Source: a virus. Taken from it: a DNA stretch of 49,322 nucleotides. Under the pieces are notes generated by a model. It did not search any database. It had not been told where the DNA came from and saw nothing but the letters and a program-made list of their open reading frames with translations. Made by a program: the position numbers and the translations under genes. The DNA is taken from IMG/VR virus record IMGVR_UViG_3300010885_028920, positions 1 through 49,322 of that record, one strand, 5' to 3'. Shown piece after piece: positions 1 through 49,322 of the stretch. Within the stretch, counting starts at the first letter, position 1, and the number at the start of each line of letters is the position of its first letter.

Positions 1-25
1 CAATTAATTTATTTACAATAAAATT

Positions 26-952
26 ATGAAGGGGGAAAAAATTTTTATTACAGGAGGAGCCGGTTTTTTAGGTAAAAATTTAATAGAAAAACTATACAGG
101 GATAATGAAATTACAGTTTATTCAAGAGATGAATCTAAACATTATTATTTAAAAAAATATTATCCTAAAGTAAATTTTGTAATAGGTGATGTTAGAAATA
201 AAGATTTATTAATACGAAAAAGTTATGGACATAGTGTTGGTATTTTTGCAGCGTCACTAAAACAAATTGAAGCGTGTAATGATAACTTTGAGGAAGCTAA
301 GTCAATTATTGTTGATGGAGCGATTAATTCAAGGATTGCCGCAGAAACAAATAAATTTAAATCAGGTTGTTTTATTTCATCAGATAAAAGTAGAGCCGCT
401 ACAACTATATACGGAGCAATGAAATATGTTGCTGGTGAATCATTTATAGCTAATAGTTCTGAATGTAATCTTACAACTGCAATATATGGTAATGTTACAA
501 ATTCAACAGGTTCAATTATCCCTCTAATTTGGGATTTCATTAAAAATAATAAGGAAATTGAATTATATAATCCAAACATGACAAGATTTTTATTAGATGT
601 TGATGATGCGATTGATTTGATTTTAAAAACCGTAAATTATACTAATTGTAATGTTATACCTGTTGCAAAATCTTTCTTGATTAAAGATTTGTTTGACATT
701 TTCAAAGAAAATTTCGGGTTAAAATATAAAATAACTAACGAGAGAACCGGTGAAAAAATTCATGAAATAATGTCTTCATCTGAAGAAATTAGAAGAATGG
801 AATATAGTGTAAAAGACAATTTATATTTACTCTATCCTAATAAAATTATCAATAAAATTAATTTTAGTAATAATGAGTATTCTTCTAAAGATAGCTGTAT
901 CACTAAAGAAGAATTATACAATTATTTAAATAGTAAAAATTTTTTCAGATGA
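26..952 (+). CDS. CapE/FnlA-like UDP-sugar 4,6-dehydratase/epimerase (SDR)
   Basis: 308-residue extended short-chain dehydrogenase. The NAD(P)-binding loop GGAGFLG is at residues 10-16, a catalytic SSDK segment at about 118-121 and Y129-x3-K133 (YGAMK). Downstream TRFLLDVDDA and RTGEK (about 240) match the polysaccharide-biosynthesis subgroup that includes PseB and CapE/FnlA, which dehydrate UDP-GlcNAc at C4/C6, some with C5 epimerisation. It is the first visible gene of a ten-gene + strand glycan operon and overlaps the next by 4 nt (ATGA), so the two are probably coupled; CapE and the RmlD-like CapF work as a pair in UDP-FucNAc synthesis. The third enzyme of that pathway (a 2-epimerase) is not in the window. 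Exact substrate is inference. Confidence 0.8.
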   Translation: MKGEKIFITGGAGFLGKNLIEKLYRDNEITVYSRDESKHYYLKKYYPKVNFVIGDVRNKDLLIRKSYGHSVGIFAASLKQIEACNDNFEEAKSIIVDGAINSRIAAETNKFKSGCFISSDKSRAATTIYGAMKYVAGESFIANSSECNLTTAIYGNVTNSTGSIIPLIWDFIKNNKEIELYNPNMTRFLLDVDDAIDLILKTVNYTNCNVIPVAKSFLIKDLFDIFKENFGLKYKITNERTGEKIHEIMSSSEEIRRMEYSVKDNLYLLYPNKIINKINFSNNEYSSKDSCITKEELYNYLNSKNFFR

Positions 953-1749
953 AAATCATAATTTTTGGTTCAAATGGTATGTTAGGAACATACCTTACTA
1001 AAGTTTTAGGTGAAAAATACTCGGTAGTTTCTTTAACAAGAAATGATATTGATATTACAAAATCTTCTGAAACAGAAATTTTAAATTTTTTAGAAAAAAA
1101 TGTTACAAAAGATGACATTATAATAAACTCATCAGGTATCATTAAGCAAAGAAAATATGAAATTTGTGATATGATCCAAGTTAACAGTCAGTTTCCAAAT
1201 TATTTAAGTAAATTTAAAAAGATTACTGAATGTAACATAATTCATATTACTACAGATTGTGTTTTTAATGGTTTGAAAGGATATTACGTTGAAAACAATA
1301 ATCACGACTGTTTTGACGAATATGGAAAAACAAAATCTTTAGGTGAAAACGAATCAATAACTATCATTAGAACTTCAATTATAGGTGAAGAATTACAAAA
1401 TCAGAAATCATTGGTTGAATGGGTTAAATCACAATCTAATAAAAATATCTTTGGATATACAAATCATTTATGGAATGGTGTAACTTGTTTAGAATTGTCA
1501 AAATATATTGATGATATTATTTCTACAAATAATTTTTGGGTTGGTGTTAGACATGTTTTTTCCCCAACTATAGTATCTAAATTTGAATTAGTTAATATGA
1601 TTAATAAAATCTATGATTTAAATATTAAAATTGAACCTAAAGAAACTGATGAAAAATGTTTTAGAAATTTATCAACTAATTTTACAAATCCAATAAAAAA
1701 AGAATTGTTTGAACAAATAACTGAAATGAAAAATTTTAATTTGAAATGA
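949..1749 (+). CDS. RmlD/CapF-like NAD(P)-dependent sugar reductase
   Basis: 266-residue SDR protein with the dinucleotide loop GSNGMLG at residues 7-13, a TTDCVFNG segment and YGKTK at about 125-129, all typical of the RmlD family (dTDP-4-dehydrorhamnose reductase and relatives, including the N-terminal part of CapF/FnlB). It starts inside the stop of the CapE-like gene and overlaps the next gene by 4 nt, so it is an internal cistron. With its neighbour it probably reduces the 4-keto sugar made by the first gene. No rmlA, B or C is visible here, so dTDP-rhamnose synthesis is less likely than a UDP-sugar role. The product is inferred. Confidence 0.75.
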   Translation: MKIIIFGSNGMLGTYLTKVLGEKYSVVSLTRNDIDITKSSETEILNFLEKNVTKDDIIINSSGIIKQRKYEICDMIQVNSQFPNYLSKFKKITECNIIHITTDCVFNGLKGYYVENNNHDCFDEYGKTKSLGENESITIIRTSIIGEELQNQKSLVEWVKSQSNKNIFGYTNHLWNGVTCLELSKYIDDIISTNNFWVGVRHVFSPTIVSKFELVNMINKIYDLNIKIEPKETDEKCFRNLSTNFTNPIKKELFEQITEMKNFNLK

Positions 1750-2666
1750 TAACAACAAATTTAACAGGTAACCTAGGAAATCATATGTGGCAATATGCTG
1801 TATGTAGGACTGTTGCCGAAAAACTAGGATATAGATGGGGTATTAACCCATCACCAACACATGATTATCATTCTGGTATGAATCAAATGTATTTCATGGA
1901 TGTTTATTTTGGTGATCCTATTGAGAACATTCAAAATAATTTTTATGAAAAATGGATTACTTATTTAGGGGTTGGTGAAACTATTAATATTACACCACTT
2001 GATAAAAATATTTGGGGAATTTCAGATAATACCCATATTTGGGGAGATAATGGGGCTTTCGGAGCCATCCTTCAGAGTGAAAAATATTTTGATGGATATG
2101 AGACTAACGTTAAAAGTTGGTTTAAAATTAAAAACGAATACGAAATCAATTATAACAATAAATTGAAAGAGTTGGGTATTGAGTTAGATGATAATACTTG
2201 TGTGATTAATTTTAGAGGTGGTGAGTATAGAAACATACCACAAGTTTTATGTCGTAGAGAATATTGGAGAAGTTCAATTGAATCCATGTTAAAATTAAAT
2301 CCTAATATGAGATTCATTGGGATATCTGATGATCCAGAATTTGCGAATAGTTTTATGCCATTCCAAATACCTTTTTATCATATAGATATCGGTTTTGACT
2401 TTTATGTAATTAATAAATCAAAATGGGTTATTTTATCTAATTCAACATTTGGTTGGTGGGCTGCGTGGTTAAATGATCGTAGTAATAAGATTATTGCTCC
2501 GAAATATTGGGCATCACACAATAATAGTAATGGATATTGGTCTGTAGGGGAGAGTTATACTAAAGGGTTTGAATATATGGGTAGAGATGGTAAATTATAT
2601 GATTATGATAGTTGTAAAAATGAATCTGAAAGATATAATAGGGATAATAATATAGTTTATGGGTAA
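1746..2666 (+). CDS. GT11-family (alpha-1,2-fucosyltransferase-like) glycosyltransferase
   Basis: 306 residues. The N-terminal GNLGNHMWQYA (8-18) and C-terminal SNSTFGWWAAWLN (about 231-243) are hallmarks of glycosyltransferase family 11, which transfers fucose from GDP-fucose. The donor-binding motif, normally HxRRGDY, reads NFRGGEY (about 156-162): one Arg is kept but His, the second Arg and Asp are replaced. GDP-fucose should be available because the last two genes of this operon encode GDP-mannose dehydratase and GDP-fucose synthase. It overlaps both neighbours. The fold call is firm; the altered motif leaves donor specificity open. Confidence 0.75.
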   Translation: MITTNLTGNLGNHMWQYAVCRTVAEKLGYRWGINPSPTHDYHSGMNQMYFMDVYFGDPIENIQNNFYEKWITYLGVGETINITPLDKNIWGISDNTHIWGDNGAFGAILQSEKYFDGYETNVKSWFKIKNEYEINYNNKLKELGIELDDNTCVINFRGGEYRNIPQVLCRREYWRSSIESMLKLNPNMRFIGISDDPEFANSFMPFQIPFYHIDIGFDFYVINKSKWVILSNSTFGWWAAWLNDRSNKIIAPKYWASHNNSNGYWSVGESYTKGFEYMGRDGKLYDYDSCKNESERYNRDNNIVYG

Positions 2667-3519
2667 ATTAACAATCATATCAATTTTTGATTTAAATGAA
2701 GATTTTATTAAATTACAATATAATAGTATAAAAAAAAATATTAAATGTGATCATGAATATATCATATTTAATAATGCTAAAGAAAATACTCAGAAAGAAA
2801 AAATTCAAAAAATTTGTGATGAACTACAAATTGAGTGTATTGATTTAATCTCAGGTAATGGTGGTCCGTCTGATATTGCTGGAATAGCGTTAAATAACGC
2901 ATTTCTTTATTTAAAAGAAAAAGAATATGTCTTTAAGATTGATTCTGATATGTTTTTCATAAATGACGTTGATTTATTGTCGTATATTGATAAATACGAT
3001 ATAATCTACATACCAAATACGGATAATACCATTATTTGGTCGGGAGTTTTTGGATTCAGTAATAAAATATTAAACAATAAATTAAATTTTCTACCAGTTA
3101 GAACCATAGGTGATACTTTTTGTGAGAGTAAAAAACTATTAGAAAATAAAGATTACAGTAGATTCAAATTTGAATTGTTTAATTTAATTGACTATAGAGA
3201 ATCAGAACTAATAACAAATTATAACACAGATTGTGTAATTAATTACTTACCTGATGGTGAGATATCACATATTGAAAAACCACATTATTTAGAAATGTTT
3301 GACTTATCAAATAATTTTACAACCTACAAAAGGATGTATAAAATGTTATCCGAGTCTTGTTTTCCTGAACCATTTGTCGTAGATTTAATTATGATAAATA
3401 ATAAAGATTTCATTTTTCATTTTAAGTCAGGAAATTGGTCAACATCATTAACTGAACAATTTATTAATGATAAAAAAGAAGGTTTAAAAAAATTATTAAA
3501 AAAATATGAAAGTTTATGA
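2659..3519 (+). CDS. putative GT-A fold glycosyltransferase
   Basis: 286 residues. The N-terminal half has the alternating strand and helix pattern of a nucleotide-sugar-binding domain, and D95-S-D97 (DSDM, preceded by a YVFKI strand) looks like the DxD metal/donor motif of GT-A enzymes. The next residues, running to GVFGFSN, also fit this fold. I cannot assign a CAZy family. It overlaps the GT11 gene by 8 nt and the GT17 gene by 14 nt, so it belongs to the same coupled glycan operon. Donor and acceptor are unknown. Confidence 0.6.
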   Translation: MGKLTIISIFDLNEDFIKLQYNSIKKNIKCDHEYIIFNNAKENTQKEKIQKICDELQIECIDLISGNGGPSDIAGIALNNAFLYLKEKEYVFKIDSDMFFINDVDLLSYIDKYDIIYIPNTDNTIIWSGVFGFSNKILNNKLNFLPVRTIGDTFCESKKLLENKDYSRFKFELFNLIDYRESELITNYNTDCVINYLPDGEISHIEKPHYLEMFDLSNNFTTYKRMYKMLSESCFPEPFVVDLIMINNKDFIFHFKSGNWSTSLTEQFINDKKEGLKKLLKKYESL

Positions 3520-4408
3520 TAGTTTCTTATTCTTTAATGAACTTGATTTATTAGAGATTAGACTAAATATGGTTTATCCGGTGGTTGATCATATTATTAT
3601 TAGTGAATGTGATACCACGTTCTCAGGTTTAAAAAAACCATTTTACTTTGAAGAAAATAAGACACAGTTTGAGCCGTTTTTAGATAAAATTATACATATA
3701 AAACATATTAATGTTGATGATATTAATTTAGTTGAGACAAATTATCCTGATAAGGATAATCCTATGTTTCAAGAAATTATCACACATTATAAGAGAAATA
3801 TTCCTGAGTTTGGTGGATTACCTAATTGGTATAGAGATTTTTTACACCGAGAATTAGTAAAGATGGGTATGACAAATTGTGATGATGAGGATATTATCAT
3901 TTTTAGTGATTTAGATGAAATACCAAACCCTGAAAAGATTACAGAAATTTTGAACACTATGGATTTGGATAAGAATTATTGCTTACTAGGTGATTGTCAT
4001 AATTTTTATGTAAATAATGTTTGTCATACTAATTGGTATGGACCTGTAATCACTAAGTTTAAAAACATAAGAGGTAAATCAATCGGAGAATTTAGATTAC
4101 AAAGGTATAATTTTGAATTAATTCAGGACGCATCGTGGCATTTAAGTTTTGTTGGTGGGTCTGAGAGAATTAGAACTAAAATAGTTAGTTGGGGACATCA
4201 AGAATTTAATAACACGAGTATTTTAAATGGGGTTGATAGTAAATTATCAAATAATAGTGACCTGTTCAATAGAACAAACAATACGTATAACGATTCAATG
4301 CAAACATTCTTCTTTGAGAAAATGAAACCGATTGATATTAATGGTTATTATCCTGAAAATATTGTTAGACTGATTGAAGATAAGTTTCCTTATTTAGTTA
4401 AAAAATAA
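3506..4408 (+). CDS. GT17-family glycosyltransferase
   Basis: 300 residues. The start (MKVYDSFLFFNELDLLEIRL) and the central FSDLDEIPNP (about 133-142) match glycosyltransferase family 17, whose characterised eukaryotic members are beta-1,4-N-acetylglucosaminyltransferases; bacterial and viral members are mostly uncharacterised. The DLDE segment probably binds metal and the sugar nucleotide. It overlaps the preceding gene by 14 nt and is followed after 4 nt by the three-domain fusion gene. The linkage formed cannot be predicted. Confidence 0.75.
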   Translation: MKVYDSFLFFNELDLLEIRLNMVYPVVDHIIISECDTTFSGLKKPFYFEENKTQFEPFLDKIIHIKHINVDDINLVETNYPDKDNPMFQEIITHYKRNIPEFGGLPNWYRDFLHRELVKMGMTNCDDEDIIIFSDLDEIPNPEKITEILNTMDLDKNYCLLGDCHNFYVNNVCHTNWYGPVITKFKNIRGKSIGEFRLQRYNFELIQDASWHLSFVGGSERIRTKIVSWGHQEFNNTSILNGVDSKLSNNSDLFNRTNNTYNDSMQTFFFEKMKPIDINGYYPENIVRLIEDKFPYLVKK

Positions 4409-4412
4409 AAAT

Positions 4413-6989
4413 ATGAAAAAAATAGTAGTAATTGGTGGTTTAGGATATATTGGTACTGAACTTTGTAAACTTTTATCGGGTGAGTCTTGGTACTACAACA
4501 TCATCGTATATGACAACAGATTCATGTCCGACAAAGTAAAACAGATTAGGGAATGGGGAATGGATTTTATCCAAGGTTCTATTTTAGACGAAACTCTTTT
4601 ATCTAGTGTTTTAGAAAATGCAGATATAATTTATCATTTAGCAGGTATTACTGACGTGGCTTATACTAAAACCGAAAGTAATAAAGATAAAGATGATGAG
4701 ATAAAAAGAGTTGGTATTGATGGAACACGTAATGTTATCAAATATAGTCCTACCAAATCTAAGATAATCTTTCCTTCAACTCACGTAGTTTATGAAGGGT
4801 TTGAAACGGCCATGTTTGATTTAGATGAATCAGTTGAGACAACTCCTGTATTAACATATTCAACAGGTAAGGATATTTCCGAAAAAGATTTATTTTATTC
4901 TGATAAAAATTTCATAGTAGTTAGGTTATCATCAGTATATGGTTTATCAAGTGATACTATGAGAACCAATATCATGCCTAATCTATTTTCAAAAATAACC
5001 TCTCAAAATGGTATTATAAAATTATTTTCAGGTGGAGTACAAATTAAAAGTTTAGTTTCAGTATTTGATGTGGTTAGAGTAATGAAATTTTTATCTGAGT
5101 CCAAATACAACAGAGAAATTTTCCATATTTCCAAAGAAAATGTTACAATAAAGGATGTTGCGGAGATTTGTAAAAAAATAAACCCAAACGTCACTGTAAT
5201 TGAGACTGAGGATGAAATACCAAATTTGGGATATACTATCTCAAATAAAAAAATACTATCAACTGGTTTTGAATTTAAATATGATTTAGAAAACTGTATT
5301 AAAGATATGATCCTTGCTTGGTCTGAAAAGTCGTTACCTGAAGATTTAGAATATAAGATTAAGGGTGGTAAAGAGTTTATTGATGACCGAGGTAAAATAT
5401 CAAACTATGAACTAACCGAACCAATTAATTTAATTGGGTATATTGAATCTAAAAAAGGTACTGTTAGAGCCAACCACTATCATCCAGTACAAGAACAAAA
5501 ATGTCTTTTAATTAAAGGGAAATATGTTAGTGTGATTAAAGATTTAATGAATGAGGATTCAAAATTAGAAACAAGAATAATCAATGAAGGAGATATTGCC
5601 GTTATTAAACCTAACGTTGCACATACTATGGTGTTTCTTGAAGACTCTATTTTTCTTAATTTAGTTAGAGGTGAGAGAGAACATGAAAATTATGGAATAA
5701 CTCACACAATCCCATATACACTAGTTGATGAACAAATGAGACAGGATATTATCTCAAACTACTCATCTAATTGTCGTTCTTGTGGTAATCAAGAATTAAT
5801 GGATGTTGTTAGTCTAGGGTTATCCCCATTGGCTAATAATTTATTAGATAGTAAAGATTCTAGCTGTGAGACATATCCATTAGAAATGAAATATTGTCCA
5901 AATTGTCATAACTGTCAATTATCATATATTGTTGAGCCGTCAAAAATGTTTGACAATTATCTATATGTATCATCAACAACCGATTCATTTAAAAAACATT
6001 TTCAAAACGCGTCGTCTAAATACGTTGATATTTTTAACTTAAATGAAAAAAGTTTAGTATTAGATATAGGAAGTAATGATGGTATTGCTTTAAAACCATT
6101 TAAGGATTTAGGGATTGGGGTTATCGGGGTAGAACCCGCTAAAAATCTATCAAAACTAGCCAATGATAATGGTATTGAAACTATAAATTCATACTTTGAC
6201 GAATCAATAGTTCAAGAAATATTAAAAAATAAGGGAACTTGTGATATTGTTACAGCATCTAATGTTTTTGCACATTCAGATAAATTAAAAGATATTACTG
6301 AAAATGTTTTTAAACTATTAAAGGATGATGGTTCATTTATTATTGAGGTACAATATTTGTTAAATACTATAACTGATTTAACGTTTGATAACATTTACCA
6401 TGAACACGTCAATTATTGGTCATTCACATCAATATTTAATTTTTTCAGAAATATGGGTTTAATGGTTTATGATGTTGAGTGGATAAATACTCATGGTGGT
6501 TCTATACGTGTATATGTTACAAAGGACATTAAGGTTACTGAAGTAAGTAAAAATGTTCAGAATTTCTTAAACCGTGAAAAAGAAAACGGATTATTAGATT
6601 ATAATACCTATAAAGATTTCGGTAAAAAAATAAACACTTTAAGGTCAAACGTTATTAACAATTTCAAGAGACTAAAACAAAAATATAACATTATAGCTGG
6701 TTATGGATCACCCGCTAAAGCAACAACATCATTAAATTTCTTCAATATTAATCATAATTACATTGATTATATTATTGAGGATAATTCATTGAAAATAGGT
6801 AAGTATATACCTGGTGTTAATATACCGATTAAAGATAAGAATTATACTTATGAGAATTTACCAGGTATTGTAGTTGTTTTGGCTTGGAACTTCTTTGAAG
6901 AAATCGTTAAGAACAACGAACATTTAATAAAAATGGGAGTTAAATTTATAAACATAAAAGATTTACAAAATCCAAATTTTGAATTATGA
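4413..6989 (+). CDS. three-domain fusion: SDR epimerase + sugar-isomerase-like cupin + C-methyltransferase
   Basis: 858 residues in one uninterrupted frame. Residues 1-300 are an extended SDR nucleotide-sugar epimerase/dehydratase (GGLGYIG near the start). About 318-435 is a small cupin with HYHPVQEQ and HTMVF metal-site-like histidines, resembling the WxcM/FdtA and RmlC-like sugar-isomerase domains. About 450-858 is a deoxysugar C-methyltransferase: a four-Cys zinc site (CRSCG at 454 and CPNCHNC), the SAM motif VLDIGSNDG (about 549-557) and a YHEHVNYW segment typical of the TylC3/NovU family. Three steps on one NDP-sugar intermediate (ketosugar formation or epimerisation, isomerisation, C-methylation) would be channelled. 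Its overlap with the FkbM gene is 4 nt. Confidence 0.8.
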   Translation: MKKIVVIGGLGYIGTELCKLLSGESWYYNIIVYDNRFMSDKVKQIREWGMDFIQGSILDETLLSSVLENADIIYHLAGITDVAYTKTESNKDKDDEIKRVGIDGTRNVIKYSPTKSKIIFPSTHVVYEGFETAMFDLDESVETTPVLTYSTGKDISEKDLFYSDKNFIVVRLSSVYGLSSDTMRTNIMPNLFSKITSQNGIIKLFSGGVQIKSLVSVFDVVRVMKFLSESKYNREIFHISKENVTIKDVAEICKKINPNVTVIETEDEIPNLGYTISNKKILSTGFEFKYDLENCIKDMILAWSEKSLPEDLEYKIKGGKEFIDDRGKISNYELTEPINLIGYIESKKGTVRANHYHPVQEQKCLLIKGKYVSVIKDLMNEDSKLETRIINEGDIAVIKPNVAHTMVFLEDSIFLNLVRGEREHENYGITHTIPYTLVDEQMRQDIISNYSSNCRSCGNQELMDVVSLGLSPLANNLLDSKDSSCETYPLEMKYCPNCHNCQLSYIVEPSKMFDNYLYVSSTTDSFKKHFQNASSKYVDIFNLNEKSLVLDIGSNDGIALKPFKDLGIGVIGVEPAKNLSKLANDNGIETINSYFDESIVQEILKNKGTCDIVTASNVFAHSDKLKDITENVFKLLKDDGSFIIEVQYLLNTITDLTFDNIYHEHVNYWSFTSIFNFFRNMGLMVYDVEWINTHGGSIRVYVTKDIKVTEVSKNVQNFLNREKENGLLDYNTYKDFGKKINTLRSNVINNFKRLKQKYNIIAGYGSPAKATTSLNFFNINHNYIDYIIEDNSLKIGKYIPGVNIPIKDKNYTYENLPGIVVVLAWNFFEEIVKNNEHLIKMGVKFINIKDLQNPNFEL

Positions 6990-7645
6990 AAATTTCTGAA
7001 TTTTTAGAAAAAAATAAACAAGAATTTAAACCTTGGTTAGAGGATAATGACCAAGGAATGGTTGAATTAAAAATTTTAAAATATCTGACCGATATTGAAA
7101 ATGGTGTATTTGTTGAAGCGGGGGCTCACGACGGCTTATTTCAATCAAATACCAAAATACTTGAAGATTTGGGATGGAGAGGTGTGTTAATTGAACCTTC
7201 TGAAAGTGCCTACCAACAATGTATAAATAATAGAAAGTGTATTGTGGAACACGCAGCATTAGTTCCCTTTGATTTTCCTTATGATAAAATCAGAGGGAAT
7301 TTTGATGGGACCCCTCGTTCATCAGTCTTTGATGGGACAATGTATACAGTACCAGCCAAAACCCTTGATTCTATCTTAAAATCACATAACATAACAGAAG
7401 TTGATTTACTAACGTTAGACGTTGAGGGGTTTGAATTACAGGTTCTCAATGGTGTTAATTTTAATGACATTAATTTTAAATTTATGTTAATTGAGGTTAA
7501 TTCTAATTCTTATAGTTTAGAAACTTTAGAAAATTTCTTATTAGAAAAAGGTTATGTCAAGATTGCAAACATCTCAAACTTTACTTTTGAGAATACACCA
7601 GGATGGCCTGGGACACATCAAGATTATTTATTCAAAAAAATATGA
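6986..7645 (+). CDS. FkbM-family SAM-dependent methyltransferase
   Basis: 219 residues. Motif I FVEAGAHDG (about 41-50), an acidic IEPS after the second strand and LLTLDVEGFE (about 139-148) are diagnostic of the FkbM family, which O-methylates sugars or related hydroxyls using S-adenosylmethionine. It is internal to the glycan operon, overlapping the three-domain fusion gene by 4 nt and the next glycosyltransferase by 4 nt. It probably caps or decorates the glycan built by the neighbouring transferases; the hydroxyl modified is unknown. Confidence 0.8.
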   Translation: MKISEFLEKNKQEFKPWLEDNDQGMVELKILKYLTDIENGVFVEAGAHDGLFQSNTKILEDLGWRGVLIEPSESAYQQCINNRKCIVEHAALVPFDFPYDKIRGNFDGTPRSSVFDGTMYTVPAKTLDSILKSHNITEVDLLTLDVEGFELQVLNGVNFNDINFKFMLIEVNSNSYSLETLENFLLEKGYVKIANISNFTFENTPGWPGTHQDYLFKKI

Positions 7646-8616
7646 AATTATTAGACCCAACAATTATTAGAGATTTAGTTGATTATTCTTTTGGGGATCA
7701 ATCAAGTAATGTTCATAACTTATGGGATGGATATATGAACAAAGCAAACTCAACAAATCAAGATTTTCTATCTAAGTGTGAAATATTCAAAAACAATAAA
7801 TCAGTTATGACTCTTTTCATTGATAATATTAGATTATATAAAAGAGAAGGGATTAAATACACCAAGATTGAATTATCAAATGAGTCTTCAAAACAATATA
7901 AAGACAATAGAGTAAAAGAGTTGGGTGATCAAGATTTGTTATTTCTTTGTTCTACAATACCTGATGTTAAATTTATTATTTTCACAGGTTTTGAAGATAC
8001 TCAAATAGATGATGAAATCTTTGATAAAATCCCTGAAAATGTTTTAGCGGTTTATGCGTCCAACTCAATATCACATGGAGGTAAAGTAATTCCAATACCT
8101 TACGGAATACAAAGAAAACTTAATCCGTATGATATGAGACAAGATATCTTAAGTAATAATATTAATTCTAAGATTAATCCTGAGAAACTACTCTATATTA
8201 ACCATAATGTTAATACTAATCCGGAAAGAATATCCATTAATGAAAGATTCATTAATGAGCCTTGGGTTACAACTGAGACCCCTAAAAGTAGTAATCCTAA
8301 TGATTACCAAAATTATCTCAATAAAATTAAAAATCATAAATTTATGATTTGTCCTGATGGTAATGCTATAGGTTGTGAATGTCATCGTGATTGGGAAGTA
8401 ATTTATATGAGAAGAGTACCAATAGTAAAAGACTCTCCTTATTTACGTAAAATTTTTGAGGGTATTCCTGTGTTGTTTGTAAACTCTTTTTTAGATGTTA
8501 GTGAAGAACTATTATTAAATAATAATGATTTATATGAATCAATGCAAACTTTTGATTTGAATAGATTAGATTTTAATAAGATTTATTTTGATATTTTAAA
8601 AAAATTTTCAGTATGA
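7642..8616 (+). CDS. exostosin/GT47-like glycosyltransferase
   Basis: 324 residues from the ATG that overlaps the FkbM stop (ATGA); an upstream ATG at 7603 would overlap that gene by 43 nt and is less likely. The C-terminal half contains CPDGNAIGCECHRDWE (about 237-252) followed by a RRVPIVKDS segment and FEGIPVLFV. This is the GT-B donor-site pattern seen in exostosin-domain (GT47-like) proteins, where a conserved acidic residue precedes the strand of the donor pocket. The N-terminal part is not recognisable. Sugar specificity is unknown. Confidence 0.55.
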   Translation: MKLLDPTIIRDLVDYSFGDQSSNVHNLWDGYMNKANSTNQDFLSKCEIFKNNKSVMTLFIDNIRLYKREGIKYTKIELSNESSKQYKDNRVKELGDQDLLFLCSTIPDVKFIIFTGFEDTQIDDEIFDKIPENVLAVYASNSISHGGKVIPIPYGIQRKLNPYDMRQDILSNNINSKINPEKLLYINHNVNTNPERISINERFINEPWVTTETPKSSNPNDYQNYLNKIKNHKFMICPDGNAIGCECHRDWEVIYMRRVPIVKDSPYLRKIFEGIPVLFVNSFLDVSEELLLNNNDLYESMQTFDLNRLDFNKIYFDILKKFSV

Positions 8617-9581
8617 AAAAATGTTTAATAACAGGTATTAATGGACAGGACGGCTCATACCTTTCCGAATTTTTATTAAATAAGGGTTACGAGGTTCATG
8701 GCACACTTAAAAGAAATTCTGTTTCAGAAAATCAAACTTCAAGATTAGAAAATATATATGATCAGGTTAAGTTACATTATGGTGACTTAACTGATATGTC
8801 ATCACTTATATCTGTAATACAGAAAGTAATGCCGGATGAAATATATAACTTAGCTGCACAATCACACGTTAGAATATCATTTGATCAACCATTATACACT
8901 GCAAATGTAACAGGTATTGGTACTTTGAATTTATTAGAGGCGGTTAAACTTATAAAACCAGATACCAAAATATACCAAGCGTCGTCGTCAGAAATGTTTG
9001 GTAACTCGATAGATTCGGACGGATTTCAAAGAGAAACGACACCAATGAACCCTGTATCACCATACGGATGTGCTAAAGTATTCAGTTATAACATTTGTCG
9101 TAACTATAGAAACTCTTATGGAATGTTCATTTCAAATGGGATTTTGTTTAATCACGAATCACCAAGACGAGGGACTAACTTTGTAACAAATAAGGTATGT
9201 AAAGAAGCGGTTAAAATTAAATTGGGAATATCTAACGAATTAAAACTTGGTAATCTTGACGCAACTAGAGATTGGGGACATGCAAAAGATTATGTTAAAG
9301 CTATGTGGGAAATACTACAACTTGAACAACCCGATGATTTCGTTTGTTCAACAGGAATTTCACATTCAGTTAGAGAACTTTGTCAATATGTTTTTTCTAA
9401 GTTAGATTTAAATTGGTCTGATTATGTAAAACAAGATGAAAAATTTTTAAGACCTGAAGAATTGAATGACCTAAAAGGTGATTCGTCTAAATTAAAAAAC
9501 GCAACAGGTTGGATTCCTGATTATACTTTTGAGAGTATGTTAGATGAAATGATACAATATTGGTTAGAATATTATGGATGA
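8613..9581 (+). CDS. gmd: GDP-mannose 4,6-dehydratase
   Basis: 322 residues, close to the usual length for this enzyme. It converts GDP-D-mannose to GDP-4-keto-6-deoxymannose with bound NADP. Visible motifs: TGINGQDG (7-14, usually TGITGQDG), NLAAQSHV, SSSEMFG (about 124-130) with the catalytic Ser and Glu, YGCAK (151-155) with the catalytic Tyr and Lys, and NHESPRRG plus the RDWGHAKDYV segment, all near-diagnostic for Gmd. The next gene is GDP-fucose synthase, overlapping by 8 nt, so together they make GDP-L-fucose from GDP-mannose, which must come from the host. Confidence 0.95.
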   Translation: MKKCLITGINGQDGSYLSEFLLNKGYEVHGTLKRNSVSENQTSRLENIYDQVKLHYGDLTDMSSLISVIQKVMPDEIYNLAAQSHVRISFDQPLYTANVTGIGTLNLLEAVKLIKPDTKIYQASSSEMFGNSIDSDGFQRETTPMNPVSPYGCAKVFSYNICRNYRNSYGMFISNGILFNHESPRRGTNFVTNKVCKEAVKIKLGISNELKLGNLDATRDWGHAKDYVKAMWEILQLEQPDDFVCSTGISHSVRELCQYVFSKLDLNWSDYVKQDEKFLRPEELNDLKGDSSKLKNATGWIPDYTFESMLDEMIQYWLEYYG

Positions 9582-10479
9582 TGAAAAATTGTTAATTACC
9601 GGAAAAGGTCTTATTGGTTCTGAATTTGTGAATGAACAAAAAATAGGATCTGAATATGATTTAAGAAATAAGTCCGTATCTGATTTAGTTATTAGTCATT
9701 ATAATCCTGATTATGTTATACACACCGCAGGTAAGGTAGGTGGTTTAGGTGCTAATATGAATATGTTAGGTGAGTTCTTCTATGACAATATTATGATGAA
9801 CAGTAACATAATTGAAAGTTGTAGAAAATATAATGTAAAAAGACTAATATGTTTTTTATCAACATGTATATTCCCTGACAATGTTGAATACCCCCTAACC
9901 GAAGATAAAATCCAATTAGGACCTCCTCACCCATCTAATTTTGGTTATGCTTATGCTAAAAGAATGGTACAGGTTCAAATTGATGCCTATAATAAACAAT
10001 ATGGGACAAAATACTTTTCGGTTATACCTTGTAACGTATATGGACCTAACGATAACTATAATTTGGAAAATGGTCACGTAATTCCTTCCTTAATCCACAA
10101 AACATATTTAGCTAAGAAAAACAATACTGATTTAGTAATATGGGGTTCAGGTAACCCATTAAGAGAATTTATATATTCTAAGGACATTGCAAAAATTTGT
10201 ATGATCCTGATTGAAAAATATAATGAGTCTGAACCGATTATTTTATCCACATCACAAGAAATAACAATACGTGATGTAGTTGAAATGATTGTTGAAATAA
10301 TTGGATTTGAAGGTAATGTGATATACGATACTTCCAAACCTGATGGACAATATAGAAAACCATCTGACAACTCAAAACTTTTATCTATCATTGGTGATTT
10401 TGAATTCACACCATTAAGAACTGGTCTTGAAGAGACTATTGAGTTTTTTGTAAAAAACTATAATATTTTAAGAAAATAA
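9574..10479 (+). CDS. fcl: GDP-L-fucose synthase
   Basis: 301 residues. Bifunctional 3,5-epimerase and 4-reductase of the SDR family that finishes GDP-L-fucose synthesis. Motifs: GKGLIG nucleotide loop near the N terminus, AGKVGG (about 52-57, usually AAKVGG), STCIFP (about 96), YAYAK (about 125-129) and a GSGNPLREF segment, all characteristic of Fcl/WcaG. It begins inside gmd, as expected for consecutive enzymes. It is the last gene of the glycan block; phoH follows after 4 nt, so transcription probably continues. Confidence 0.93.
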   Translation: MDDEKLLITGKGLIGSEFVNEQKIGSEYDLRNKSVSDLVISHYNPDYVIHTAGKVGGLGANMNMLGEFFYDNIMMNSNIIESCRKYNVKRLICFLSTCIFPDNVEYPLTEDKIQLGPPHPSNFGYAYAKRMVQVQIDAYNKQYGTKYFSVIPCNVYGPNDNYNLENGHVIPSLIHKTYLAKKNNTDLVIWGSGNPLREFIYSKDIAKICMILIEKYNESEPIILSTSQEITIRDVVEMIVEIIGFEGNVIYDTSKPDGQYRKPSDNSKLLSIIGDFEFTPLRTGLEETIEFFVKNYNILRK

Positions 10480-10483
10480 TTAA

Positions 10484-11203
10484 ATGACTAGACGCAAATC
10501 AAACTTGTCTTTAGAAGAGTCAAAACCTCTATCTAAAAAAGACATCATTAACAAAATTGTTACGAAAAAATCAAAAGATAAGTTTTTAACTGACAATCAA
10601 AAAAAATATTACGATACTTTATCTAATAACCAAATAACGATTTGTTCAGGTCCTGCGGGTGTTGGTAAATCATACATCGCGATGAAAGCGGCTGTTGATT
10701 TATTGGTTGATCATAACACACCATATGAAAAAATTATCATTGTTAGACCAGCGGTTGAAGCTGAGGAAAAATTGGGAGCACTTCCAGGTAACCTTGAAGA
10801 AAAATTGGATCCTTACATCTTTCCATCATATTACTTATTAAGTAAAATTATTGGTAAAGACGCTAAAGAAAAATTGGTAGAGAATGAGGTTGTTGAGGTG
10901 TTTGCTTTGGCATATATGAGAGGGATGAATATTGACAACTCAATCTTGATCTTTGAGGAAGGCCAAAACGCAACTCCTAAACAGATGAAACTACTAATGA
11001 CACGTATTGGGTATAATAGTAAATTTTTCATCTCAGGTGACTTAGAACAGACCGACAGGTATAAAGAAAAAACACAATCGGGGTTATATGACGCTCTTCA
11101 AAGATTTAATGATATTAACGATATTGGTATTTTTGAATTTTCAAATGAAGATGTTGTTAGAAATCCACTTATTTCTAAAATATTAAAAAAATACGAAGAA
11201 TGA
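10484..11203 (+). CDS. phoH: PhoH-like ATPase
   Basis: 239 residues. A PhoH-domain P-loop protein with Walker A GPAGVGKS (56-63), an IIVRPAVEAEEKLGALPG segment, EEGQNAT (about 157, the Walker B equivalent of DEAQN) and FISGDLEQTD (sensor-like), in the PhoH order. PhoH homologues are widespread in marine and other T4-like phages; a role in RNA metabolism or stress has been proposed but is not settled. A short basic N-terminal extension precedes the ATPase. The stop overlaps the start of the next gene (ATGA). Confidence 0.9.
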   Translation: MTRRKSNLSLEESKPLSKKDIINKIVTKKSKDKFLTDNQKKYYDTLSNNQITICSGPAGVGKSYIAMKAAVDLLVDHNTPYEKIIIVRPAVEAEEKLGALPGNLEEKLDPYIFPSYYLLSKIIGKDAKEKLVENEVVEVFALAYMRGMNIDNSILIFEEGQNATPKQMKLLMTRIGYNSKFFISGDLEQTDRYKEKTQSGLYDALQRFNDINDIGIFEFSNEDVVRNPLISKILKKYEE

Positions 11204-11796
11204 GAATTGGTATTGATGTGAATGGTGTACTTAGAGACACAATTGGTAAGTTTAAACAAACTTATGAGAAGTTCTTAATAGAAAAATCTGAAATTTTTGA
11301 AAACGATGAGTTTGAATATAAAATTACAGAACCTATTGATACCTTAAATTTAATGGATCATTTTACTTTTAAGGATGAAGAAGAATATTTGTCTTTTATG
11401 TATGATGAATTTCCTATGCAGATTTTTGGTCATGCGGGTTCTACTGAACTTTCAACATTTCACGATTTACAAGAATTTTATTTAGAAAATAGAGATACAC
11501 ACGAAATTACTATTTTCTCACAAGAAAAAGGTAAAACCAAACCGGCAACATTGTTTTTTTTGTCAAAATTTGGTTGTGAGGTTGAATCCGTTAAATTCTA
11601 TAATCAATCAACGATTGATAAATTATGGGAAGATTATGATTTAATTTTAACAAGTGATCCAGAATTACTTTCAAAAGTTACAATTTTTACTATATTGATA
11701 AAATACAATACAGAGTACAATAAAAATAGTAAGATTGCTTGGAACGTAGATACGTTTAAAGAATTTAACGAACTAATTAAAAAAGAAATAAAATGA
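11200..11796 (+). CDS. HAD-like phosphatase-fold protein
   Basis: 198 residues. It opens with MRIGIDVNGVLRDT, the first HAD motif (normally DxDG[V/T]); here the general acid/base Asp is Asn8. A later GKTKPATLFFLSKFG could supply the HAD lysine and LILTSDPEL the final motif. The arrangement resembles phage deoxyribonucleotidase-like HAD proteins. Because of the D-to-N change it may be inactive or use a different mechanism. Coupled by 4-nt overlaps to phoH and to the next gene. Confidence 0.55.
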   Translation: MRIGIDVNGVLRDTIGKFKQTYEKFLIEKSEIFENDEFEYKITEPIDTLNLMDHFTFKDEEEYLSFMYDEFPMQIFGHAGSTELSTFHDLQEFYLENRDTHEITIFSQEKGKTKPATLFFLSKFGCEVESVKFYNQSTIDKLWEDYDLILTSDPELLSKVTIFTILIKYNTEYNKNSKIAWNVDTFKEFNELIKKEIK

Positions 11797-12068
11797 TTGA
11801 AGTATTCGGAGAACACTATTTCATCGACATTGATAAAATAGAACAATTCATTAACATACCAAAAACAGAACCTGTTAGTGGTGACACAAATGAACAACAT
11901 ATCAGTGTTGTTAAATACGAAGTAGTTAAAACTATGATTGATGTAATCATGGGTGAAAACGAAGAGTTTGATGATAACTTGGGTCTTAAAAGTGCGAAAG
12001 GAGCATCTCTACCTTTCAAATTAGCTTTCAACACAATGCTTAAACATAAATTAATTGAACACTTATAA
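11793..12068 (+). CDS. conserved-looking small hypothetical protein
   Basis: 91 residues, acidic N-terminal two thirds and basic C terminus. I do not recognise a domain. The start overlaps the HAD-like gene by 4 nt and the next ATG follows its stop after one nucleotide, so it is clearly a translated member of the phoH-to-sigma gene run. There are no membrane segments or cysteines. Confidence 0.6.
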   Translation: MIEVFGEHYFIDIDKIEQFINIPKTEPVSGDTNEQHISVVKYEVVKTMIDVIMGENEEFDDNLGLKSAKGASLPFKLAFNTMLKHKLIEHL

Positions 12069-12069
12069 T

Positions 12070-13116
12070 ATGGATCAAAATTTGATTGAAAAAGTAAAAT
12101 TGTCCGTTTCGAACATCGAGTCTAAAAAATTCAGAATTTACTTCTTTGTTCAGGACACAAAAGGAAATGCAAAAGCTTCCTTATCATACATTTATCGTAT
12201 GGCAATGTCTTTAAAAACTGCGGGGTATAATCCGATAATGTTACACGAAAAACCAGATTACATTAAAGTTGGTGAGTGGTTGGGGTCTGAGTTTGATGAA
12301 CTTGAACACCAATCTGTTGAGGGTCAAAATTTGGCAATCGCACCTGAAGATATTTTAGTTATTCCTGAAATATTTGGATATGTAATGGAACAAGTATCAA
12401 ATCTTCCTTGTGGTAAAATTGTCTTATGTCAGGCTTACGACCACGTATTTGAAACTTTATCACCTGGTGCTACTTGGAATCAATACGGATTTTTAAAGTG
12501 TATCGTTACGTCTGAAAACATGAAAAATTATATGGATGACATAATGAAAAATATTTCATATTCAATAATTGAACCAGCGATTTCTAAACACTTTGTTAAA
12601 GACAAATATCCTGCAAAACCAATTGTTGCCGTTCATTCAAGAGAACAACGAGATGGTCTTAACTTTATTAAACAATTTTATTTGAAATTTCCACAATTCA
12701 GATGGGTAACTTTCAGAGATATGAGAGGAATGTCAGAAGAACAAATGGCAAACACACTTAAAGATTGTTTTGTGTCAGTATGGATTGATCCCACAAGTTC
12801 TTTCGGAACATATCCTTTAGAGTCTATGAAAATGGGTGTACCTGTAATTGGTAAAACACCAAATTTGAAACACGAATGGATGAAACAAGAAAACGGAGTT
12901 TGGGTTGAAAATCAGTTGGATATGACTAATGTTCTTGCTAATTATTTACAGAACTGGTTGGAAGACAACATTAATTCTGAACTATATACTAGTGGGATTG
13001 AAACAGCTGAAACATTTGGTAATTATGAAAAATTTTCAAACGAAGTAGTTACCTTATTTAGTGACTTCGCAAATAAACGTAAAGACGTATTTACTCAACA
13101 ATTAAACAATCAATAA
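12070..13116 (+). CDS. GT-B fold (GT4-like) glycosyltransferase
   Basis: 348 residues from the ATG just after the upstream stop; a TTG at 12055 would overlap the upstream gene. The C-terminal domain has a VAVHSREQRD strand, a DCFVSVWIDPTSSFGTYPLESMKMGVPVIGKTPN stretch (shown here only as landmark: the P-L-E-S-M-x-x-G-V-P-V motif) and a variable tail, the donor-binding layout of GT4-type retaining enzymes. It is separate from the glycan operon and sits with a GT2-like gene between phoH and the late sigma. It could act on DNA, virion protein or host glycans; nothing here decides. Confidence 0.6.
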   Translation: MDQNLIEKVKLSVSNIESKKFRIYFFVQDTKGNAKASLSYIYRMAMSLKTAGYNPIMLHEKPDYIKVGEWLGSEFDELEHQSVEGQNLAIAPEDILVIPEIFGYVMEQVSNLPCGKIVLCQAYDHVFETLSPGATWNQYGFLKCIVTSENMKNYMDDIMKNISYSIIEPAISKHFVKDKYPAKPIVAVHSREQRDGLNFIKQFYLKFPQFRWVTFRDMRGMSEEQMANTLKDCFVSVWIDPTSSFGTYPLESMKMGVPVIGKTPNLKHEWMKQENGVWVENQLDMTNVLANYLQNWLEDNINSELYTSGIETAETFGNYEKFSNEVVTLFSDFANKRKDVFTQQLNNQ

Positions 13117-13117
13117 T

Positions 13118-13924
13118 ATGGAAAATAAATTTGACGTATCAGTAATATTACCAATTAAGTCTTCTAAAGCTAAAGATTTTGAATCTTACTTTGAGAAATC
13201 AATAAACTCATTGAAATTACAAAAGGTTTCATTAAATGAAGTAATCATCGTACCAACAAAAGAAGAATCTCTGAATACTTTTTTAAAGTCGTACGATTTT
13301 GGAGACCTAAATGTTAAAGTAATCCCGTTTGAAGGTGATCCTAATTTTTCTTCACAGGTAAATTTTGGTGTTGAGAGTTCAACATCTAAATGGGTATCAA
13401 TTTTAGAATTTGATGATGAATATGCAACAATTTGGTTTGATAATGTAAAGAAATATGATGATATCTATTTAGATGAAGTAGATGCTTATCTTCCAATAGT
13501 TGTTGATGTTGATAGTAAAGGTGTTTTTGCTGGATTTACAAATGAAGCTACTTTTGCAGCAGGATTTACAACTGAAATCGGATATCTGACAAATGATATG
13601 TTACATGACTATCAAAACTTCCAAAGTTCAGGAATGGTTATGAAAAGAGAACAATTCTTGGAATTTGGTGGTATGAAACCATCAATGAAGTTAACATTTG
13701 TGTATGAATTCCTTTTAAGAATGACTTATAATTCTGTTAAAATTATGACAATTCCAAGAATGGGTTACAAACATGAAAATCTAAGAGAGGGTTCAATTTT
13801 TTGGAATTACAAATTTGGTGAAGATAAGATTGTTGACGACGAGGTTAGGTTTTGGTTAAATACAGCAAAGAAAGAATATTTCTTTAATCAAGATAGAAAC
13901 ATAAAATACGAATCAGTGTCTTGA
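13118..13924 (+). CDS. GT2-like glycosyltransferase
   Basis: 268 residues. It begins DVSVILPIKSSK, the first strand of family 2 GT-A transferases, has an acidic EFDDE (about 102-106) at the DxD position and a SSGMVMKREQFLEFGG segment typical of the acceptor side. It follows the GT-B gene by 1 nt and its TGA overlaps the ATG of the sigma gene by one base. The pairing suggests two successive sugar additions on one substrate, but the substrate is unknown. Confidence 0.6.
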   Translation: MENKFDVSVILPIKSSKAKDFESYFEKSINSLKLQKVSLNEVIIVPTKEESLNTFLKSYDFGDLNVKVIPFEGDPNFSSQVNFGVESSTSKWVSILEFDDEYATIWFDNVKKYDDIYLDEVDAYLPIVVDVDSKGVFAGFTNEATFAAGFTTEIGYLTNDMLHDYQNFQSSGMVMKREQFLEFGGMKPSMKLTFVYEFLLRMTYNSVKIMTIPRMGYKHENLREGSIFWNYKFGEDKIVDDEVRFWLNTAKKEYFFNQDRNIKYESVS

Positions 13925-14667
13925 TGTTATCAGCCTCAACTGAAGAAACAACAATACAATTCAGAAGAAAGGGTAGAAAAACACTCAAAGATAATTATTT
14001 TGACGTAAAAGAAGAGATGGCGGTTAGAATGTTTTTAACCGCCACCACTTTTAATGAAAGAAACAAAATATATAATGAGTATCTAAGACATCCTTTGGAT
14101 AAGATGATATCTTCAATAATTAGAAGGTATAAATTGTATCGAAAAGATATGAATTTTGATGAGATTCATATTGATACACATTCTTTTCTTATGACCAAAA
14201 TTGAAAAGTTTTCACCATCAAAGGAGAAAAAAGCATATTCATATTTTGGAACTATTTGTAAAAATTATTTGATGGGTCAAATAATTAAAGATCAAAAAGA
14301 TACAAATAGAAAAATATCATATGAGGATATTTCAAGTAATTTAGAGAATAGGCCCGATATGGTTTATTATATAGATAATGATATGATTGAAGCTGAAGAT
14401 ATTATAAACAAGTTCAAAATAGATTTAAGATTATTTATGGATAATAACGAGATGACTCATAGTGAGAGGAAGTTGGGTGAAGCGTTGATTGTTATATTTG
14501 ACAACTATGAAGAAACATTTCCGAGCTCAGACAATAATAAGTTCAATAAAAACGTAATATTGTTAACTCTTCGTGAAATGACAAATCTATCAACAAAAGA
14601 AATTAGATCATCAATCAAAAAATTTAAAAAACTATATGGGAATACTCTTAATGGTATGATTGATTAA
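13924..14667 (+). CDS. gp55-like late-transcription sigma factor
   Basis: 247 residues from the ATG overlapping the previous stop. The central part (YNEYLRHPLDKMISSIIRRY, then HSFLMTKIEKF and KAYSYFGTICKNYLMG at about 103-118, followed by basic QIIKDQK) resembles the region 2 helices that bind RNA polymerase and the -10 element in small phage sigma factors such as T4 gp55. Typical of gp55-like proteins, no clear region 4 is visible, although the C terminus is helical and basic (STKEIRSSIKKFKK). In T4, gp55 directs late transcription from TATAAATA with clamp and coactivator. Here the gene lies just before the first virion genes, each carrying an ATATTTAT element. Confidence 0.7.
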   Translation: MLSASTEETTIQFRRKGRKTLKDNYFDVKEEMAVRMFLTATTFNERNKIYNEYLRHPLDKMISSIIRRYKLYRKDMNFDEIHIDTHSFLMTKIEKFSPSKEKKAYSYFGTICKNYLMGQIIKDQKDTNRKISYEDISSNLENRPDMVYYIDNDMIEAEDIINKFKIDLRLFMDNNEMTHSERKLGEALIVIFDNYEETFPSSDNNKFNKNVILLTLREMTNLSTKEIRSSIKKFKKLYGNTLNGMID

Positions 14668-14682
14668 AAATAAACACTCTAA

Positions 14683-14690
14683 ATATTTAT
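14683..14690 (+). promoter_or_regulatory. ATATTTAT motif (candidate late promoter)
   Basis: ATATTTAT 4 nt before the ATG of the gene at 14695, in the context CTAAATATTTATAG. One of about fifteen coding-strand copies in the window; the function is inferred from position. Confidence 0.5.
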
Positions 14691-14694
14691 AGTT

Positions 14695-15063
14695 ATGTCG
14701 AAACCAAGAAAAAAAGAGATTAACTTAACAAAAGATTCTGTTTTAGCTCTTCTACAAGAAGTCTATAATGAACTTGTAGAACAAAGAACAACAGCTTTAA
14801 GACTACAAAATAAACTTGTAGTAATGTTAAAAACACCTGAAGATATGACGGTGTTAGGTCCTGTTATTGAAAAACAACAAAAAATTATAAATGATTGTGT
14901 TGATAAAAAACTACAACTAGGTAAATTACAATCTTCATTGTGGGAAAAAACCAACAATACTCAAGAAAATGTTACATTGTCTGAAATAGATGATGAACTT
15001 CTACAAAGTTTAATTATGAAGGATGTGGAGAAGGGTAATAATGATACCACATATAAGTTTTAA
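14695..15063 (+). CDS. hypothetical coiled-coil protein
   Basis: 122 residues, predicted mostly helical with heptad-like Leu/Val spacing (VYNELVEQRTTALRLQNKLVV and VDKKLQLGKLQSSLWEK) and a charged N terminus. No family recognised. It is the first gene after the sigma factor, has its own ATATTTAT motif and lies 5 nt upstream of a large virion-type gene, so a structural or assembly role is plausible. Confidence 0.6.
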   Translation: MSKPRKKEINLTKDSVLALLQEVYNELVEQRTTALRLQNKLVVMLKTPEDMTVLGPVIEKQQKIINDCVDKKLQLGKLQSSLWEKTNNTQENVTLSEIDDELLQSLIMKDVEKGNNDTTYKF

Positions 15064-15068
15064 TATTT

Positions 15069-17165
15069 ATGGCACTTAACTTAACAAGCGGATATGAGGA
15101 TTTAGCGAGTCTAATCCAAGAAACTACCACATACAAGAGGGCGAAAAACGATTATGATGGGTTAATTAGTAAACAAGGAAATAAGTTAAGTGATGTTGCT
15201 GACACAGTACAAGGTGGTTATCAAAACGCAATCGGTAAAACCAAAAAATTTGAGGAAGTACAAGGAAATCAAATAGATAAACTTCTTAAAATTGCAGAAA
15301 GTTTAGGACCTAATTTACAAAATAAGGCGCAATCATCATTACAACGTCAAATTGATAAAGTTAATTTTTCAGGAGTAACTCAAAATACAAAATTTTCAGG
15401 ATTAACTAAAAATTTAAATAGTGCTGGTGCATCTACCGTAGATTTTATAAAAAAATCGTTTAAAGAAACAATAGCAAAAATAGAACCACAAGTACAAGAA
15501 ATTATAAATAAAGAAGTGTTGAGGGCTATTGGGTGTTCACAAAATCAAACATATCCAACAAATAATGAAATATATATAAAGGTTTCAAGTATTGATATAT
15601 TTGGTAATCTTAAACAAGATCCGAATGATCCTATTGGTAAATTATATTACGAGTTAGGGACAAGTTTTAATAACAATGTGACAAAAAACTATCCGATGAA
15701 TCGTCAATTAAATCATAGGTTAAATAACCCTGGTTTATCATTCAATAGTGAATATGGATCAGCATACCGAGGCACATCACTACAAGAATTGTTTGATTTC
15801 GTTTACACAAAAGTTGGACCAAATGGTGAGACCGGTGATTACTTTAAGATAACACTTAAAGAACGTATTCCATCAGTTTCTGATTTTGGTAGTTATGGGA
15901 CTTCAGGATTTACACAAACCGTTCAATCGGTTGAAAGATTTATTGTTGATTATTATAAGAAAATAAGGATTGCTGAAAGTAGGAAAGTATTTTCTGAAGT
16001 TATGAATATTCTAACCAATACATTAACAATTGGCCAAAACCCCGATACTAATTACATAACAAATGAAAAACTATTCGGTAAAATTATTCAACGAATATTT
16101 GGACAATGTCAGGATAATACCTCAGAAATTGGTGTCAGTGGAATTGCAAAAATCTCCGTTGGTGATGAATTTGATGAGACTTTTTTTGAATTAACACCTG
16201 AAGATAATATTGAGATTGAAAAAGAAATATCGAATATACAAAGGGGTGTGGTTCAATTTGAAGGTTGTGGTGCTGAGGATTTTCCTGTCGATTCTACCTC
16301 AATAGTTAATTCATTATTAAAAATGAATGATGCAACAACAACAAGTGAAGAGATTGAATTGTCCGATCAATCTGAGGATGCTGCTCTTGAACAATGGAAA
16401 CTATTATATCCGAAATTCCCTGTAATATCTTGGAGAAAGGGTATTATTAAATCATTAGTACAAGCATTATGTCGTGTTGTGTTTTCACCTAAAGCAATAT
16501 TTCCACTGATGATTATGTTAAAAGCGTTAGGTAATAACGTATCAGATACTGTGGAAGATGTTAGAACCTTTATGACTAAATTTAGATTATTGGTTACTAA
16601 TATATCGGGTAAACTTTTTTCTTTATTTGTTAAAGAACTATATAAAATAATCTCAAGAGATATCAAAAAACTTTTAGGTTCTATTGTAACGGATTTATTA
16701 AAAGAAAAGATTGATAAGAGATACGCTATTTATGTTTCGTTATTACAGGCGGGTTTTGAGATTAGGGATACTATTAGAGATTTTCGAAGATGTAAGAGTG
16801 TTATTGATAATCTTATTAGATTGTTTAAAATAATAGATAAAGTAACAAAACCTTATCGTTTACCTCTTTTAGCCTTAGACCAAGCAGCTCTAAGACCTGG
16901 TGTTAGTGCTACTCGTGCGTTTATGAAAAATATTGGTATAATGCAAGAACTTGGATTACCTACAGGTAATTTACCTGATGGTTCACCAAATCTTGATTTA
17001 GTTTCACAATTTGCCAATATTAAAGCAATGTATAAAGAACAAGATGAAAATGGTCAGGTAGAGATATCTTTAAATAAACTAGTATTACCCGTAGCAGTTC
17101 CAGGTTTGGCAGGACCCGGAACAGCTTCAGGAGCGGGTGCAAGACTTTTCGGAATACCAAAATGA
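15069..17165 (+). CDS. large virion-associated protein, probably tail/baseplate
   Basis: 698 residues. I do not recognise a family. The first 170 residues are Gln/Asn/Lys-rich helices, the middle (about 180-380) is mixed, an acidic patch follows around 380-440, and the last 250 residues contain hydrophobic helices (SPKAIFPLMIMLKALG, IVTDLLKEKI) and a Gly/Pro/Ala-rich end. An ATATTTAT overlaps the start codon itself (15063-15070). It precedes the baseplate OB-fold gene, so a baseplate or tail function is inferred from context. Confidence 0.5.
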   Translation: MALNLTSGYEDLASLIQETTTYKRAKNDYDGLISKQGNKLSDVADTVQGGYQNAIGKTKKFEEVQGNQIDKLLKIAESLGPNLQNKAQSSLQRQIDKVNFSGVTQNTKFSGLTKNLNSAGASTVDFIKKSFKETIAKIEPQVQEIINKEVLRAIGCSQNQTYPTNNEIYIKVSSIDIFGNLKQDPNDPIGKLYYELGTSFNNNVTKNYPMNRQLNHRLNNPGLSFNSEYGSAYRGTSLQELFDFVYTKVGPNGETGDYFKITLKERIPSVSDFGSYGTSGFTQTVQSVERFIVDYYKKIRIAESRKVFSEVMNILTNTLTIGQNPDTNYITNEKLFGKIIQRIFGQCQDNTSEIGVSGIAKISVGDEFDETFFELTPEDNIEIEKEISNIQRGVVQFEGCGAEDFPVDSTSIVNSLLKMNDATTTSEEIELSDQSEDAALEQWKLLYPKFPVISWRKGIIKSLVQALCRVVFSPKAIFPLMIMLKALGNNVSDTVEDVRTFMTKFRLLVTNISGKLFSLFVKELYKIISRDIKKLLGSIVTDLLKEKIDKRYAIYVSLLQAGFEIRDTIRDFRRCKSVIDNLIRLFKIIDKVTKPYRLPLLALDQAALRPGVSATRAFMKNIGIMQELGLPTGNLPDGSPNLDLVSQFANIKAMYKEQDENGQVEISLNKLVLPVAVPGLAGPGTASGAGARLFGIPK

Positions 17166-17362
17166 TGAACGAACACAAAATACAAGATCTTTTACCAAAG
17201 TTGGGTGAACAATCAAACTCAGCGTTGATTGAAATGATGGATTTTTTACAAAATGACTTTGATGTGACAAAACAAAGAATTGTTGACTTAACGTATCATT
17301 TAGATACTATTGAGACGATATACGACAAAATAAATAAAGAATATTCTAAAAGAAATCCATAA
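17162..17362 (+). CDS. small hypothetical protein in the tail cluster
   Basis: 66 residues, helical and charged, with no recognised domain. ATG overlaps the upstream stop (ATGA) and its own stop shares one base with the next ATG, so it is translationally coupled on both sides. Possibly an assembly factor for the flanking tail proteins. Confidence 0.6.
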   Translation: MMNEHKIQDLLPKLGEQSNSALIEMMDFLQNDFDVTKQRIVDLTYHLDTIETIYDKINKEYSKRNP

Positions 17363-18942
17363 TGTCAAATTTTTTGAGTCAACCACAATCTAATCTACCT
17401 AGAAGAGATATACGAAAATTAATATATCGTGGTACGGTATTGAACAATGTTGATCCAAAAATGTTAGGGAGAATTCGAGTTAATCCTGAATTTTGGACTA
17501 AAGAAGATATTGCAACAGCGACCGTTGATTTTAATGAAAAAACTGACATATGGAAAGACAATGACCCTTTTATTTGTTTACCACTATTACCTTTTCATTT
17601 GAACGCACCAGTCCCTTCTGTTGGTGATGCGGTTAATATTATATTACAAAATTTAGAAAACCGATTTGAAAAGAGGGGGATGTATTATATTGGAGCTATG
17701 TTATCATCTCCGATGTCTGTCGAGAATGAGGTTAAAGAACAATCTGAAAACTTAACAACTTATGGTTCTAATGTCAAAGATACTTATTCTGTAAAAAATC
17801 AGGATGGTACATATCCCAATCCTAAAAGTGAGGGTATCTTTCCTGAACCAGATGATGTTGGGTTAGTTGGTAAAGGTACTTCGGATTTAATTATAAAACC
17901 GAACGATGTTCTTTTACGTGCTGGTAGAAATTTACCATTTAATATAAATAAAGCCCCTCAAGCAAATCCCAATAGAGCATACGTTCAATTGAGTATGTTT
18001 GGTTCCAAAGAAAAATCTGAAGGGTTCGATACGATTGTTAATTTTTCTCAAAATATTCAAAATTTAAAATATGTTGTTGAGTGGTTAATTACTAATCCTG
18101 ATAATCCTGCGGGTGTTTTTACTGGAACAATTTATCTATACAAATTAAAACCATCAAGTAATACATTATCCACTAATTTTAAATTAACAACAAATTTAGA
18201 AACTGAAAAAAGTTTAATAACCTATAAATCATTTCAGTCTAAATCACTAAATGATACTATTATTTTCATCAATAAATTTATTCAGGATGTAAATTCAGGT
18301 ACTTTAACACAAGTTATTTCAAAACCAGGAAACACTAATTTATCAACAATAACTATAAATGATCAATTCCCATATGGGTATAGACCATCACCACCTACAT
18401 ATAATTGGATAAACCCTACAAATTTTAATGGTGTTGATAATGTTATAGCGTTTACAAATATCACTCAAATTTATCTTGGTGTTAAGTTTAATAGTGGTGT
18501 TAAAAAAACAGGAATTGGTATTGTTGGTTCTAAAGATACTTTTGGATTGAGACCAAAAACAAGTTTAGAGTTTGTTGAGAACAAATCAGCCGAGGTGGTG
18601 GAAGATACGTTTGCTTCATTGGGGGCAAATCAGATAGCATTTCTTTCTCACGATTCATCAGTACCTGGTAAGTCTAAAATTAACATGCAAAACAATGTTA
18701 AAGGAATTGATGCAACCGAATATCAAAATAATATAGTCCCTAATACATCATCAATGGTTAGGGGTGAAGAATTATTAGAGTTACTTGATTTGATAGTTAG
18801 ATACCTAATATCTCACGTACACGCATATCACGGACTACCACCAGTACCTGTAGGACAAGATGGAACTTCATCATTAGATGTTCTAACACAACTACAAGAA
18901 GCATATCAAAAAGTTTTAAATAAAAATATCAGAATAAATTGA
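17362..18942 (+). CDS. gp5-like baseplate hub/spike OB-fold protein
   Basis: 526 residues. The N terminus (RGTVLNNVDPKMLGRIRV, about 24-41) is the first hairpin of the OB domain shared by T4 gp5 and related spike proteins, followed by a CLPLLPF segment and VPSVGDAVNIIL. The central part is Asn/Ser-rich and unlike T4 gp5; there is no recognisable lysozyme domain. The C terminus has SHVHAYHGLPPVPVGQDG, a His-rich element of the kind found at spike tips. Probably part of the central baseplate hub. Confidence 0.65.
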   Translation: MSNFLSQPQSNLPRRDIRKLIYRGTVLNNVDPKMLGRIRVNPEFWTKEDIATATVDFNEKTDIWKDNDPFICLPLLPFHLNAPVPSVGDAVNIILQNLENRFEKRGMYYIGAMLSSPMSVENEVKEQSENLTTYGSNVKDTYSVKNQDGTYPNPKSEGIFPEPDDVGLVGKGTSDLIIKPNDVLLRAGRNLPFNINKAPQANPNRAYVQLSMFGSKEKSEGFDTIVNFSQNIQNLKYVVEWLITNPDNPAGVFTGTIYLYKLKPSSNTLSTNFKLTTNLETEKSLITYKSFQSKSLNDTIIFINKFIQDVNSGTLTQVISKPGNTNLSTITINDQFPYGYRPSPPTYNWINPTNFNGVDNVIAFTNITQIYLGVKFNSGVKKTGIGIVGSKDTFGLRPKTSLEFVENKSAEVVEDTFASLGANQIAFLSHDSSVPGKSKINMQNNVKGIDATEYQNNIVPNTSSMVRGEELLELLDLIVRYLISHVHAYHGLPPVPVGQDGTSSLDVLTQLQEAYQKVLNKNIRIN

Positions 18943-18949
18943 TATTTAT
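18942..18949 (+). promoter_or_regulatory. ATATTTAT motif (candidate late promoter)
   Basis: TGATATTTATATG lies just after the stop of the gp5-like gene and 11 nt before the ATG at 18961. It is the only intergenic motif inside the tail block apart from those at 14683 and 15063. Confidence 0.5.
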
Positions 18950-18960
18950 ATGAAAAAGAT

Positions 18961-20439
18961 ATGTCAGTTCATTTTTCATACTTTAATAAGAATAACACAC
19001 TTATAAATGGTTCATATACCAATACAGGAAGAAATCCTGTAACACAATTGTATTTTGGATCACCAAACGACACACTAAACCCTGTTGGTTTCACTAGATT
19101 TATCTTTAATTTGGATTTATCTACCCTACAATCAAAGATATCTTCTGGAGTGGTTAATACCTCAAATTTGGTAACACATACTCTTAGAATGACTAATACG
19201 TCGTCATTTGATACAGAATTGTTGAACACAACAATGTCTGATACATCTAGACGAGCAACATCGTTCGATTTGTTTTTATTTAGAATAACAGGACAAACTT
19301 GGGATGAGGGGGTAGGTTATGATTTTTTAGATACCACGTTATCTAAAACATCCTCAACGGGTCAGTTAACTTTAGATACTTTGGAAACAGATAAGTCATA
19401 TTCTGATAGACCAAGTAATTGGTTTCAACGAACAACGTTATCAGGGTGGACTTCAGCAGGAATTTATAATAATAGAAATACGGCAACAGGTAGTGGTATA
19501 AATTATTCGGCACTTACAATTGTTGATACACAACATTTTGAATTTGGTAATGAAAATATTTCGTTTAATATGACTAACGAAATTAATAGAATATTAACTG
19601 GAACAACAACAGGAGTAACAGGTTATGGAATTGCATATTTACCTGATTTTGAAAATATATCAGGTTTAACTGAAAATTATTCTGTAGGTTTTTTCACTAG
19701 ACACACTCAAACGTTTTATCAACCATTTTTAGAATCAACATACGATGACTTAATTACCGATGATAGAAACTTATTTGTATCTAACAAAACAAATAAACTA
19801 TACCTTTACGTTTATTCTAATGGGAATTATTATAATTTGAATAATAATCCATTGGTTAATATTTATGACCCTAATGATGATATAGTACCGGGTTTGTCAG
19901 CACTTACCACAACTAGAGTTACAAAAGGTATTTATGAAGTCACAATACCACCTATAACCGGATATACAACACCATGTGAATTTAGTGATGTGTGGAGTGG
20001 TCTAACAATAGATGGTAATTCCTTAACAAACATTACTAATTATTTTATTTTACAATCATATTCAAACTACTTTGAAATTGGTACTGAAAGTAGAGAACCT
20101 ACCGAGTATGGATTTGATTTTTACGGGATAAAACAAGATGAAAAAATATTAAATACTGAAATACGTAAAGTCGGTGTGATTGCAAAAAAAGCATACACTT
20201 CACAACAGATACTTAATAAAATACAATGTTATTACAGAGTGTTTGTTAGAGAAGGTCAAACTGAAGTACAAGTTCAAGATTGGACTGAAGTTAATAGAAC
20301 ACCAAATGAGCTTTATTTTATATTTGATACCACAGATAAAATACCTAATGAATATTTTATTGATATAAAGATACTTACATCAGGACAAGTTGATATTTAT
20401 AAAAGAACATTAAAATTTCAAATAGTTAATAGAAAATGA
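18961..20439 (+). CDS. virion structural protein with DNRLRE-like beta domain
   Basis: 492 residues, Thr/Asn/Ser-rich and predicted beta-rich, as expected for a tail or fibre component. The N-terminal 240 residues (GFTRFIFNLDLSTL, VTHTLRMTNTSS, FDLFLFRITGQTWDEGVGY) resemble DNRLRE-type beta sandwiches seen in secreted and phage adhesion proteins. The C-terminal half contains Ig-like beta repeats. The ATG was chosen because an earlier ATG at 18949 is out of frame. A receptor-contact or baseplate role is inferred. Confidence 0.55.
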   Translation: MSVHFSYFNKNNTLINGSYTNTGRNPVTQLYFGSPNDTLNPVGFTRFIFNLDLSTLQSKISSGVVNTSNLVTHTLRMTNTSSFDTELLNTTMSDTSRRATSFDLFLFRITGQTWDEGVGYDFLDTTLSKTSSTGQLTLDTLETDKSYSDRPSNWFQRTTLSGWTSAGIYNNRNTATGSGINYSALTIVDTQHFEFGNENISFNMTNEINRILTGTTTGVTGYGIAYLPDFENISGLTENYSVGFFTRHTQTFYQPFLESTYDDLITDDRNLFVSNKTNKLYLYVYSNGNYYNLNNNPLVNIYDPNDDIVPGLSALTTTRVTKGIYEVTIPPITGYTTPCEFSDVWSGLTIDGNSLTNITNYFILQSYSNYFEIGTESREPTEYGFDFYGIKQDEKILNTEIRKVGVIAKKAYTSQQILNKIQCYYRVFVREGQTEVQVQDWTEVNRTPNELYFIFDTTDKIPNEYFIDIKILTSGQVDIYKRTLKFQIVNRK

Positions 20440-20909
20440 TAACAGATAACCAAATCAGAAAAGCTTTGAGGAGACTTCACGAAGCAGAACACTCAACTGA
20501 AAGATATATGTTTTTCAGTAATTTACAACAAATAAAAAGACAAGCAGAATTGTTATTAGAACAAGATGAACAAATGATTGAATCCATCTTAAATAACGGA
20601 CACGATTGGGCTGATGATCATATCACAGTTGCAAAAGAGAATATGGATCAAGTTTTTGATTTCTTTATGAATGAGATTGAAGGTGATGGTGAACAAGATA
20701 TTGATGATCACTCGTTTCACGATGATATGGTAATGATGGAAGGTCGTAAAAAAACAGGTACTAAATTATGTGCTAGAGGTAAATCAGCCGCTAAGTCTAA
20801 ATTCAAAGTTTATCCTAGCGCTTATGCTAATGGTTACGGGGTACAAGTATGTAAAGGTGAAATGCCAGGATTAGATGGTAAGAAAAGGTGTTCATCACCT
20901 TATTGTTAA
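20436..20909 (+). CDS. hypothetical phage protein with Cys-containing basic C-terminal domain
   Basis: 157 residues. N-terminal helical region, then an acidic linker (HSFHDD) and a C-terminal basic domain (GTKLCARGKSAAKSKFKVYP, ending CKGEMPGLDGKKRCSSPYC) with four Cys. This C-terminal signature occurs in several uncharacterised phage proteins, I think in a DUF5872-type family, but I cannot verify that. It ends the + strand tail block and is followed by a terminator. Confidence 0.6.
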   Translation: MITDNQIRKALRRLHEAEHSTERYMFFSNLQQIKRQAELLLEQDEQMIESILNNGHDWADDHITVAKENMDQVFDFFMNEIEGDGEQDIDDHSFHDDMVMMEGRKKTGTKLCARGKSAAKSKFKVYPSAYANGYGVQVCKGEMPGLDGKKRCSSPYC

Positions 20910-20914
20910 AACAA

Positions 20915-20941
20915 AACCCCCATTTTTTAGTGGGGGTTTTT
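20915..20941. terminator. bidirectional hairpin terminator
   Basis: Arms AACCCCCA (20915-20922) and TGGGGGTT (20931-20938), loop of 8 nt, with A and T runs on the outer sides. It sits between convergent genes and can serve both. Confidence 0.85.
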
Positions 20942-20949
20942 AGTTTATA

Positions 20950-22131
20950 TCAGGATTTATTATACCAACCAACGTAATACGTTCTACCCTCAATTCTATG
21001 ATAGTCATATCTACTATCCTCGGTTAACAAACTGTAATCAGAATCTCTGTAATAATCATCGTATACGTCATCCCAATCAATATAATCTCTAATAGAAAGA
21101 TCTTCTCTTTGTAGATACGAATAAGCATCATCCTCAATATCACTTTTAATAACGGCAAGTAATTCTTCTATCTTTTCATCTAACATACTATGATCAAACC
21201 CCACAGGGTTATCCCTAATAGACTCAATTTCGGTTTCAATCTCTTCTATTCTTTCACTATCCTCATTGGGATCTAAATCATTACGTTCGTTTTCCAATTC
21301 TTGAATTTCACTTAATTGTTCATCACTAAGAACTAATTCATCCGAATCAAAATAATCGGTCGGGTTGTTTTTAATACTCTCTTCTAAATTTTCTCTTTCG
21401 TCGTGCACCACACTATTCCAAACTTGGTACCAATCAATAAAATTTGAAAAATAGTCATCATCATGTCCAGAAAAATCCATTTGTTCAATGTACTCTCTAA
21501 GAGCCTTATCCCATTCATCATCAGTACCTGAAAATACAACATCTTTAGAAACATGATAATTCCCTGCTAAAACGGTAAATTCATATAATACACCATAGTA
21601 AGAACCAGATTCCTTGGATAAGTTAGCTATCGAGTTCTCATTAAAATATTCAACCTCTTCATCATATTTTGCTATAAAATCCTCAACTCGTTTTTTTTTC
21701 TTAGGATCGTTAATGGTCTCGACACGATTTCGTAACTCATCAACTCTCTCAGTGTATTTTTGAAGTCTTTTATATTCATCATACATCTCTTCCCAATTAT
21801 TATATCCAAAAGTTCCATCATCACAAAGGAAATTATAAGCGGCTAAACGTTCAGGCTCATCAGTAAGGTCACCTGACTCCAAAGACTCTTCAGCCTCGGC
21901 TACCATATTATTGTATTTCGCTTCACTATTTTTATGATAACCATAGTCACGGTTAACAGAATAAAATTTTTCTTTAACTTCAGATAAATGTTCAGGATAA
22001 AGACCACTTGTCTCCAACCAATTTATAATCCTATCAAGACGTGATATATTTTTTTCGTACTGTTCAGAAGTATGATACCCCCAACCTAAACTTTTATATC
22101 CTAACTGTTTCAAAAAACGATCAAAATCCAT
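20950..22131 (-). CDS. hypothetical acidic helical protein
   Basis: 393 residues, very rich in Asp, Glu and Tyr, with long charged helices (for example the EIEELEN-type stretch around 270-310) and aromatic DYYRDSDYS motifs at the C terminus. I recognise no domain. It has its own ATATTTAT element (22148-22155) and a terminator downstream, so it is a single-gene unit. The acidic, DNA-mimic-like composition is notable, but a function cannot be assigned. Confidence 0.6.
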   Translation of the reverse strand: MDFDRFLKQLGYKSLGWGYHTSEQYEKNISRLDRIINWLETSGLYPEHLSEVKEKFYSVNRDYGYHKNSEAKYNNMVAEAEESLESGDLTDEPERLAAYNFLCDDGTFGYNNWEEMYDEYKRLQKYTERVDELRNRVETINDPKKKKRVEDFIAKYDEEVEYFNENSIANLSKESGSYYGVLYEFTVLAGNYHVSKDVVFSGTDDEWDKALREYIEQMDFSGHDDDYFSNFIDWYQVWNSVVHDERENLEESIKNNPTDYFDSDELVLSDEQLSEIQELENERNDLDPNEDSERIEEIETEIESIRDNPVGFDHSMLDEKIEELLAVIKSDIEDDAYSYLQREDLSIRDYIDWDDVYDDYYRDSDYSLLTEDSRYDYHRIEGRTYYVGWYNKS

Positions 22132-22147
22132 AAAAAACCTTTATCTA

Positions 22148-22155
22148 ATAAATAT
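22148..22155 (-). promoter_or_regulatory. ATATTTAT motif (candidate late promoter)
   Basis: On the minus strand TTGATATTTATTAG, 16 nt before the ATG of the gene ending at 20950. Confidence 0.5.
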
Positions 22156-22188
22156 CAAAACAATAGTAAAAAAAAAGTTAAAATATTT

Positions 22189-22219
22189 TTTGGTAATTCA
22201 AAAAATACCATTACCTTTG
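22189..22219 (+). promoter_or_regulatory. Bacteroidota-type housekeeping promoter
   Basis: TTTG (22189-22192), 19-nt spacer, TACCTTTG (22212-22219). This matches the TTTG / TAnnTTTG consensus of Bacteroidota primary sigma promoters. The ATG at 22241 follows after 21 nt. Confidence 0.75.
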
Positions 22220-22240
22220 TCTTATCAAATCAAATAAACT

Positions 22241-22681
22241 ATGACAATTAAATCCTACTTCAAAAGAATCGGAATGAGAATGTTTTACCGATTCAAGATT
22301 CTTGTTAAACGAGGTATTTGGGAAGATGAACCTGTAAATGGTTCTTCAATTCAAACAAATGCCACAAATATCTGTAGAAGAACAATGCATCTACAAGATT
22401 CAGAATTGTTATACGCACCAATGTCACAAAAACGATACATCCGAAACGAAAAGTTAGGTATTTTTATCATCATCAAAGATAAACAAATAGATATCGTAAA
22501 TCACGTTTATCACTATAACGTTGAGTTATCCAATAAAAATATTGAACGAGTAATCGGAATGTTCGATAGAGAAACAGAACTCAGGAGAACAACCTACGAA
22601 AAAGAAATGTTATCACAAATAGGTCACTCATTAGAGACCATTTTAGAACACGTAAAGGGTACCAAATTAACCATCGAATAA
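22241..22681 (+). CDS. hypothetical protein, probably early-expressed
   Basis: 146 residues, basic at the N terminus (SYFKRIGMRMFYRFKILVKRG), then a central beta-rich part (KLGIFIIIKDKQIDIVNHVY) and a C-terminal helix. No domain recognised. It has a strong host-type promoter and no ATATTTAT motif, which suggests early expression. A transposase remnant lies just downstream. Confidence 0.6.
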   Translation: MTIKSYFKRIGMRMFYRFKILVKRGIWEDEPVNGSSIQTNATNICRRTMHLQDSELLYAPMSQKRYIRNEKLGIFIIIKDKQIDIVNHVYHYNVELSNKNIERVIGMFDRETELRRTTYEKEMLSQIGHSLETILEHVKGTKLTIE

Positions 22682-22717
22682 ATTCAATCTGTATTTTTAA
22701 TTCATCTGAACCTTTGA

Positions 22718-22813
22718 TTAGAAAAAACTTTTTGGTCTGATGGTTATTTTGCTTGTTCAATTGGTGAAGCGTCACCAAAAACAATCAGAGAATATATTTT
22801 AAATCAAGGTTAA
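22718..22813 (+). pseudogene. 3' remnant of an IS200-type TnpA transposase
   Basis: An open stretch of 31 codons directly after an in-frame TGA reads TFWSDGYFACSIGEASPKTI and ends REYILNQG-stop. This matches the conserved C-terminal end of IS200/IS605 Y1 transposases (FWxxGYFxxSxG...IxxYIxNQ). No start codon, HUH motif or catalytic Tyr region is present upstream, so this is a decayed fragment. No flanking insertion-sequence ends are evident. Confidence 0.65.
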
Positions 22814-22852
22814 AAATATTTTTTCAGAAAAATCGTTTTTTTTTTTTGATAG

Positions 22853-22860
22853 ATATTTAT
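22853..22860 (+). promoter_or_regulatory. ATATTTAT motif (candidate late promoter)
   Basis: GATAGATATTTATATT, 15 nt before the ATG at 22876 and directly after a long T run. Confidence 0.5.
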
Positions 22861-22875
22861 ATTAAAAATATAATT

Positions 22876-23223
22876 ATGAAAAAAGTAGTAAGACTAACTG
22901 AATCAGATTTGACAAGAATAGTAAAGAGGGTTATATTAGAAAATGAGAATTCAAAAATTAAAGAGTTTGTGGATGTATTTAAACCACTTGGTGTTATGTG
23001 GACTCAAAATAAATTTGATGATAAAGCGTATCTATCCCCTTCAATTGAAGTTGGGATTGGTGACAGACTTTCTTTCAACCGAATAAATAGACCTGAAATT
23101 AAATGTAAATTAAAAAGGGATGGTAATACTATTCTGTGTCAAGACAAGAATGGAATTACTAACTTTAATTTAACTACAGAATTTGTGAAATTTAAAAAAT
23201 GGATATCTAACTATGAGTATTAA
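22876..23223 (+). CDS. hypothetical protein with RLTESDLxRIVKRV leader
   Basis: 115 residues from ATG 22876; a TTG further up lies in the T run and promoter motif. The N terminus MKKVVRLTESDLTRIVKRVI-LENE is an amphipathic basic helix of a kind I associate with several small proteins of large Bacteroidota or marine phages. The rest is a small beta-rich domain with two Cys. The leader ends I-L-E-N-E, similar to prohead-protease sites, so it could be a capsid-targeting leader (inference). Terminator downstream. Confidence 0.6.
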   Translation: MKKVVRLTESDLTRIVKRVILENENSKIKEFVDVFKPLGVMWTQNKFDDKAYLSPSIEVGIGDRLSFNRINRPEIKCKLKRDGNTILCQDKNGITNFNLTTEFVKFKKWISNYEY

Positions 23224-23254
23224 TATAATTGTAAAACACAAAACCACCTTTCAT

Positions 23255-23282
23255 CCCACAAACTAAAGATTTGTGGGTTTTT
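23255..23282 (+). terminator. hairpin terminator
   Basis: CCCACAAA (23255-23262) pairs with TTTGTGGG (23270-23277), followed by TTTTTC. It ends the transcript of the gene at 22876. Confidence 0.8.
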
Positions 23283-23301
23283 CGGTGGAGTTATATAAAA
23301 C

Positions 23302-23329
23302 AAAAAACGGGACTTAAATCCCGTTTTTT
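23302..23329. terminator. bidirectional hairpin terminator
   Basis: AAAAAACGGGA (23302-23312) and TCCCGTTTTTT (23319-23329) form an 11-bp stem with a 6-nt loop. It abuts the stop of the minus-strand gene ending at 23330. Confidence 0.85.
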
Positions 23330-24232
23330 TTATTTCTTAAGTTCAGATAAGAGTGATTGTCTTACCATTATTTTTATATTTTCGGAAATACTCTCATTCT
23401 TTTTCTTTGGTTTATAAGAAACCATTTTTGGTTTATTACCCGTACCTGTTTTATTGTGAGTTTTTTCAGCCTTTCGTTTCTGAGCACAAGCAGATTTCTT
23501 CTGTGAATCCGACATCTTACTCGCAACACCCACTGCTCTACATTTAGGATAACCACGATCAGACGCCTCAGGTCTACCACATGGTGGATGCTTACCATCA
23601 ACCTTTCGACATATATTTACCCAAGGACCCTTCGGTTGTTTAGAACCTTTAGGTTTTTTCTTAGTACCAAACCACACAGCCAAATCTTCATTTATTGAAT
23701 GGGGTTCATTGATATCAAGATCATACGTACCATCCTCACCTTTTTCCCAAACACCAACGATTCTTTTCAAATTATTACGTAAAGTGTTTTTAACTTTTTC
23801 ATCATTGACAGGATGATCCGAAAACTCAGTAAAAGGTCCTAACTCTTGTTTCTTCCATTTTTTTATACCAATTTCCGCAGGCCCATTATATTCACCAGCC
23901 GTTACCGATGTACTTTTTTCAAAAATTAAATCGTATCTTTTATCAACACTCTCGTCGTTTTGTTGGAAATGTGTTGTATGATACTTTTCACTATTTCTTG
24001 ACATTTTTTCCATTTTATCAGCAACAGACTTACTAACATCTAATGCACCATCTAAACTATCGTAATTTAATTGTGGGTTATCAAAATGAGATATCTCAAT
24101 ATCATATGGATGTAATGTGGTTTTTTTCCATTTTTTTAATCCTAAAGATAACGGCATTGCAAATTGTCCCGCATGACCACCAGTTCCAATTCCCTCATCT
24201 AAAACTTTCTTAATAGTTTCCTTTAAACTCAT
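23330..24232 (-). CDS. hypothetical basic phage protein with duplicated motif and Cys-rich domain
   Basis: 300 residues. The first half holds two related segments, each with a G-rich start and I/L-G-[LI]-KKWKK (about 29-37 and 123-130), suggesting an internal duplication. The second half has WVNICRKVDGKHPPCGRPEA followed by YPKCRAV and KSACAQKRKAEK, a Cys/basic signature shared by many uncharacterised phage proteins. The N terminus has VLDE followed by G, resembling a T4-type prohead protease site (L/I-x-E then G/A). Possibly a DNA-binding internal head protein; this is inference. Confidence 0.6.
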   Translation of the reverse strand: MSLKETIKKVLDEGIGTGGHAGQFAMPLSLGLKKWKKTTLHPYDIEISHFDNPQLNYDSLDGALDVSKSVADKMEKMSRNSEKYHTTHFQQNDESVDKRYDLIFEKSTSVTAGEYNGPAEIGIKKWKKQELGPFTEFSDHPVNDEKVKNTLRNNLKRIVGVWEKGEDGTYDLDINEPHSINEDLAVWFGTKKKPKGSKQPKGPWVNICRKVDGKHPPCGRPEASDRGYPKCRAVGVASKMSDSQKKSACAQKRKAEKTHNKTGTGNKPKMVSYKPKKKNESISENIKIMVRQSLLSELKK

Positions 24233-24236
24233 ACTG

Positions 24237-24244
24237 ATAAATAT
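24237..24244 (-). promoter_or_regulatory. ATATTTAT motif (candidate late promoter)
   Basis: Minus strand AGGATATTTATCAGTATG: 4 nt between motif and ATG of the gene ending at 23330. Confidence 0.5.
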
Positions 24245-24251
24245 CCTTAAA

Positions 24252-24283
24252 ATAAAAAAGGTCAGATTTCTCTAACCTTTTTT
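24252..24283 (-). terminator. hairpin terminator overlapping the HNH gene 3' end
   Basis: AAAAAAGGT-C-AGA (from 24254) pairs with TCT-A-ACCTTTTTT around loop TTTC, with one C/A mismatch. The last codons of the HNH gene lie in the stem. Nearly identical to the terminator at 25011. Confidence 0.8.
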
Positions 24284-24957
24284 ATGGTATTCGATTTTCT
24301 TATATTTTCATCACTCCACAATGGTTGTAAATTAGATAAACACCAACACTTCATAAACTCATTATCCCCAATTTCATTTATCTCGAATGAAGTTATTGGT
24401 AATATATGGTCAACATGCCACTTACCATAATTATCCCACGACATATCACCTGTAAACTTACTCTCTAAATGGTCTATAAGTTGTTGGGGTGAATATTTTA
24501 AAACTTCAAAATAATGTCCATTTTTTTCTACATTATTTTCTTTAAGAACCTGATAAATAGCTGTTCTAAAATTGGAGATTAACTTATATAGGGGGTCATT
24601 AGCTTTACGAGTTCTTTCGTAATTACGTTTGGTCTTTCGTAATTTATCACGATTCTCTTCTCTCCATTTTTTTTGATATTCATTCCACTTTTCCTTATTT
24701 TCTTCATACCATTTTTTATGTTTATCAGATAATTTTTTTTTATTTTTTTCTCTATATTTTTTTTCGGCAACTTTTTTACCCCCTATAAATCGTCTACCGG
24801 AAAGGCCTAATTTAGCATTGTTTTCCCTTAAAACTCTTAAAATAACAGGTTTAGATAAACCAGTTTTTTGTGATATTGATTGTGAACCTAATAATTCGTC
24901 ATTATACATTTTAAGAATATTAATTAATTCTTCTTCAGATGGGATATATTTCTTCAT
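24262..24957 (-). CDS. free-standing HNH homing-type endonuclease
   Basis: 231 residues from ATG 24957. An N-terminal helix-turn-helix-like segment (SQSISQKTGLSKPVILRVLR), a long Lys/Glu-rich linker, and an HNH nuclease core: YGKWHVDHILPITSF (about 186-200) and CWCLSNLQPLWSDENIRKSN at the end (H-x-DH, N and the terminal N/K of the fold). Such genes move between phage genomes as homing endonucleases. It lies between a small gene and the major capsid gene, flanked by two nearly identical terminators, as expected for a cassette insertion. Confidence 0.85.
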   Translation of the reverse strand: MKKYIPSEEELINILKMYNDELLGSQSISQKTGLSKPVILRVLRENNAKLGLSGRRFIGGKKVAEKKYREKNKKKLSDKHKKWYEENKEKWNEYQKKWREENRDKLRKTKRNYERTRKANDPLYKLISNFRTAIYQVLKENNVEKNGHYFEVLKYSPQQLIDHLESKFTGDMSWDNYGKWHVDHILPITSFEINEIGDNEFMKCWCLSNLQPLWSDENIRKSNTIKKVREI

Positions 24958-24961
24958 AATA

Positions 24962-24969
24962 ATAAATAT
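24962..24969 (-). promoter_or_regulatory. ATATTTAT motif (candidate late promoter)
   Basis: Minus strand TTATATTTATTATTATG, 4 nt before the HNH gene ATG. Confidence 0.45.
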
Positions 24970-25010
24970 AATACATACGACCAAAAAATCAACTATTACT
25001 TAAAGAAACA

Positions 25011-25038
25011 AAAAAAGGTCAGATTTCTCTGACCTTTT
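25011..25038 (-). terminator. major capsid gene terminator
   Basis: GGTCAGA (25018-25024), loop TTTC, TCTGACC (25029-25035), flanked by A and T runs. It ends the head-gene transcript after the capsid gene. Confidence 0.85.
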
Positions 25039-25059
25039 GTTAAAAATTAGTTCAATTTA

Positions 25060-26922
25060 TTATCTCAATTCTCTCAAATCGAATGTTCTAACACCATCTA
25101 CGGTAATTCTGCCATAGAAGCGATTGTTCACCATCTTCTTCGCGTAACGAGTCATGATACCCTTGATAGGAGTAAAGTTAAATGGGTTATACATAGTTGG
25201 AGTTAATTGTAGAGGTACATATGGTGCGTAAACGTAACCAGTATCCAATAGAGAAGTACCTTTGTGACCCATCAACACTTGGTTTGCAGGGAAGTAAGGA
25301 TCTCTATACACTTGATAACGACCCGCTAATGTACCAACTCTTTCAATACCCATGTTGTACTGATCTTGCTCAGGAGCCGCGTTTGATACGTGGAAATACT
25401 CCAAATCGTCAAAGATAGCAGATACTTCAGAAGATACAACGATCCAGTTAGCACCACCTCTCAAAGTTGATTTGTGAATTTGAGCAGAGATTTGGTTAAT
25501 TGCAGTGATAAGAGTTTGATTCCAGTCCTTTTGAGTGTAAGGAGCAAACGAAGTTGAAGAAATTCTCTTCCAACCGTTATAATCCCATCTCAAATTCCAA
25601 GCAGCACCTTTTCTAAGGTCACGAAGAATTTCACGGTCAATTTCAGCAGCAACTTGTTCAGATAACAAAGCTGTCAATTCAGCTTCAGCATCGATGTTGT
25701 GGAAAGCCGCAACGTCTTGTGCCAATTCAGGAGACCATTGTGCTCTTAATTTTCTTTCAGTTACAGATACTGTTACAGAATCCAACTCGAAAGAAACTTC
25801 ACCAATTTTATCTTCAAATTCAAGTTCTTGGTAACGTCTGTAAACCGCTCTAAATGATGTGTTAATAGCTGTTTGTGAAGAGAAAGTCACACCTGTGTAA
25901 CCATCAAGAGAGTTAGCACCAAATGTTGCTGGTGATGTCAAATCAACTTCCAAATAGATAATACCATTTGCTGAAGCGATATTAAAGAATGACCCACCAT
26001 TACCAGGTGTATTTGTTGACAATGTATTGTTGTTAAAGTTTGTGGTCGTATTAGTACCATATTGAACAATACCTTTACCATATTGTTGTGTAACAACACG
26101 GAACAAGTAAGGATTATATTGGTTTGATGAAGTGAATGGGTTACCTGTAGAACCAACGATTCTTAAATCAGATAAGAAACTTTCAGTATCCATTTCTTGA
26201 CCATCAGGTCCAATCAATTTTCCATCACCAATATTAGAGAAACCTGACATACCAATGATTACTTTTTTGGTATTAGCATCAAAACCATAACCTGAAACCG
26301 CTAAATTACCATTACTATCCCAAGCAAATGTTGCAGTGTCCGCAGTTACCAAAAACCAAGGACCTTTTGAATAGTCAAATAAACCTGCAGGATCTAATCC
26401 AGGTTCAGTACCTTCATAAAATAAATCATAAAGATTCTTAGAATATGTGTTATTATAGTTACCAGCTCCAACAGTAGTGGTATAACCACCATTTGGATCA
26501 CCAGGATAGTTACCAGGAGAACCGATTGGTGGGATATGGTTTCCTGACTTAGCACCATTCTCCCAATAATTAGTACCACCAGAATAACCTTGGATTTTAG
26601 GTACGAAGTAGAACAATTTACCGATAGGTAAGTTCATCGCTTGTACAGAAACGATATCATTCGCCAACAACTTAGAGAATACACGTCTGATGATTGGAAA
26701 TACAACTGTCTCAAAAGAACCTGAATCCGCTGTTGTAGTTGATTCGTTAATTAAGAAAGATGCTTGGTTTTCGTATAATTGAGCCATATTTTCTTTTAAG
26801 TGGCCGCTCAAACCTTCAAGGAACCCAAGTTTGTTCCATTTGTTAATTGTATCTTCTTTGATAACTTTAAGGTGCTTAAGACCAATGTTACCAACAAGAC
26901 CGCTTTCTAATAATGCTCCCAT
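25060..26922 (-). CDS. 23: major capsid protein, T4 gp23-like
   Basis: 620 residues. HK97-fold capsid protein of the gp23 group. The N-terminal LKVIKEDTINKWNKLGFLEGLSG-type helix, MAQLYENQASFLINE and then VFPIIRRVFSKLLANDIVSVQAM align with gp23. At the C terminus, RYQVYRDPYFP, LMGHKGTS and YAPYVPLQLTPT are conserved capsid segments. The T4 protein is cleaved by gp21 after an Ile-x-Glu; here I-N-E60 followed by Ser is the likely site, leaving about 560 residues. It is longer than T4 gp23 because of a Gly/Asn-rich insertion around 110-300. Scaffold and protease genes lie directly upstream, as in T4. Confidence 0.95.
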   Translation of the reverse strand: MGALLESGLVGNIGLKHLKVIKEDTINKWNKLGFLEGLSGHLKENMAQLYENQASFLINESTTTADSGSFETVVFPIIRRVFSKLLANDIVSVQAMNLPIGKLFYFVPKIQGYSGGTNYWENGAKSGNHIPPIGSPGNYPGDPNGGYTTTVGAGNYNNTYSKNLYDLFYEGTEPGLDPAGLFDYSKGPWFLVTADTATFAWDSNGNLAVSGYGFDANTKKVIIGMSGFSNIGDGKLIGPDGQEMDTESFLSDLRIVGSTGNPFTSSNQYNPYLFRVVTQQYGKGIVQYGTNTTTNFNNNTLSTNTPGNGGSFFNIASANGIIYLEVDLTSPATFGANSLDGYTGVTFSSQTAINTSFRAVYRRYQELEFEDKIGEVSFELDSVTVSVTERKLRAQWSPELAQDVAAFHNIDAEAELTALLSEQVAAEIDREILRDLRKGAAWNLRWDYNGWKRISSTSFAPYTQKDWNQTLITAINQISAQIHKSTLRGGANWIVVSSEVSAIFDDLEYFHVSNAAPEQDQYNMGIERVGTLAGRYQVYRDPYFPANQVLMGHKGTSLLDTGYVYAPYVPLQLTPTMYNPFNFTPIKGIMTRYAKKMVNNRFYGRITVDGVRTFDLRELR

Positions 26923-26956
26923 TTTAATTTTTATTTAAGGAAATTTATTTTTTTTG

Positions 26957-28570
26957 TTATTTAATTATTTTAGACATAATGTCTTTCATTCTCAAAAACT
27001 GAGGGTTTTCATAAGTCTTAGATTCTACCAAAACATTTGAAGAACCTGTTGAAATTGGTTTTTCAATTTTTTGTTCGATTGACTCATTTACCGCCACAGA
27101 TTTTGAATTTAATTCATCCTTGATTACTTTATAAACTGACTTAGACTCTTTTAATGTTTCAACAGTATCAAAACGTTTCAAGATATTAATCTTTTCTTGT
27201 TTTGTAGTTGAATGTTCAGTAAATAGTCTTGTCGCGTAAGCCAAGTTTGAATTAAAAACTGCAACTTCATTTAATTTATCTCTGAAGATATTTAATGCTT
27301 TTCTGTACTCTTCATTTTTAGTTCTTAAAACATCAATTTCACTCTCAAGATTTAAATTTCTGTTGGGTGTAAAACCTTTTCTTAAACCACGTCCACTTTT
27401 AGATCCGAACGCATATGTTCTTGAAGCTTCTTTAGTTTCTTTTTTGAAAGGGTTAATTTCTTTTTTAATAGCACCATCTAAGGAACCTTCTTTAAATTCA
27501 AATTTTGCCTTACCTAATTTTGCACCAGTACCGATTTTATATTCGTGTTTACCACCCATACGACCTTTATCAAAATCAGATTTTTGGTTTGTTTTGTAAT
27601 TAAAAGAAGCTTTACCCAATTTAGCACCTTTACCTACAACAGGTTTAGACTCACCCATTTCTTTACTTGTAGATTTCTTTGATGGTTTTGTCATTTTAGA
27701 TTTACCCATCATGCCCATAGACATTACTGGTTTAATTTTACCCATTGGTTTTTTCATTGACTCATTCATGTAAGATTCTTCTTCATCCATCATATCATCG
27801 TCTTCCATTTCAATTTCGTACATAACTTCATCTTCTTCATCCATCATGTCGTCATCTTCCATTTCGTTCATATATGATTCTTCATCCATCATGTCGTCGT
27901 CTTCCATTTCAATTTCGTACATAATAGCTTCTTCTTCTTCTTCATCCATCATGTCATCATCTTCCATTTCGTTCATATATGATTCTTCTTCTTCATCATA
28001 CATTTCACTGAAAAGTTTATCCATAAGATCTTCAGAATCTTCGTCAGAAAAATCAAACTCGTCTTCCATATCCATTTCATCCATTTCGTCTAATTCATCT
28101 TCTTCATTCATACGAATAAGGAATTCAGAATCATCTTCGTCATCTTTGATGTTTAAATAATCACCATCTTTAACAACTTGGATTTTATCATTGGGGCCAA
28201 GCTTTTTGAAAACTGCCGCAACTTCTTCAGGACTAGCGTTAGTAAGATCCAAAGTTTCAGAATCACTCATATCCATTTCGTCTTCGTCTTCCATATCCAT
28301 GTCAATTTCAACTTCATCCTCATCTTCCATTTCATCATCACTTTCGTCAGAATCCATTTCGTCTTCGTCTTCCATATCATCCATGTCAACTTCGTCCTCT
28401 TCACCTTCGGGTTTATTTTCAGCCTCTACCATCAAAGACTCTTTTACCAATTCAGAGATTTCTTCCTTCATTGTAGAAGCAAGTATTCCTTTTGCATTTT
28501 CAGCGATGACTTCTTCCAAACCTTTAATTTGGTTCATCACATCTTCAGCTAATGACTTTTTGTCTGCCAT
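26957..28570 (-). CDS. 22: prohead core/scaffold protein, gp22-like
   Basis: 537 residues from ATG 28570 (a TTG further up lies inside the promoter motif). The N-terminal helix is followed by about 250 residues extremely rich in Asp, Glu and Met, including alternating repeats around MEDDDMMDEE. A basic Gly/Lys region with repeated GAKLGKA-F motifs follows, then a coiled-coil C terminus (RKALNIFRDKLNEVAVFNSNL, YATRLF) characteristic of T4-like prohead core proteins. Position between protease and capsid genes matches T4 gp22, the scaffold degraded by gp21. It is much longer than T4 gp22. Confidence 0.8.
   Translation of the reverse strand: MADKKSLAEDVMNQIKGLEEVIAENAKGILASTMKEEISELVKESLMVEAENKPEGEEDEVDMDDMEDEDEMDSDESDDEMEDEDEVEIDMDMEDEDEMDMSDSETLDLTNASPEEVAAVFKKLGPNDKIQVVKDGDYLNIKDDEDDSEFLIRMNEEDELDEMDEMDMEDEFDFSDEDSEDLMDKLFSEMYDEEEESYMNEMEDDDMMDEEEEEAIMYEIEMEDDDMMDEESYMNEMEDDDMMDEEDEVMYEIEMEDDDMMDEEESYMNESMKKPMGKIKPVMSMGMMGKSKMTKPSKKSTSKEMGESKPVVGKGAKLGKASFNYKTNQKSDFDKGRMGGKHEYKIGTGAKLGKAKFEFKEGSLDGAIKKEINPFKKETKEASRTYAFGSKSGRGLRKGFTPNRNLNLESEIDVLRTKNEEYRKALNIFRDKLNEVAVFNSNLAYATRLFTEHSTTKQEKINILKRFDTVETLKESKSVYKVIKDELNSKSVAVNESIEQKIEKPISTGSSNVLVESKTYENPQFLRMKDIMSKIIK
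27769..27999 (-). repeat. in-frame acidic Met-rich repeats in the scaffold gene
   Basis: Alternating units SYMNEMEDDDMMDEE and VMYEIEMEDDDMMDEE (about 45 bp each) occur five times in total. They encode the acidic core segment and may vary in number by recombination. Confidence 0.8.
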
Positions 28571-28589
28571 ATTAATTATAGTTTTGTAT

Positions 28590-28597
28590 ATAAATAT
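28590..28597 (-). promoter_or_regulatory. ATATTTAT motif (candidate late promoter)
   Basis: Minus strand GGATATATTTATATAC, 19 nt before the scaffold ATG. Confidence 0.5.
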
Positions 28598-28640
28598 ATC
28601 CAAAAATCAAAAAATCATTATTTTACGTATAAAAACAAAA

Positions 28641-28664
28641 AACCCCCGACTTTCGCCAAGGGTT
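28641..28664 (-). terminator. hairpin terminator with GAAA loop
   Basis: On the minus strand AACCCTTGGC, GAAA, GTCGGGGGTT, then TTTT. Ends the protease unit before the scaffold promoter. Confidence 0.8.
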
Positions 28665-28684
28665 AATCCTAAAAACAAAATGAA

Positions 28685-28900
28685 TTAGTCTTTATCAAAC
28701 ACTTCATTGATTTTACTTTCCGATACCGAAGTAATTCTCCATTCATGAGGAAAGCCTTCATATTTTTTAGTTACGATAGCTTCAACATCGGTAACCGAAA
28801 TTGCGCTAACCAACTTTTCTTCACGAATTTTTTTAATACGACCCGTATTTTCATCAGGCAAATCGTACTGAACTTTTGCAACAAAAAATTTTTCTTCCAT
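28685..28900 (-). CDS. small DUF4494-like protein
   Basis: 71 residues. FFVAKVQYDLPDENTGRIKK followed by EEKLVSAISVTDVEAIV resembles the short DUF4494 family found in Bacteroidota and their phages; I rely on memory of the pattern. It lies 10 nt after the protease gene in the same direction, between gp21 and gp22 homologues. The function of the family is unknown. Confidence 0.55.
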   Translation of the reverse strand: MEEKFFVAKVQYDLPDENTGRIKKIREEKLVSAISVTDVEAIVTKKYEGFPHEWRITSVSESKINEVFDKD

Positions 28901-28910
28901 AATATATAAT

Positions 28911-29654
28911 TTACTTCCCCAAATAATGAGAAAGTTTTTTCATAAGGTCAAGTGATTTGTTCTCAAATGTTGAAGTATTTTCAGGTTGACCACTACGTTG
29001 TACTTTCATTCTGGTTTCCTCATCAAGATTTTCTTCAAAATTAAATCGATCTTCAGGTTTGGTAAATAAATAAGCACCTGGTGTTGATGGGGATGATACC
29101 AAATCAAAACAGATTAATTCAAAATCTTTTTGAACTTCATTCTGTTCTCCGACTTTTTTTAATGATCCGACACCTCTTGAGGATATACCCAATGTAACAC
29201 CTTGTCTTAACAAATTTGCCGCCTGATCTCCCTTAGTAGATACAATACCTCTTTCATGGAAACCTGGTGAGGTTAAAAGTTTAAGTTTACCTAAACAAAC
29301 ATGTCCATCCCACCATATCTCAGTAATTGCGTGTGATACACGATCAAGATCTATTAATGAAGATTCAGGGTGATTTAATTCAGATAATGCAGTTCCCTTA
29401 TTGATTGCCTTTTTATAGTTTTCAACTTCTCTTTTCAATATTTGTTCAGGATATATTCTACCATTTCTGTTAGGGGTATTATATTTTTGTAAAACAGCAT
29501 AAAATTCAAATGGTTTAGAATAATCTAACATATTGTTTGATTCTTCCAAAACTTTTCTGTTCATTCTATCTTGTGGGTCAATATATCCAGCATCCCACTC
29601 AACTAATATTCCTTTACCTATTTCGTTTGGTCCTAAAATTTTCATAGACATCAT
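28911..29654 (-). CDS. 21: prohead maturation protease, gp21-like
   Basis: 247 residues. Serine protease of the herpesvirus-assemblin-like prohead fold. The catalytic His is probably in ELNHPE (about 94) and the nucleophile in GISSRGVGS (about 157), with NRNGRIYP and FDLVSSPSTPGA as conserved flanking segments. It processes scaffold and capsid after assembly. Position upstream of the gp22 and gp23 homologues is as in T4. Start: ATG 29654, with alternative in-frame ATGs just after it. Confidence 0.9.
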   Translation of the reverse strand: MMSMKILGPNEIGKGILVEWDAGYIDPQDRMNRKVLEESNNMLDYSKPFEFYAVLQKYNTPNRNGRIYPEQILKREVENYKKAINKGTALSELNHPESSLIDLDRVSHAITEIWWDGHVCLGKLKLLTSPGFHERGIVSTKGDQAANLLRQGVTLGISSRGVGSLKKVGEQNEVQKDFELICFDLVSSPSTPGAYLFTKPEDRFNFEENLDEETRMKVQRSGQPENTSTFENKSLDLMKKLSHYLGK

Positions 29655-29660
29655 TTTGAT

Positions 29661-29668
29661 ATAAATAT
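29661..29668 (-). promoter_or_regulatory. ATATTTAT motif (candidate late promoter)
   Basis: Minus strand TTGATATATTTATATC, 6 nt before the protease ATG. Confidence 0.5.
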
Positions 29669-29669
29669 A

Positions 29670-30116
29670 TCAATATTCCATCTGTGGATCTTTTTTTGTT
29701 AATGAAAAATTAAAGTCCTTGGAATTTAAGAAACAATCAACGTATATTGCGTCAGAAATGTCTTTAATATTATTCTTAATACTTTGTTCTCTGAAATCCA
29801 TTATCTGAGTAGTGAATAATGTAATTTCCAAGTTTACAAAACTTTTCTTACCATAAGACAATCCACTTAACTTCACATCCAAATCAACAATAAATGTTTC
29901 TTTGAAAATTTTTTTATTGATGGTGTCAATAACAACCTGTTTTATGTTTCTTTCTAAGATTGTGATTTGTTTATTCCATTTTTCAAATTCTTTTTTTGGT
30001 AACAACCACGTTTGAAAATTGATGTAAATTGATTTTAATTCTTTTGAATCTACAGTGCCGTACGTAACTCTCGCATTCCTATACCCACTTAATTTAGAAG
30101 TTTTTCCCTTCTTCAT
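29670..30116 (-). CDS. hypothetical protein in the head cluster
   Basis: 148 residues, basic N terminus, mixed alpha/beta. No domain recognised. It ends 15 nt before the protease gene and starts from the left half of the palindromic ATAAATATTTAT element shared with the bS21 gene. A structural or assembly role is inferred only from location. Confidence 0.55.
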   Translation of the reverse strand: MKKGKTSKLSGYRNARVTYGTVDSKELKSIYINFQTWLLPKKEFEKWNKQITILERNIKQVVIDTINKKIFKETFIVDLDVKLSGLSYGKKSFVNLEITLFTTQIMDFREQSIKNNIKDISDAIYVDCFLNSKDFNFSLTKKDPQMEY

Positions 30117-30132
30117 TATTTAATAATATATT

Positions 30133-30144
30133 ATAAATATTTAT
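30133..30144. promoter_or_regulatory. palindromic ATAAATATTTAT between divergent genes
   Basis: A perfect 12-bp palindrome giving one ATATTTAT in each direction: 16 nt from the minus-strand gene at 30116, and about 41 nt before the bS21 ATG at 30186. It could drive both genes. Confidence 0.5.
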
Positions 30145-30185
30145 TTTTAAATAAATCTTAATACATAAAAGTTAAAAAGTCAAAA

Positions 30186-30374
30186 ATGATAATTATAGAC
30201 GTAACAAAATTTAAATCATTGGATAAAGCACTTAAACATTATAAGATGAAAGTGATAAAAACCAAACAAATGGATATTCTATATAATAATAGGGAATATG
30301 TTAAAAAATCTGTTAAACGAAGAGAAGAGATTATTAATGCTAAATATAAACAAAAAAAGAAGGACTTAGATTAA
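30186..30374 (+). CDS. rpsU: ribosomal protein bS21 homologue
   Basis: 62 residues. The order MIIIDVTKFKSLDKALKHYK, then YVKKSVKRREEIINAKY and a Lys-rich tail is the bS21 pattern (acidic start, I-D/E-K-A-L-K, S-V-[K/R]-RRxx). bS21 sits near the anti-Shine-Dalgarno helix of the 30S subunit. Phage-encoded bS21 is known from other large and marine phages. In Flavobacteria bS21 helps hide the anti-SD. Here the gene is the only + strand gene in the head cluster, bounded by the palindromic motif and a terminator, like a self-contained cassette. No SD precedes it. Confidence 0.8.
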   Translation: MIIIDVTKFKSLDKALKHYKMKVIKTKQMDILYNNREYVKKSVKRREEIINAKYKQKKKDLD

Positions 30375-30382
30375 AGTCCTTC
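30359..30382. terminator. bidirectional hairpin overlapping both stop codons
   Basis: GAAGGACTT (30359-30367) and AAGTCCTTC (30374-30382) around AGATTA, with an A run before it. Both convergent genes end in the loop region (TAA at 30372-30374 and at 30373-30371 on the other strand). Confidence 0.75.
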
Positions 30383-31069
30383 ATATAAATTTTGTAATTT
30401 TAAATAATTCAACCGATTAAAGGCTTCTTTCTCAACAGAATCGATAGTCTCATTAAGTTTTTGCTTAATCTCATTATCGTTATTTGTTAATATGTAATTC
30501 TTTAATTTAATGATGGTATTTTCTTTTAACACATCAAAATCACTTTTTAAGTCAAAATCTTTTTTAGAAAACACTTCATCTAATTGTTCTAAAGCCTCTG
30601 GTTCTAAACCATCAATATACTTTTCTAAATTATACTTAACAACATTCTCAATGAAAGGGGTGAAATTATTTTTTGTAACTTCTTTTGATTCTGTCATTAT
30701 TGACACCAATTCTTTTTTATTTTCAATATTTTCAGTTATCTTTAAAACATCATCATTTAATAAAGAATCCACTTTTTTATATTGATTTTCACAAACAACA
30801 TCTTTAACCCAATTTTTAAGATCTGTTAAAAACAAATGATTTTTTTTATTCTTAATCGTTTTAATACTTTCTTCCAAATACTCCTTTGCTATATCTGAAC
30901 TCATTCCTTGTTTTATTGTTAGATTGGAATATAAATAATAACACTCACTAAGCATCTTATTAGAAATTACAACTTTTTTAAAATTGTTAATTTCGGTGTT
31001 AAATGTTTGGTTGACGTATGACTCATTAAGTTTTTTCTCAACCTTTGAAAATAATAATCCTAGTTCCAT
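30371..31069 (-). CDS. hypothetical helical protein in the head cluster
   Basis: 232 residues, Lys/Asn/Glu-rich and almost entirely helical, no recognised domain. It lies between the portal and protease genes, where T4 has the small prohead core genes 67 and 68, so an internal core role is possible. Its stop overlaps that of the opposite-strand bS21 gene by 4 nt. Confidence 0.55.
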   Translation of the reverse strand: MELGLLFSKVEKKLNESYVNQTFNTEINNFKKVVISNKMLSECYYLYSNLTIKQGMSSDIAKEYLEESIKTIKNKKNHLFLTDLKNWVKDVVCENQYKKVDSLLNDDVLKITENIENKKELVSIMTESKEVTKNNFTPFIENVVKYNLEKYIDGLEPEALEQLDEVFSKKDFDLKSDFDVLKENTIIKLKNYILTNNDNEIKQKLNETIDSVEKEAFNRLNYLKLQNLYEGL

Positions 31070-31083
31070 TTTTCTTTTTTATT

Positions 31084-31091
31084 ATAAATAC
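31084..31091 (-). promoter_or_regulatory. variant motif GTATTTAT
   Basis: Minus strand AAAGTATTTATAATAA, 14 nt before the ATG at 31069; one base different from ATATTTAT. Confidence 0.35.
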
Positions 31092-31092
31092 T

Positions 31093-32886
31093 TTATAAAT
31101 CCTTTAATAACTTATCAAACTCCTCATTTAGTGTTTCTATCGACTTATTTCCCTTACCTAAGTCAAAATATTCATCAACAGTTATGTTTGACTCAAAAAT
31201 TAGATTAAATTTTTTATCTATACTTGCGGTTTCTAAACCAGGTTCGGGTGCTCCGGGAGGTGGAGGTGGTGATAACGGTGGTTCACCTCCCATACCTTCA
31301 GGTGGTGATGGTGGTGTCTGTGCTTGTGTATCAGATGAAACAGGTCCTTCAGTATATAGTTTATCCAACGTATCAAATAGTCCGGTTTTCTTAATAACAT
31401 TAGGTGTATTCGTAAGCTCAGTGGATACTGCCTTCTCAATTCTTTGTTGTTGTAAATCCAATTTTATATCTTCATCAGAGAATCCAAGAATATGTTTCTT
31501 AGCCCAAGATACTGATGCTGGAGCAATACCCTCAATAGGTGTTACGGTATCTTTATATGCCATCAATTTTTCTTTCCAAACGTCAATCTTTAATAAGTCA
31601 GCTTGTGTTGATGGATTTGTTAAACTTAATGTAAAATTAGATAACTCGTCCTCAAATCCCAAAATAAATAAGTGAATGATTGCGATTTTATTAAGTTCTT
31701 GTAACATACTTTTTTGAATACGATTAATTGTTCTCGCAAATCTGATATCCAAAAGAGCCAAATCTTTACCATTACCAACAACTTCCTCAAACCCTAAAAA
31801 CGCTTTTGGGATTCTCAGTGCGGTAACAAGTTTCTTTTGAATGTATTCAATATCAGCAATCTCTGATAAGTTTTGAGCACCTTGTAGTGTATCAATTGGT
31901 GAAGCCTGTGCAACATCACGAACGGGGACGAAATAATCCTGATCGACAGCCATTTGATTGTACCTTAAATCAACGTTACCGGTTTGGTCATCAACAATTG
32001 GTTGTCTTTTGAACCTATTAGCAAAACGTTGTACGTATGGTTCAATATCAGCATCGTCCATATTACCAACAAAAACTTTAAATACACGTCTTTCTGGTGC
32101 TCTAGATGTTCTATAAATTAACATTGCATCCTCGGCCAATATAAGTTGTTTCCAAATCCTTCTAGCCTTTTCAAGCATTGACGTACCATATGGTAACTTC
32201 CTATCATCCCCTAATAATCTGAAGTGTGCAATTTCCCAAGTATTAAAATCTAAGTTTTTATTTTTCCAAGCAAATCTCATAGATTTCATTTCAGGGGCAC
32301 CCTCACCAACTCTTGGTCCCATGTACATACCTCGTTCTAAACGTTCAATTTCAATATTCGGTAATTGGAAATTACCAACAACTCCGTGTTCAGGATCCAA
32401 TTTCAAATAAACAAAATTATCTCCGTATTTGCAGGTATTTCTTGTCCACATAGCCAAATTTGTATTAATGTCCAATACGTTATTAAATAAATCGGCTAAT
32501 ATTGATTTAATTCTTTTTGATTCAGAATAAATTTGAAGAATATGTCCATTTTCATCTACAGTTGTTGATTCTTCGGCATAAATGTCTAGGGCTGCCGATA
32601 TCTCAGGAGTATATTCCATTGATTCATAATCATATGCCGCAGCCAATCTCGTGGGTCCATAATAAATTGATTGTTGATATAAATTGTTTTCAATTTTTGC
32701 CCAGTGGCCTGCCAAATATTTTGATTGTTTTGCTTGAAGTTTTTCTTTTTCATATTCCGTTTTATCGGTAGTTTTTAATAAAACTTCTTTGTCAAATTTA
32801 AATGTGGGATAATCATTATTAATTAATGAATCAGGTCCCATTGTTTTTGACAATCTCTGCCAAATTGTTAATTTTTTATTTTCCAT
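31093..32886 (-). CDS. 20: portal protein, T4 gp20-like
   Basis: 597 residues. The middle (YTPEISAALDIYAEESTT, RNTCKYGDNFVYL, AHFRLLGDDRKLPYGTSMLEKAR-type stretch, IYRTSRAPERRVF, LDIRFARTINRIQ) aligns with gp20 portal proteins. The portal forms the dodecameric DNA channel and starts head assembly. The C-terminal 80 residues hold a proline-rich acidic linker (PPSPPEGMGGEP then PPPPPG) absent from T4, then a helical tail. It follows the terminase gene after 36 nt. Confidence 0.93.
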   Translation of the reverse strand: MENKKLTIWQRLSKTMGPDSLINNDYPTFKFDKEVLLKTTDKTEYEKEKLQAKQSKYLAGHWAKIENNLYQQSIYYGPTRLAAAYDYESMEYTPEISAALDIYAEESTTVDENGHILQIYSESKRIKSILADLFNNVLDINTNLAMWTRNTCKYGDNFVYLKLDPEHGVVGNFQLPNIEIERLERGMYMGPRVGEGAPEMKSMRFAWKNKNLDFNTWEIAHFRLLGDDRKLPYGTSMLEKARRIWKQLILAEDAMLIYRTSRAPERRVFKVFVGNMDDADIEPYVQRFANRFKRQPIVDDQTGNVDLRYNQMAVDQDYFVPVRDVAQASPIDTLQGAQNLSEIADIEYIQKKLVTALRIPKAFLGFEEVVGNGKDLALLDIRFARTINRIQKSMLQELNKIAIIHLFILGFEDELSNFTLSLTNPSTQADLLKIDVWKEKLMAYKDTVTPIEGIAPASVSWAKKHILGFSDEDIKLDLQQQRIEKAVSTELTNTPNVIKKTGLFDTLDKLYTEGPVSSDTQAQTPPSPPEGMGGEPPLSPPPPPGAPEPGLETASIDKKFNLIFESNITVDEYFDLGKGNKSIETLNEEFDKLLKDL

Positions 32887-32922
32887 ATTATAAACTTACG
32901 TTTTTTTCCTTATAATTAAATA

Positions 32923-34689
32923 TTATCTTCCCATACCACCGAATAACCAATTATAATTTTGGTAATCCTGTTTTGTTGGTCCGTTTTTTCTTACGTGTTG
33001 TTGATTGTTAAAAGAGGGTGTTAAAGGATTAAAAAAATTATCTGTAACCATTGGACTTTCCGCAACTTGCCAAGCATCAATTAACGCTTTTGTTTGTTCG
33101 GTCACTTTTGTTAATGAAGAAAATGAATTTTCCCCAACATAAATAGCCATCGCCAATGACATCAATAAATCATCGTGTTGTCCTTTTTGGTGGTCAGCAC
33201 GACCATTAACATAAACAAATGTTCTCATCTCGTTTAGAAGACGATTACTTCTTATTTTATATCCGTGTCTAACCTTCTCCTCCAACGCACCGATAATTTG
33301 TTCTCTCTTACTATTAAAATTTAAACCAGGTACTTTGTTAGCCGCCTTTGGGTCAAACTTCCATCTGTTCTGATAATCAACACCATCAAAAAACAAATTT
33401 TTATATCCAAGTTCTTGTAGTTTTCTTGAGGTTGAAACCCCCATACCACCAGTAATATCAATTACAATAAATGCATCATACATATTACCCCACTTAAAAC
33501 ATATCTCAGCGGCAACATCAGGTGGTACTTTTCCGAGGTATTCCACAACCTGTTCTTGTTCGTCAAAATCAACGATTTGAAACGTTGTGAAGTCCTCACT
33601 ATCACCTCGTGACACATCAACCCCCATAATGTACTTATGACCCGGTATTGGGTCTTTCCAAACCCATAACGCACCACCCATCATCTTACCCGTGGGTTCC
33701 TGTAGTAAATTATTGTTTATTCTAGCAATATCTAATTGATCAAAAACGTTATCACCCGATCCCAAGAAGTTACATTCCAACTCTTGTGAAACTTTTCTTT
33801 TGTCAAATTTTAACTTCTTAACCATCTTCTCAAACCAATCTGAAGATGGGGAATAACCAGTTTTTAATAGATCTCGTATTTCTTCAAAATTTCTTTCATC
33901 AAATGGTATTGAGGAATAATCTATTAAGGTTTCCTTACCATACTCTTCTCTATTCAAAAAGTAATGGATTATATTTTCAGTCTTAACCAAATATAAATCT
34001 TTAGTATATCTCGGATCTTTCCACCATACCATTTCAGATATTTTGAAATCATTCATATTCTTGATTGCCTGGTCGTATATCTCATAATAAATTGGATCAA
34101 ATCCGTTAGGAGTTGAAATAACAATTACCTTACCCCCTGTGGATAAGGACGCCATACACGCAGCCCAAAAATCACCATCTGCTTCAATATACGCAGCCTC
34201 GTCAAATATCAATATAGTTGGGGTATAACCACGAAGTGCGTCCCTTGATGTTGCCACCGCTTTTACCTCACATCCGTTTGTTAATTTGAAATGTCTTTGT
34301 GAATTTTTTTCAGGGGAGAACCCAATACCAACCCAACTAGGCCATTGTTCAGTAAATCCTCTAACCTTATTTGCCATTTCAACCGCAGTATCTAACTTGT
34401 TTGCAATGATTAGAATTTTCTCAGGTTTTTGTTTCATTGCAAAAACCAATTTTTTACTTGCCCAAGCTGCGGTAACAGTTGATACCCCCGCCTGTCTATA
34501 CTTTAGTGCGATGTTTTCATTGTAGTTATCATAGTCATTTAATAAATTAACTTGATCAGGAAAACAATCCACAGGTACATATTTCTGAACCGTATTATCA
34601 TAAGTCTGTAAATACGATTTTAACGCATATGGTGTATCTTTCATACACCTTGCGTATTCTATTAAGATTTGCTCTTTTGTAAGTGCCAT
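32923..34689 (-). CDS. 17: terminase large subunit, gp17-like
   Basis: 588 residues. N-terminal packaging ATPase with an atypical Walker A KYRQAGVST (63-71) and Walker B ILIFDEA (about 159-165). The C-terminal RNase H-like nuclease has GVDVSRGD (about 355), VIDITGGMG and HDDLLMSLA (about 504) as catalytic acids. It cuts and pumps concatemeric DNA through the portal. An ATATTTAT motif lies 4 nt before the ATG. No small terminase gene is recognisable nearby. Confidence 0.95.
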   Translation of the reverse strand: MALTKEQILIEYARCMKDTPYALKSYLQTYDNTVQKYVPVDCFPDQVNLLNDYDNYNENIALKYRQAGVSTVTAAWASKKLVFAMKQKPEKILIIANKLDTAVEMANKVRGFTEQWPSWVGIGFSPEKNSQRHFKLTNGCEVKAVATSRDALRGYTPTILIFDEAAYIEADGDFWAACMASLSTGGKVIVISTPNGFDPIYYEIYDQAIKNMNDFKISEMVWWKDPRYTKDLYLVKTENIIHYFLNREEYGKETLIDYSSIPFDERNFEEIRDLLKTGYSPSSDWFEKMVKKLKFDKRKVSQELECNFLGSGDNVFDQLDIARINNNLLQEPTGKMMGGALWVWKDPIPGHKYIMGVDVSRGDSEDFTTFQIVDFDEQEQVVEYLGKVPPDVAAEICFKWGNMYDAFIVIDITGGMGVSTSRKLQELGYKNLFFDGVDYQNRWKFDPKAANKVPGLNFNSKREQIIGALEEKVRHGYKIRSNRLLNEMRTFVYVNGRADHQKGQHDDLLMSLAMAIYVGENSFSSLTKVTEQTKALIDAWQVAESPMVTDNFFNPLTPSFNNQQHVRKNGPTKQDYQNYNWLFGGMGR

Positions 34690-34693
34690 AACT

Positions 34694-34701
34694 ATAAATA
34701 T
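34694..34701 (-). promoter_or_regulatory. ATATTTAT motif (candidate late promoter)
   Basis: Minus strand TTAATATTTATAGTTATG: directly downstream of the terminator T run and 4 nt before the terminase ATG. Confidence 0.5.
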
Positions 34702-34702
34702 T

Positions 34703-34728
34703 AAAAAAGGGGATTAAAAATCCCCTTT
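34703..34728 (-). terminator. hairpin terminator before the terminase gene
   Basis: AAAGGGGA (34706-34713) and TCCCCTTT (34721-34728); on the minus strand the stem is followed by TTTTTT and then the ATATTTAT motif. Confidence 0.8.
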
Positions 34729-34736
34729 CAAATATT

Positions 34737-36047
34737 TTAGTCTTCTGACCTACTAATTCCTAAACTTTTTAAGAAATCATCGAACTCATCATCACTCGGT
34801 AAATCTGAGTCTGGAGGTGTTGGTCCCTCGTCATCATATCCATAATCATCATCCTCATCGTCACCTTGCTCCTTGTTATAGACATATTCTTTGATCTCCT
34901 TAACCATTCTTTCAATGATTTGTTTACCAACAGGATCTTTACTATTAATCAATTTGGCAACACGGAAGAATTCTTCAGGTTCTAATTGAACAAATCTGTT
35001 AAAGATGTAGTTTTGAATCCATTTTGAATTATCTTCATACACTTCCATCGGAAACGCACCTTTCAATCTTTGCCATAAGACAGGACCAATACGAATTTGC
35101 CAAGCTTCATTTACCAAAGAATCGGTTTCACCCATTACAAGTTCTGCCTGTTCTGCACTACCTGTAAATCCTCTTGATCCCATCAATTCATAAGTTCCTT
35201 TAATCATCTCATGAATCAATACAGGAAAAAATGCAGCTCTTGCCTTAACGGTTGGGGGAGTTGTTTCAGGATCATATTCTTCAGTTCCCGCCATAGAACT
35301 ACCGCCACCACCTGCAGATGCCGCTTCCATCATCTGATCAGGAATTATCCAATATGTGGCATCTAAAATAGACATTAAAACGCCATATAAATTACTCAAA
35401 CGAGGATCAATCGCATCTAATTCAGGTGCTAATAATTCAAACATATAGTGACCCTTCTTAGACGCTCCTTGAATTAACGCGTTAATATAGTGTCTTTTTG
35501 CAACTTCGGCATCATATTGTTCAAACGCACTCATTAAATCTTCAATATCTTGTTCCGCTTGTTCGGGGTTTACACCAAATTGTTGTTGTATTTCTTCTTC
35601 AGATGGTTTTTCACCTACGCCTTGAATTCCTTCGTTAGATACTGATCCAAATGATACTAATTTCGCATCATATTGAACCTGATCTTCGGTAACACCCAAT
35701 TCTTCTCTAACAACTTTTTCAGCCAATCTTTCTAACTCGGCTTTATTAGATGATTCAATACTTGATAAGGTATTTACCGCACCATATACTGAACTCATCA
35801 ATGAGTTCAAATCGTTAGGCCCTATAGATGGTTTACCTAAATATCTTTGGATTTTTTCAACAACTTCCTTAAATCTTTCAGATGCTAATAATTCTTCAAA
35901 AGAAGATTGTTCGGTACCTGATGGAAATCCTGGACTTTTTGAAAAGGGGGTTTGACCGGATGCAAACTTTCTTTCAATTCCCGGATCCATTCTTGATGGA
36001 TCGTCACCATAATCAATTGCGTCTTCGTAAATTTTCTTTTTTGCCAT
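34737..36047 (-). CDS. hypothetical virion or assembly protein
   Basis: 436 residues. An acidic, helical protein with a Gly/Ser-rich linker (about 245) and a highly acidic C-terminal tail (DDEDDDYGYDDEG). No family recognised. ATG overlaps the upstream stop by one base, so it is coupled to the repeat-containing gene. It ends just before a terminator. A head or packaging function is inferred from position only. Confidence 0.55.
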   Translation of the reverse strand: MAKKKIYEDAIDYGDDPSRMDPGIERKFASGQTPFSKSPGFPSGTEQSSFEELLASERFKEVVEKIQRYLGKPSIGPNDLNSLMSSVYGAVNTLSSIESSNKAELERLAEKVVREELGVTEDQVQYDAKLVSFGSVSNEGIQGVGEKPSEEEIQQQFGVNPEQAEQDIEDLMSAFEQYDAEVAKRHYINALIQGASKKGHYMFELLAPELDAIDPRLSNLYGVLMSILDATYWIIPDQMMEAASAGGGGSSMAGTEEYDPETTPPTVKARAAFFPVLIHEMIKGTYELMGSRGFTGSAEQAELVMGETDSLVNEAWQIRIGPVLWQRLKGAFPMEVYEDNSKWIQNYIFNRFVQLEPEEFFRVAKLINSKDPVGKQIIERMVKEIKEYVYNKEQGDDEDDDYGYDDEGPTPPDSDLPSDDEFDDFLKSLGISRSED

Positions 36048-36934
36048 TACTTTCTATTTTTAAAAATGTTTTCATAAGATAAGAAATCAGGTAATTCTGA
36101 ATTTTCACCCTTAGCCTTAGGTCTTGGTTTAATACCGGGTTTTGGTGAAAAAGGATCTTTAGGATCATCCTTTGGTTTACTCGGAGTCTTAGTCTTTTCT
36201 CTTTCCTTTTCCTTAGTACCAGGATCTGATGCCTTAGGTCTTGGTTTAATACCAGGTTTTGGTGAAAAAGGATCTTTAGGATCATCCTTTGGTTTACTTG
36301 GAGTTTTAGTCTTTTCTCTTTCCTTTTCCTTAGTACCAGGATCTTGTTCTAAAATGTAATTCATAAAATCTTTTTTAGTCATTGAAGGCTTAATATGCTT
36401 ATCAACTAAAGCAAAGATAATACTTTCTACCAAACTTTCCTTAATATTTTTACCTTTTTTTGGACCACTCTTCAATGCAACTACACACTTTTCGTATGTT
36501 TTCATTTGACTATCAGACCATTTACTTCTTTCAGGTGTACCAAAAATATTACCAAATGTCTTAGTACAAATCGCGTAAGGGTTTAAACCTTGTTTCTTTC
36601 CTTCTTTCATCTCATTTTCAGTGGGCATTCCGTCACCATAATTATCGAAACCATCATCACTTGATGGGCCAACTTGTTTTGGGTCTTGAGTTCTCTCACC
36701 TTTTTCAAAATCCATAGAATCTTCCTCATCCGCCTCATAGACTTGGAATGTAACCCCTTGTCTCTTTAGGTTATCAATCTCTGTTTTGTTATTTCCTTTT
36801 ACCATCGTAACCGATTCTTTGTTTTCTTCTTTTGTCATCTTTTCATATAACAAATTCAAATTACGTTGTGACAGGTTATTTAAGGTCTTAAATGAAAAAC
36901 CTTCTTTCATTAACTTAATTATTTTTTTATCCAT
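36047..36934 (-). CDS. hypothetical protein with 39-residue tandem duplication
   Basis: 295 residues from ATG 36934. Helical N terminus, a central region with conserved-looking LNPYAICTKTFGNIFG and KTYEKCV (three Cys in all), then a Pro/Lys-rich C-terminal part made of two nearly identical 39-residue units that begin DPGTKEKEREKTKTPSKPK. The start overlaps the preceding gene by 8 nt. Function unknown; the repeated Pro/Lys linker suggests a flexible tether. Confidence 0.6.
   Translation of the reverse strand: MDKKIIKLMKEGFSFKTLNNLSQRNLNLLYEKMTKEENKESVTMVKGNNKTEIDNLKRQGVTFQVYEADEEDSMDFEKGERTQDPKQVGPSSDDGFDNYGDGMPTENEMKEGKKQGLNPYAICTKTFGNIFGTPERSKWSDSQMKTYEKCVVALKSGPKKGKNIKESLVESIIFALVDKHIKPSMTKKDFMNYILEQDPGTKEKEREKTKTPSKPKDDPKDPFSPKPGIKPRPKASDPGTKEKEREKTKTPSKPKDDPKDPFSPKPGIKPRPKAKGENSELPDFLSYENIFKNRK
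36114..36347 (-). repeat. two tandem 117-bp repeats
   Basis: Copies at 36114-36230 and 36231-36347 differ at only a few positions and stay in frame, encoding the duplicated 39-residue Pro/Lys-rich unit. The high identity indicates a recent duplication or ongoing homogenisation. Confidence 0.9.
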
Positions 36935-37322
36935 ACATCGTTTCTTTTTCAAACTCAAGGATTAAATCCCTTTCGTATAATTTATCTTTTATCGACTTCT
37001 CGTCTTCTCCAAACTTAAAAACCAAACGAACATTCTCATCACAAGATTCATCCGTTTCATATGCCAAACATATTATGTCCTCCATTGCATCAGATAAACT
37101 AAAAAACAAAGAGTTCTGAACTAACTCCAAGTCAACTTGTGTATTTTTCAAAACTCCAACTTTTTTTATGTTTTGAAGGTCGGGTGGTGACGGTGTTCCA
37201 TTTGCTGGTCTCTCATCCCATCCTTCACCCCAAACATCATATGTTTCACTAAATATAAATTCATACATCTTATCACCTTTGTAATTAGACCCAAGTCCAT
37301 TTACGTAGATTAAATGACTCAT
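36927..37322 (-). CDS. hypothetical protein
   Basis: 131 residues, acidic, mixed alpha/beta, starting MSHLIYVNGLGSNYKGDKMY and containing SETYDVWGEGWDERPANG. No domain recognised. It overlaps both neighbours by a few bases, so it is a coupled member of the head-associated minus-strand operon. Confidence 0.6.
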   Translation of the reverse strand: MSHLIYVNGLGSNYKGDKMYEFIFSETYDVWGEGWDERPANGTPSPPDLQNIKKVGVLKNTQVDLELVQNSLFFSLSDAMEDIICLAYETDESCDENVRLVFKFGEDEKSIKDKLYERDLILEFEKETMYG

Positions 37323-38518
37323 GAAATTATACCTTTATTTGTTATTTTATAATTTTCAGTACCTGATTCAAATACTAAACTTCCTTTATTTGTTTTTCCT
37401 ATAAATTTATATTTAGGATTATCTTCCGCAAATTTCTTAGCAACAATTTCTTGTTCATAGGTTTCAGAAAGTCTATCAATTTCAGAGAACTTTGATTTTT
37501 TGACATGATTCTCACGAATAATTTTATTTTTCTTCAAGACTTTGTCAATCTTATCTTCCTTGAAGTATCTTGATAGTACTTGGTCAACTGATGATTCGGT
37601 GAACAATTCATCTAAAACTTTATCAATTCCATAATTCTCTACAGGTTCGGTAGGTTCTTCAATACCCATATCATCACCCATATCAGGTTCAGCCATCATC
37701 TCGTCTCCCATTTCAACACCTTCAAATTCAAACTTAGATACGATATCGTCTTTGTCATCTTCTTCCAATTTTGACAAATCCAATGCTGAAATGATTGAAT
37801 TTAAAACATATTTAATTTGTTGTGAATCCAATGGTTCAGAAGATTCTAAAGTTCTCAACTTTTGACCTAATTTACCAACTAATTTTTGAATTTGTCGGTA
37901 TGAAACTTCTTCATCACCCATATCAGGTTCTGACATCATATCATCTTCCATACCACCCATGTCAGGTTCTGACATCATATCATCTTCCATACCACCCATG
38001 TCAGGTTCTGACATCATATCATCTTCCATACCACCCATATCAGGTTCAGGCATAGTTTCACCTTCCATACCACCCATATCAGGTGCTGGTGTAGGTAATT
38101 CCTCAGCTGGTGTTGGTGCTGCGGGTAACTCCAATTTTGGTTTTGGTGTTTTTAATATAAATTTTTTCTGTTCACCCAACAAAGGAGTTTCACCATCAAA
38201 ACCAGCCAATCTATTACTTTCTTTAATAATTAAATTAAGTTTTTTCATAGCCTGTGAATAAGAACGGAAATATGTTCTATTTTTCATTGGTTCTAAATAA
38301 TCAACCGATTCGTTAATTTCTTGTTTGATTACATATCCTAGTTTTTCTTTAACAATATCATATTTAACACCATCAACAGATCTAAAAGAAAAAGCATCTT
38401 TTGAAGTTTCATTTACAGGTTGTGGGATGTTCTCGTTGTATTTCGCAATCTCCAACATTCTGTTGATTTTTTCCATACCTTGTAATTTCTCACTACCGAT
38501 TGGTTTTAATTTACTCAT
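37319..38518 (-). CDS. hypothetical acidic Met/Asp-repeat protein
   Basis: 399 residues. N-terminal helical domain (1-120), Pro/Ala linker, then four to five 13-residue repeats around PDMGGMEDDMMSE, a further helical region and a C-terminal basic domain (KKSKFSEIDRLSE; KYKFIGKTNKGSLVF). The acidic Met-rich repeat resembles that in the scaffold gene. No family recognised; possibly another prohead core component. Confidence 0.55.
   Translation of the reverse strand: MSKLKPIGSEKLQGMEKINRMLEIAKYNENIPQPVNETSKDAFSFRSVDGVKYDIVKEKLGYVIKQEINESVDYLEPMKNRTYFRSYSQAMKKLNLIIKESNRLAGFDGETPLLGEQKKFILKTPKPKLELPAAPTPAEELPTPAPDMGGMEGETMPEPDMGGMEDDMMSEPDMGGMEDDMMSEPDMGGMEDDMMSEPDMGDEEVSYRQIQKLVGKLGQKLRTLESSEPLDSQQIKYVLNSIISALDLSKLEEDDKDDIVSKFEFEGVEMGDEMMAEPDMGDDMGIEEPTEPVENYGIDKVLDELFTESSVDQVLSRYFKEDKIDKVLKKNKIIRENHVKKSKFSEIDRLSETYEQEIVAKKFAEDNPKYKFIGKTNKGSLVFESGTENYKITNKGIIS
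37917..38111 (-). repeat. 39-bp in-frame tandem repeats
   Basis: Units start at 37917, 37956, 37995, 38034 and 38073, exactly 39 bp apart. The first three are almost identical, the later ones diverged. They encode the PDMGGMEDDMMSE repeats. Confidence 0.9.
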
Positions 38519-38534
38519 ATCTTATAATATTTAA

Positions 38535-38720
38535 TTAACTATTTAGTCCGTTACCACTACCGATTAACACAGCATTTCCTTGTGTAACTATATCACCCTG
38601 TGTATTTTTATAAATAGGTCTTGGTGTTCCACCAGCAACGTTTGCTGATGTTGATCCACTCCAAACACCAGTATCATATAATGTCCCGTTTGGATAAGTA
38701 GAAGCCGTAAGTGTTGCCAT
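38535..38720 (-). CDS. small Gly/Thr/Ser-rich hypothetical protein
   Basis: 61 residues (MATLTASTYPNGTLYDTGVW then SGSTSANVAGG), predicted beta and without charged helices. Such composition suggests a small surface or decoration protein, but no family is recognised. It has its own promoter-like element upstream and lies 16 nt before the repeat-protein gene. Confidence 0.55.
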   Translation of the reverse strand: MATLTASTYPNGTLYDTGVWSGSTSANVAGGTPRPIYKNTQGDIVTQGNAVLIGSGNGLNS

Positions 38721-38721
38721 A

Positions 38722-38744
38722 ACTATTTTTTATAAATAAATAGT
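38722..38744 (-). promoter_or_regulatory. variant late motif inside an AT-rich inverted repeat
   Basis: ACTATTT (38722-38728) and AAATAGT (38738-38744) form a 7-bp inverted repeat directly before the ATG at 38720. CTATTTAT and TTATTTAT variants of the motif lie in it (38732-38744). Confidence 0.35.
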
Positions 38745-38766
38745 ACGTAACTTAATAAAATTTTAA

Positions 38767-39519
38767 TTATTCTTTACTTTCTATCGTTTCTTTTTCAACC
38801 GACAACTTTTTGGTTTCCAATTCAGTTGGTAAATTAATTAATTTTTCTAAATATCCACGTCTTCTTAAGAACTTATATACCAAATTTTCCAATGACATCT
38901 CATCTTTTTCAAGACCCGCTTTCCTATAATTTTTAAGCTGGTCTTTTAGTTTTGAAATTAAATCCTTTGCTTTGTCCAAAGGTAGAGATTTTATATTTTT
39001 CTCTAAAGTATCAATTTTGTCCATCCAATGTTTTGACTTTGTAATTAATTCTACCTCATCCACTTCAACATTCAATGATTGTGGTTTTACCAACCATTTA
39101 TCATACATTAAAGAATAAACACCACCTGAAGTGTGTTTTTCATTAATGTCTTGAACATAAACCTCAACAGGATAGTTTTTAATTTTAATATCGTGTTTTA
39201 GGTTATATAATAATTTTTTAGAATCAAATAAGTTATTTAATACCTCGTGTTCTGTTTTTTTGAATTGATCAAAATCAACCAATAAATGTAAATCAAAATC
39301 TGAATACTCACTCCAATTATAATTGGCTAATGATCCTGTTAAGATTACGTCGTCCATCATAAAATCAACTTTAATCGTATCATAAAATGAACTGGCAACT
39401 TTCAATAACCCCTCCCTAACATCAGGTTTCATCTCATATTCACCTTTAACTTTTTTCCATATTTTTGGATTAAGGGTTTCTTGAGGTTTGAACGATTTTG
39501 CTATATTTGTATTATCCAT
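38767..39519 (-). CDS. predicted nucleotidyltransferase (Pol beta superfamily)
   Basis: 250 residues. GSLANYNWSEYSDFDLHLLV (about 62-81) is the G-S-x10-D-x-D signature of the Pol beta-like nucleotidyltransferase fold, with a third acidic residue likely in PVEVYVQD. The C-terminal 90 residues form helices. Related proteins are common in large phages, but the substrate (tRNA, protein or small molecule) is unknown. The ATATTTAT motif is 5 nt before the ATG. Confidence 0.7.
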   Translation of the reverse strand: MDNTNIAKSFKPQETLNPKIWKKVKGEYEMKPDVREGLLKVASSFYDTIKVDFMMDDVILTGSLANYNWSEYSDFDLHLLVDFDQFKKTEHEVLNNLFDSKKLLYNLKHDIKIKNYPVEVYVQDINEKHTSGGVYSLMYDKWLVKPQSLNVEVDEVELITKSKHWMDKIDTLEKNIKSLPLDKAKDLISKLKDQLKNYRKAGLEKDEMSLENLVYKFLRRRGYLEKLINLPTELETKKLSVEKETIESKE

Positions 39520-39523
39520 AATG

Positions 39524-39531
39524 ATAAATAT
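39524..39531 (-). promoter_or_regulatory. ATATTTAT motif (candidate late promoter)
   Basis: Minus strand GGTATATTTATCATTATG, a few nt before the nucleotidyltransferase ATG. Confidence 0.5.
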
Positions 39532-39538
39532 ACCATCA

Positions 39539-39781
39539 TTAAATCTTTGTGTATTTGTATTTTTTTGCGATTTCAGAATTGAAGTATTTTCCTTGAGATT
39601 CTGATAGTTTGAATCTTGCTATAGATGCGTGAGGAACGTCTTCGTATTTATATTTCGTCCCGTTCTTAAACTCAATTATGAACTCTTTAGTTGCGGTATC
39701 ATATTCCGTCTTATCAATGTTAGATGATTCCACTTCATATAGAATCTTGGTACCATCAATCGTCTGTTTTTTTATTCCCAT
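39539..39781 (-). CDS. KTSC-domain protein
   Basis: 80 residues from ATG 39781 (a TTG 27 nt further up is less likely). SSNIDKTEYDTATKEFIIEF followed by NGTKYKYEDVP and SQGKYFNSEI is the KTSC domain, a small beta domain found in bacteria and phages, often with RNA-related or unknown roles. The start lies 26 nt inside the upstream gene. Confidence 0.8.
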   Translation of the reverse strand: MGIKKQTIDGTKILYEVESSNIDKTEYDTATKEFIIEFKNGTKYKYEDVPHASIARFKLSESQGKYFNSEIAKKYKYTKI

Positions 39782-40025
39782 GTCTAATTTGTTTGTATTT
39801 ATATTCAAGATAAGCTAATGCGTCTTCTATATCAATATCTAATCCATATCTAGTTGCGGTATTCAATAACTTTTTTACCAAAAATAAATAATATTCCTTT
39901 TCTAATTTTTCAGGATTAGGCGTATCAAGATGTAATCTTTGTTTTAAAACTTTATCCGTAATAGGTAGAACATCAAATAACTTTTGCCAAACACCTCGTT
40001 TATTTTTTTCTTTATCATCATTCAT
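39756..40025 (-). CDS. hypothetical protein
   Basis: 89 residues from ATG 40025. Charged and helical (PEKLEKEYYLFLVKKLLNTA; IEDALAYLEYKYKQIRHGN). No family recognised. It is divergent from the ClpC-like gene, with only 67 nt between the start codons that hold promoters for both directions. Confidence 0.6.
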   Translation of the reverse strand: MNDDKEKNKRGVWQKLFDVLPITDKVLKQRLHLDTPNPEKLEKEYYLFLVKKLLNTATRYGLDIDIEDALAYLEYKYKQIRHGNKKTDD

Positions 40026-40029
40026 AAAA

Positions 40030-40037
40030 ATAAATAC
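40030..40037 (-). promoter_or_regulatory. variant motif GTATTTAT
   Basis: Minus strand TTGTATTTATTTTTATG, 4 nt before the ATG at 40025. Confidence 0.35.
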
Positions 40038-40045
40038 AAGTACTA

Positions 40046-40076
40046 TTGGATAATTCAAAACGATGAATTACCTTTG
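40046..40076 (+). promoter_or_regulatory. Bacteroidota-type housekeeping promoter of clpC-like gene
   Basis: TTG (40046-40048), 20-nt spacer, TACCTTTG (40069-40076), then 16 nt to ATG 40093. An upstream in-frame ATG at 40063 lies within the promoter, so it is not the start. Confidence 0.75.
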
Positions 40077-40092
40077 TAAAAAATTCTTTTAT

Positions 40093-42114
40093 ATGACAGA
40101 ACATTTTGATGAAAACGATGGATTAGGAAAATCCAAATCAAAACAAACATCCGCATCTGAAACACCAGTGTTGGATAATTTTAGTAAAGATTTGATGAAA
40201 CTTGCATCGGAAGGAAAGTTAGATCCTGTGATCGGACGTGAGAGAGAAATTGATAGGATTGCTCAAATCTTATCAAGGAGAAAAAAGAACAACCCTATCA
40301 TTATTGGTGAACCAGGTTGTGGAAAAACCGCAATCGTTGAAGGTCTTGCAATGAAGATTTTTAAGGGTGAATGTCCGAGAAGTTTGTTAGACAAACGAAT
40401 TGTTCTTTTGGATTTAACATCAATTGTTGCAGGAACAAAATACCGAGGACAATTTGAAGAACGATTAAAAGTTATTTTGGAGGAAATCACCAATAACAAA
40501 AACATTGTAGTATTCATTGACGAAATTCATACATTAGTTGGTGCGGGAAACTCATCAGGATCTATGGACGCATCCAACATTTTCAAACCCGCACTCGCAA
40601 GAGGTGAATTACAATGTATTGGTGCAACAACATTGGATGAATACCGAACAAACTTTGAAAAGGATGGGGCGTTGGAAAGAAGATTTCAAAAGATTGTGGT
40701 AGATGCACCAAACAAAGATCAGACGTTAGAGATTCTAAAACAATCAAAGGACAAATATGAAGATTATCACAAGGTAATTTATTCAGATGAAATTTTGAAC
40801 TTGTGTGTAAATCTTGCGGATCGTTACATTACCGATCGTGAGTTTCCTGATAAAGCATTTGACATTCTTGATGAAGTGGGTGCAAAAAGTCAGATTGAAA
40901 TTAAGATGCCCGAAGCAATTGAAAAACTCAAAGACCAAGCCGTCGAAATCAAGAGATTAAAACAAAATGTTGTTAAACAACAAGATTATGAACAAGCGGC
41001 AGAACTTAGAGACCGAGAAAGAAAGATCATTTCCAAATTAGATGAAGAGAAGAAAAAATTTGAAGGTGAAATGAATTTACACAAGAAGGTTATCATCCCT
41101 GAACTTGTTTTGGAAGTTGTTTCCAATATGACCAAGATTCCGGTAAATAAACTTAACTTGGATGACAAGAATTCATTATTGAGTTTGGAAACCGATTTGT
41201 CTCAATCAGTTATTGGACAATCTGAGGCTGTTACCAAAATTGCAAAAGCAATTAGAAGAAATCGTCTTGGAATTAAAGACCCAAATCGTCCGATTGGATC
41301 ATTTATCTTCTTAGGTTCTACCGGTGTCGGAAAAACCCACTTAGCCAAACAATTGGCAAGACAGGTATTTGGATCACCTGACGCATTGATTAGAATCGAT
41401 ATGTCAGAATATCAAGAAAAACACACCATCTCAAAACTAATAGGTTCTCCTCCTGGTTATGTTGGACACGATGAAGGTGGTCAATTAACTGAACAAGTTA
41501 AAAATAAACCATATTCTGTAATCTTATTTGATGAAGTAGAAAAGGCAAATAAAGAAATCTTTAATACCTTACTTCAGATGTTAGATGAAGGACATTTGAC
41601 AGATAGTCTTGGAAGAAAGATCAATTTCAAAAATACATTGATCATTATGACAACCAATCTCGGAGCGAAGAAAGTACAAGAATTTGGAACAGGTATCGGT
41701 TTCTCAACCTCAACCTCAAGTAAATCAATGATTGATGAGAGAAAGAAAGATATCATCACCAAAGAACTTAAAAACTTCTTCTCACCTGAGTTCTTAAACC
41801 GAGTTGATGAAATGGTTGTCTTTAATTCTTTGAATCACGAAGATATTGTTAAAATTGTTGATGTTGAAATGAATAAATTGATTTCACGTCTTTTGGAGAT
41901 GAAATACAAATTCACATACGACACGTCAATCGTTGAGCATATCTCAAAAGTTGGTTACGATGAACAATACGGAGCAAGACCTCTAAAGAGAGCAATCCAA
42001 GATGAGATTGAAGACCTAATCTCAGAAGAAGTTTTGAAAGGTTCCGTCAAGGAGAATTCCAAATACAAACTAACCATCAAAGATGATCGGGTAACAATAA
42101 CAAAAGGACGATAA
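40093..42114 (+). CDS. ClpC-like Hsp100 unfoldase lacking the N domain
   Basis: 673 residues with two AAA+ modules. D1: Walker A GEPGCGKT (72-79), Walker B VVFIDEIHT (about 139). A UVR-like segment QQDYEQAAELRDRE (about 296-309) lies between modules, typical of ClpC. D2: GSTGVGKT (408-415), ILFDEVEKA (about 477), sensor-2 region YGARPLKRAIQ. The tripeptide IGF (about 534), in the ClpP-docking loop position, is present, so it could feed host ClpP. The usual N-terminal repeat domain (about 140 residues, adaptor binding) is missing; residues 1-45 are short and charged. No clpP is in the window. Host-type promoter and terminator make it a single-gene unit. Confidence 0.9.
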   Translation: MTEHFDENDGLGKSKSKQTSASETPVLDNFSKDLMKLASEGKLDPVIGREREIDRIAQILSRRKKNNPIIIGEPGCGKTAIVEGLAMKIFKGECPRSLLDKRIVLLDLTSIVAGTKYRGQFEERLKVILEEITNNKNIVVFIDEIHTLVGAGNSSGSMDASNIFKPALARGELQCIGATTLDEYRTNFEKDGALERRFQKIVVDAPNKDQTLEILKQSKDKYEDYHKVIYSDEILNLCVNLADRYITDREFPDKAFDILDEVGAKSQIEIKMPEAIEKLKDQAVEIKRLKQNVVKQQDYEQAAELRDRERKIISKLDEEKKKFEGEMNLHKKVIIPELVLEVVSNMTKIPVNKLNLDDKNSLLSLETDLSQSVIGQSEAVTKIAKAIRRNRLGIKDPNRPIGSFIFLGSTGVGKTHLAKQLARQVFGSPDALIRIDMSEYQEKHTISKLIGSPPGYVGHDEGGQLTEQVKNKPYSVILFDEVEKANKEIFNTLLQMLDEGHLTDSLGRKINFKNTLIIMTTNLGAKKVQEFGTGIGFSTSTSSKSMIDERKKDIITKELKNFFSPEFLNRVDEMVVFNSLNHEDIVKIVDVEMNKLISRLLEMKYKFTYDTSIVEHISKVGYDEQYGARPLKRAIQDEIEDLISEEVLKGSVKENSKYKLTIKDDRVTITKGR

Positions 42115-42118
42115 CAAA

Positions 42119-42145
42119 AAAAGGGGGTGAAAACCCCCTTTTTAT
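42119..42145. terminator. bidirectional hairpin terminator
   Basis: AAGGGGGT (42121-42128), GAAA, ACCCCCTT (42133-42140) with A and T runs outside. Serves the convergent clpC-like and peptidase genes. Confidence 0.9.
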
Positions 42146-42152
42146 TTTTTAA

Positions 42153-42980
42153 TCAATATGGAAACGAATAATTCGGTTTCTTATAAACATATTCGTGTTT
42201 CCTATACCCCAACTCCTGAATTAACTCAGATGCGGTGTGGATTGATCTTTGTAGGTCTTCTACAATAACATACTCTTGTGGTGTGTGGTAGTCGTAATAA
42301 CCCGCAGCAATATTAACACAAGAGAAATCAAACTTCATTTTCAATTGTGATACATCGGTGTAAGGATGAATCATATACTGGTAATATGAAAAATTCTTTT
42401 CCAATACACGATCCAAAACTTCAAAGAATTCTGATTCACGATTAAACAAACGAACACCAGAACAAACCTCAGTAATCATCCAATTTTCAGGACCATCAAA
42501 TTGAATTGCGTAAGCAACATCTTCAAAAAAAGTAGGATCAGCATCTCTTGACCCGATACACCCAATTTCCTCAGTTACAAAAAACGCAGCTTTAACGTGT
42601 GGTTCATTCAACAACATTTGCATACATCCAAAGATCCCACATTTATCATCACCACCAATACCACTCGGTGTCGTTAAGGTCTCATCAGTATATCCTTTCA
42701 ATGCGAACTTTCTTGTTTCATCTGCATCAAATAACATTTCTTCATTTACAAAAATTGGTTGGATTTTGTGTACTGTGTCAGTGTGAGCAACAACACAAGG
42801 ATATGGTTTGTCTTCATACCCATCACTTGTCTTGGTTGCATAAATATTGAATAAACGATCCACATAAAATGGAATATGGTTCTCATTCAACCAGTTGGTG
42901 ATAAACTTTACCATCTGACCCTCCTCACGATAGTGACTTGGAACTGATAACAAAGATTTTAATAACTCTAAATTGTTCAT
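42153..42980 (-). CDS. M20/peptidase T-like zinc aminopeptidase
   Basis: 275 residues from ATG 42980, which follows a host-type promoter. Metal ligands in order: VAHTDTV (His about 65), GGDDKCG (Asp), TEEIGCIGSRD (catalytic Glu then Glu ligand), FDGPENW and YYDYHTPQEYV (His near the C terminus), the pattern of co-catalytic M20 peptidases such as peptidase T, which cut short peptides. It is shorter than the usual 400 residues, probably lacking the lid or dimerisation domain. Such genes are rare in phages. Adjacent to ClpC-like and tmRNA genes, it could finish degradation of peptides (inference). Confidence 0.8.
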   Translation of the reverse strand: MNNLELLKSLLSVPSHYREEGQMVKFITNWLNENHIPFYVDRLFNIYATKTSDGYEDKPYPCVVAHTDTVHKIQPIFVNEEMLFDADETRKFALKGYTDETLTTPSGIGGDDKCGIFGCMQMLLNEPHVKAAFFVTEEIGCIGSRDADPTFFEDVAYAIQFDGPENWMITEVCSGVRLFNRESEFFEVLDRVLEKNFSYYQYMIHPYTDVSQLKMKFDFSCVNIAAGYYDYHTPQEYVIVEDLQRSIHTASELIQELGYRKHEYVYKKPNYSFPY

Positions 42981-42996
42981 ATAAATTTGTTTTGCA

Positions 42997-43028
42997 CAAA
43001 GATAGTACAAAACTTTTTAATATCCAAA
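42997..43028 (-). promoter_or_regulatory. Bacteroidota-type housekeeping promoter of the peptidase gene
   Basis: On the minus strand TTTG (43028-43025), 20-nt spacer, TATCTTTG (43004-42997), 16 nt before ATG 42980. Confidence 0.75.
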
Positions 43029-43029
43029 C

Positions 43030-44790
43030 TTATTGATCAAAGTCAGAAAATAACGTTGGGTTGTAAATAAAATCAATAAATCCTTGGAATGTTGGTTCCA
43101 TTCTTTTTACCTCACCATCTGACTTTCTAATCATATCAAAAAGTACTGTACCTTTTGTGTTATCAAGGTAATTGATACGAAACGAATATTTATCACTCCT
43201 TGGTAAATCGTACGTACGTCTAAGTTTATAGTTGTTTTTGTTTAAGAAATTAACAAACTCTACGGAGTCGGGATTTGATGTTTCCTCTAAAGATTCTAGA
43301 ATATCATCCAAATAACTTTCAATATAATTATTAAATTCTTCTTCATCAAACTCACCTTGGTATTCGTATATATTATCTGAAGAAAAATCTAACTCACCAT
43401 CCAAAAAAGTGTTTAACATCCTAATTAAAGATTTTTTCTCAGACTTGGATTGTTTGAATTTGATGATTAACATCGGAGCATAAATTCTAAAAGCCCAAAC
43501 ATCACTTCTCCTATTATCATCTTTAATATATTCAAAACCTATTTTTTTCATTTCACTAATCACAGATTGATTCACTTGTTCGATGGCACCTTCTTCATAC
43601 GCACGATCATTTAATATCGTATATTCGGAAACTATTCTATCTATTTTATCTTCAAACATATTATCTAACTTATCGGCAAAATCACTAATTAAAACAGTTG
43701 AAATATATTCATTCGGGTCTGAGGAAATTTCAGGTGAAATATATGATGCAATTTTCTTTAGTTTTTCATAGTTATCACCATTAAAATATCTAAAAACGTA
43801 TCCATCACGATAGTCATAATTACCATCGGTTTGTTCAATACCATAATAAGAACCAAGCGTAGCTTGTATAAAACGTTTCTCATACTCTTCTTCAACACCA
43901 AATACTTCAATAATTTCATCCAAATCCAATTTTACAACAACCTCTGGAAAATTTTGACTTGTCATATTATCTGTATTCCTATATAAGAACAGATTATCAG
44001 CGGTTTCCCAATACAAAACTAAATTTGAATAATCTTCAGAATTATCAGTTAAATCATCAATCAATTCAGATAAATCAGGAAATTGTTTGTGTAATTCTTT
44101 TAATTCAATTTTTCGGTCTTTAGAGTCAAAAACTTCAATATCCCTACCACCATTGGAAACAAATAATGCGTATTTACCATCAGGTACTCCTTTTTTAATG
44201 AAATAATATAACTTACCACTCTTAAAATACGCATCAAATTGTCCTGAGTCAGTACTAACGGTACACCATTTGGTCTCAGCCCCATAATAACAAGACGATT
44301 TTATTGTCATTGGTTGGACAACTAAGATTTTATCGTCTTCAAAAATTTTATTAGCGTCTTTTTTAATTTCCTTTTCTTGTTCCGATTTACTCTTATTCAT
44401 CTCTAAAAAGTTTCTTATTCTGAATAAGTCGTTTGATGAATAACTATTGATATCTTTCGGTGCTTTCATTGCACGTTCAATATCTGATAATGGATACTTA
44501 TCATGAATTTTTTCTAAAATCTCAGGAGTTAGTCTAACATAATTTCTTTCAAAATATGGTAAATCTCTATACCAACTTAAAATAAGATCAAATTGTGTCG
44601 GTGATAAATATGGTCCACCATAAAATTCAAAATCATTCACTAAGTTTTTAGCAATCCAACTAGAATATTTACCTTCAGGAGTATCAAAATCAAATATTCT
44701 CTTTATCGTATTACTAGCATTTGGGTATTTACCGATTAACTCAGACATTACTTTGTCTTTCTTACTCTCTAAAATAATTTTTTTACTCAT
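43030..44790 (-). CDS. large hypothetical phage protein with KWCT motif
   Basis: 586 residues. Residues about 165-235 carry CYYGAETKWCTVSTDSGQFD then KLYYFIKK, GKYALFV and FDSKDR, a small domain seen in uncharacterised proteins of T4-like marine phages. The rest is acidic and helical with no recognised fold. The N terminus MSKKIILESKKDKVMSELI is a short basic-acidic leader. GTATTTAT variants upstream suggest late expression. Function unknown; perhaps an internal or accessory virion protein. Confidence 0.6.
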   Translation of the reverse strand: MSKKIILESKKDKVMSELIGKYPNASNTIKRIFDFDTPEGKYSSWIAKNLVNDFEFYGGPYLSPTQFDLILSWYRDLPYFERNYVRLTPEILEKIHDKYPLSDIERAMKAPKDINSYSSNDLFRIRNFLEMNKSKSEQEKEIKKDANKIFEDDKILVVQPMTIKSSCYYGAETKWCTVSTDSGQFDAYFKSGKLYYFIKKGVPDGKYALFVSNGGRDIEVFDSKDRKIELKELHKQFPDLSELIDDLTDNSEDYSNLVLYWETADNLFLYRNTDNMTSQNFPEVVVKLDLDEIIEVFGVEEEYEKRFIQATLGSYYGIEQTDGNYDYRDGYVFRYFNGDNYEKLKKIASYISPEISSDPNEYISTVLISDFADKLDNMFEDKIDRIVSEYTILNDRAYEEGAIEQVNQSVISEMKKIGFEYIKDDNRRSDVWAFRIYAPMLIIKFKQSKSEKKSLIRMLNTFLDGELDFSSDNIYEYQGEFDEEEFNNYIESYLDDILESLEETSNPDSVEFVNFLNKNNYKLRRTYDLPRSDKYSFRINYLDNTKGTVLFDMIRKSDGEVKRMEPTFQGFIDFIYNPTLFSDFDQ

Positions 44791-44795
44791 AATAA

Positions 44796-44803
44796 ATAAA
44801 TAC
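44796..44803 (-). promoter_or_regulatory. variant motif GTATTTAT
   Basis: Minus strand AAGTATTTATTTATTATG, just before the ATG at 44790. Confidence 0.35.
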
Positions 44804-44834
44804 TTGTTAATCTCAGAATAGATATTTATCTTTG
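44804..44834 (+). promoter_or_regulatory. tmRNA promoter, overlapping ATATTTAT
   Basis: TTG (44804-44806), 20-nt spacer, TATCTTTG (44827-44834). The mature tmRNA begins 22 nt further on, leaving a leader for RNase P. An ATATTTAT motif (44822-44829) overlaps the -7 element, so the RNA could be made early and late. Confidence 0.7.
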
Positions 44835-44946
44835 TATTAGTTCTTTGAAATTATATGGGGGTGACATGGAATCGACTGGTAGAATAAAGCAATAAATGCA
44901 TTTCGAGGCTGAATTAACCTTGTAAAACTGATTCAAAACAATAGAT

Positions 44947-45012
44947 GGCGACGTATTCGCAAACATGGAAACTTTAGGTCTTCTTAAAGGTTCTGAAGTG
45001 TCTGTAGCCTAA
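44947..45012 (+). other. tmRNA tag reading frame
   Basis: After AATAGAT, aligned with E. coli AATAGTC, the likely resume codon is GGC (44947), about 12 nt after PK1. The frame begins GDVFANMETL, continues 11 more codons to EVSVA, and stops at TAA 45010-45012: 21 codons. A shorter version would start at GCA 44959, where GCAAAC is as in E. coli; the frame is the same. The end SVA differs from the ALAA end usual in Bacteroidota. Confidence 0.7.
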
Positions 45013-45215
45013 TTGGTTACAACACACCGGGTCGGTCAGGACATATACCTTGGAACAGGAGTCCGTTGTTGTAGTTTCGGTTAATACTCTAAAAATTAAC
45101 CACCACTTTTGTCTGTTTATATGGAAAATGAAAATGGAATATTTCGGAATGTTGAGAACCGACATTGACCTATAAGTGTAGTATGTTATTGGTTTGTCTA
45201 AGCAGGACGAGGGTT

Positions 45216-45439
45216 TAATTTCGGACCCATCTCATAGTGATGTGAGATTAAAAATCGGATGAATTCAGGGGACTCTAAGTTCGTAAGAATATGACAATCC
45301 TGAGCCAAGCCTAGTAGGAATAGGAAGGTGCAGAGACTATCGGGTGTTACACGCTTGTAACGTAATACCGACTTGAGCGTCCGACATCTTGATAAGATGA
45401 TGATATAGTCCAAACATTATGGAAACATGATGAGTTAAG
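45216..45439 (+). other. group I intron in the tmRNA T-loop
   Basis: 224 nt with no reading frame. P1: exon GGGTT (45211-45215) pairs with GACCC (45224-45228), giving U-G at the splice site. P10: TTCG (45220-45223) pairs with 3' exon CGAA (45440-45443). P2: ATCTCA/TGAGAT (45229-45234, 45243-45248). P4: TTCAGG with CCTGAG (45264-45269, 45299-45304). R segment GGTGCAGAGACTA; P7: GACTA/TAGTC (45335-45339, 45406-45410). P3: TCGGA/TCCGA (45255-45259, 45380-45384). P8: CATCTT/AAGATG. P9: CATTATG, GAAA, CATGATG. The last base is G45439. An extra stem between P7 and P3' suggests an IA-type intron. Confidence 0.9.
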
Positions 45440-45463
45440 CGAATCCCTCCACCTCCACCAAAT

Positions 45464-45493
45464 AAAAAAAGGTCAGGCGCCTGACCTTTTTTT
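45464..45493. terminator. bidirectional palindromic terminator
   Basis: GGTCAGGCGCCTGACC (45471-45486), a perfect palindrome with A and T runs outside. It ends the tmRNA transcript and, on the other strand, the endolysin transcript. Confidence 0.85.
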
Positions 45494-46055
45494 ATTTACT
45501 AAAAATACCTTTAAAAATGTTAAAATTCTTGTAAGGTTCTATTAATTTTTCAAAATCTTCAGGAGTTACAATCTGTGATAAAATACCTAAATCTTTAGAT
45601 TTTTCACTACTTGTTGGCTTGTTGTAGTACTTATTAAGATAATTAGACGGATTATATGGATTACCAGCAATATCCTCAATTTCAAAATGTAAATGAGCGC
45701 CTTTTGATGAACCTCTATGAGGATCATTTGGTCCTCCACCACTTAATCCGATTACCTCACCAGCCTTTACCATCTTACCTTTAGGTACTTTAATGTCTCG
45801 TAAATGACAATATTTGGTATAAAAAGTATTACCATTTTGTTTGTGTTTTATCCTAACAAAACCACCACAATTTTTTTTATCTTGATATTCTGAACTAGTA
45901 ATTTCACCATCAGCTGCGGCTAATACAGGTGTTCCTGATTTAACCAAAATATCAATACCTTCATGTTTATGACCCTTTCTTGGGGCTCCAAATTGTTGTC
46001 CCTTAGACGGGTTTGGGATTGGTACTCCAACTGGGTTTATTATGTTAAAATTCAT
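45492..46055 (-). CDS. M23-family (LytM) endolysin
   Basis: 187 residues. Zinc endopeptidase with HEGIDI (His about 31, Asp about 35) and HLHFE (about 121) metal ligands, the M23 pattern, preceded by GAPRKGHK. It cuts peptidoglycan cross-bridges. No signal peptide is visible, so it would need a holin. ATG overlaps the stop of the membrane-protein gene upstream, so the pair forms a lysis cassette. The C-terminal 50 residues are helical and could bind a partner. Confidence 0.85.
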   Translation of the reverse strand: MNFNIINPVGVPIPNPSKGQQFGAPRKGHKHEGIDILVKSGTPVLAAADGEITSSEYQDKKNCGGFVRIKHKQNGNTFYTKYCHLRDIKVPKGKMVKAGEVIGLSGGGPNDPHRGSSKGAHLHFEIEDIAGNPYNPSNYLNKYYNKPTSSEKSKDLGILSQIVTPEDFEKLIEPYKNFNIFKGIFSK

Positions 46056-46678
46056 TATATGTACTGTTTAATTGACTCTATGTCTTTTTTTAGTTCCGAA
46101 ACAATAGTCTGAGAAAATTGACCTGATTCTAAATATATTTCGGGTATATCGGAAAATACCCAATCTAATCCAACATTAGCCACCAAATGTTTTTGATTGT
46201 CGTAAACAGGAACACCAATATGTGCGTGAGTACCGAAAGATTTAATCCAAGATCTCATTGTGATATCATCAATTAAATTAACATCAATGTAGTAACATTC
46301 ATCTTTTAATAGATTTGTATTATACCACGCAAAATTACTAATTAGAACATTTTGGTATTTGTCAGCAATTCTTTCCAAACCATCGGAACATCTTTCATAT
46401 GTAATGGATGCTTTTTGCATTGGAGATTCTGTATAAAAGTTTCCACCATTATGATATTGCATAACATATAATCTATCACAATTATATTTTCTTCTCATTT
46501 CACGAAGTGAAAAATGAACTAATTCATCTTTTTGGATTTGCTCAACCAACTTTGATCTTGAACGCTTATCTTTCTGTTTGTCTTGATATTTCTTAAAATA
46601 TCCACCAGCAATTAGGGCGACAATAACAGAAGTAACGGATGTAATAACAATTTTAACAATCTCTAAGAATCCTTCCAT
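46055..46678 (-). CDS. membrane-anchored GAF-like protein, possible holin or lysis partner
   Basis: 207 residues. One N-terminal transmembrane helix (about 7-28, IVITSVTSVIVALIAGGYF), a basic coiled region (KKYQDKQKDKRSRSK), then about 150 residues resembling a GAF-type sensor domain (RLYVMQYHNGG then THAHIGVPVYDNQKHLVANV). It is coupled to the endolysin, so a role in timing lysis is plausible. A single membrane helix with a large cytoplasmic domain is not a standard holin topology. The upstream region has a hairpin containing the late-type motif. Confidence 0.6.
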   Translation of the reverse strand: MEGFLEIVKIVITSVTSVIVALIAGGYFKKYQDKQKDKRSRSKLVEQIQKDELVHFSLREMRRKYNCDRLYVMQYHNGGNFYTESPMQKASITYERCSDGLERIADKYQNVLISNFAWYNTNLLKDECYYIDVNLIDDITMRSWIKSFGTHAHIGVPVYDNQKHLVANVGLDWVFSDIPEIYLESGQFSQTIVSELKKDIESIKQYI

Positions 46679-46716
46679 GTTTTGAGCACATTTTAATATA
46701 TAAATATGCTCAAAAC
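46679..46716 (-). promoter_or_regulatory. inverted repeat with internal late-type promoter motif, lysis cassette leader
   Basis: On the minus strand GTTTTGAGCA (46716-46707), an 18-nt spacer, TGCTCAAAAC (46688-46679), then ATG. ATATTTAT (46707-46700) starts in the 5' arm and lies mostly in the spacer. Read-through transcripts would fold and mask the start; transcripts beginning downstream of the motif would lack the 5' arm. Confidence 0.65.
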
Positions 46717-46734
46717 ATAATTAAATCTCCGAAA

Positions 46735-46899
46735 TCACTCTCTTCGTGAATCTCGTTTGGATCCGTCGTCTTTTCGTTCATTTGTTCCCCCCTTTTTGTT
46801 ATTGAATTTTTCTTTCTTTTCAAAAACCTTTGAGTTTTTGTTGTTTGGATTAAAATCTTCATTTTCAAAATCCAACATTCTAAAATCTACCTTTGGCAT
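46735..46899 (-). CDS. possible 54-residue basic protein
   Basis: ATG 46899 to TGA 46735. The product starts MPKVDFRMLDFENEDFNPNN and ends with a Lys/Arg/Asp-rich tail (ERKDDGSKRDSRRE). It fills most of the 255-nt gap between the aminotransferase and the lysis cassette and lies 34 nt after the former, in the same direction. No RBS or motif supports it strongly; codon use looks similar to neighbours. Confidence 0.4.
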   Translation of the reverse strand: MPKVDFRMLDFENEDFNPNNKNSKVFEKKEKFNNKKGGTNERKDDGSKRDSRRE

Positions 46900-46933
46900 A
46901 TGATTAAAAATATAATAATAATTATCTTGGAGT

Positions 46934-48166
46934 TTACAAAGTTTCTAAAAACCGAACCATTGATTCAAAATTATACAAATAGTCCTCAATTTCGTTAATA
47001 TCTAATGTTCCAATTGACAACCTAAACCACCCTTTATTTTCCTTACTTCCGAAATATTCAAACGGAACAATACCTATACCAAAGTTATCAATAATGAAAT
47101 TCAAAAACTTTTCAGTTGTTGTAAATTCCAAAGACTTTTGAAGATAGATTGAGATGTAGATAGCTCCGTCAGGATTTAAATAATCCACACTAAATCCTTG
47201 TAATTTTAGATAACTCAAAAACTCGGTAAATTTGTCAAACACATCACCAAACTGATTTTTTCTGAGTGATAAGTATGATTTATACTCATTTTGGTTTTTT
47301 AAGTAATGTGCAACTGCAAGTTGTTCAGGTTTTGGAGCCCAAGCACCAATATGTGAAAAAATCTCAGTTGCTTTTTTAATTATTGGTTCATCCGCAAACA
47401 TCCAACCAACACGAACACCAGTTGCACATAAAGATTTTGATATTCCGTCAATATGTATGACATATTTTTTACATTCAGGAACCAATTGTGTTGGAGCAAA
47501 AAAACCAACCTGTGACAATTCAGAATAAATCTGATCAAAAAATAAATAAACTTTTTTTCCGTCACCCCTACGCTCATTTTCATCAACAACTAATTCACAG
47601 ATTTTCTTCAAAAGATCAGGTGACATAACCTTACCTGTCGGATTTTGAGGGGAACATAAACAAATCAATCGTGCATCCGAAATCTCGTTTTTAATGTCTT
47701 CCAACGTTGGAAAGAAGTCATTCTCAGGTTTTGTTTCAATAAAACAAGCATTTCCATTGTGTAATAATGAATAGTGGTTATTGTTCCAAGATGGTACAGG
47801 AATAACTACTTTATCCCCTTGATCCAAAATTGTTTTATATAACAAGTAAATCAGTGGTCTAGCACCAGCACCAATCAAAACCTCTTCAGGTGAAAAATCA
47901 ACACCATGTTCTTTTCTCATGTATAAAGAAATTTCCTCACGTAAGTCCAATTCACCTTTACCTAATGGGTAATTAGTTTTCTTCATAAAATAATACGAAC
48001 CAATTAACTCTTCCAATTTTTTAGGAATCGGATACACCTCAGAATCAAAATCACCAATGGTGTAGTTATAAACTTTTCTTGTCTTTGACATTTCTTTTAG
48101 TTTCTGTGCAATCTTAATGATCTCAGAACCAATAATGTTTTCTCCAAAATATGATAAATCTCCCAT
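46934..48166 (-). CDS. class I/II PLP-dependent aminotransferase
   Basis: 410 residues, the usual length of fold-type I aminotransferases. Motifs: NYPLGKGELDLREEIS, VLIGAGARPLIYLLY, CSPQNPTGKV (the conserved NPTG), FFDQIYSEL (Asp and Tyr around the PLP ring), DGISKSLCATGVRVGW (catalytic Lys about 244) and GWFRLSIG (substrate-carboxylate Arg). Likely transfers the amino group of an amino acid or sugar; specificity cannot be told. An aminotransferase is unusual in a phage; a nucleotide-sugar aminotransferase would fit the glycan genes, but motifs fit amino-acid enzymes better. The host-type promoter is only 4 nt before the ATG. Confidence 0.9.
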   Translation of the reverse strand: MGDLSYFGENIIGSEIIKIAQKLKEMSKTRKVYNYTIGDFDSEVYPIPKKLEELIGSYYFMKKTNYPLGKGELDLREEISLYMRKEHGVDFSPEEVLIGAGARPLIYLLYKTILDQGDKVVIPVPSWNNNHYSLLHNGNACFIETKPENDFFPTLEDIKNEISDARLICLCSPQNPTGKVMSPDLLKKICELVVDENERRGDGKKVYLFFDQIYSELSQVGFFAPTQLVPECKKYVIHIDGISKSLCATGVRVGWMFADEPIIKKATEIFSHIGAWAPKPEQLAVAHYLKNQNEYKSYLSLRKNQFGDVFDKFTEFLSYLKLQGFSVDYLNPDGAIYISIYLQKSLEFTTTEKFLNFIIDNFGIGIVPFEYFGSKENKGWFRLSIGTLDINEIEDYLYNFESMVRFLETL

Positions 48167-48170
48167 GTCA

Positions 48171-48201
48171 CAAAGATAATAAAGAATTAATAATTTTACA
48201 A
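48171..48201 (-). promoter_or_regulatory. Bacteroidota-type promoter of the aminotransferase gene
   Basis: On the minus strand TTG (48201-48199), 20-nt spacer, TATCTTTG (48178-48171), then 4 nt to the ATG; the mRNA would be leaderless or nearly so. Confidence 0.7.
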
Positions 48202-48204
48202 CAA

Positions 48205-48231
48205 AAAAGTGGGGTTATTAGCCCCACTTTT
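48205..48231 (-). terminator. hairpin terminator of the dnaK unit
   Basis: AAAAGTGGGG (48205-48214) and CCCCACTTTT (48222-48231) with a 7-nt loop; on the minus strand a T run follows. Confidence 0.85.
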
Positions 48232-48232
48232 A

Positions 48233-48481
48233 TTAAATCACATCCCATTTGAAATCAGTTCCTTTTCGAGTCTTATCCACTCTTTTAACTTCATTTAAGA
48301 CTTCCTCCTCAAACTTAATCCATTCGTCGGTACGATATGTCATTTGTTTAAGAATAAACTCCTCAAAACATCCATCCCCACACTCATCGAAGGTAAAATA
48401 TTTTTTCAAAACTTTATTTGAGATATCGTTAGTTTCAAAAGTTTTTTGAACCGAATAATTTAATACTTTCTTGAATTTCAT
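48233..48481 (-). CDS. hypothetical protein downstream of dnaK
   Basis: 82 residues from ATG 48481, one base after the dnaK stop. Acidic and helical, with CGDGC around residue 34. No family recognised. It is preceded by GGAGG at ideal spacing, unlike other genes here, so it may be translated independently. Last gene of the dnaK unit. Confidence 0.6.
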   Translation of the reverse strand: MKFKKVLNYSVQKTFETNDISNKVLKKYFTFDECGDGCFEEFILKQMTYRTDEWIKFEEEVLNEVKRVDKTRKGTDFKWDVI

Positions 48482-48482
48482 A

Positions 48483-49322
<840 letters not shown>

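Follow-up and report, generated by a model that had tools for sequence, protein, structure and literature searches.

Why should a phage keep a single ribosomal protein gene, pointing against all of its neighbors, in the middle of its head genes, and what might the protein do to the ribosomes of the host? No ribosomal protein is found in phages more often than bS21, and in Flavobacterium its occupancy decides whether ribosomes read Shine-Dalgarno (SD) sequences, which essentially rpsU alone uses. Here, we analyzed a virus record of 49,322 nucleotides (49 kb) with a GC content of 31%, referred to below as the window. The reading that we put forward, at what we judge to be even chances, is that phage bS21 replaces host bS21, keeps the anti-Shine-Dalgarno (ASD) sequence sequestered, and lowers translation of host rpsU. 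The phage copies lack the rpsU signal, and the prediction is that phage bS21 lowers host rpsU translation while SD-less mRNAs are unaffected.

All called genes between positions 23330 and 40058 lie on the minus strand, with bS21 as the sole exception. The relevant features are as follows.

25060 to 26922, minus strand: T4-like gp23 major capsid protein.
28911 to 29654, minus strand: T4-like gp21 prohead protease.
29670 to 30116, minus strand: hypothetical 148-aa gene, divergent neighbor of bS21, present in relatives (35 to 43% identity outside the close clade).
30132 to 30139, minus strand: TATTTATA, a late-promoter-like head-gene motif facing the divergent gene 29670-30116.
30138 to 30145, plus strand: TATTTATT, a copy of the head-gene motif facing bS21, 48 nt before its ATG.
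30186 to 30374, plus strand: phage bS21 gene (62 aa), identified by Pfam and alignment, with Tyr54 kept and R33/R35/P41 changed to Y/N/K.
30359 to 30382, no strand assigned: hairpin of 9 pairs spanning the bS21 stop codon, from folding against shuffles and covariation.
30371 to 31069, minus strand: hypothetical 232-aa gene converging on bS21 with a 4-nt overlap, present in relatives (26 to 31% identity outside the close clade).
31093 to 32886, minus strand: T4-like gp20 portal.
32923 to 34689, minus strand: T4-like gp17 large terminase (TerL), with TATTTATA 11 nt before its ATG.

An earlier note on this DNA had described a bS21 gene inverted inside the head operon, and this is borne out by a Pfam match over the cut-off, by the plus-strand position amid minus-strand genes, and by the recurrence of the inverted gene at the same place: of the 51 viral relatives that the bS21 has, 47 show it. 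As far as their contigs reach, these 47 also share the two flanking hypothetical genes, and their bS21 sits among genes for the portal, terminase, protease, and capsid. TerL of the window clade is 57 to 60% identical to that of most other cassette phages found here. Four phage contigs (L040, L041, L046, and L050) carry a related bS21 without the head-gene cassette and without the stop-codon hairpin. Introns or insertions in head genes are suggested for three others (L042, L043, and L167 [LR756508]), where the matches to portal, protease, and terminase are incomplete or fall into separated pieces. Elsewhere in the window, a run of sugar epimerase, glycosyltransferase, and methyltransferase genes (26 to 10479) probably relates to surface polysaccharide, and no tRNA genes were found. 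Past the head region, the plus strand encodes a large Clp-type ATP-dependent protease ATPase (40063 to 42114; E value of 9.9e-240 to phrog_4871). Removal of host bS21 by a phage protease is raised as a speculation by McNutt et al. 2023 (PMC9976891).

The host is probably a member of the Bacteroidota. The observations that bear on this are that the bS21 is closest to that of Flavobacterium johnsoniae, that Flavobacterium phage immuto, as well as a Microcystis phage, is among the isolates closest in capsid and terminase, and that the genes lack SD sequences.

The 62-aa product (translation, MIIIDVTKFKSLDKALKHYKMKVIKTKQMDILYNNREYVKKSVKRREEIINAKYKQKKKDLD) matches Pfam PF01165 (Ribosomal_S21) with 34.3 bits (E value of 1.9e-8; cut-off, 27), residues 4 to 56 aligning with positions 2 to 54 of the 55-position profile. 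The nearest solved structure is F. johnsoniae bS21 (7jil chain z). An AlphaFold2 model with a mean pLDDT of 88 predicts two helices, at residues 12 to 35 and 41 to 61, the architecture expected of bS21; a Foldseek search of the PDB with this model gave no match, which is uninformative for such a short helical protein. The aromatic residue that stacks on the ASD is present as Tyr54 at the correct place in the alignment, and all phage relatives listed have Y, F, or H there. In a tree with 45 Bacteroidota host sequences, the phage proteins group together in a single clade, although with 62 residues the tree is indicative only. The host relatives were found with the F. johnsoniae sequence as the query, whereas a genome scan with the phage alignment had found none.

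Three positions set the window lineage apart. The window bS21 and that of relative L003 have Y33, N35, and K41 in place of R33, R35, and P41, while among the 70 other sequences of the tree set, position 33 is R or K and position 35 is R in all, and position 41 is P in 67. Likewise, R33 and R35 are present throughout 113 host loci, apart from one K at position 33; K41 is also found in three hosts. The arginine pair is a feature observed here and has not been published as a defining one, so that Y33 and N35 give no ground for excluding the two proteins from the ASD-sequestering type. Still, with R33, R35, and P41 lost, normal ribosome binding by bS21 of the window lineage is not to be assumed. 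Despite this loss the gene is under purifying selection, as judged from a dN/dS ratio (omega) of 0.17 between the window and L003 sequences, which are 85% identical.

The upstream gap holds candidate promoter-type elements. TATTTAT occurs upstream of 14 of the 55 window genes (expected, 2.2, by k-mer counting). When near-identical upstream sequences of the relatives are collapsed to one, TATTTATA precedes TerL in 10 of 10, the gp21 protease in 11 of 11, and the portal in 9 of 11 cases, where fewer than one is expected for each. It is never present upstream of the capsid gene in relatives; the capsid gene has an A-rich leader only. Sites of the motif include window positions 14684 to 14691, 18943 to 18950, 29660 to 29667, and 34693 to 34700, and L166 has it as well. 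In most relatives, 3 nt separate it from the ATG of the TerL and portal genes; if it works in a -10 register, the TerL and portal mRNAs would be nearly leaderless.

Upstream of bS21, TATTTATA and TATTTATT are overlapping back-to-back copies of this phage-wide motif, and the arrangement is significant. The palindromic promoter-like element claimed earlier thus stands as two motif copies, but not as an RNA fold, which in this AT-rich gap is no better than chance against shuffles (z, 0.35). In L003, the copy facing bS21 is intact and the opposite copy is not. Within one mismatch, the motif is found upstream of bS21 in 14 of 15 relatives (expected, 7.0), and exactly in 2 of 15. We also considered a T4 late promoter, TATAAATA, facing bS21. 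This candidate was rejected: the sense-strand motif of head genes in the window and its relatives is TATTTATA, and TATAAATA on the plus strand therefore belongs to the divergent gene. A second element, TAnnTTTG, which is the -7 box of Flavobacterium sigmaA (PMC9723704), is located at -25/-26 upstream of bS21 in 8 of 15 relatives (expected, 0.6). At the other head genes tested it is not beyond chance, two h436 cases excepted, and it is missing upstream of bS21 in the window clade. Taken at the sequence level, the bS21 cassette would appear to have promoter-type elements of its own, a sigmaA-like box in those 8 relatives and a TATTTATA-type copy in the window. Most relatives (L008 to L049) also have a conserved TTTATGGTGT element, possibly a regulatory site, in the gap between the 148-aa gene and bS21; it is missing from the window clade.

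At the other end of the gene, the hairpin at 30359 to 30382 outfolds all 200 shuffles on either strand. In relatives, three pairs change on both sides and 96% of cells pair, compared with 88% in shuffles; slid controls of the covariation fail. For this comparison, both arms were excised and placed manually, as the MAFFT alignment had misplaced the right arm. The hairpin is flanked by T-rich tracts on both strands in most relatives, whereas the window has a T-run on the minus strand only, which argues that its main role here is to end transcription of the converging gene 30371-31069. The terminator of the earlier note is thus real as a structure, but in the window it serves mainly the opposing gene. 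The left arm consists of the last codons of bS21, and the conserved C terminus that Chen et al. (PMC9723584) described may therefore be due in part to the hairpin; conservation purely as a protein feature is partly questioned by the covariation. On the other hand, the bS21 proteins of Flavobacteriaceae end similarly to the phage ones (e.g., KDGLES).

Phage bS21 and Flavobacterium rpsU genes differ in their start regions. Pairing was computed between AUCACCUCCUUUCU, which we take to be the 16S tail sequence, and a stretch of 22 nt that stops 2 nt short of the start. All 80 Flavobacterium rpsU genes pair at -18.4 to -22.8 kcal/mol, a very strong extended SD, whereas 29 distinct phage bS21 genes range from -4.7 at best to +2.6 kcal/mol and none has an extended SD. 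With -13 kcal/mol as the limit below which a gene was assigned to the extended-SD autoregulated rpsU type, the window gene, at -1.0, falls outside it. In a class-wide sample beyond Flavobacterium, 8 of the 30 additional host loci fall below this limit (11 of 33 with L133 to L135, which belong to genomes that the Flavobacterium-type set already contains), in agreement with the published statement that the extended SD is missing from some orders.

The claim that almost all phage genes lack an SD was also confirmed. None of 42 window genes pairs at -7 kcal/mol or lower (mock regions, 6 of 42), and 53 of 55 starts are without any SD word; the corresponding numbers are 1 of 108 for genes of relatives (mock, 4) and 2 of 145 for host genes. 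Since phage genes are generally SD-less, the absence at bS21 need not have been selected there. It is the phage default, and the point of weight is that the gene has no copy of the host control element. In other words, the missing extended SD is consistent with escape from host feedback but is no proof of selection for it.

As described by McNutt et al. 2023 (PMC9976891), F. johnsoniae rpsU is translated via its extended SD and autoregulated by ribosomes lacking bS21. These ribosomes prefer SD-bearing mRNAs and are poorer on SD-less ones, and bS21 is a late-joining, exchangeable subunit. On this basis, phage bS21, produced from a separate transcription unit next to the head genes, would take the place of host bS21 on the 30S platform of a Bacteroidota ribosome. 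Like the host protein, it would keep the 16S 3' tail bound in the bS21/bS18/bS6 pocket, giving SD-blind ribosomes, which would suit the SD-less phage mRNAs. Its own translation would be outside host feedback because the gene has no extended SD. Since it is ribosomes lacking bS21 that boost rpsU translation, ribosomes filled with the phage protein would turn host rpsU down, and in the late phase replacement of host by phage bS21 could become self-reinforcing. The stronger version, in which phage bS21 naturally overrides the specialized-ribosome rpsU circuit, escaping feedback, silencing host rpsU, and progressively converting the ribosomes, is tentative and on balance doubtful.

This qualifies the proposal of the earlier note that the phage supplies bS21 to keep ribosomes SD-independent. 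Given that bS21-less F. johnsoniae ribosomes favor SD mRNAs (PMC9976891), a supplied bS21 would have that effect, and the SD-less phage genes and Tyr54 fit it. SD-blind ribosomes would, however, give the phage no advantage over host mRNAs, because host genes lack SD sequences as well; the sole host gene predicted to lose is rpsU. Nor would rpsU repression apply in every host, as a strong rpsU SD is found in only part of the class. Several further observations count against the preferred reading: the loss of R33, R35, and P41, the mostly inexact late-motif copy at bS21, the absence of TAnnTTTG in the window clade, and the drop to about 5% activity that the sole phage bS21 tested caused in E. 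coli ribosomes (PMC6375957).

Possibly, phage bS21 makes the ribosome prefer phage over host mRNAs through changed residues on the mRNA side, as suggested by Chen et al. 2022. The N-terminal helix does differ between phage and host proteins (PMC9723584), the phage clade stands apart from the hosts, and the window lineage has changed further at positions 33, 35, and 41. Yet start regions are SD-less in phage and host alike, and no signal by which mRNAs could be told apart was found in them here. Moreover, head genes carry either TATTTATA or, for the capsid gene, the A-rich leader, so that late-gene mRNAs share no common tag. We consider this explanation unlikely. Alternatively, extra bS21 might serve simply to finish 30S assembly at its last step while late translation is heavy, and rpsU would not be regulated by it. 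The late-joining and exchangeable nature of bS21 (PMC9976891) and the late expression of relatives (PMC9723584) would fit, and the missing SD at bS21 may be a mere phage default. But rpsU translation in F. johnsoniae is tied to bS21 occupancy, according to the biochemistry in PMC9976891, so even a plain supplement of a Tyr54-bearing protein should affect rpsU, and we regard this account as decidedly improbable.

Conceivably, phage bS21 could also be a late inhibitor of host translation or ribosome assembly that is incorporated but poorly active, in line with the loss of the near-invariant R33 and R35 in the window lineage and with the drop of E. coli in vitro translation to about 5% caused by a pelagiphage bS21 (PMC6375957). 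That assay was done in a distant host, late phage genes still need translation, and purifying selection acts on Tyr54 and the remainder of the protein; we therefore see very little room for this explanation. Finally, a chance or decaying ORF or a functionless host fragment, as its small size (62 aa), AT richness, and two lost near-invariant arginines might suggest, has practically no chance of being correct in view of the Pfam match, the conserved place in 47 of 51 relatives, and the omega of 0.17, the conservation already contradicting it.

The window and its bS21 gene can be set beside four known systems. Flavobacterium phage immuto (NC_055915) has a syntenic T4-like head module and shares TATTTAT, the TATTTATA motif, which stands before several of its genes, TerL and portal among them, farther from the ATG than in the relatives. 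Unlike the window, it lacks bS21, and single-sequence search detected nothing in it that is homologous to either of the two flanking hypothetical genes. The bS21 of pelagiphage HTVC008M is likewise phage encoded and enters E. coli ribosomes (Mizuno et al. 2019, PMC6375957); the low activity that results could reflect incompatibility or inhibition. It differs from the window gene in its alphaproteobacterial host and acquisition and has no link to ASD sequestration.

Flavobacterium rpsU, as presented by McNutt et al. 2023 (PMC9976891), encodes the same protein with the same ASD-stacking Tyr54. It has an extended SD and the phage gene does not, so the phage gene cannot be under that feedback. Exchange of bS21 by phages appears in that paper as a speculation, and in the passages covered we found no test of phage genes.

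The closest parallel is provided by the 47 genomes of Bacteroidetes-infecting myophages with a reverse-strand bS21 among TerL, portal, protease, and major capsid protein genes described by Chen et al. 2022 (PMC9723584). In these, bS21 is flanked by two hypothetical families, is expressed with late genes, and has an aromatic residue at position 54 (Tyr54 conserved). Replacement of host bS21 was already proposed there, and with both the arrangement and the substitution hypothesis in that paper, our core observation is not new. The window is probably a further member of this phage group, in a somewhat separate clade; close similarity to the group would call for about 70% or more in TerL, and against most other cassette phages found here the identity is 57 to 60%. 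It shares the inverted bS21 between two hypothetical genes in the TerL/portal/protease/capsid region, Tyr54, a similar GC content (31% versus 31.0 to 33.7%), and PhoH, sugar/LPS-type, and Clp-type ATPase genes, and it differs in a bS21 without R33, R35, and P41. That paper mentions neither a promoter, a terminator, nor the missing extended SD of phage bS21. To this picture our analysis adds the missing extended SD compared with host rpsU, the candidate promoter-type elements, the covarying hairpin, and the loss of R33, R35, and P41 under purifying selection.

Follow-up and report, generated by a model that had tools for sequence, protein, structure and literature searches.

The window, by which we mean the whole 49,322-nt stretch of DNA that was analyzed, carries on its plus strand a tmRNA gene in two exons (44857-45215 and 45440-45460) separated by a 224-nt group I intron (45216-45439). 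A preliminary description of this DNA had placed a tmRNA at 44857-45460 and proposed a search with Rfam covariance models, and this search (cmscan) matched both the tmRNA model RF00023 at 44857-45234 (67.7 bits, E 2.5e-24) and the group I model RF00028 at 45205-45432 (98.3 bits, E 2.7e-24). ARAGORN called no tmRNA in the intact window; after in silico removal of 45216-45439, it called a 380-nt tmRNA with acceptor stem, D-loop, T-arm, and tag frame, which together with the Rfam match bears out the placement. Based on RF00023 and ARAGORN after in silico splicing, the 5' exon comprises the 5' strand of the acceptor, the D-loop, PK1, the tag frame, the 5' strand of the T-stem, and the first two T-loop bases, while the 3' exon, according to ARAGORN on the same spliced RNA, contributes the remaining T-loop, T-stem, and acceptor 3' strand together with an encoded CCA end. 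The spliced RNA has a tRNA-like domain of acceptor, D-loop, and T-arm without an anticodon stem-loop, in which the T-stem is GAGGG/CCCTC and the T-loop TT^CGAAT, with the intron at ^. The acceptor stem has 7 bp (GC, GC, GT, GC, GC, TA, GC) and includes G3.U70, the pair through which AlaRS recognizes alanine-type acceptors. The tag frame (44947-45012), as called by ARAGORN on the spliced RNA, starts with GGC at 44947, encodes GDVFANMETLGLLKGSEVSVA in 21 codons, ends with TAA, and is kept in relatives.

Upstream of the gene, a pattern scan of the window found the promoter candidate TTG-N20-TATCTTTG at 44804-44834 (plus strand), the consensus behind it being what we take to be the Bacteroidota promoter. 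The window contains four TTG-N20-TAnnTTTG sites versus 1.95 expected, a number reached in 17 of 100 shuffles, and each of the four sits just upstream of a gene, in one case that of the tmRNA. Downstream, at 45463-45495 (plus strand), lies a terminator-like 15-bp hairpin (-17.5 kcal/mol, z -5.5) with A and T runs on its flanks, which was absent from the output of a simple terminator scan. The head and packaging genes match the PHROGs terminase, portal, major head protein, and protease. With one exception, from a 484-kb metagenomic phage, no terminase comes closer than those of Flavobacterium phage immuto, at 27% identity. The promoter motif and the 27%-identical terminase suggest that the host probably belongs to Bacteroidota. 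We note that the same region as the tmRNA also holds a phage-encoded Clp-type ATPase (40063-42114, plus strand; PHROG 'ATP-dependent protease') and an ORF resembling the C-terminal part of DnaK (48483-49247, minus strand); whether phage tagging and a phage Clp are connected deserves attention.

The intron lies between nucleotides 2 and 3 of the T-loop, i.e. at position 3 in a numbering that we took by inference from a figure legend of a 2025 survey of intron-form tmRNAs (PMC11915505). The 5' exon ends with GAGGGTT and the 3' exon starts with CGAATCCCTC. In P1 (45211-45228), the exon sequence GGGUU (45211-45215) pairs with the guide GACCC (45224-45228), giving a U.G pair at the 5' splice site; in P10 (45220-45223), the UUCG just 5' of the guide forms 4 bp with CGAA of the 3' exon (45440-45443); and the intron ends with a G at 45439 (omega-G). 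The P3-P9 core with the P3/P7 pseudoknot is present. Specifically, P3 pairs 45255-45261 with 45378-45384 and encloses P4-P6, the 5' strand of P7, and P7.1/P7.2; P7, the guanosine-binding helix, pairs 45335-45339 with 45406-45410; and P2 (45229-45248), P8 (45385-45399), and P9 (45415-45432, with a GAAA loop) are hairpins. By inspection of P7.1/P7.2, additional helices located between the 5' strand of P7 and the 3' strand of P3, we assign the intron to subgroup IA. No endonuclease gene is present in 45216-45439, the longest listed ORF being 71 aa and antisense.

As a test of this structure, which was drawn by hand and has 58 pairs, we used an alignment of 15 copies that starts at the guide. Across these 15 homologues, 95.3% of cells were paired versus 75.9 (sd 1.0) in shuffles, the covariation score was 0.517 versus 0.170 in shuffles, and 36 of the 58 pairs changed on both sides; as a control, sliding the partner columns by 1-3 lowered pairing to 29-45%. 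Two-sided changes support P2 (six of seven pairs), P4, P6a, P7.2 (five of five), P8, and P9 (seven of seven) well. P6 and P7 are invariant in the 15 copies, so that P7 is conserved without covariation support. Because MAFFT misaligned the exon, P1 and P10 were counted outside the alignment; in 20 distinct homologous copies, every P1 pair forms and P10 has 1 to 6 pairs. It is important to note that the conservation of P1 is not independent evidence because the search pattern fixed part of the guide, whereas the remaining structure is independent. The preliminary description had put a 224-nt insert between the TT and CGAAT of the T-loop, which proved exact to the base, and had proposed P1 with its U-G pair, P10, and the terminal G, all of which fit by pairing; P2, P4, P7, P8, and P9, of which most covary across homologues; and the absence of an endonuclease gene, which also holds.

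The same intron is widespread in phage tmRNA genes. Two pattern scans of IMG/VR returned 49 contigs in total and, beyond the window, 31 of these carry the same intron at the same site in an automated splice-site test that demanded a perfect T-stem, a C-R-A loop start, and a final G; nearly all other scan contigs look, by reading, like tmRNA 3' ends. There are two clear exceptions: L023, whose match falls outside any T-arm, and L024, in which the gene is a tRNA. In L113, L118, and L152, restoring the T-loop would require an intron that ends with A, not G. The nearest relative of the window is L022, whose intron and exon are 94% and 93% identical, respectively. Among named phages, the 735-kb phage LR756501 has the same intron at the tmRNA site (by reading) and the crAss-like phage cr128_1 (MT774392) has an 869-nt copy with an ORF inside, in a record without tmRNA annotation. 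The tmRNA of cr128_1 was recognized by reading of the acceptor stem, tag, and T-arm, and ARAGORN called no tmRNA for this gene even after in silico splicing. Three further searches returned nothing: blastn with the tmRNA 5' exon alone, megablast of half of the window against phage records, and a search of IMG/VR with the neighboring protein (43030-44790) as bait.

The tags of the window and of seven relatives (L003, L022, L118, L021, L097, L002, and L019) are 21-22 aa long and share a pattern of roughly G[DNE]xxAxxxxxGxxxxxEVxVA, unlike host-type tags, which end in ALAA. In close tag pairs, pS and pN were 0.33 versus 0.02, 0.24 versus 0.04, and 0.13 versus 0.02; because pS is well above pN, the tag peptide itself is under selection, and it may have a role beyond marking proteins for degradation. 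Another type of phage tag, about 29-33 aa long and with a conserved EDMMSIPTS, was found in L151 (1105-1194), L152 (644-745), and L082, one of the three being in the 735-kb phage LR756501; in the case of L151, ARAGORN assigns a tag that differs from the EDMMSIPTS-type reading.

Because related phages have intronless tmRNAs, i.e. an empty site (L002, L003, L004, L010, and L013), and because the introns of L113 and L118 are 96% identical while their tmRNA bodies are only 49% identical, we conclude that the intron moves between tmRNA genes; indeed, the tmRNA body of L118 groups with that of the intronless L003 (support 100/99). Intron and exon distances nevertheless correlate (Mantel r 0.58, with none of 2000 permutations as high), supporting that transfer is superimposed on descent and that much of the inheritance is vertical. 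Long copies of 667-869 nt carry homing-type genes, including LAGLIDADG genes in the introns of L099 and L108 (Pfam) and, by reading, HNH-like genes in those of L086, L098, and L110. With no homing gene in the window copy itself, its mobility is proposed by analogy with its relatives. Elsewhere in the window, an ORF at 24262-24984 (minus strand) reads as a free-standing HNH endonuclease with an HVDHILP motif, without a Pfam match at E 0.001, and may target intronless genes in trans.

The intron also occurs outside tmRNA. In L024 (484-706, corresponding to 2362-2584 of L151), it splits the T-loop of a tRNA-Ala(UGC) at the same place, and ARAGORN called no tRNA in the unspliced and tRNA-Ala in the spliced sequence. 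This copy is sister to the tmRNA intron of L082 (99/99) and nested among tmRNA introns, and the tmRNA on the same phage contig is intronless; as judged from these sequences, the intron lineage appears to have entered a tRNA-Ala T-loop at least once. We note that an ORF read as a GIY-YIG endonuclease (L151 1457-2107) lies between the tmRNA and the tRNA-Ala, just upstream of the latter.

Intron-form tmRNAs are known from bacteria. The preliminary description had stated that T-loop introns occur in a few bacteria and phages; that the kind is known is correct, while "a few" is not, as the unique intron-form tmRNAs listed in PMC11915505 number 883 and span 21 phyla, the intron always being in the T-loop. 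The survey gives intron positions 2, 3, 7, and 8, with all position-3 cases in Bacteroidia and HEGs in 4.1%; its main text reports 79 phage tmRNAs and is silent on introns in them. As described there, the Bacteroidia position-3 tmRNAs resemble the window gene in having a T-loop group I intron, mostly without HEG, with U at -1 and a terminal G and, by reading of the eight numbered loop positions, at the same loop site; in contrast, the window gene is phage-borne and its 21-aa tag does not end in ALAA. The Clostridium botulinum intron is likewise a group I intron in tmRNA, for which self-splicing was shown (PMC2729099, citing Williams 2002), but is 287 nt long and, per the survey's description, belongs to the earlier-known class at loop position 7. 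Introns of phage terminase, DNA polymerase, and psbA have the same general group I core, with blastn matches over core pieces, but lie in or beside protein genes whereas the window intron is in a structural RNA; a 2014 review (PMC3984707) noted that, although phage tRNAs are numerous, every phage intron known by then was in a protein gene. Finally, a related core (by BLAST or our model R1) is present in tRNA(CAU) introns of Klebsiella phage Muenster (L121) and of Bacteroidia (L128, L129, and L130), the genes being identified by reading; these introns differ in lying in the anticodon loop and in having another guide sequence. In Muenster (MT708547), the intron splits an unannotated tRNA(CAU) (L121 1148-1445), and four further Klebsiella phage records match its core. 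Intron-form tmRNAs thus being an established kind, the window gene is a further example of them, and it is the phage side that adds to this.

To look for cellular copies, we searched for P7 plus GCGAATCCC in 84,980 genomes of bacteria and archaea; none of the 52 matches had the T-arm exon pair plus the CCA end, i.e. the exact phage form was unseen in these genomes. Model R1 matched in 14 of 395 Bacteroidia genomes, the tRNA(CAU) introns of L128, L129, and L130 being among the matches. Another match (L127) is a tmRNA with the tag GNNQFALAA and the intron at the same loop site; this intron is only 56% identical to that of the window and forms a long branch in the intron tree.

The explanation that in our view very probably accounts for these observations, as read from the sequences, is that of a selfish, site-specific ribozyme lineage residing in phage tmRNA, with splicing restoring the T-loop. 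The phage, T4-like and probably infecting a member of Bacteroidota, would carry a tmRNA gene that forms a unit by itself, between a promoter and a terminator of its own; after transcription, the 224-nt endonuclease-free group IA-type intron would fold, P1 and P10 would align the two T-loop halves, and guanosine-driven self-excision would restore GGGTTCGAATCCC. The spliced tmRNA would be usable by host AlaRS (via G3.U70), EF-Tu, and SmpB, and the intron would be neutral to the phage. The conserved T-loop would be a safe target for the intron, which would spread between phage tmRNAs by means of the homing genes of some copies or by ordinary phage recombination, with the homing genes being lost again and a tRNA-Ala T-loop having been entered at least once.

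We also considered that the intron is a regulatory switch, in which the splicing rate tracks infection stage or guanosine level and sets tmRNA activation, as the preliminary description had supposed for the onset of trans-translation. Geometrically, bases 45211-45213 are needed by both P1 and the T-stem, so that unspliced RNA cannot form the two helices together and a mature T-arm needs splicing, and the intron is partly co-inherited with the tmRNA (Mantel r 0.58). However, the tmRNAs of related phages have a similar tag but lack the intron, the intron itself passes from one tmRNA to another and into a tRNA-Ala, several copies contain homing-type genes, and the compact window intron consists entirely of parts of the ribozyme core without an added sensor domain; the supposition is therefore without support, and a switch is unlikely, with the intronless siblings, homing genes, transfer, and tRNA jump fitting a selfish element. 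Even less likely, and by a clear measure, is that the intron has decayed and lost splicing, leaving a dead tmRNA gene: while no endonuclease is there to keep the intron mobile, the core helices, U.G pair, final G, and P10 are all intact and, unlike for a dead gene, L022 keeps both the intron (94%) and the tag (pS 0.13, pN 0.02). The window being a metagenomic virus record, an assembly chimera was considered and dropped because the junctions are common to independent contigs, namely 31 others in the automated test, and to GenBank phage records by reading; with E-values near 1e-24 standing against chance resemblance, we regard either as scarcely credible.

Returning to the selfish lineage, its main interest is that of a widespread, moving phage lineage that has changed gene type once, more than that of a single gene. 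It offers natural pairs (intron present or absent, homing gene present or absent, tmRNA versus tRNA) for following ribozyme invasion of structural RNA and is a plausible vehicle for carrying a ribozyme to bacteria. Because ARAGORN was blind to the window gene until the intron was removed, intron-form phage tmRNAs are probably undercounted; of note, ARAGORN was the program by which tmRNAs were typed in a survey covering 18,146 phage genomes (PMC9004378). Our broader suggestion is tentative, and we lean slightly against it: that a T-loop intron lineage dedicated to phages circulates among their tmRNAs, sometimes jumps to tRNAs, is a possible source of the Bacteroidia position-3 introns, and is missed by standard finders, with phage tmRNA counts being too low. 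As a separate observation, the viral contigs also hold a Pistol ribozyme (L018 5471-5534), a Hatchet ribozyme (L105 3304-3454), and a GOLLD RNA (L008 5021-5439).
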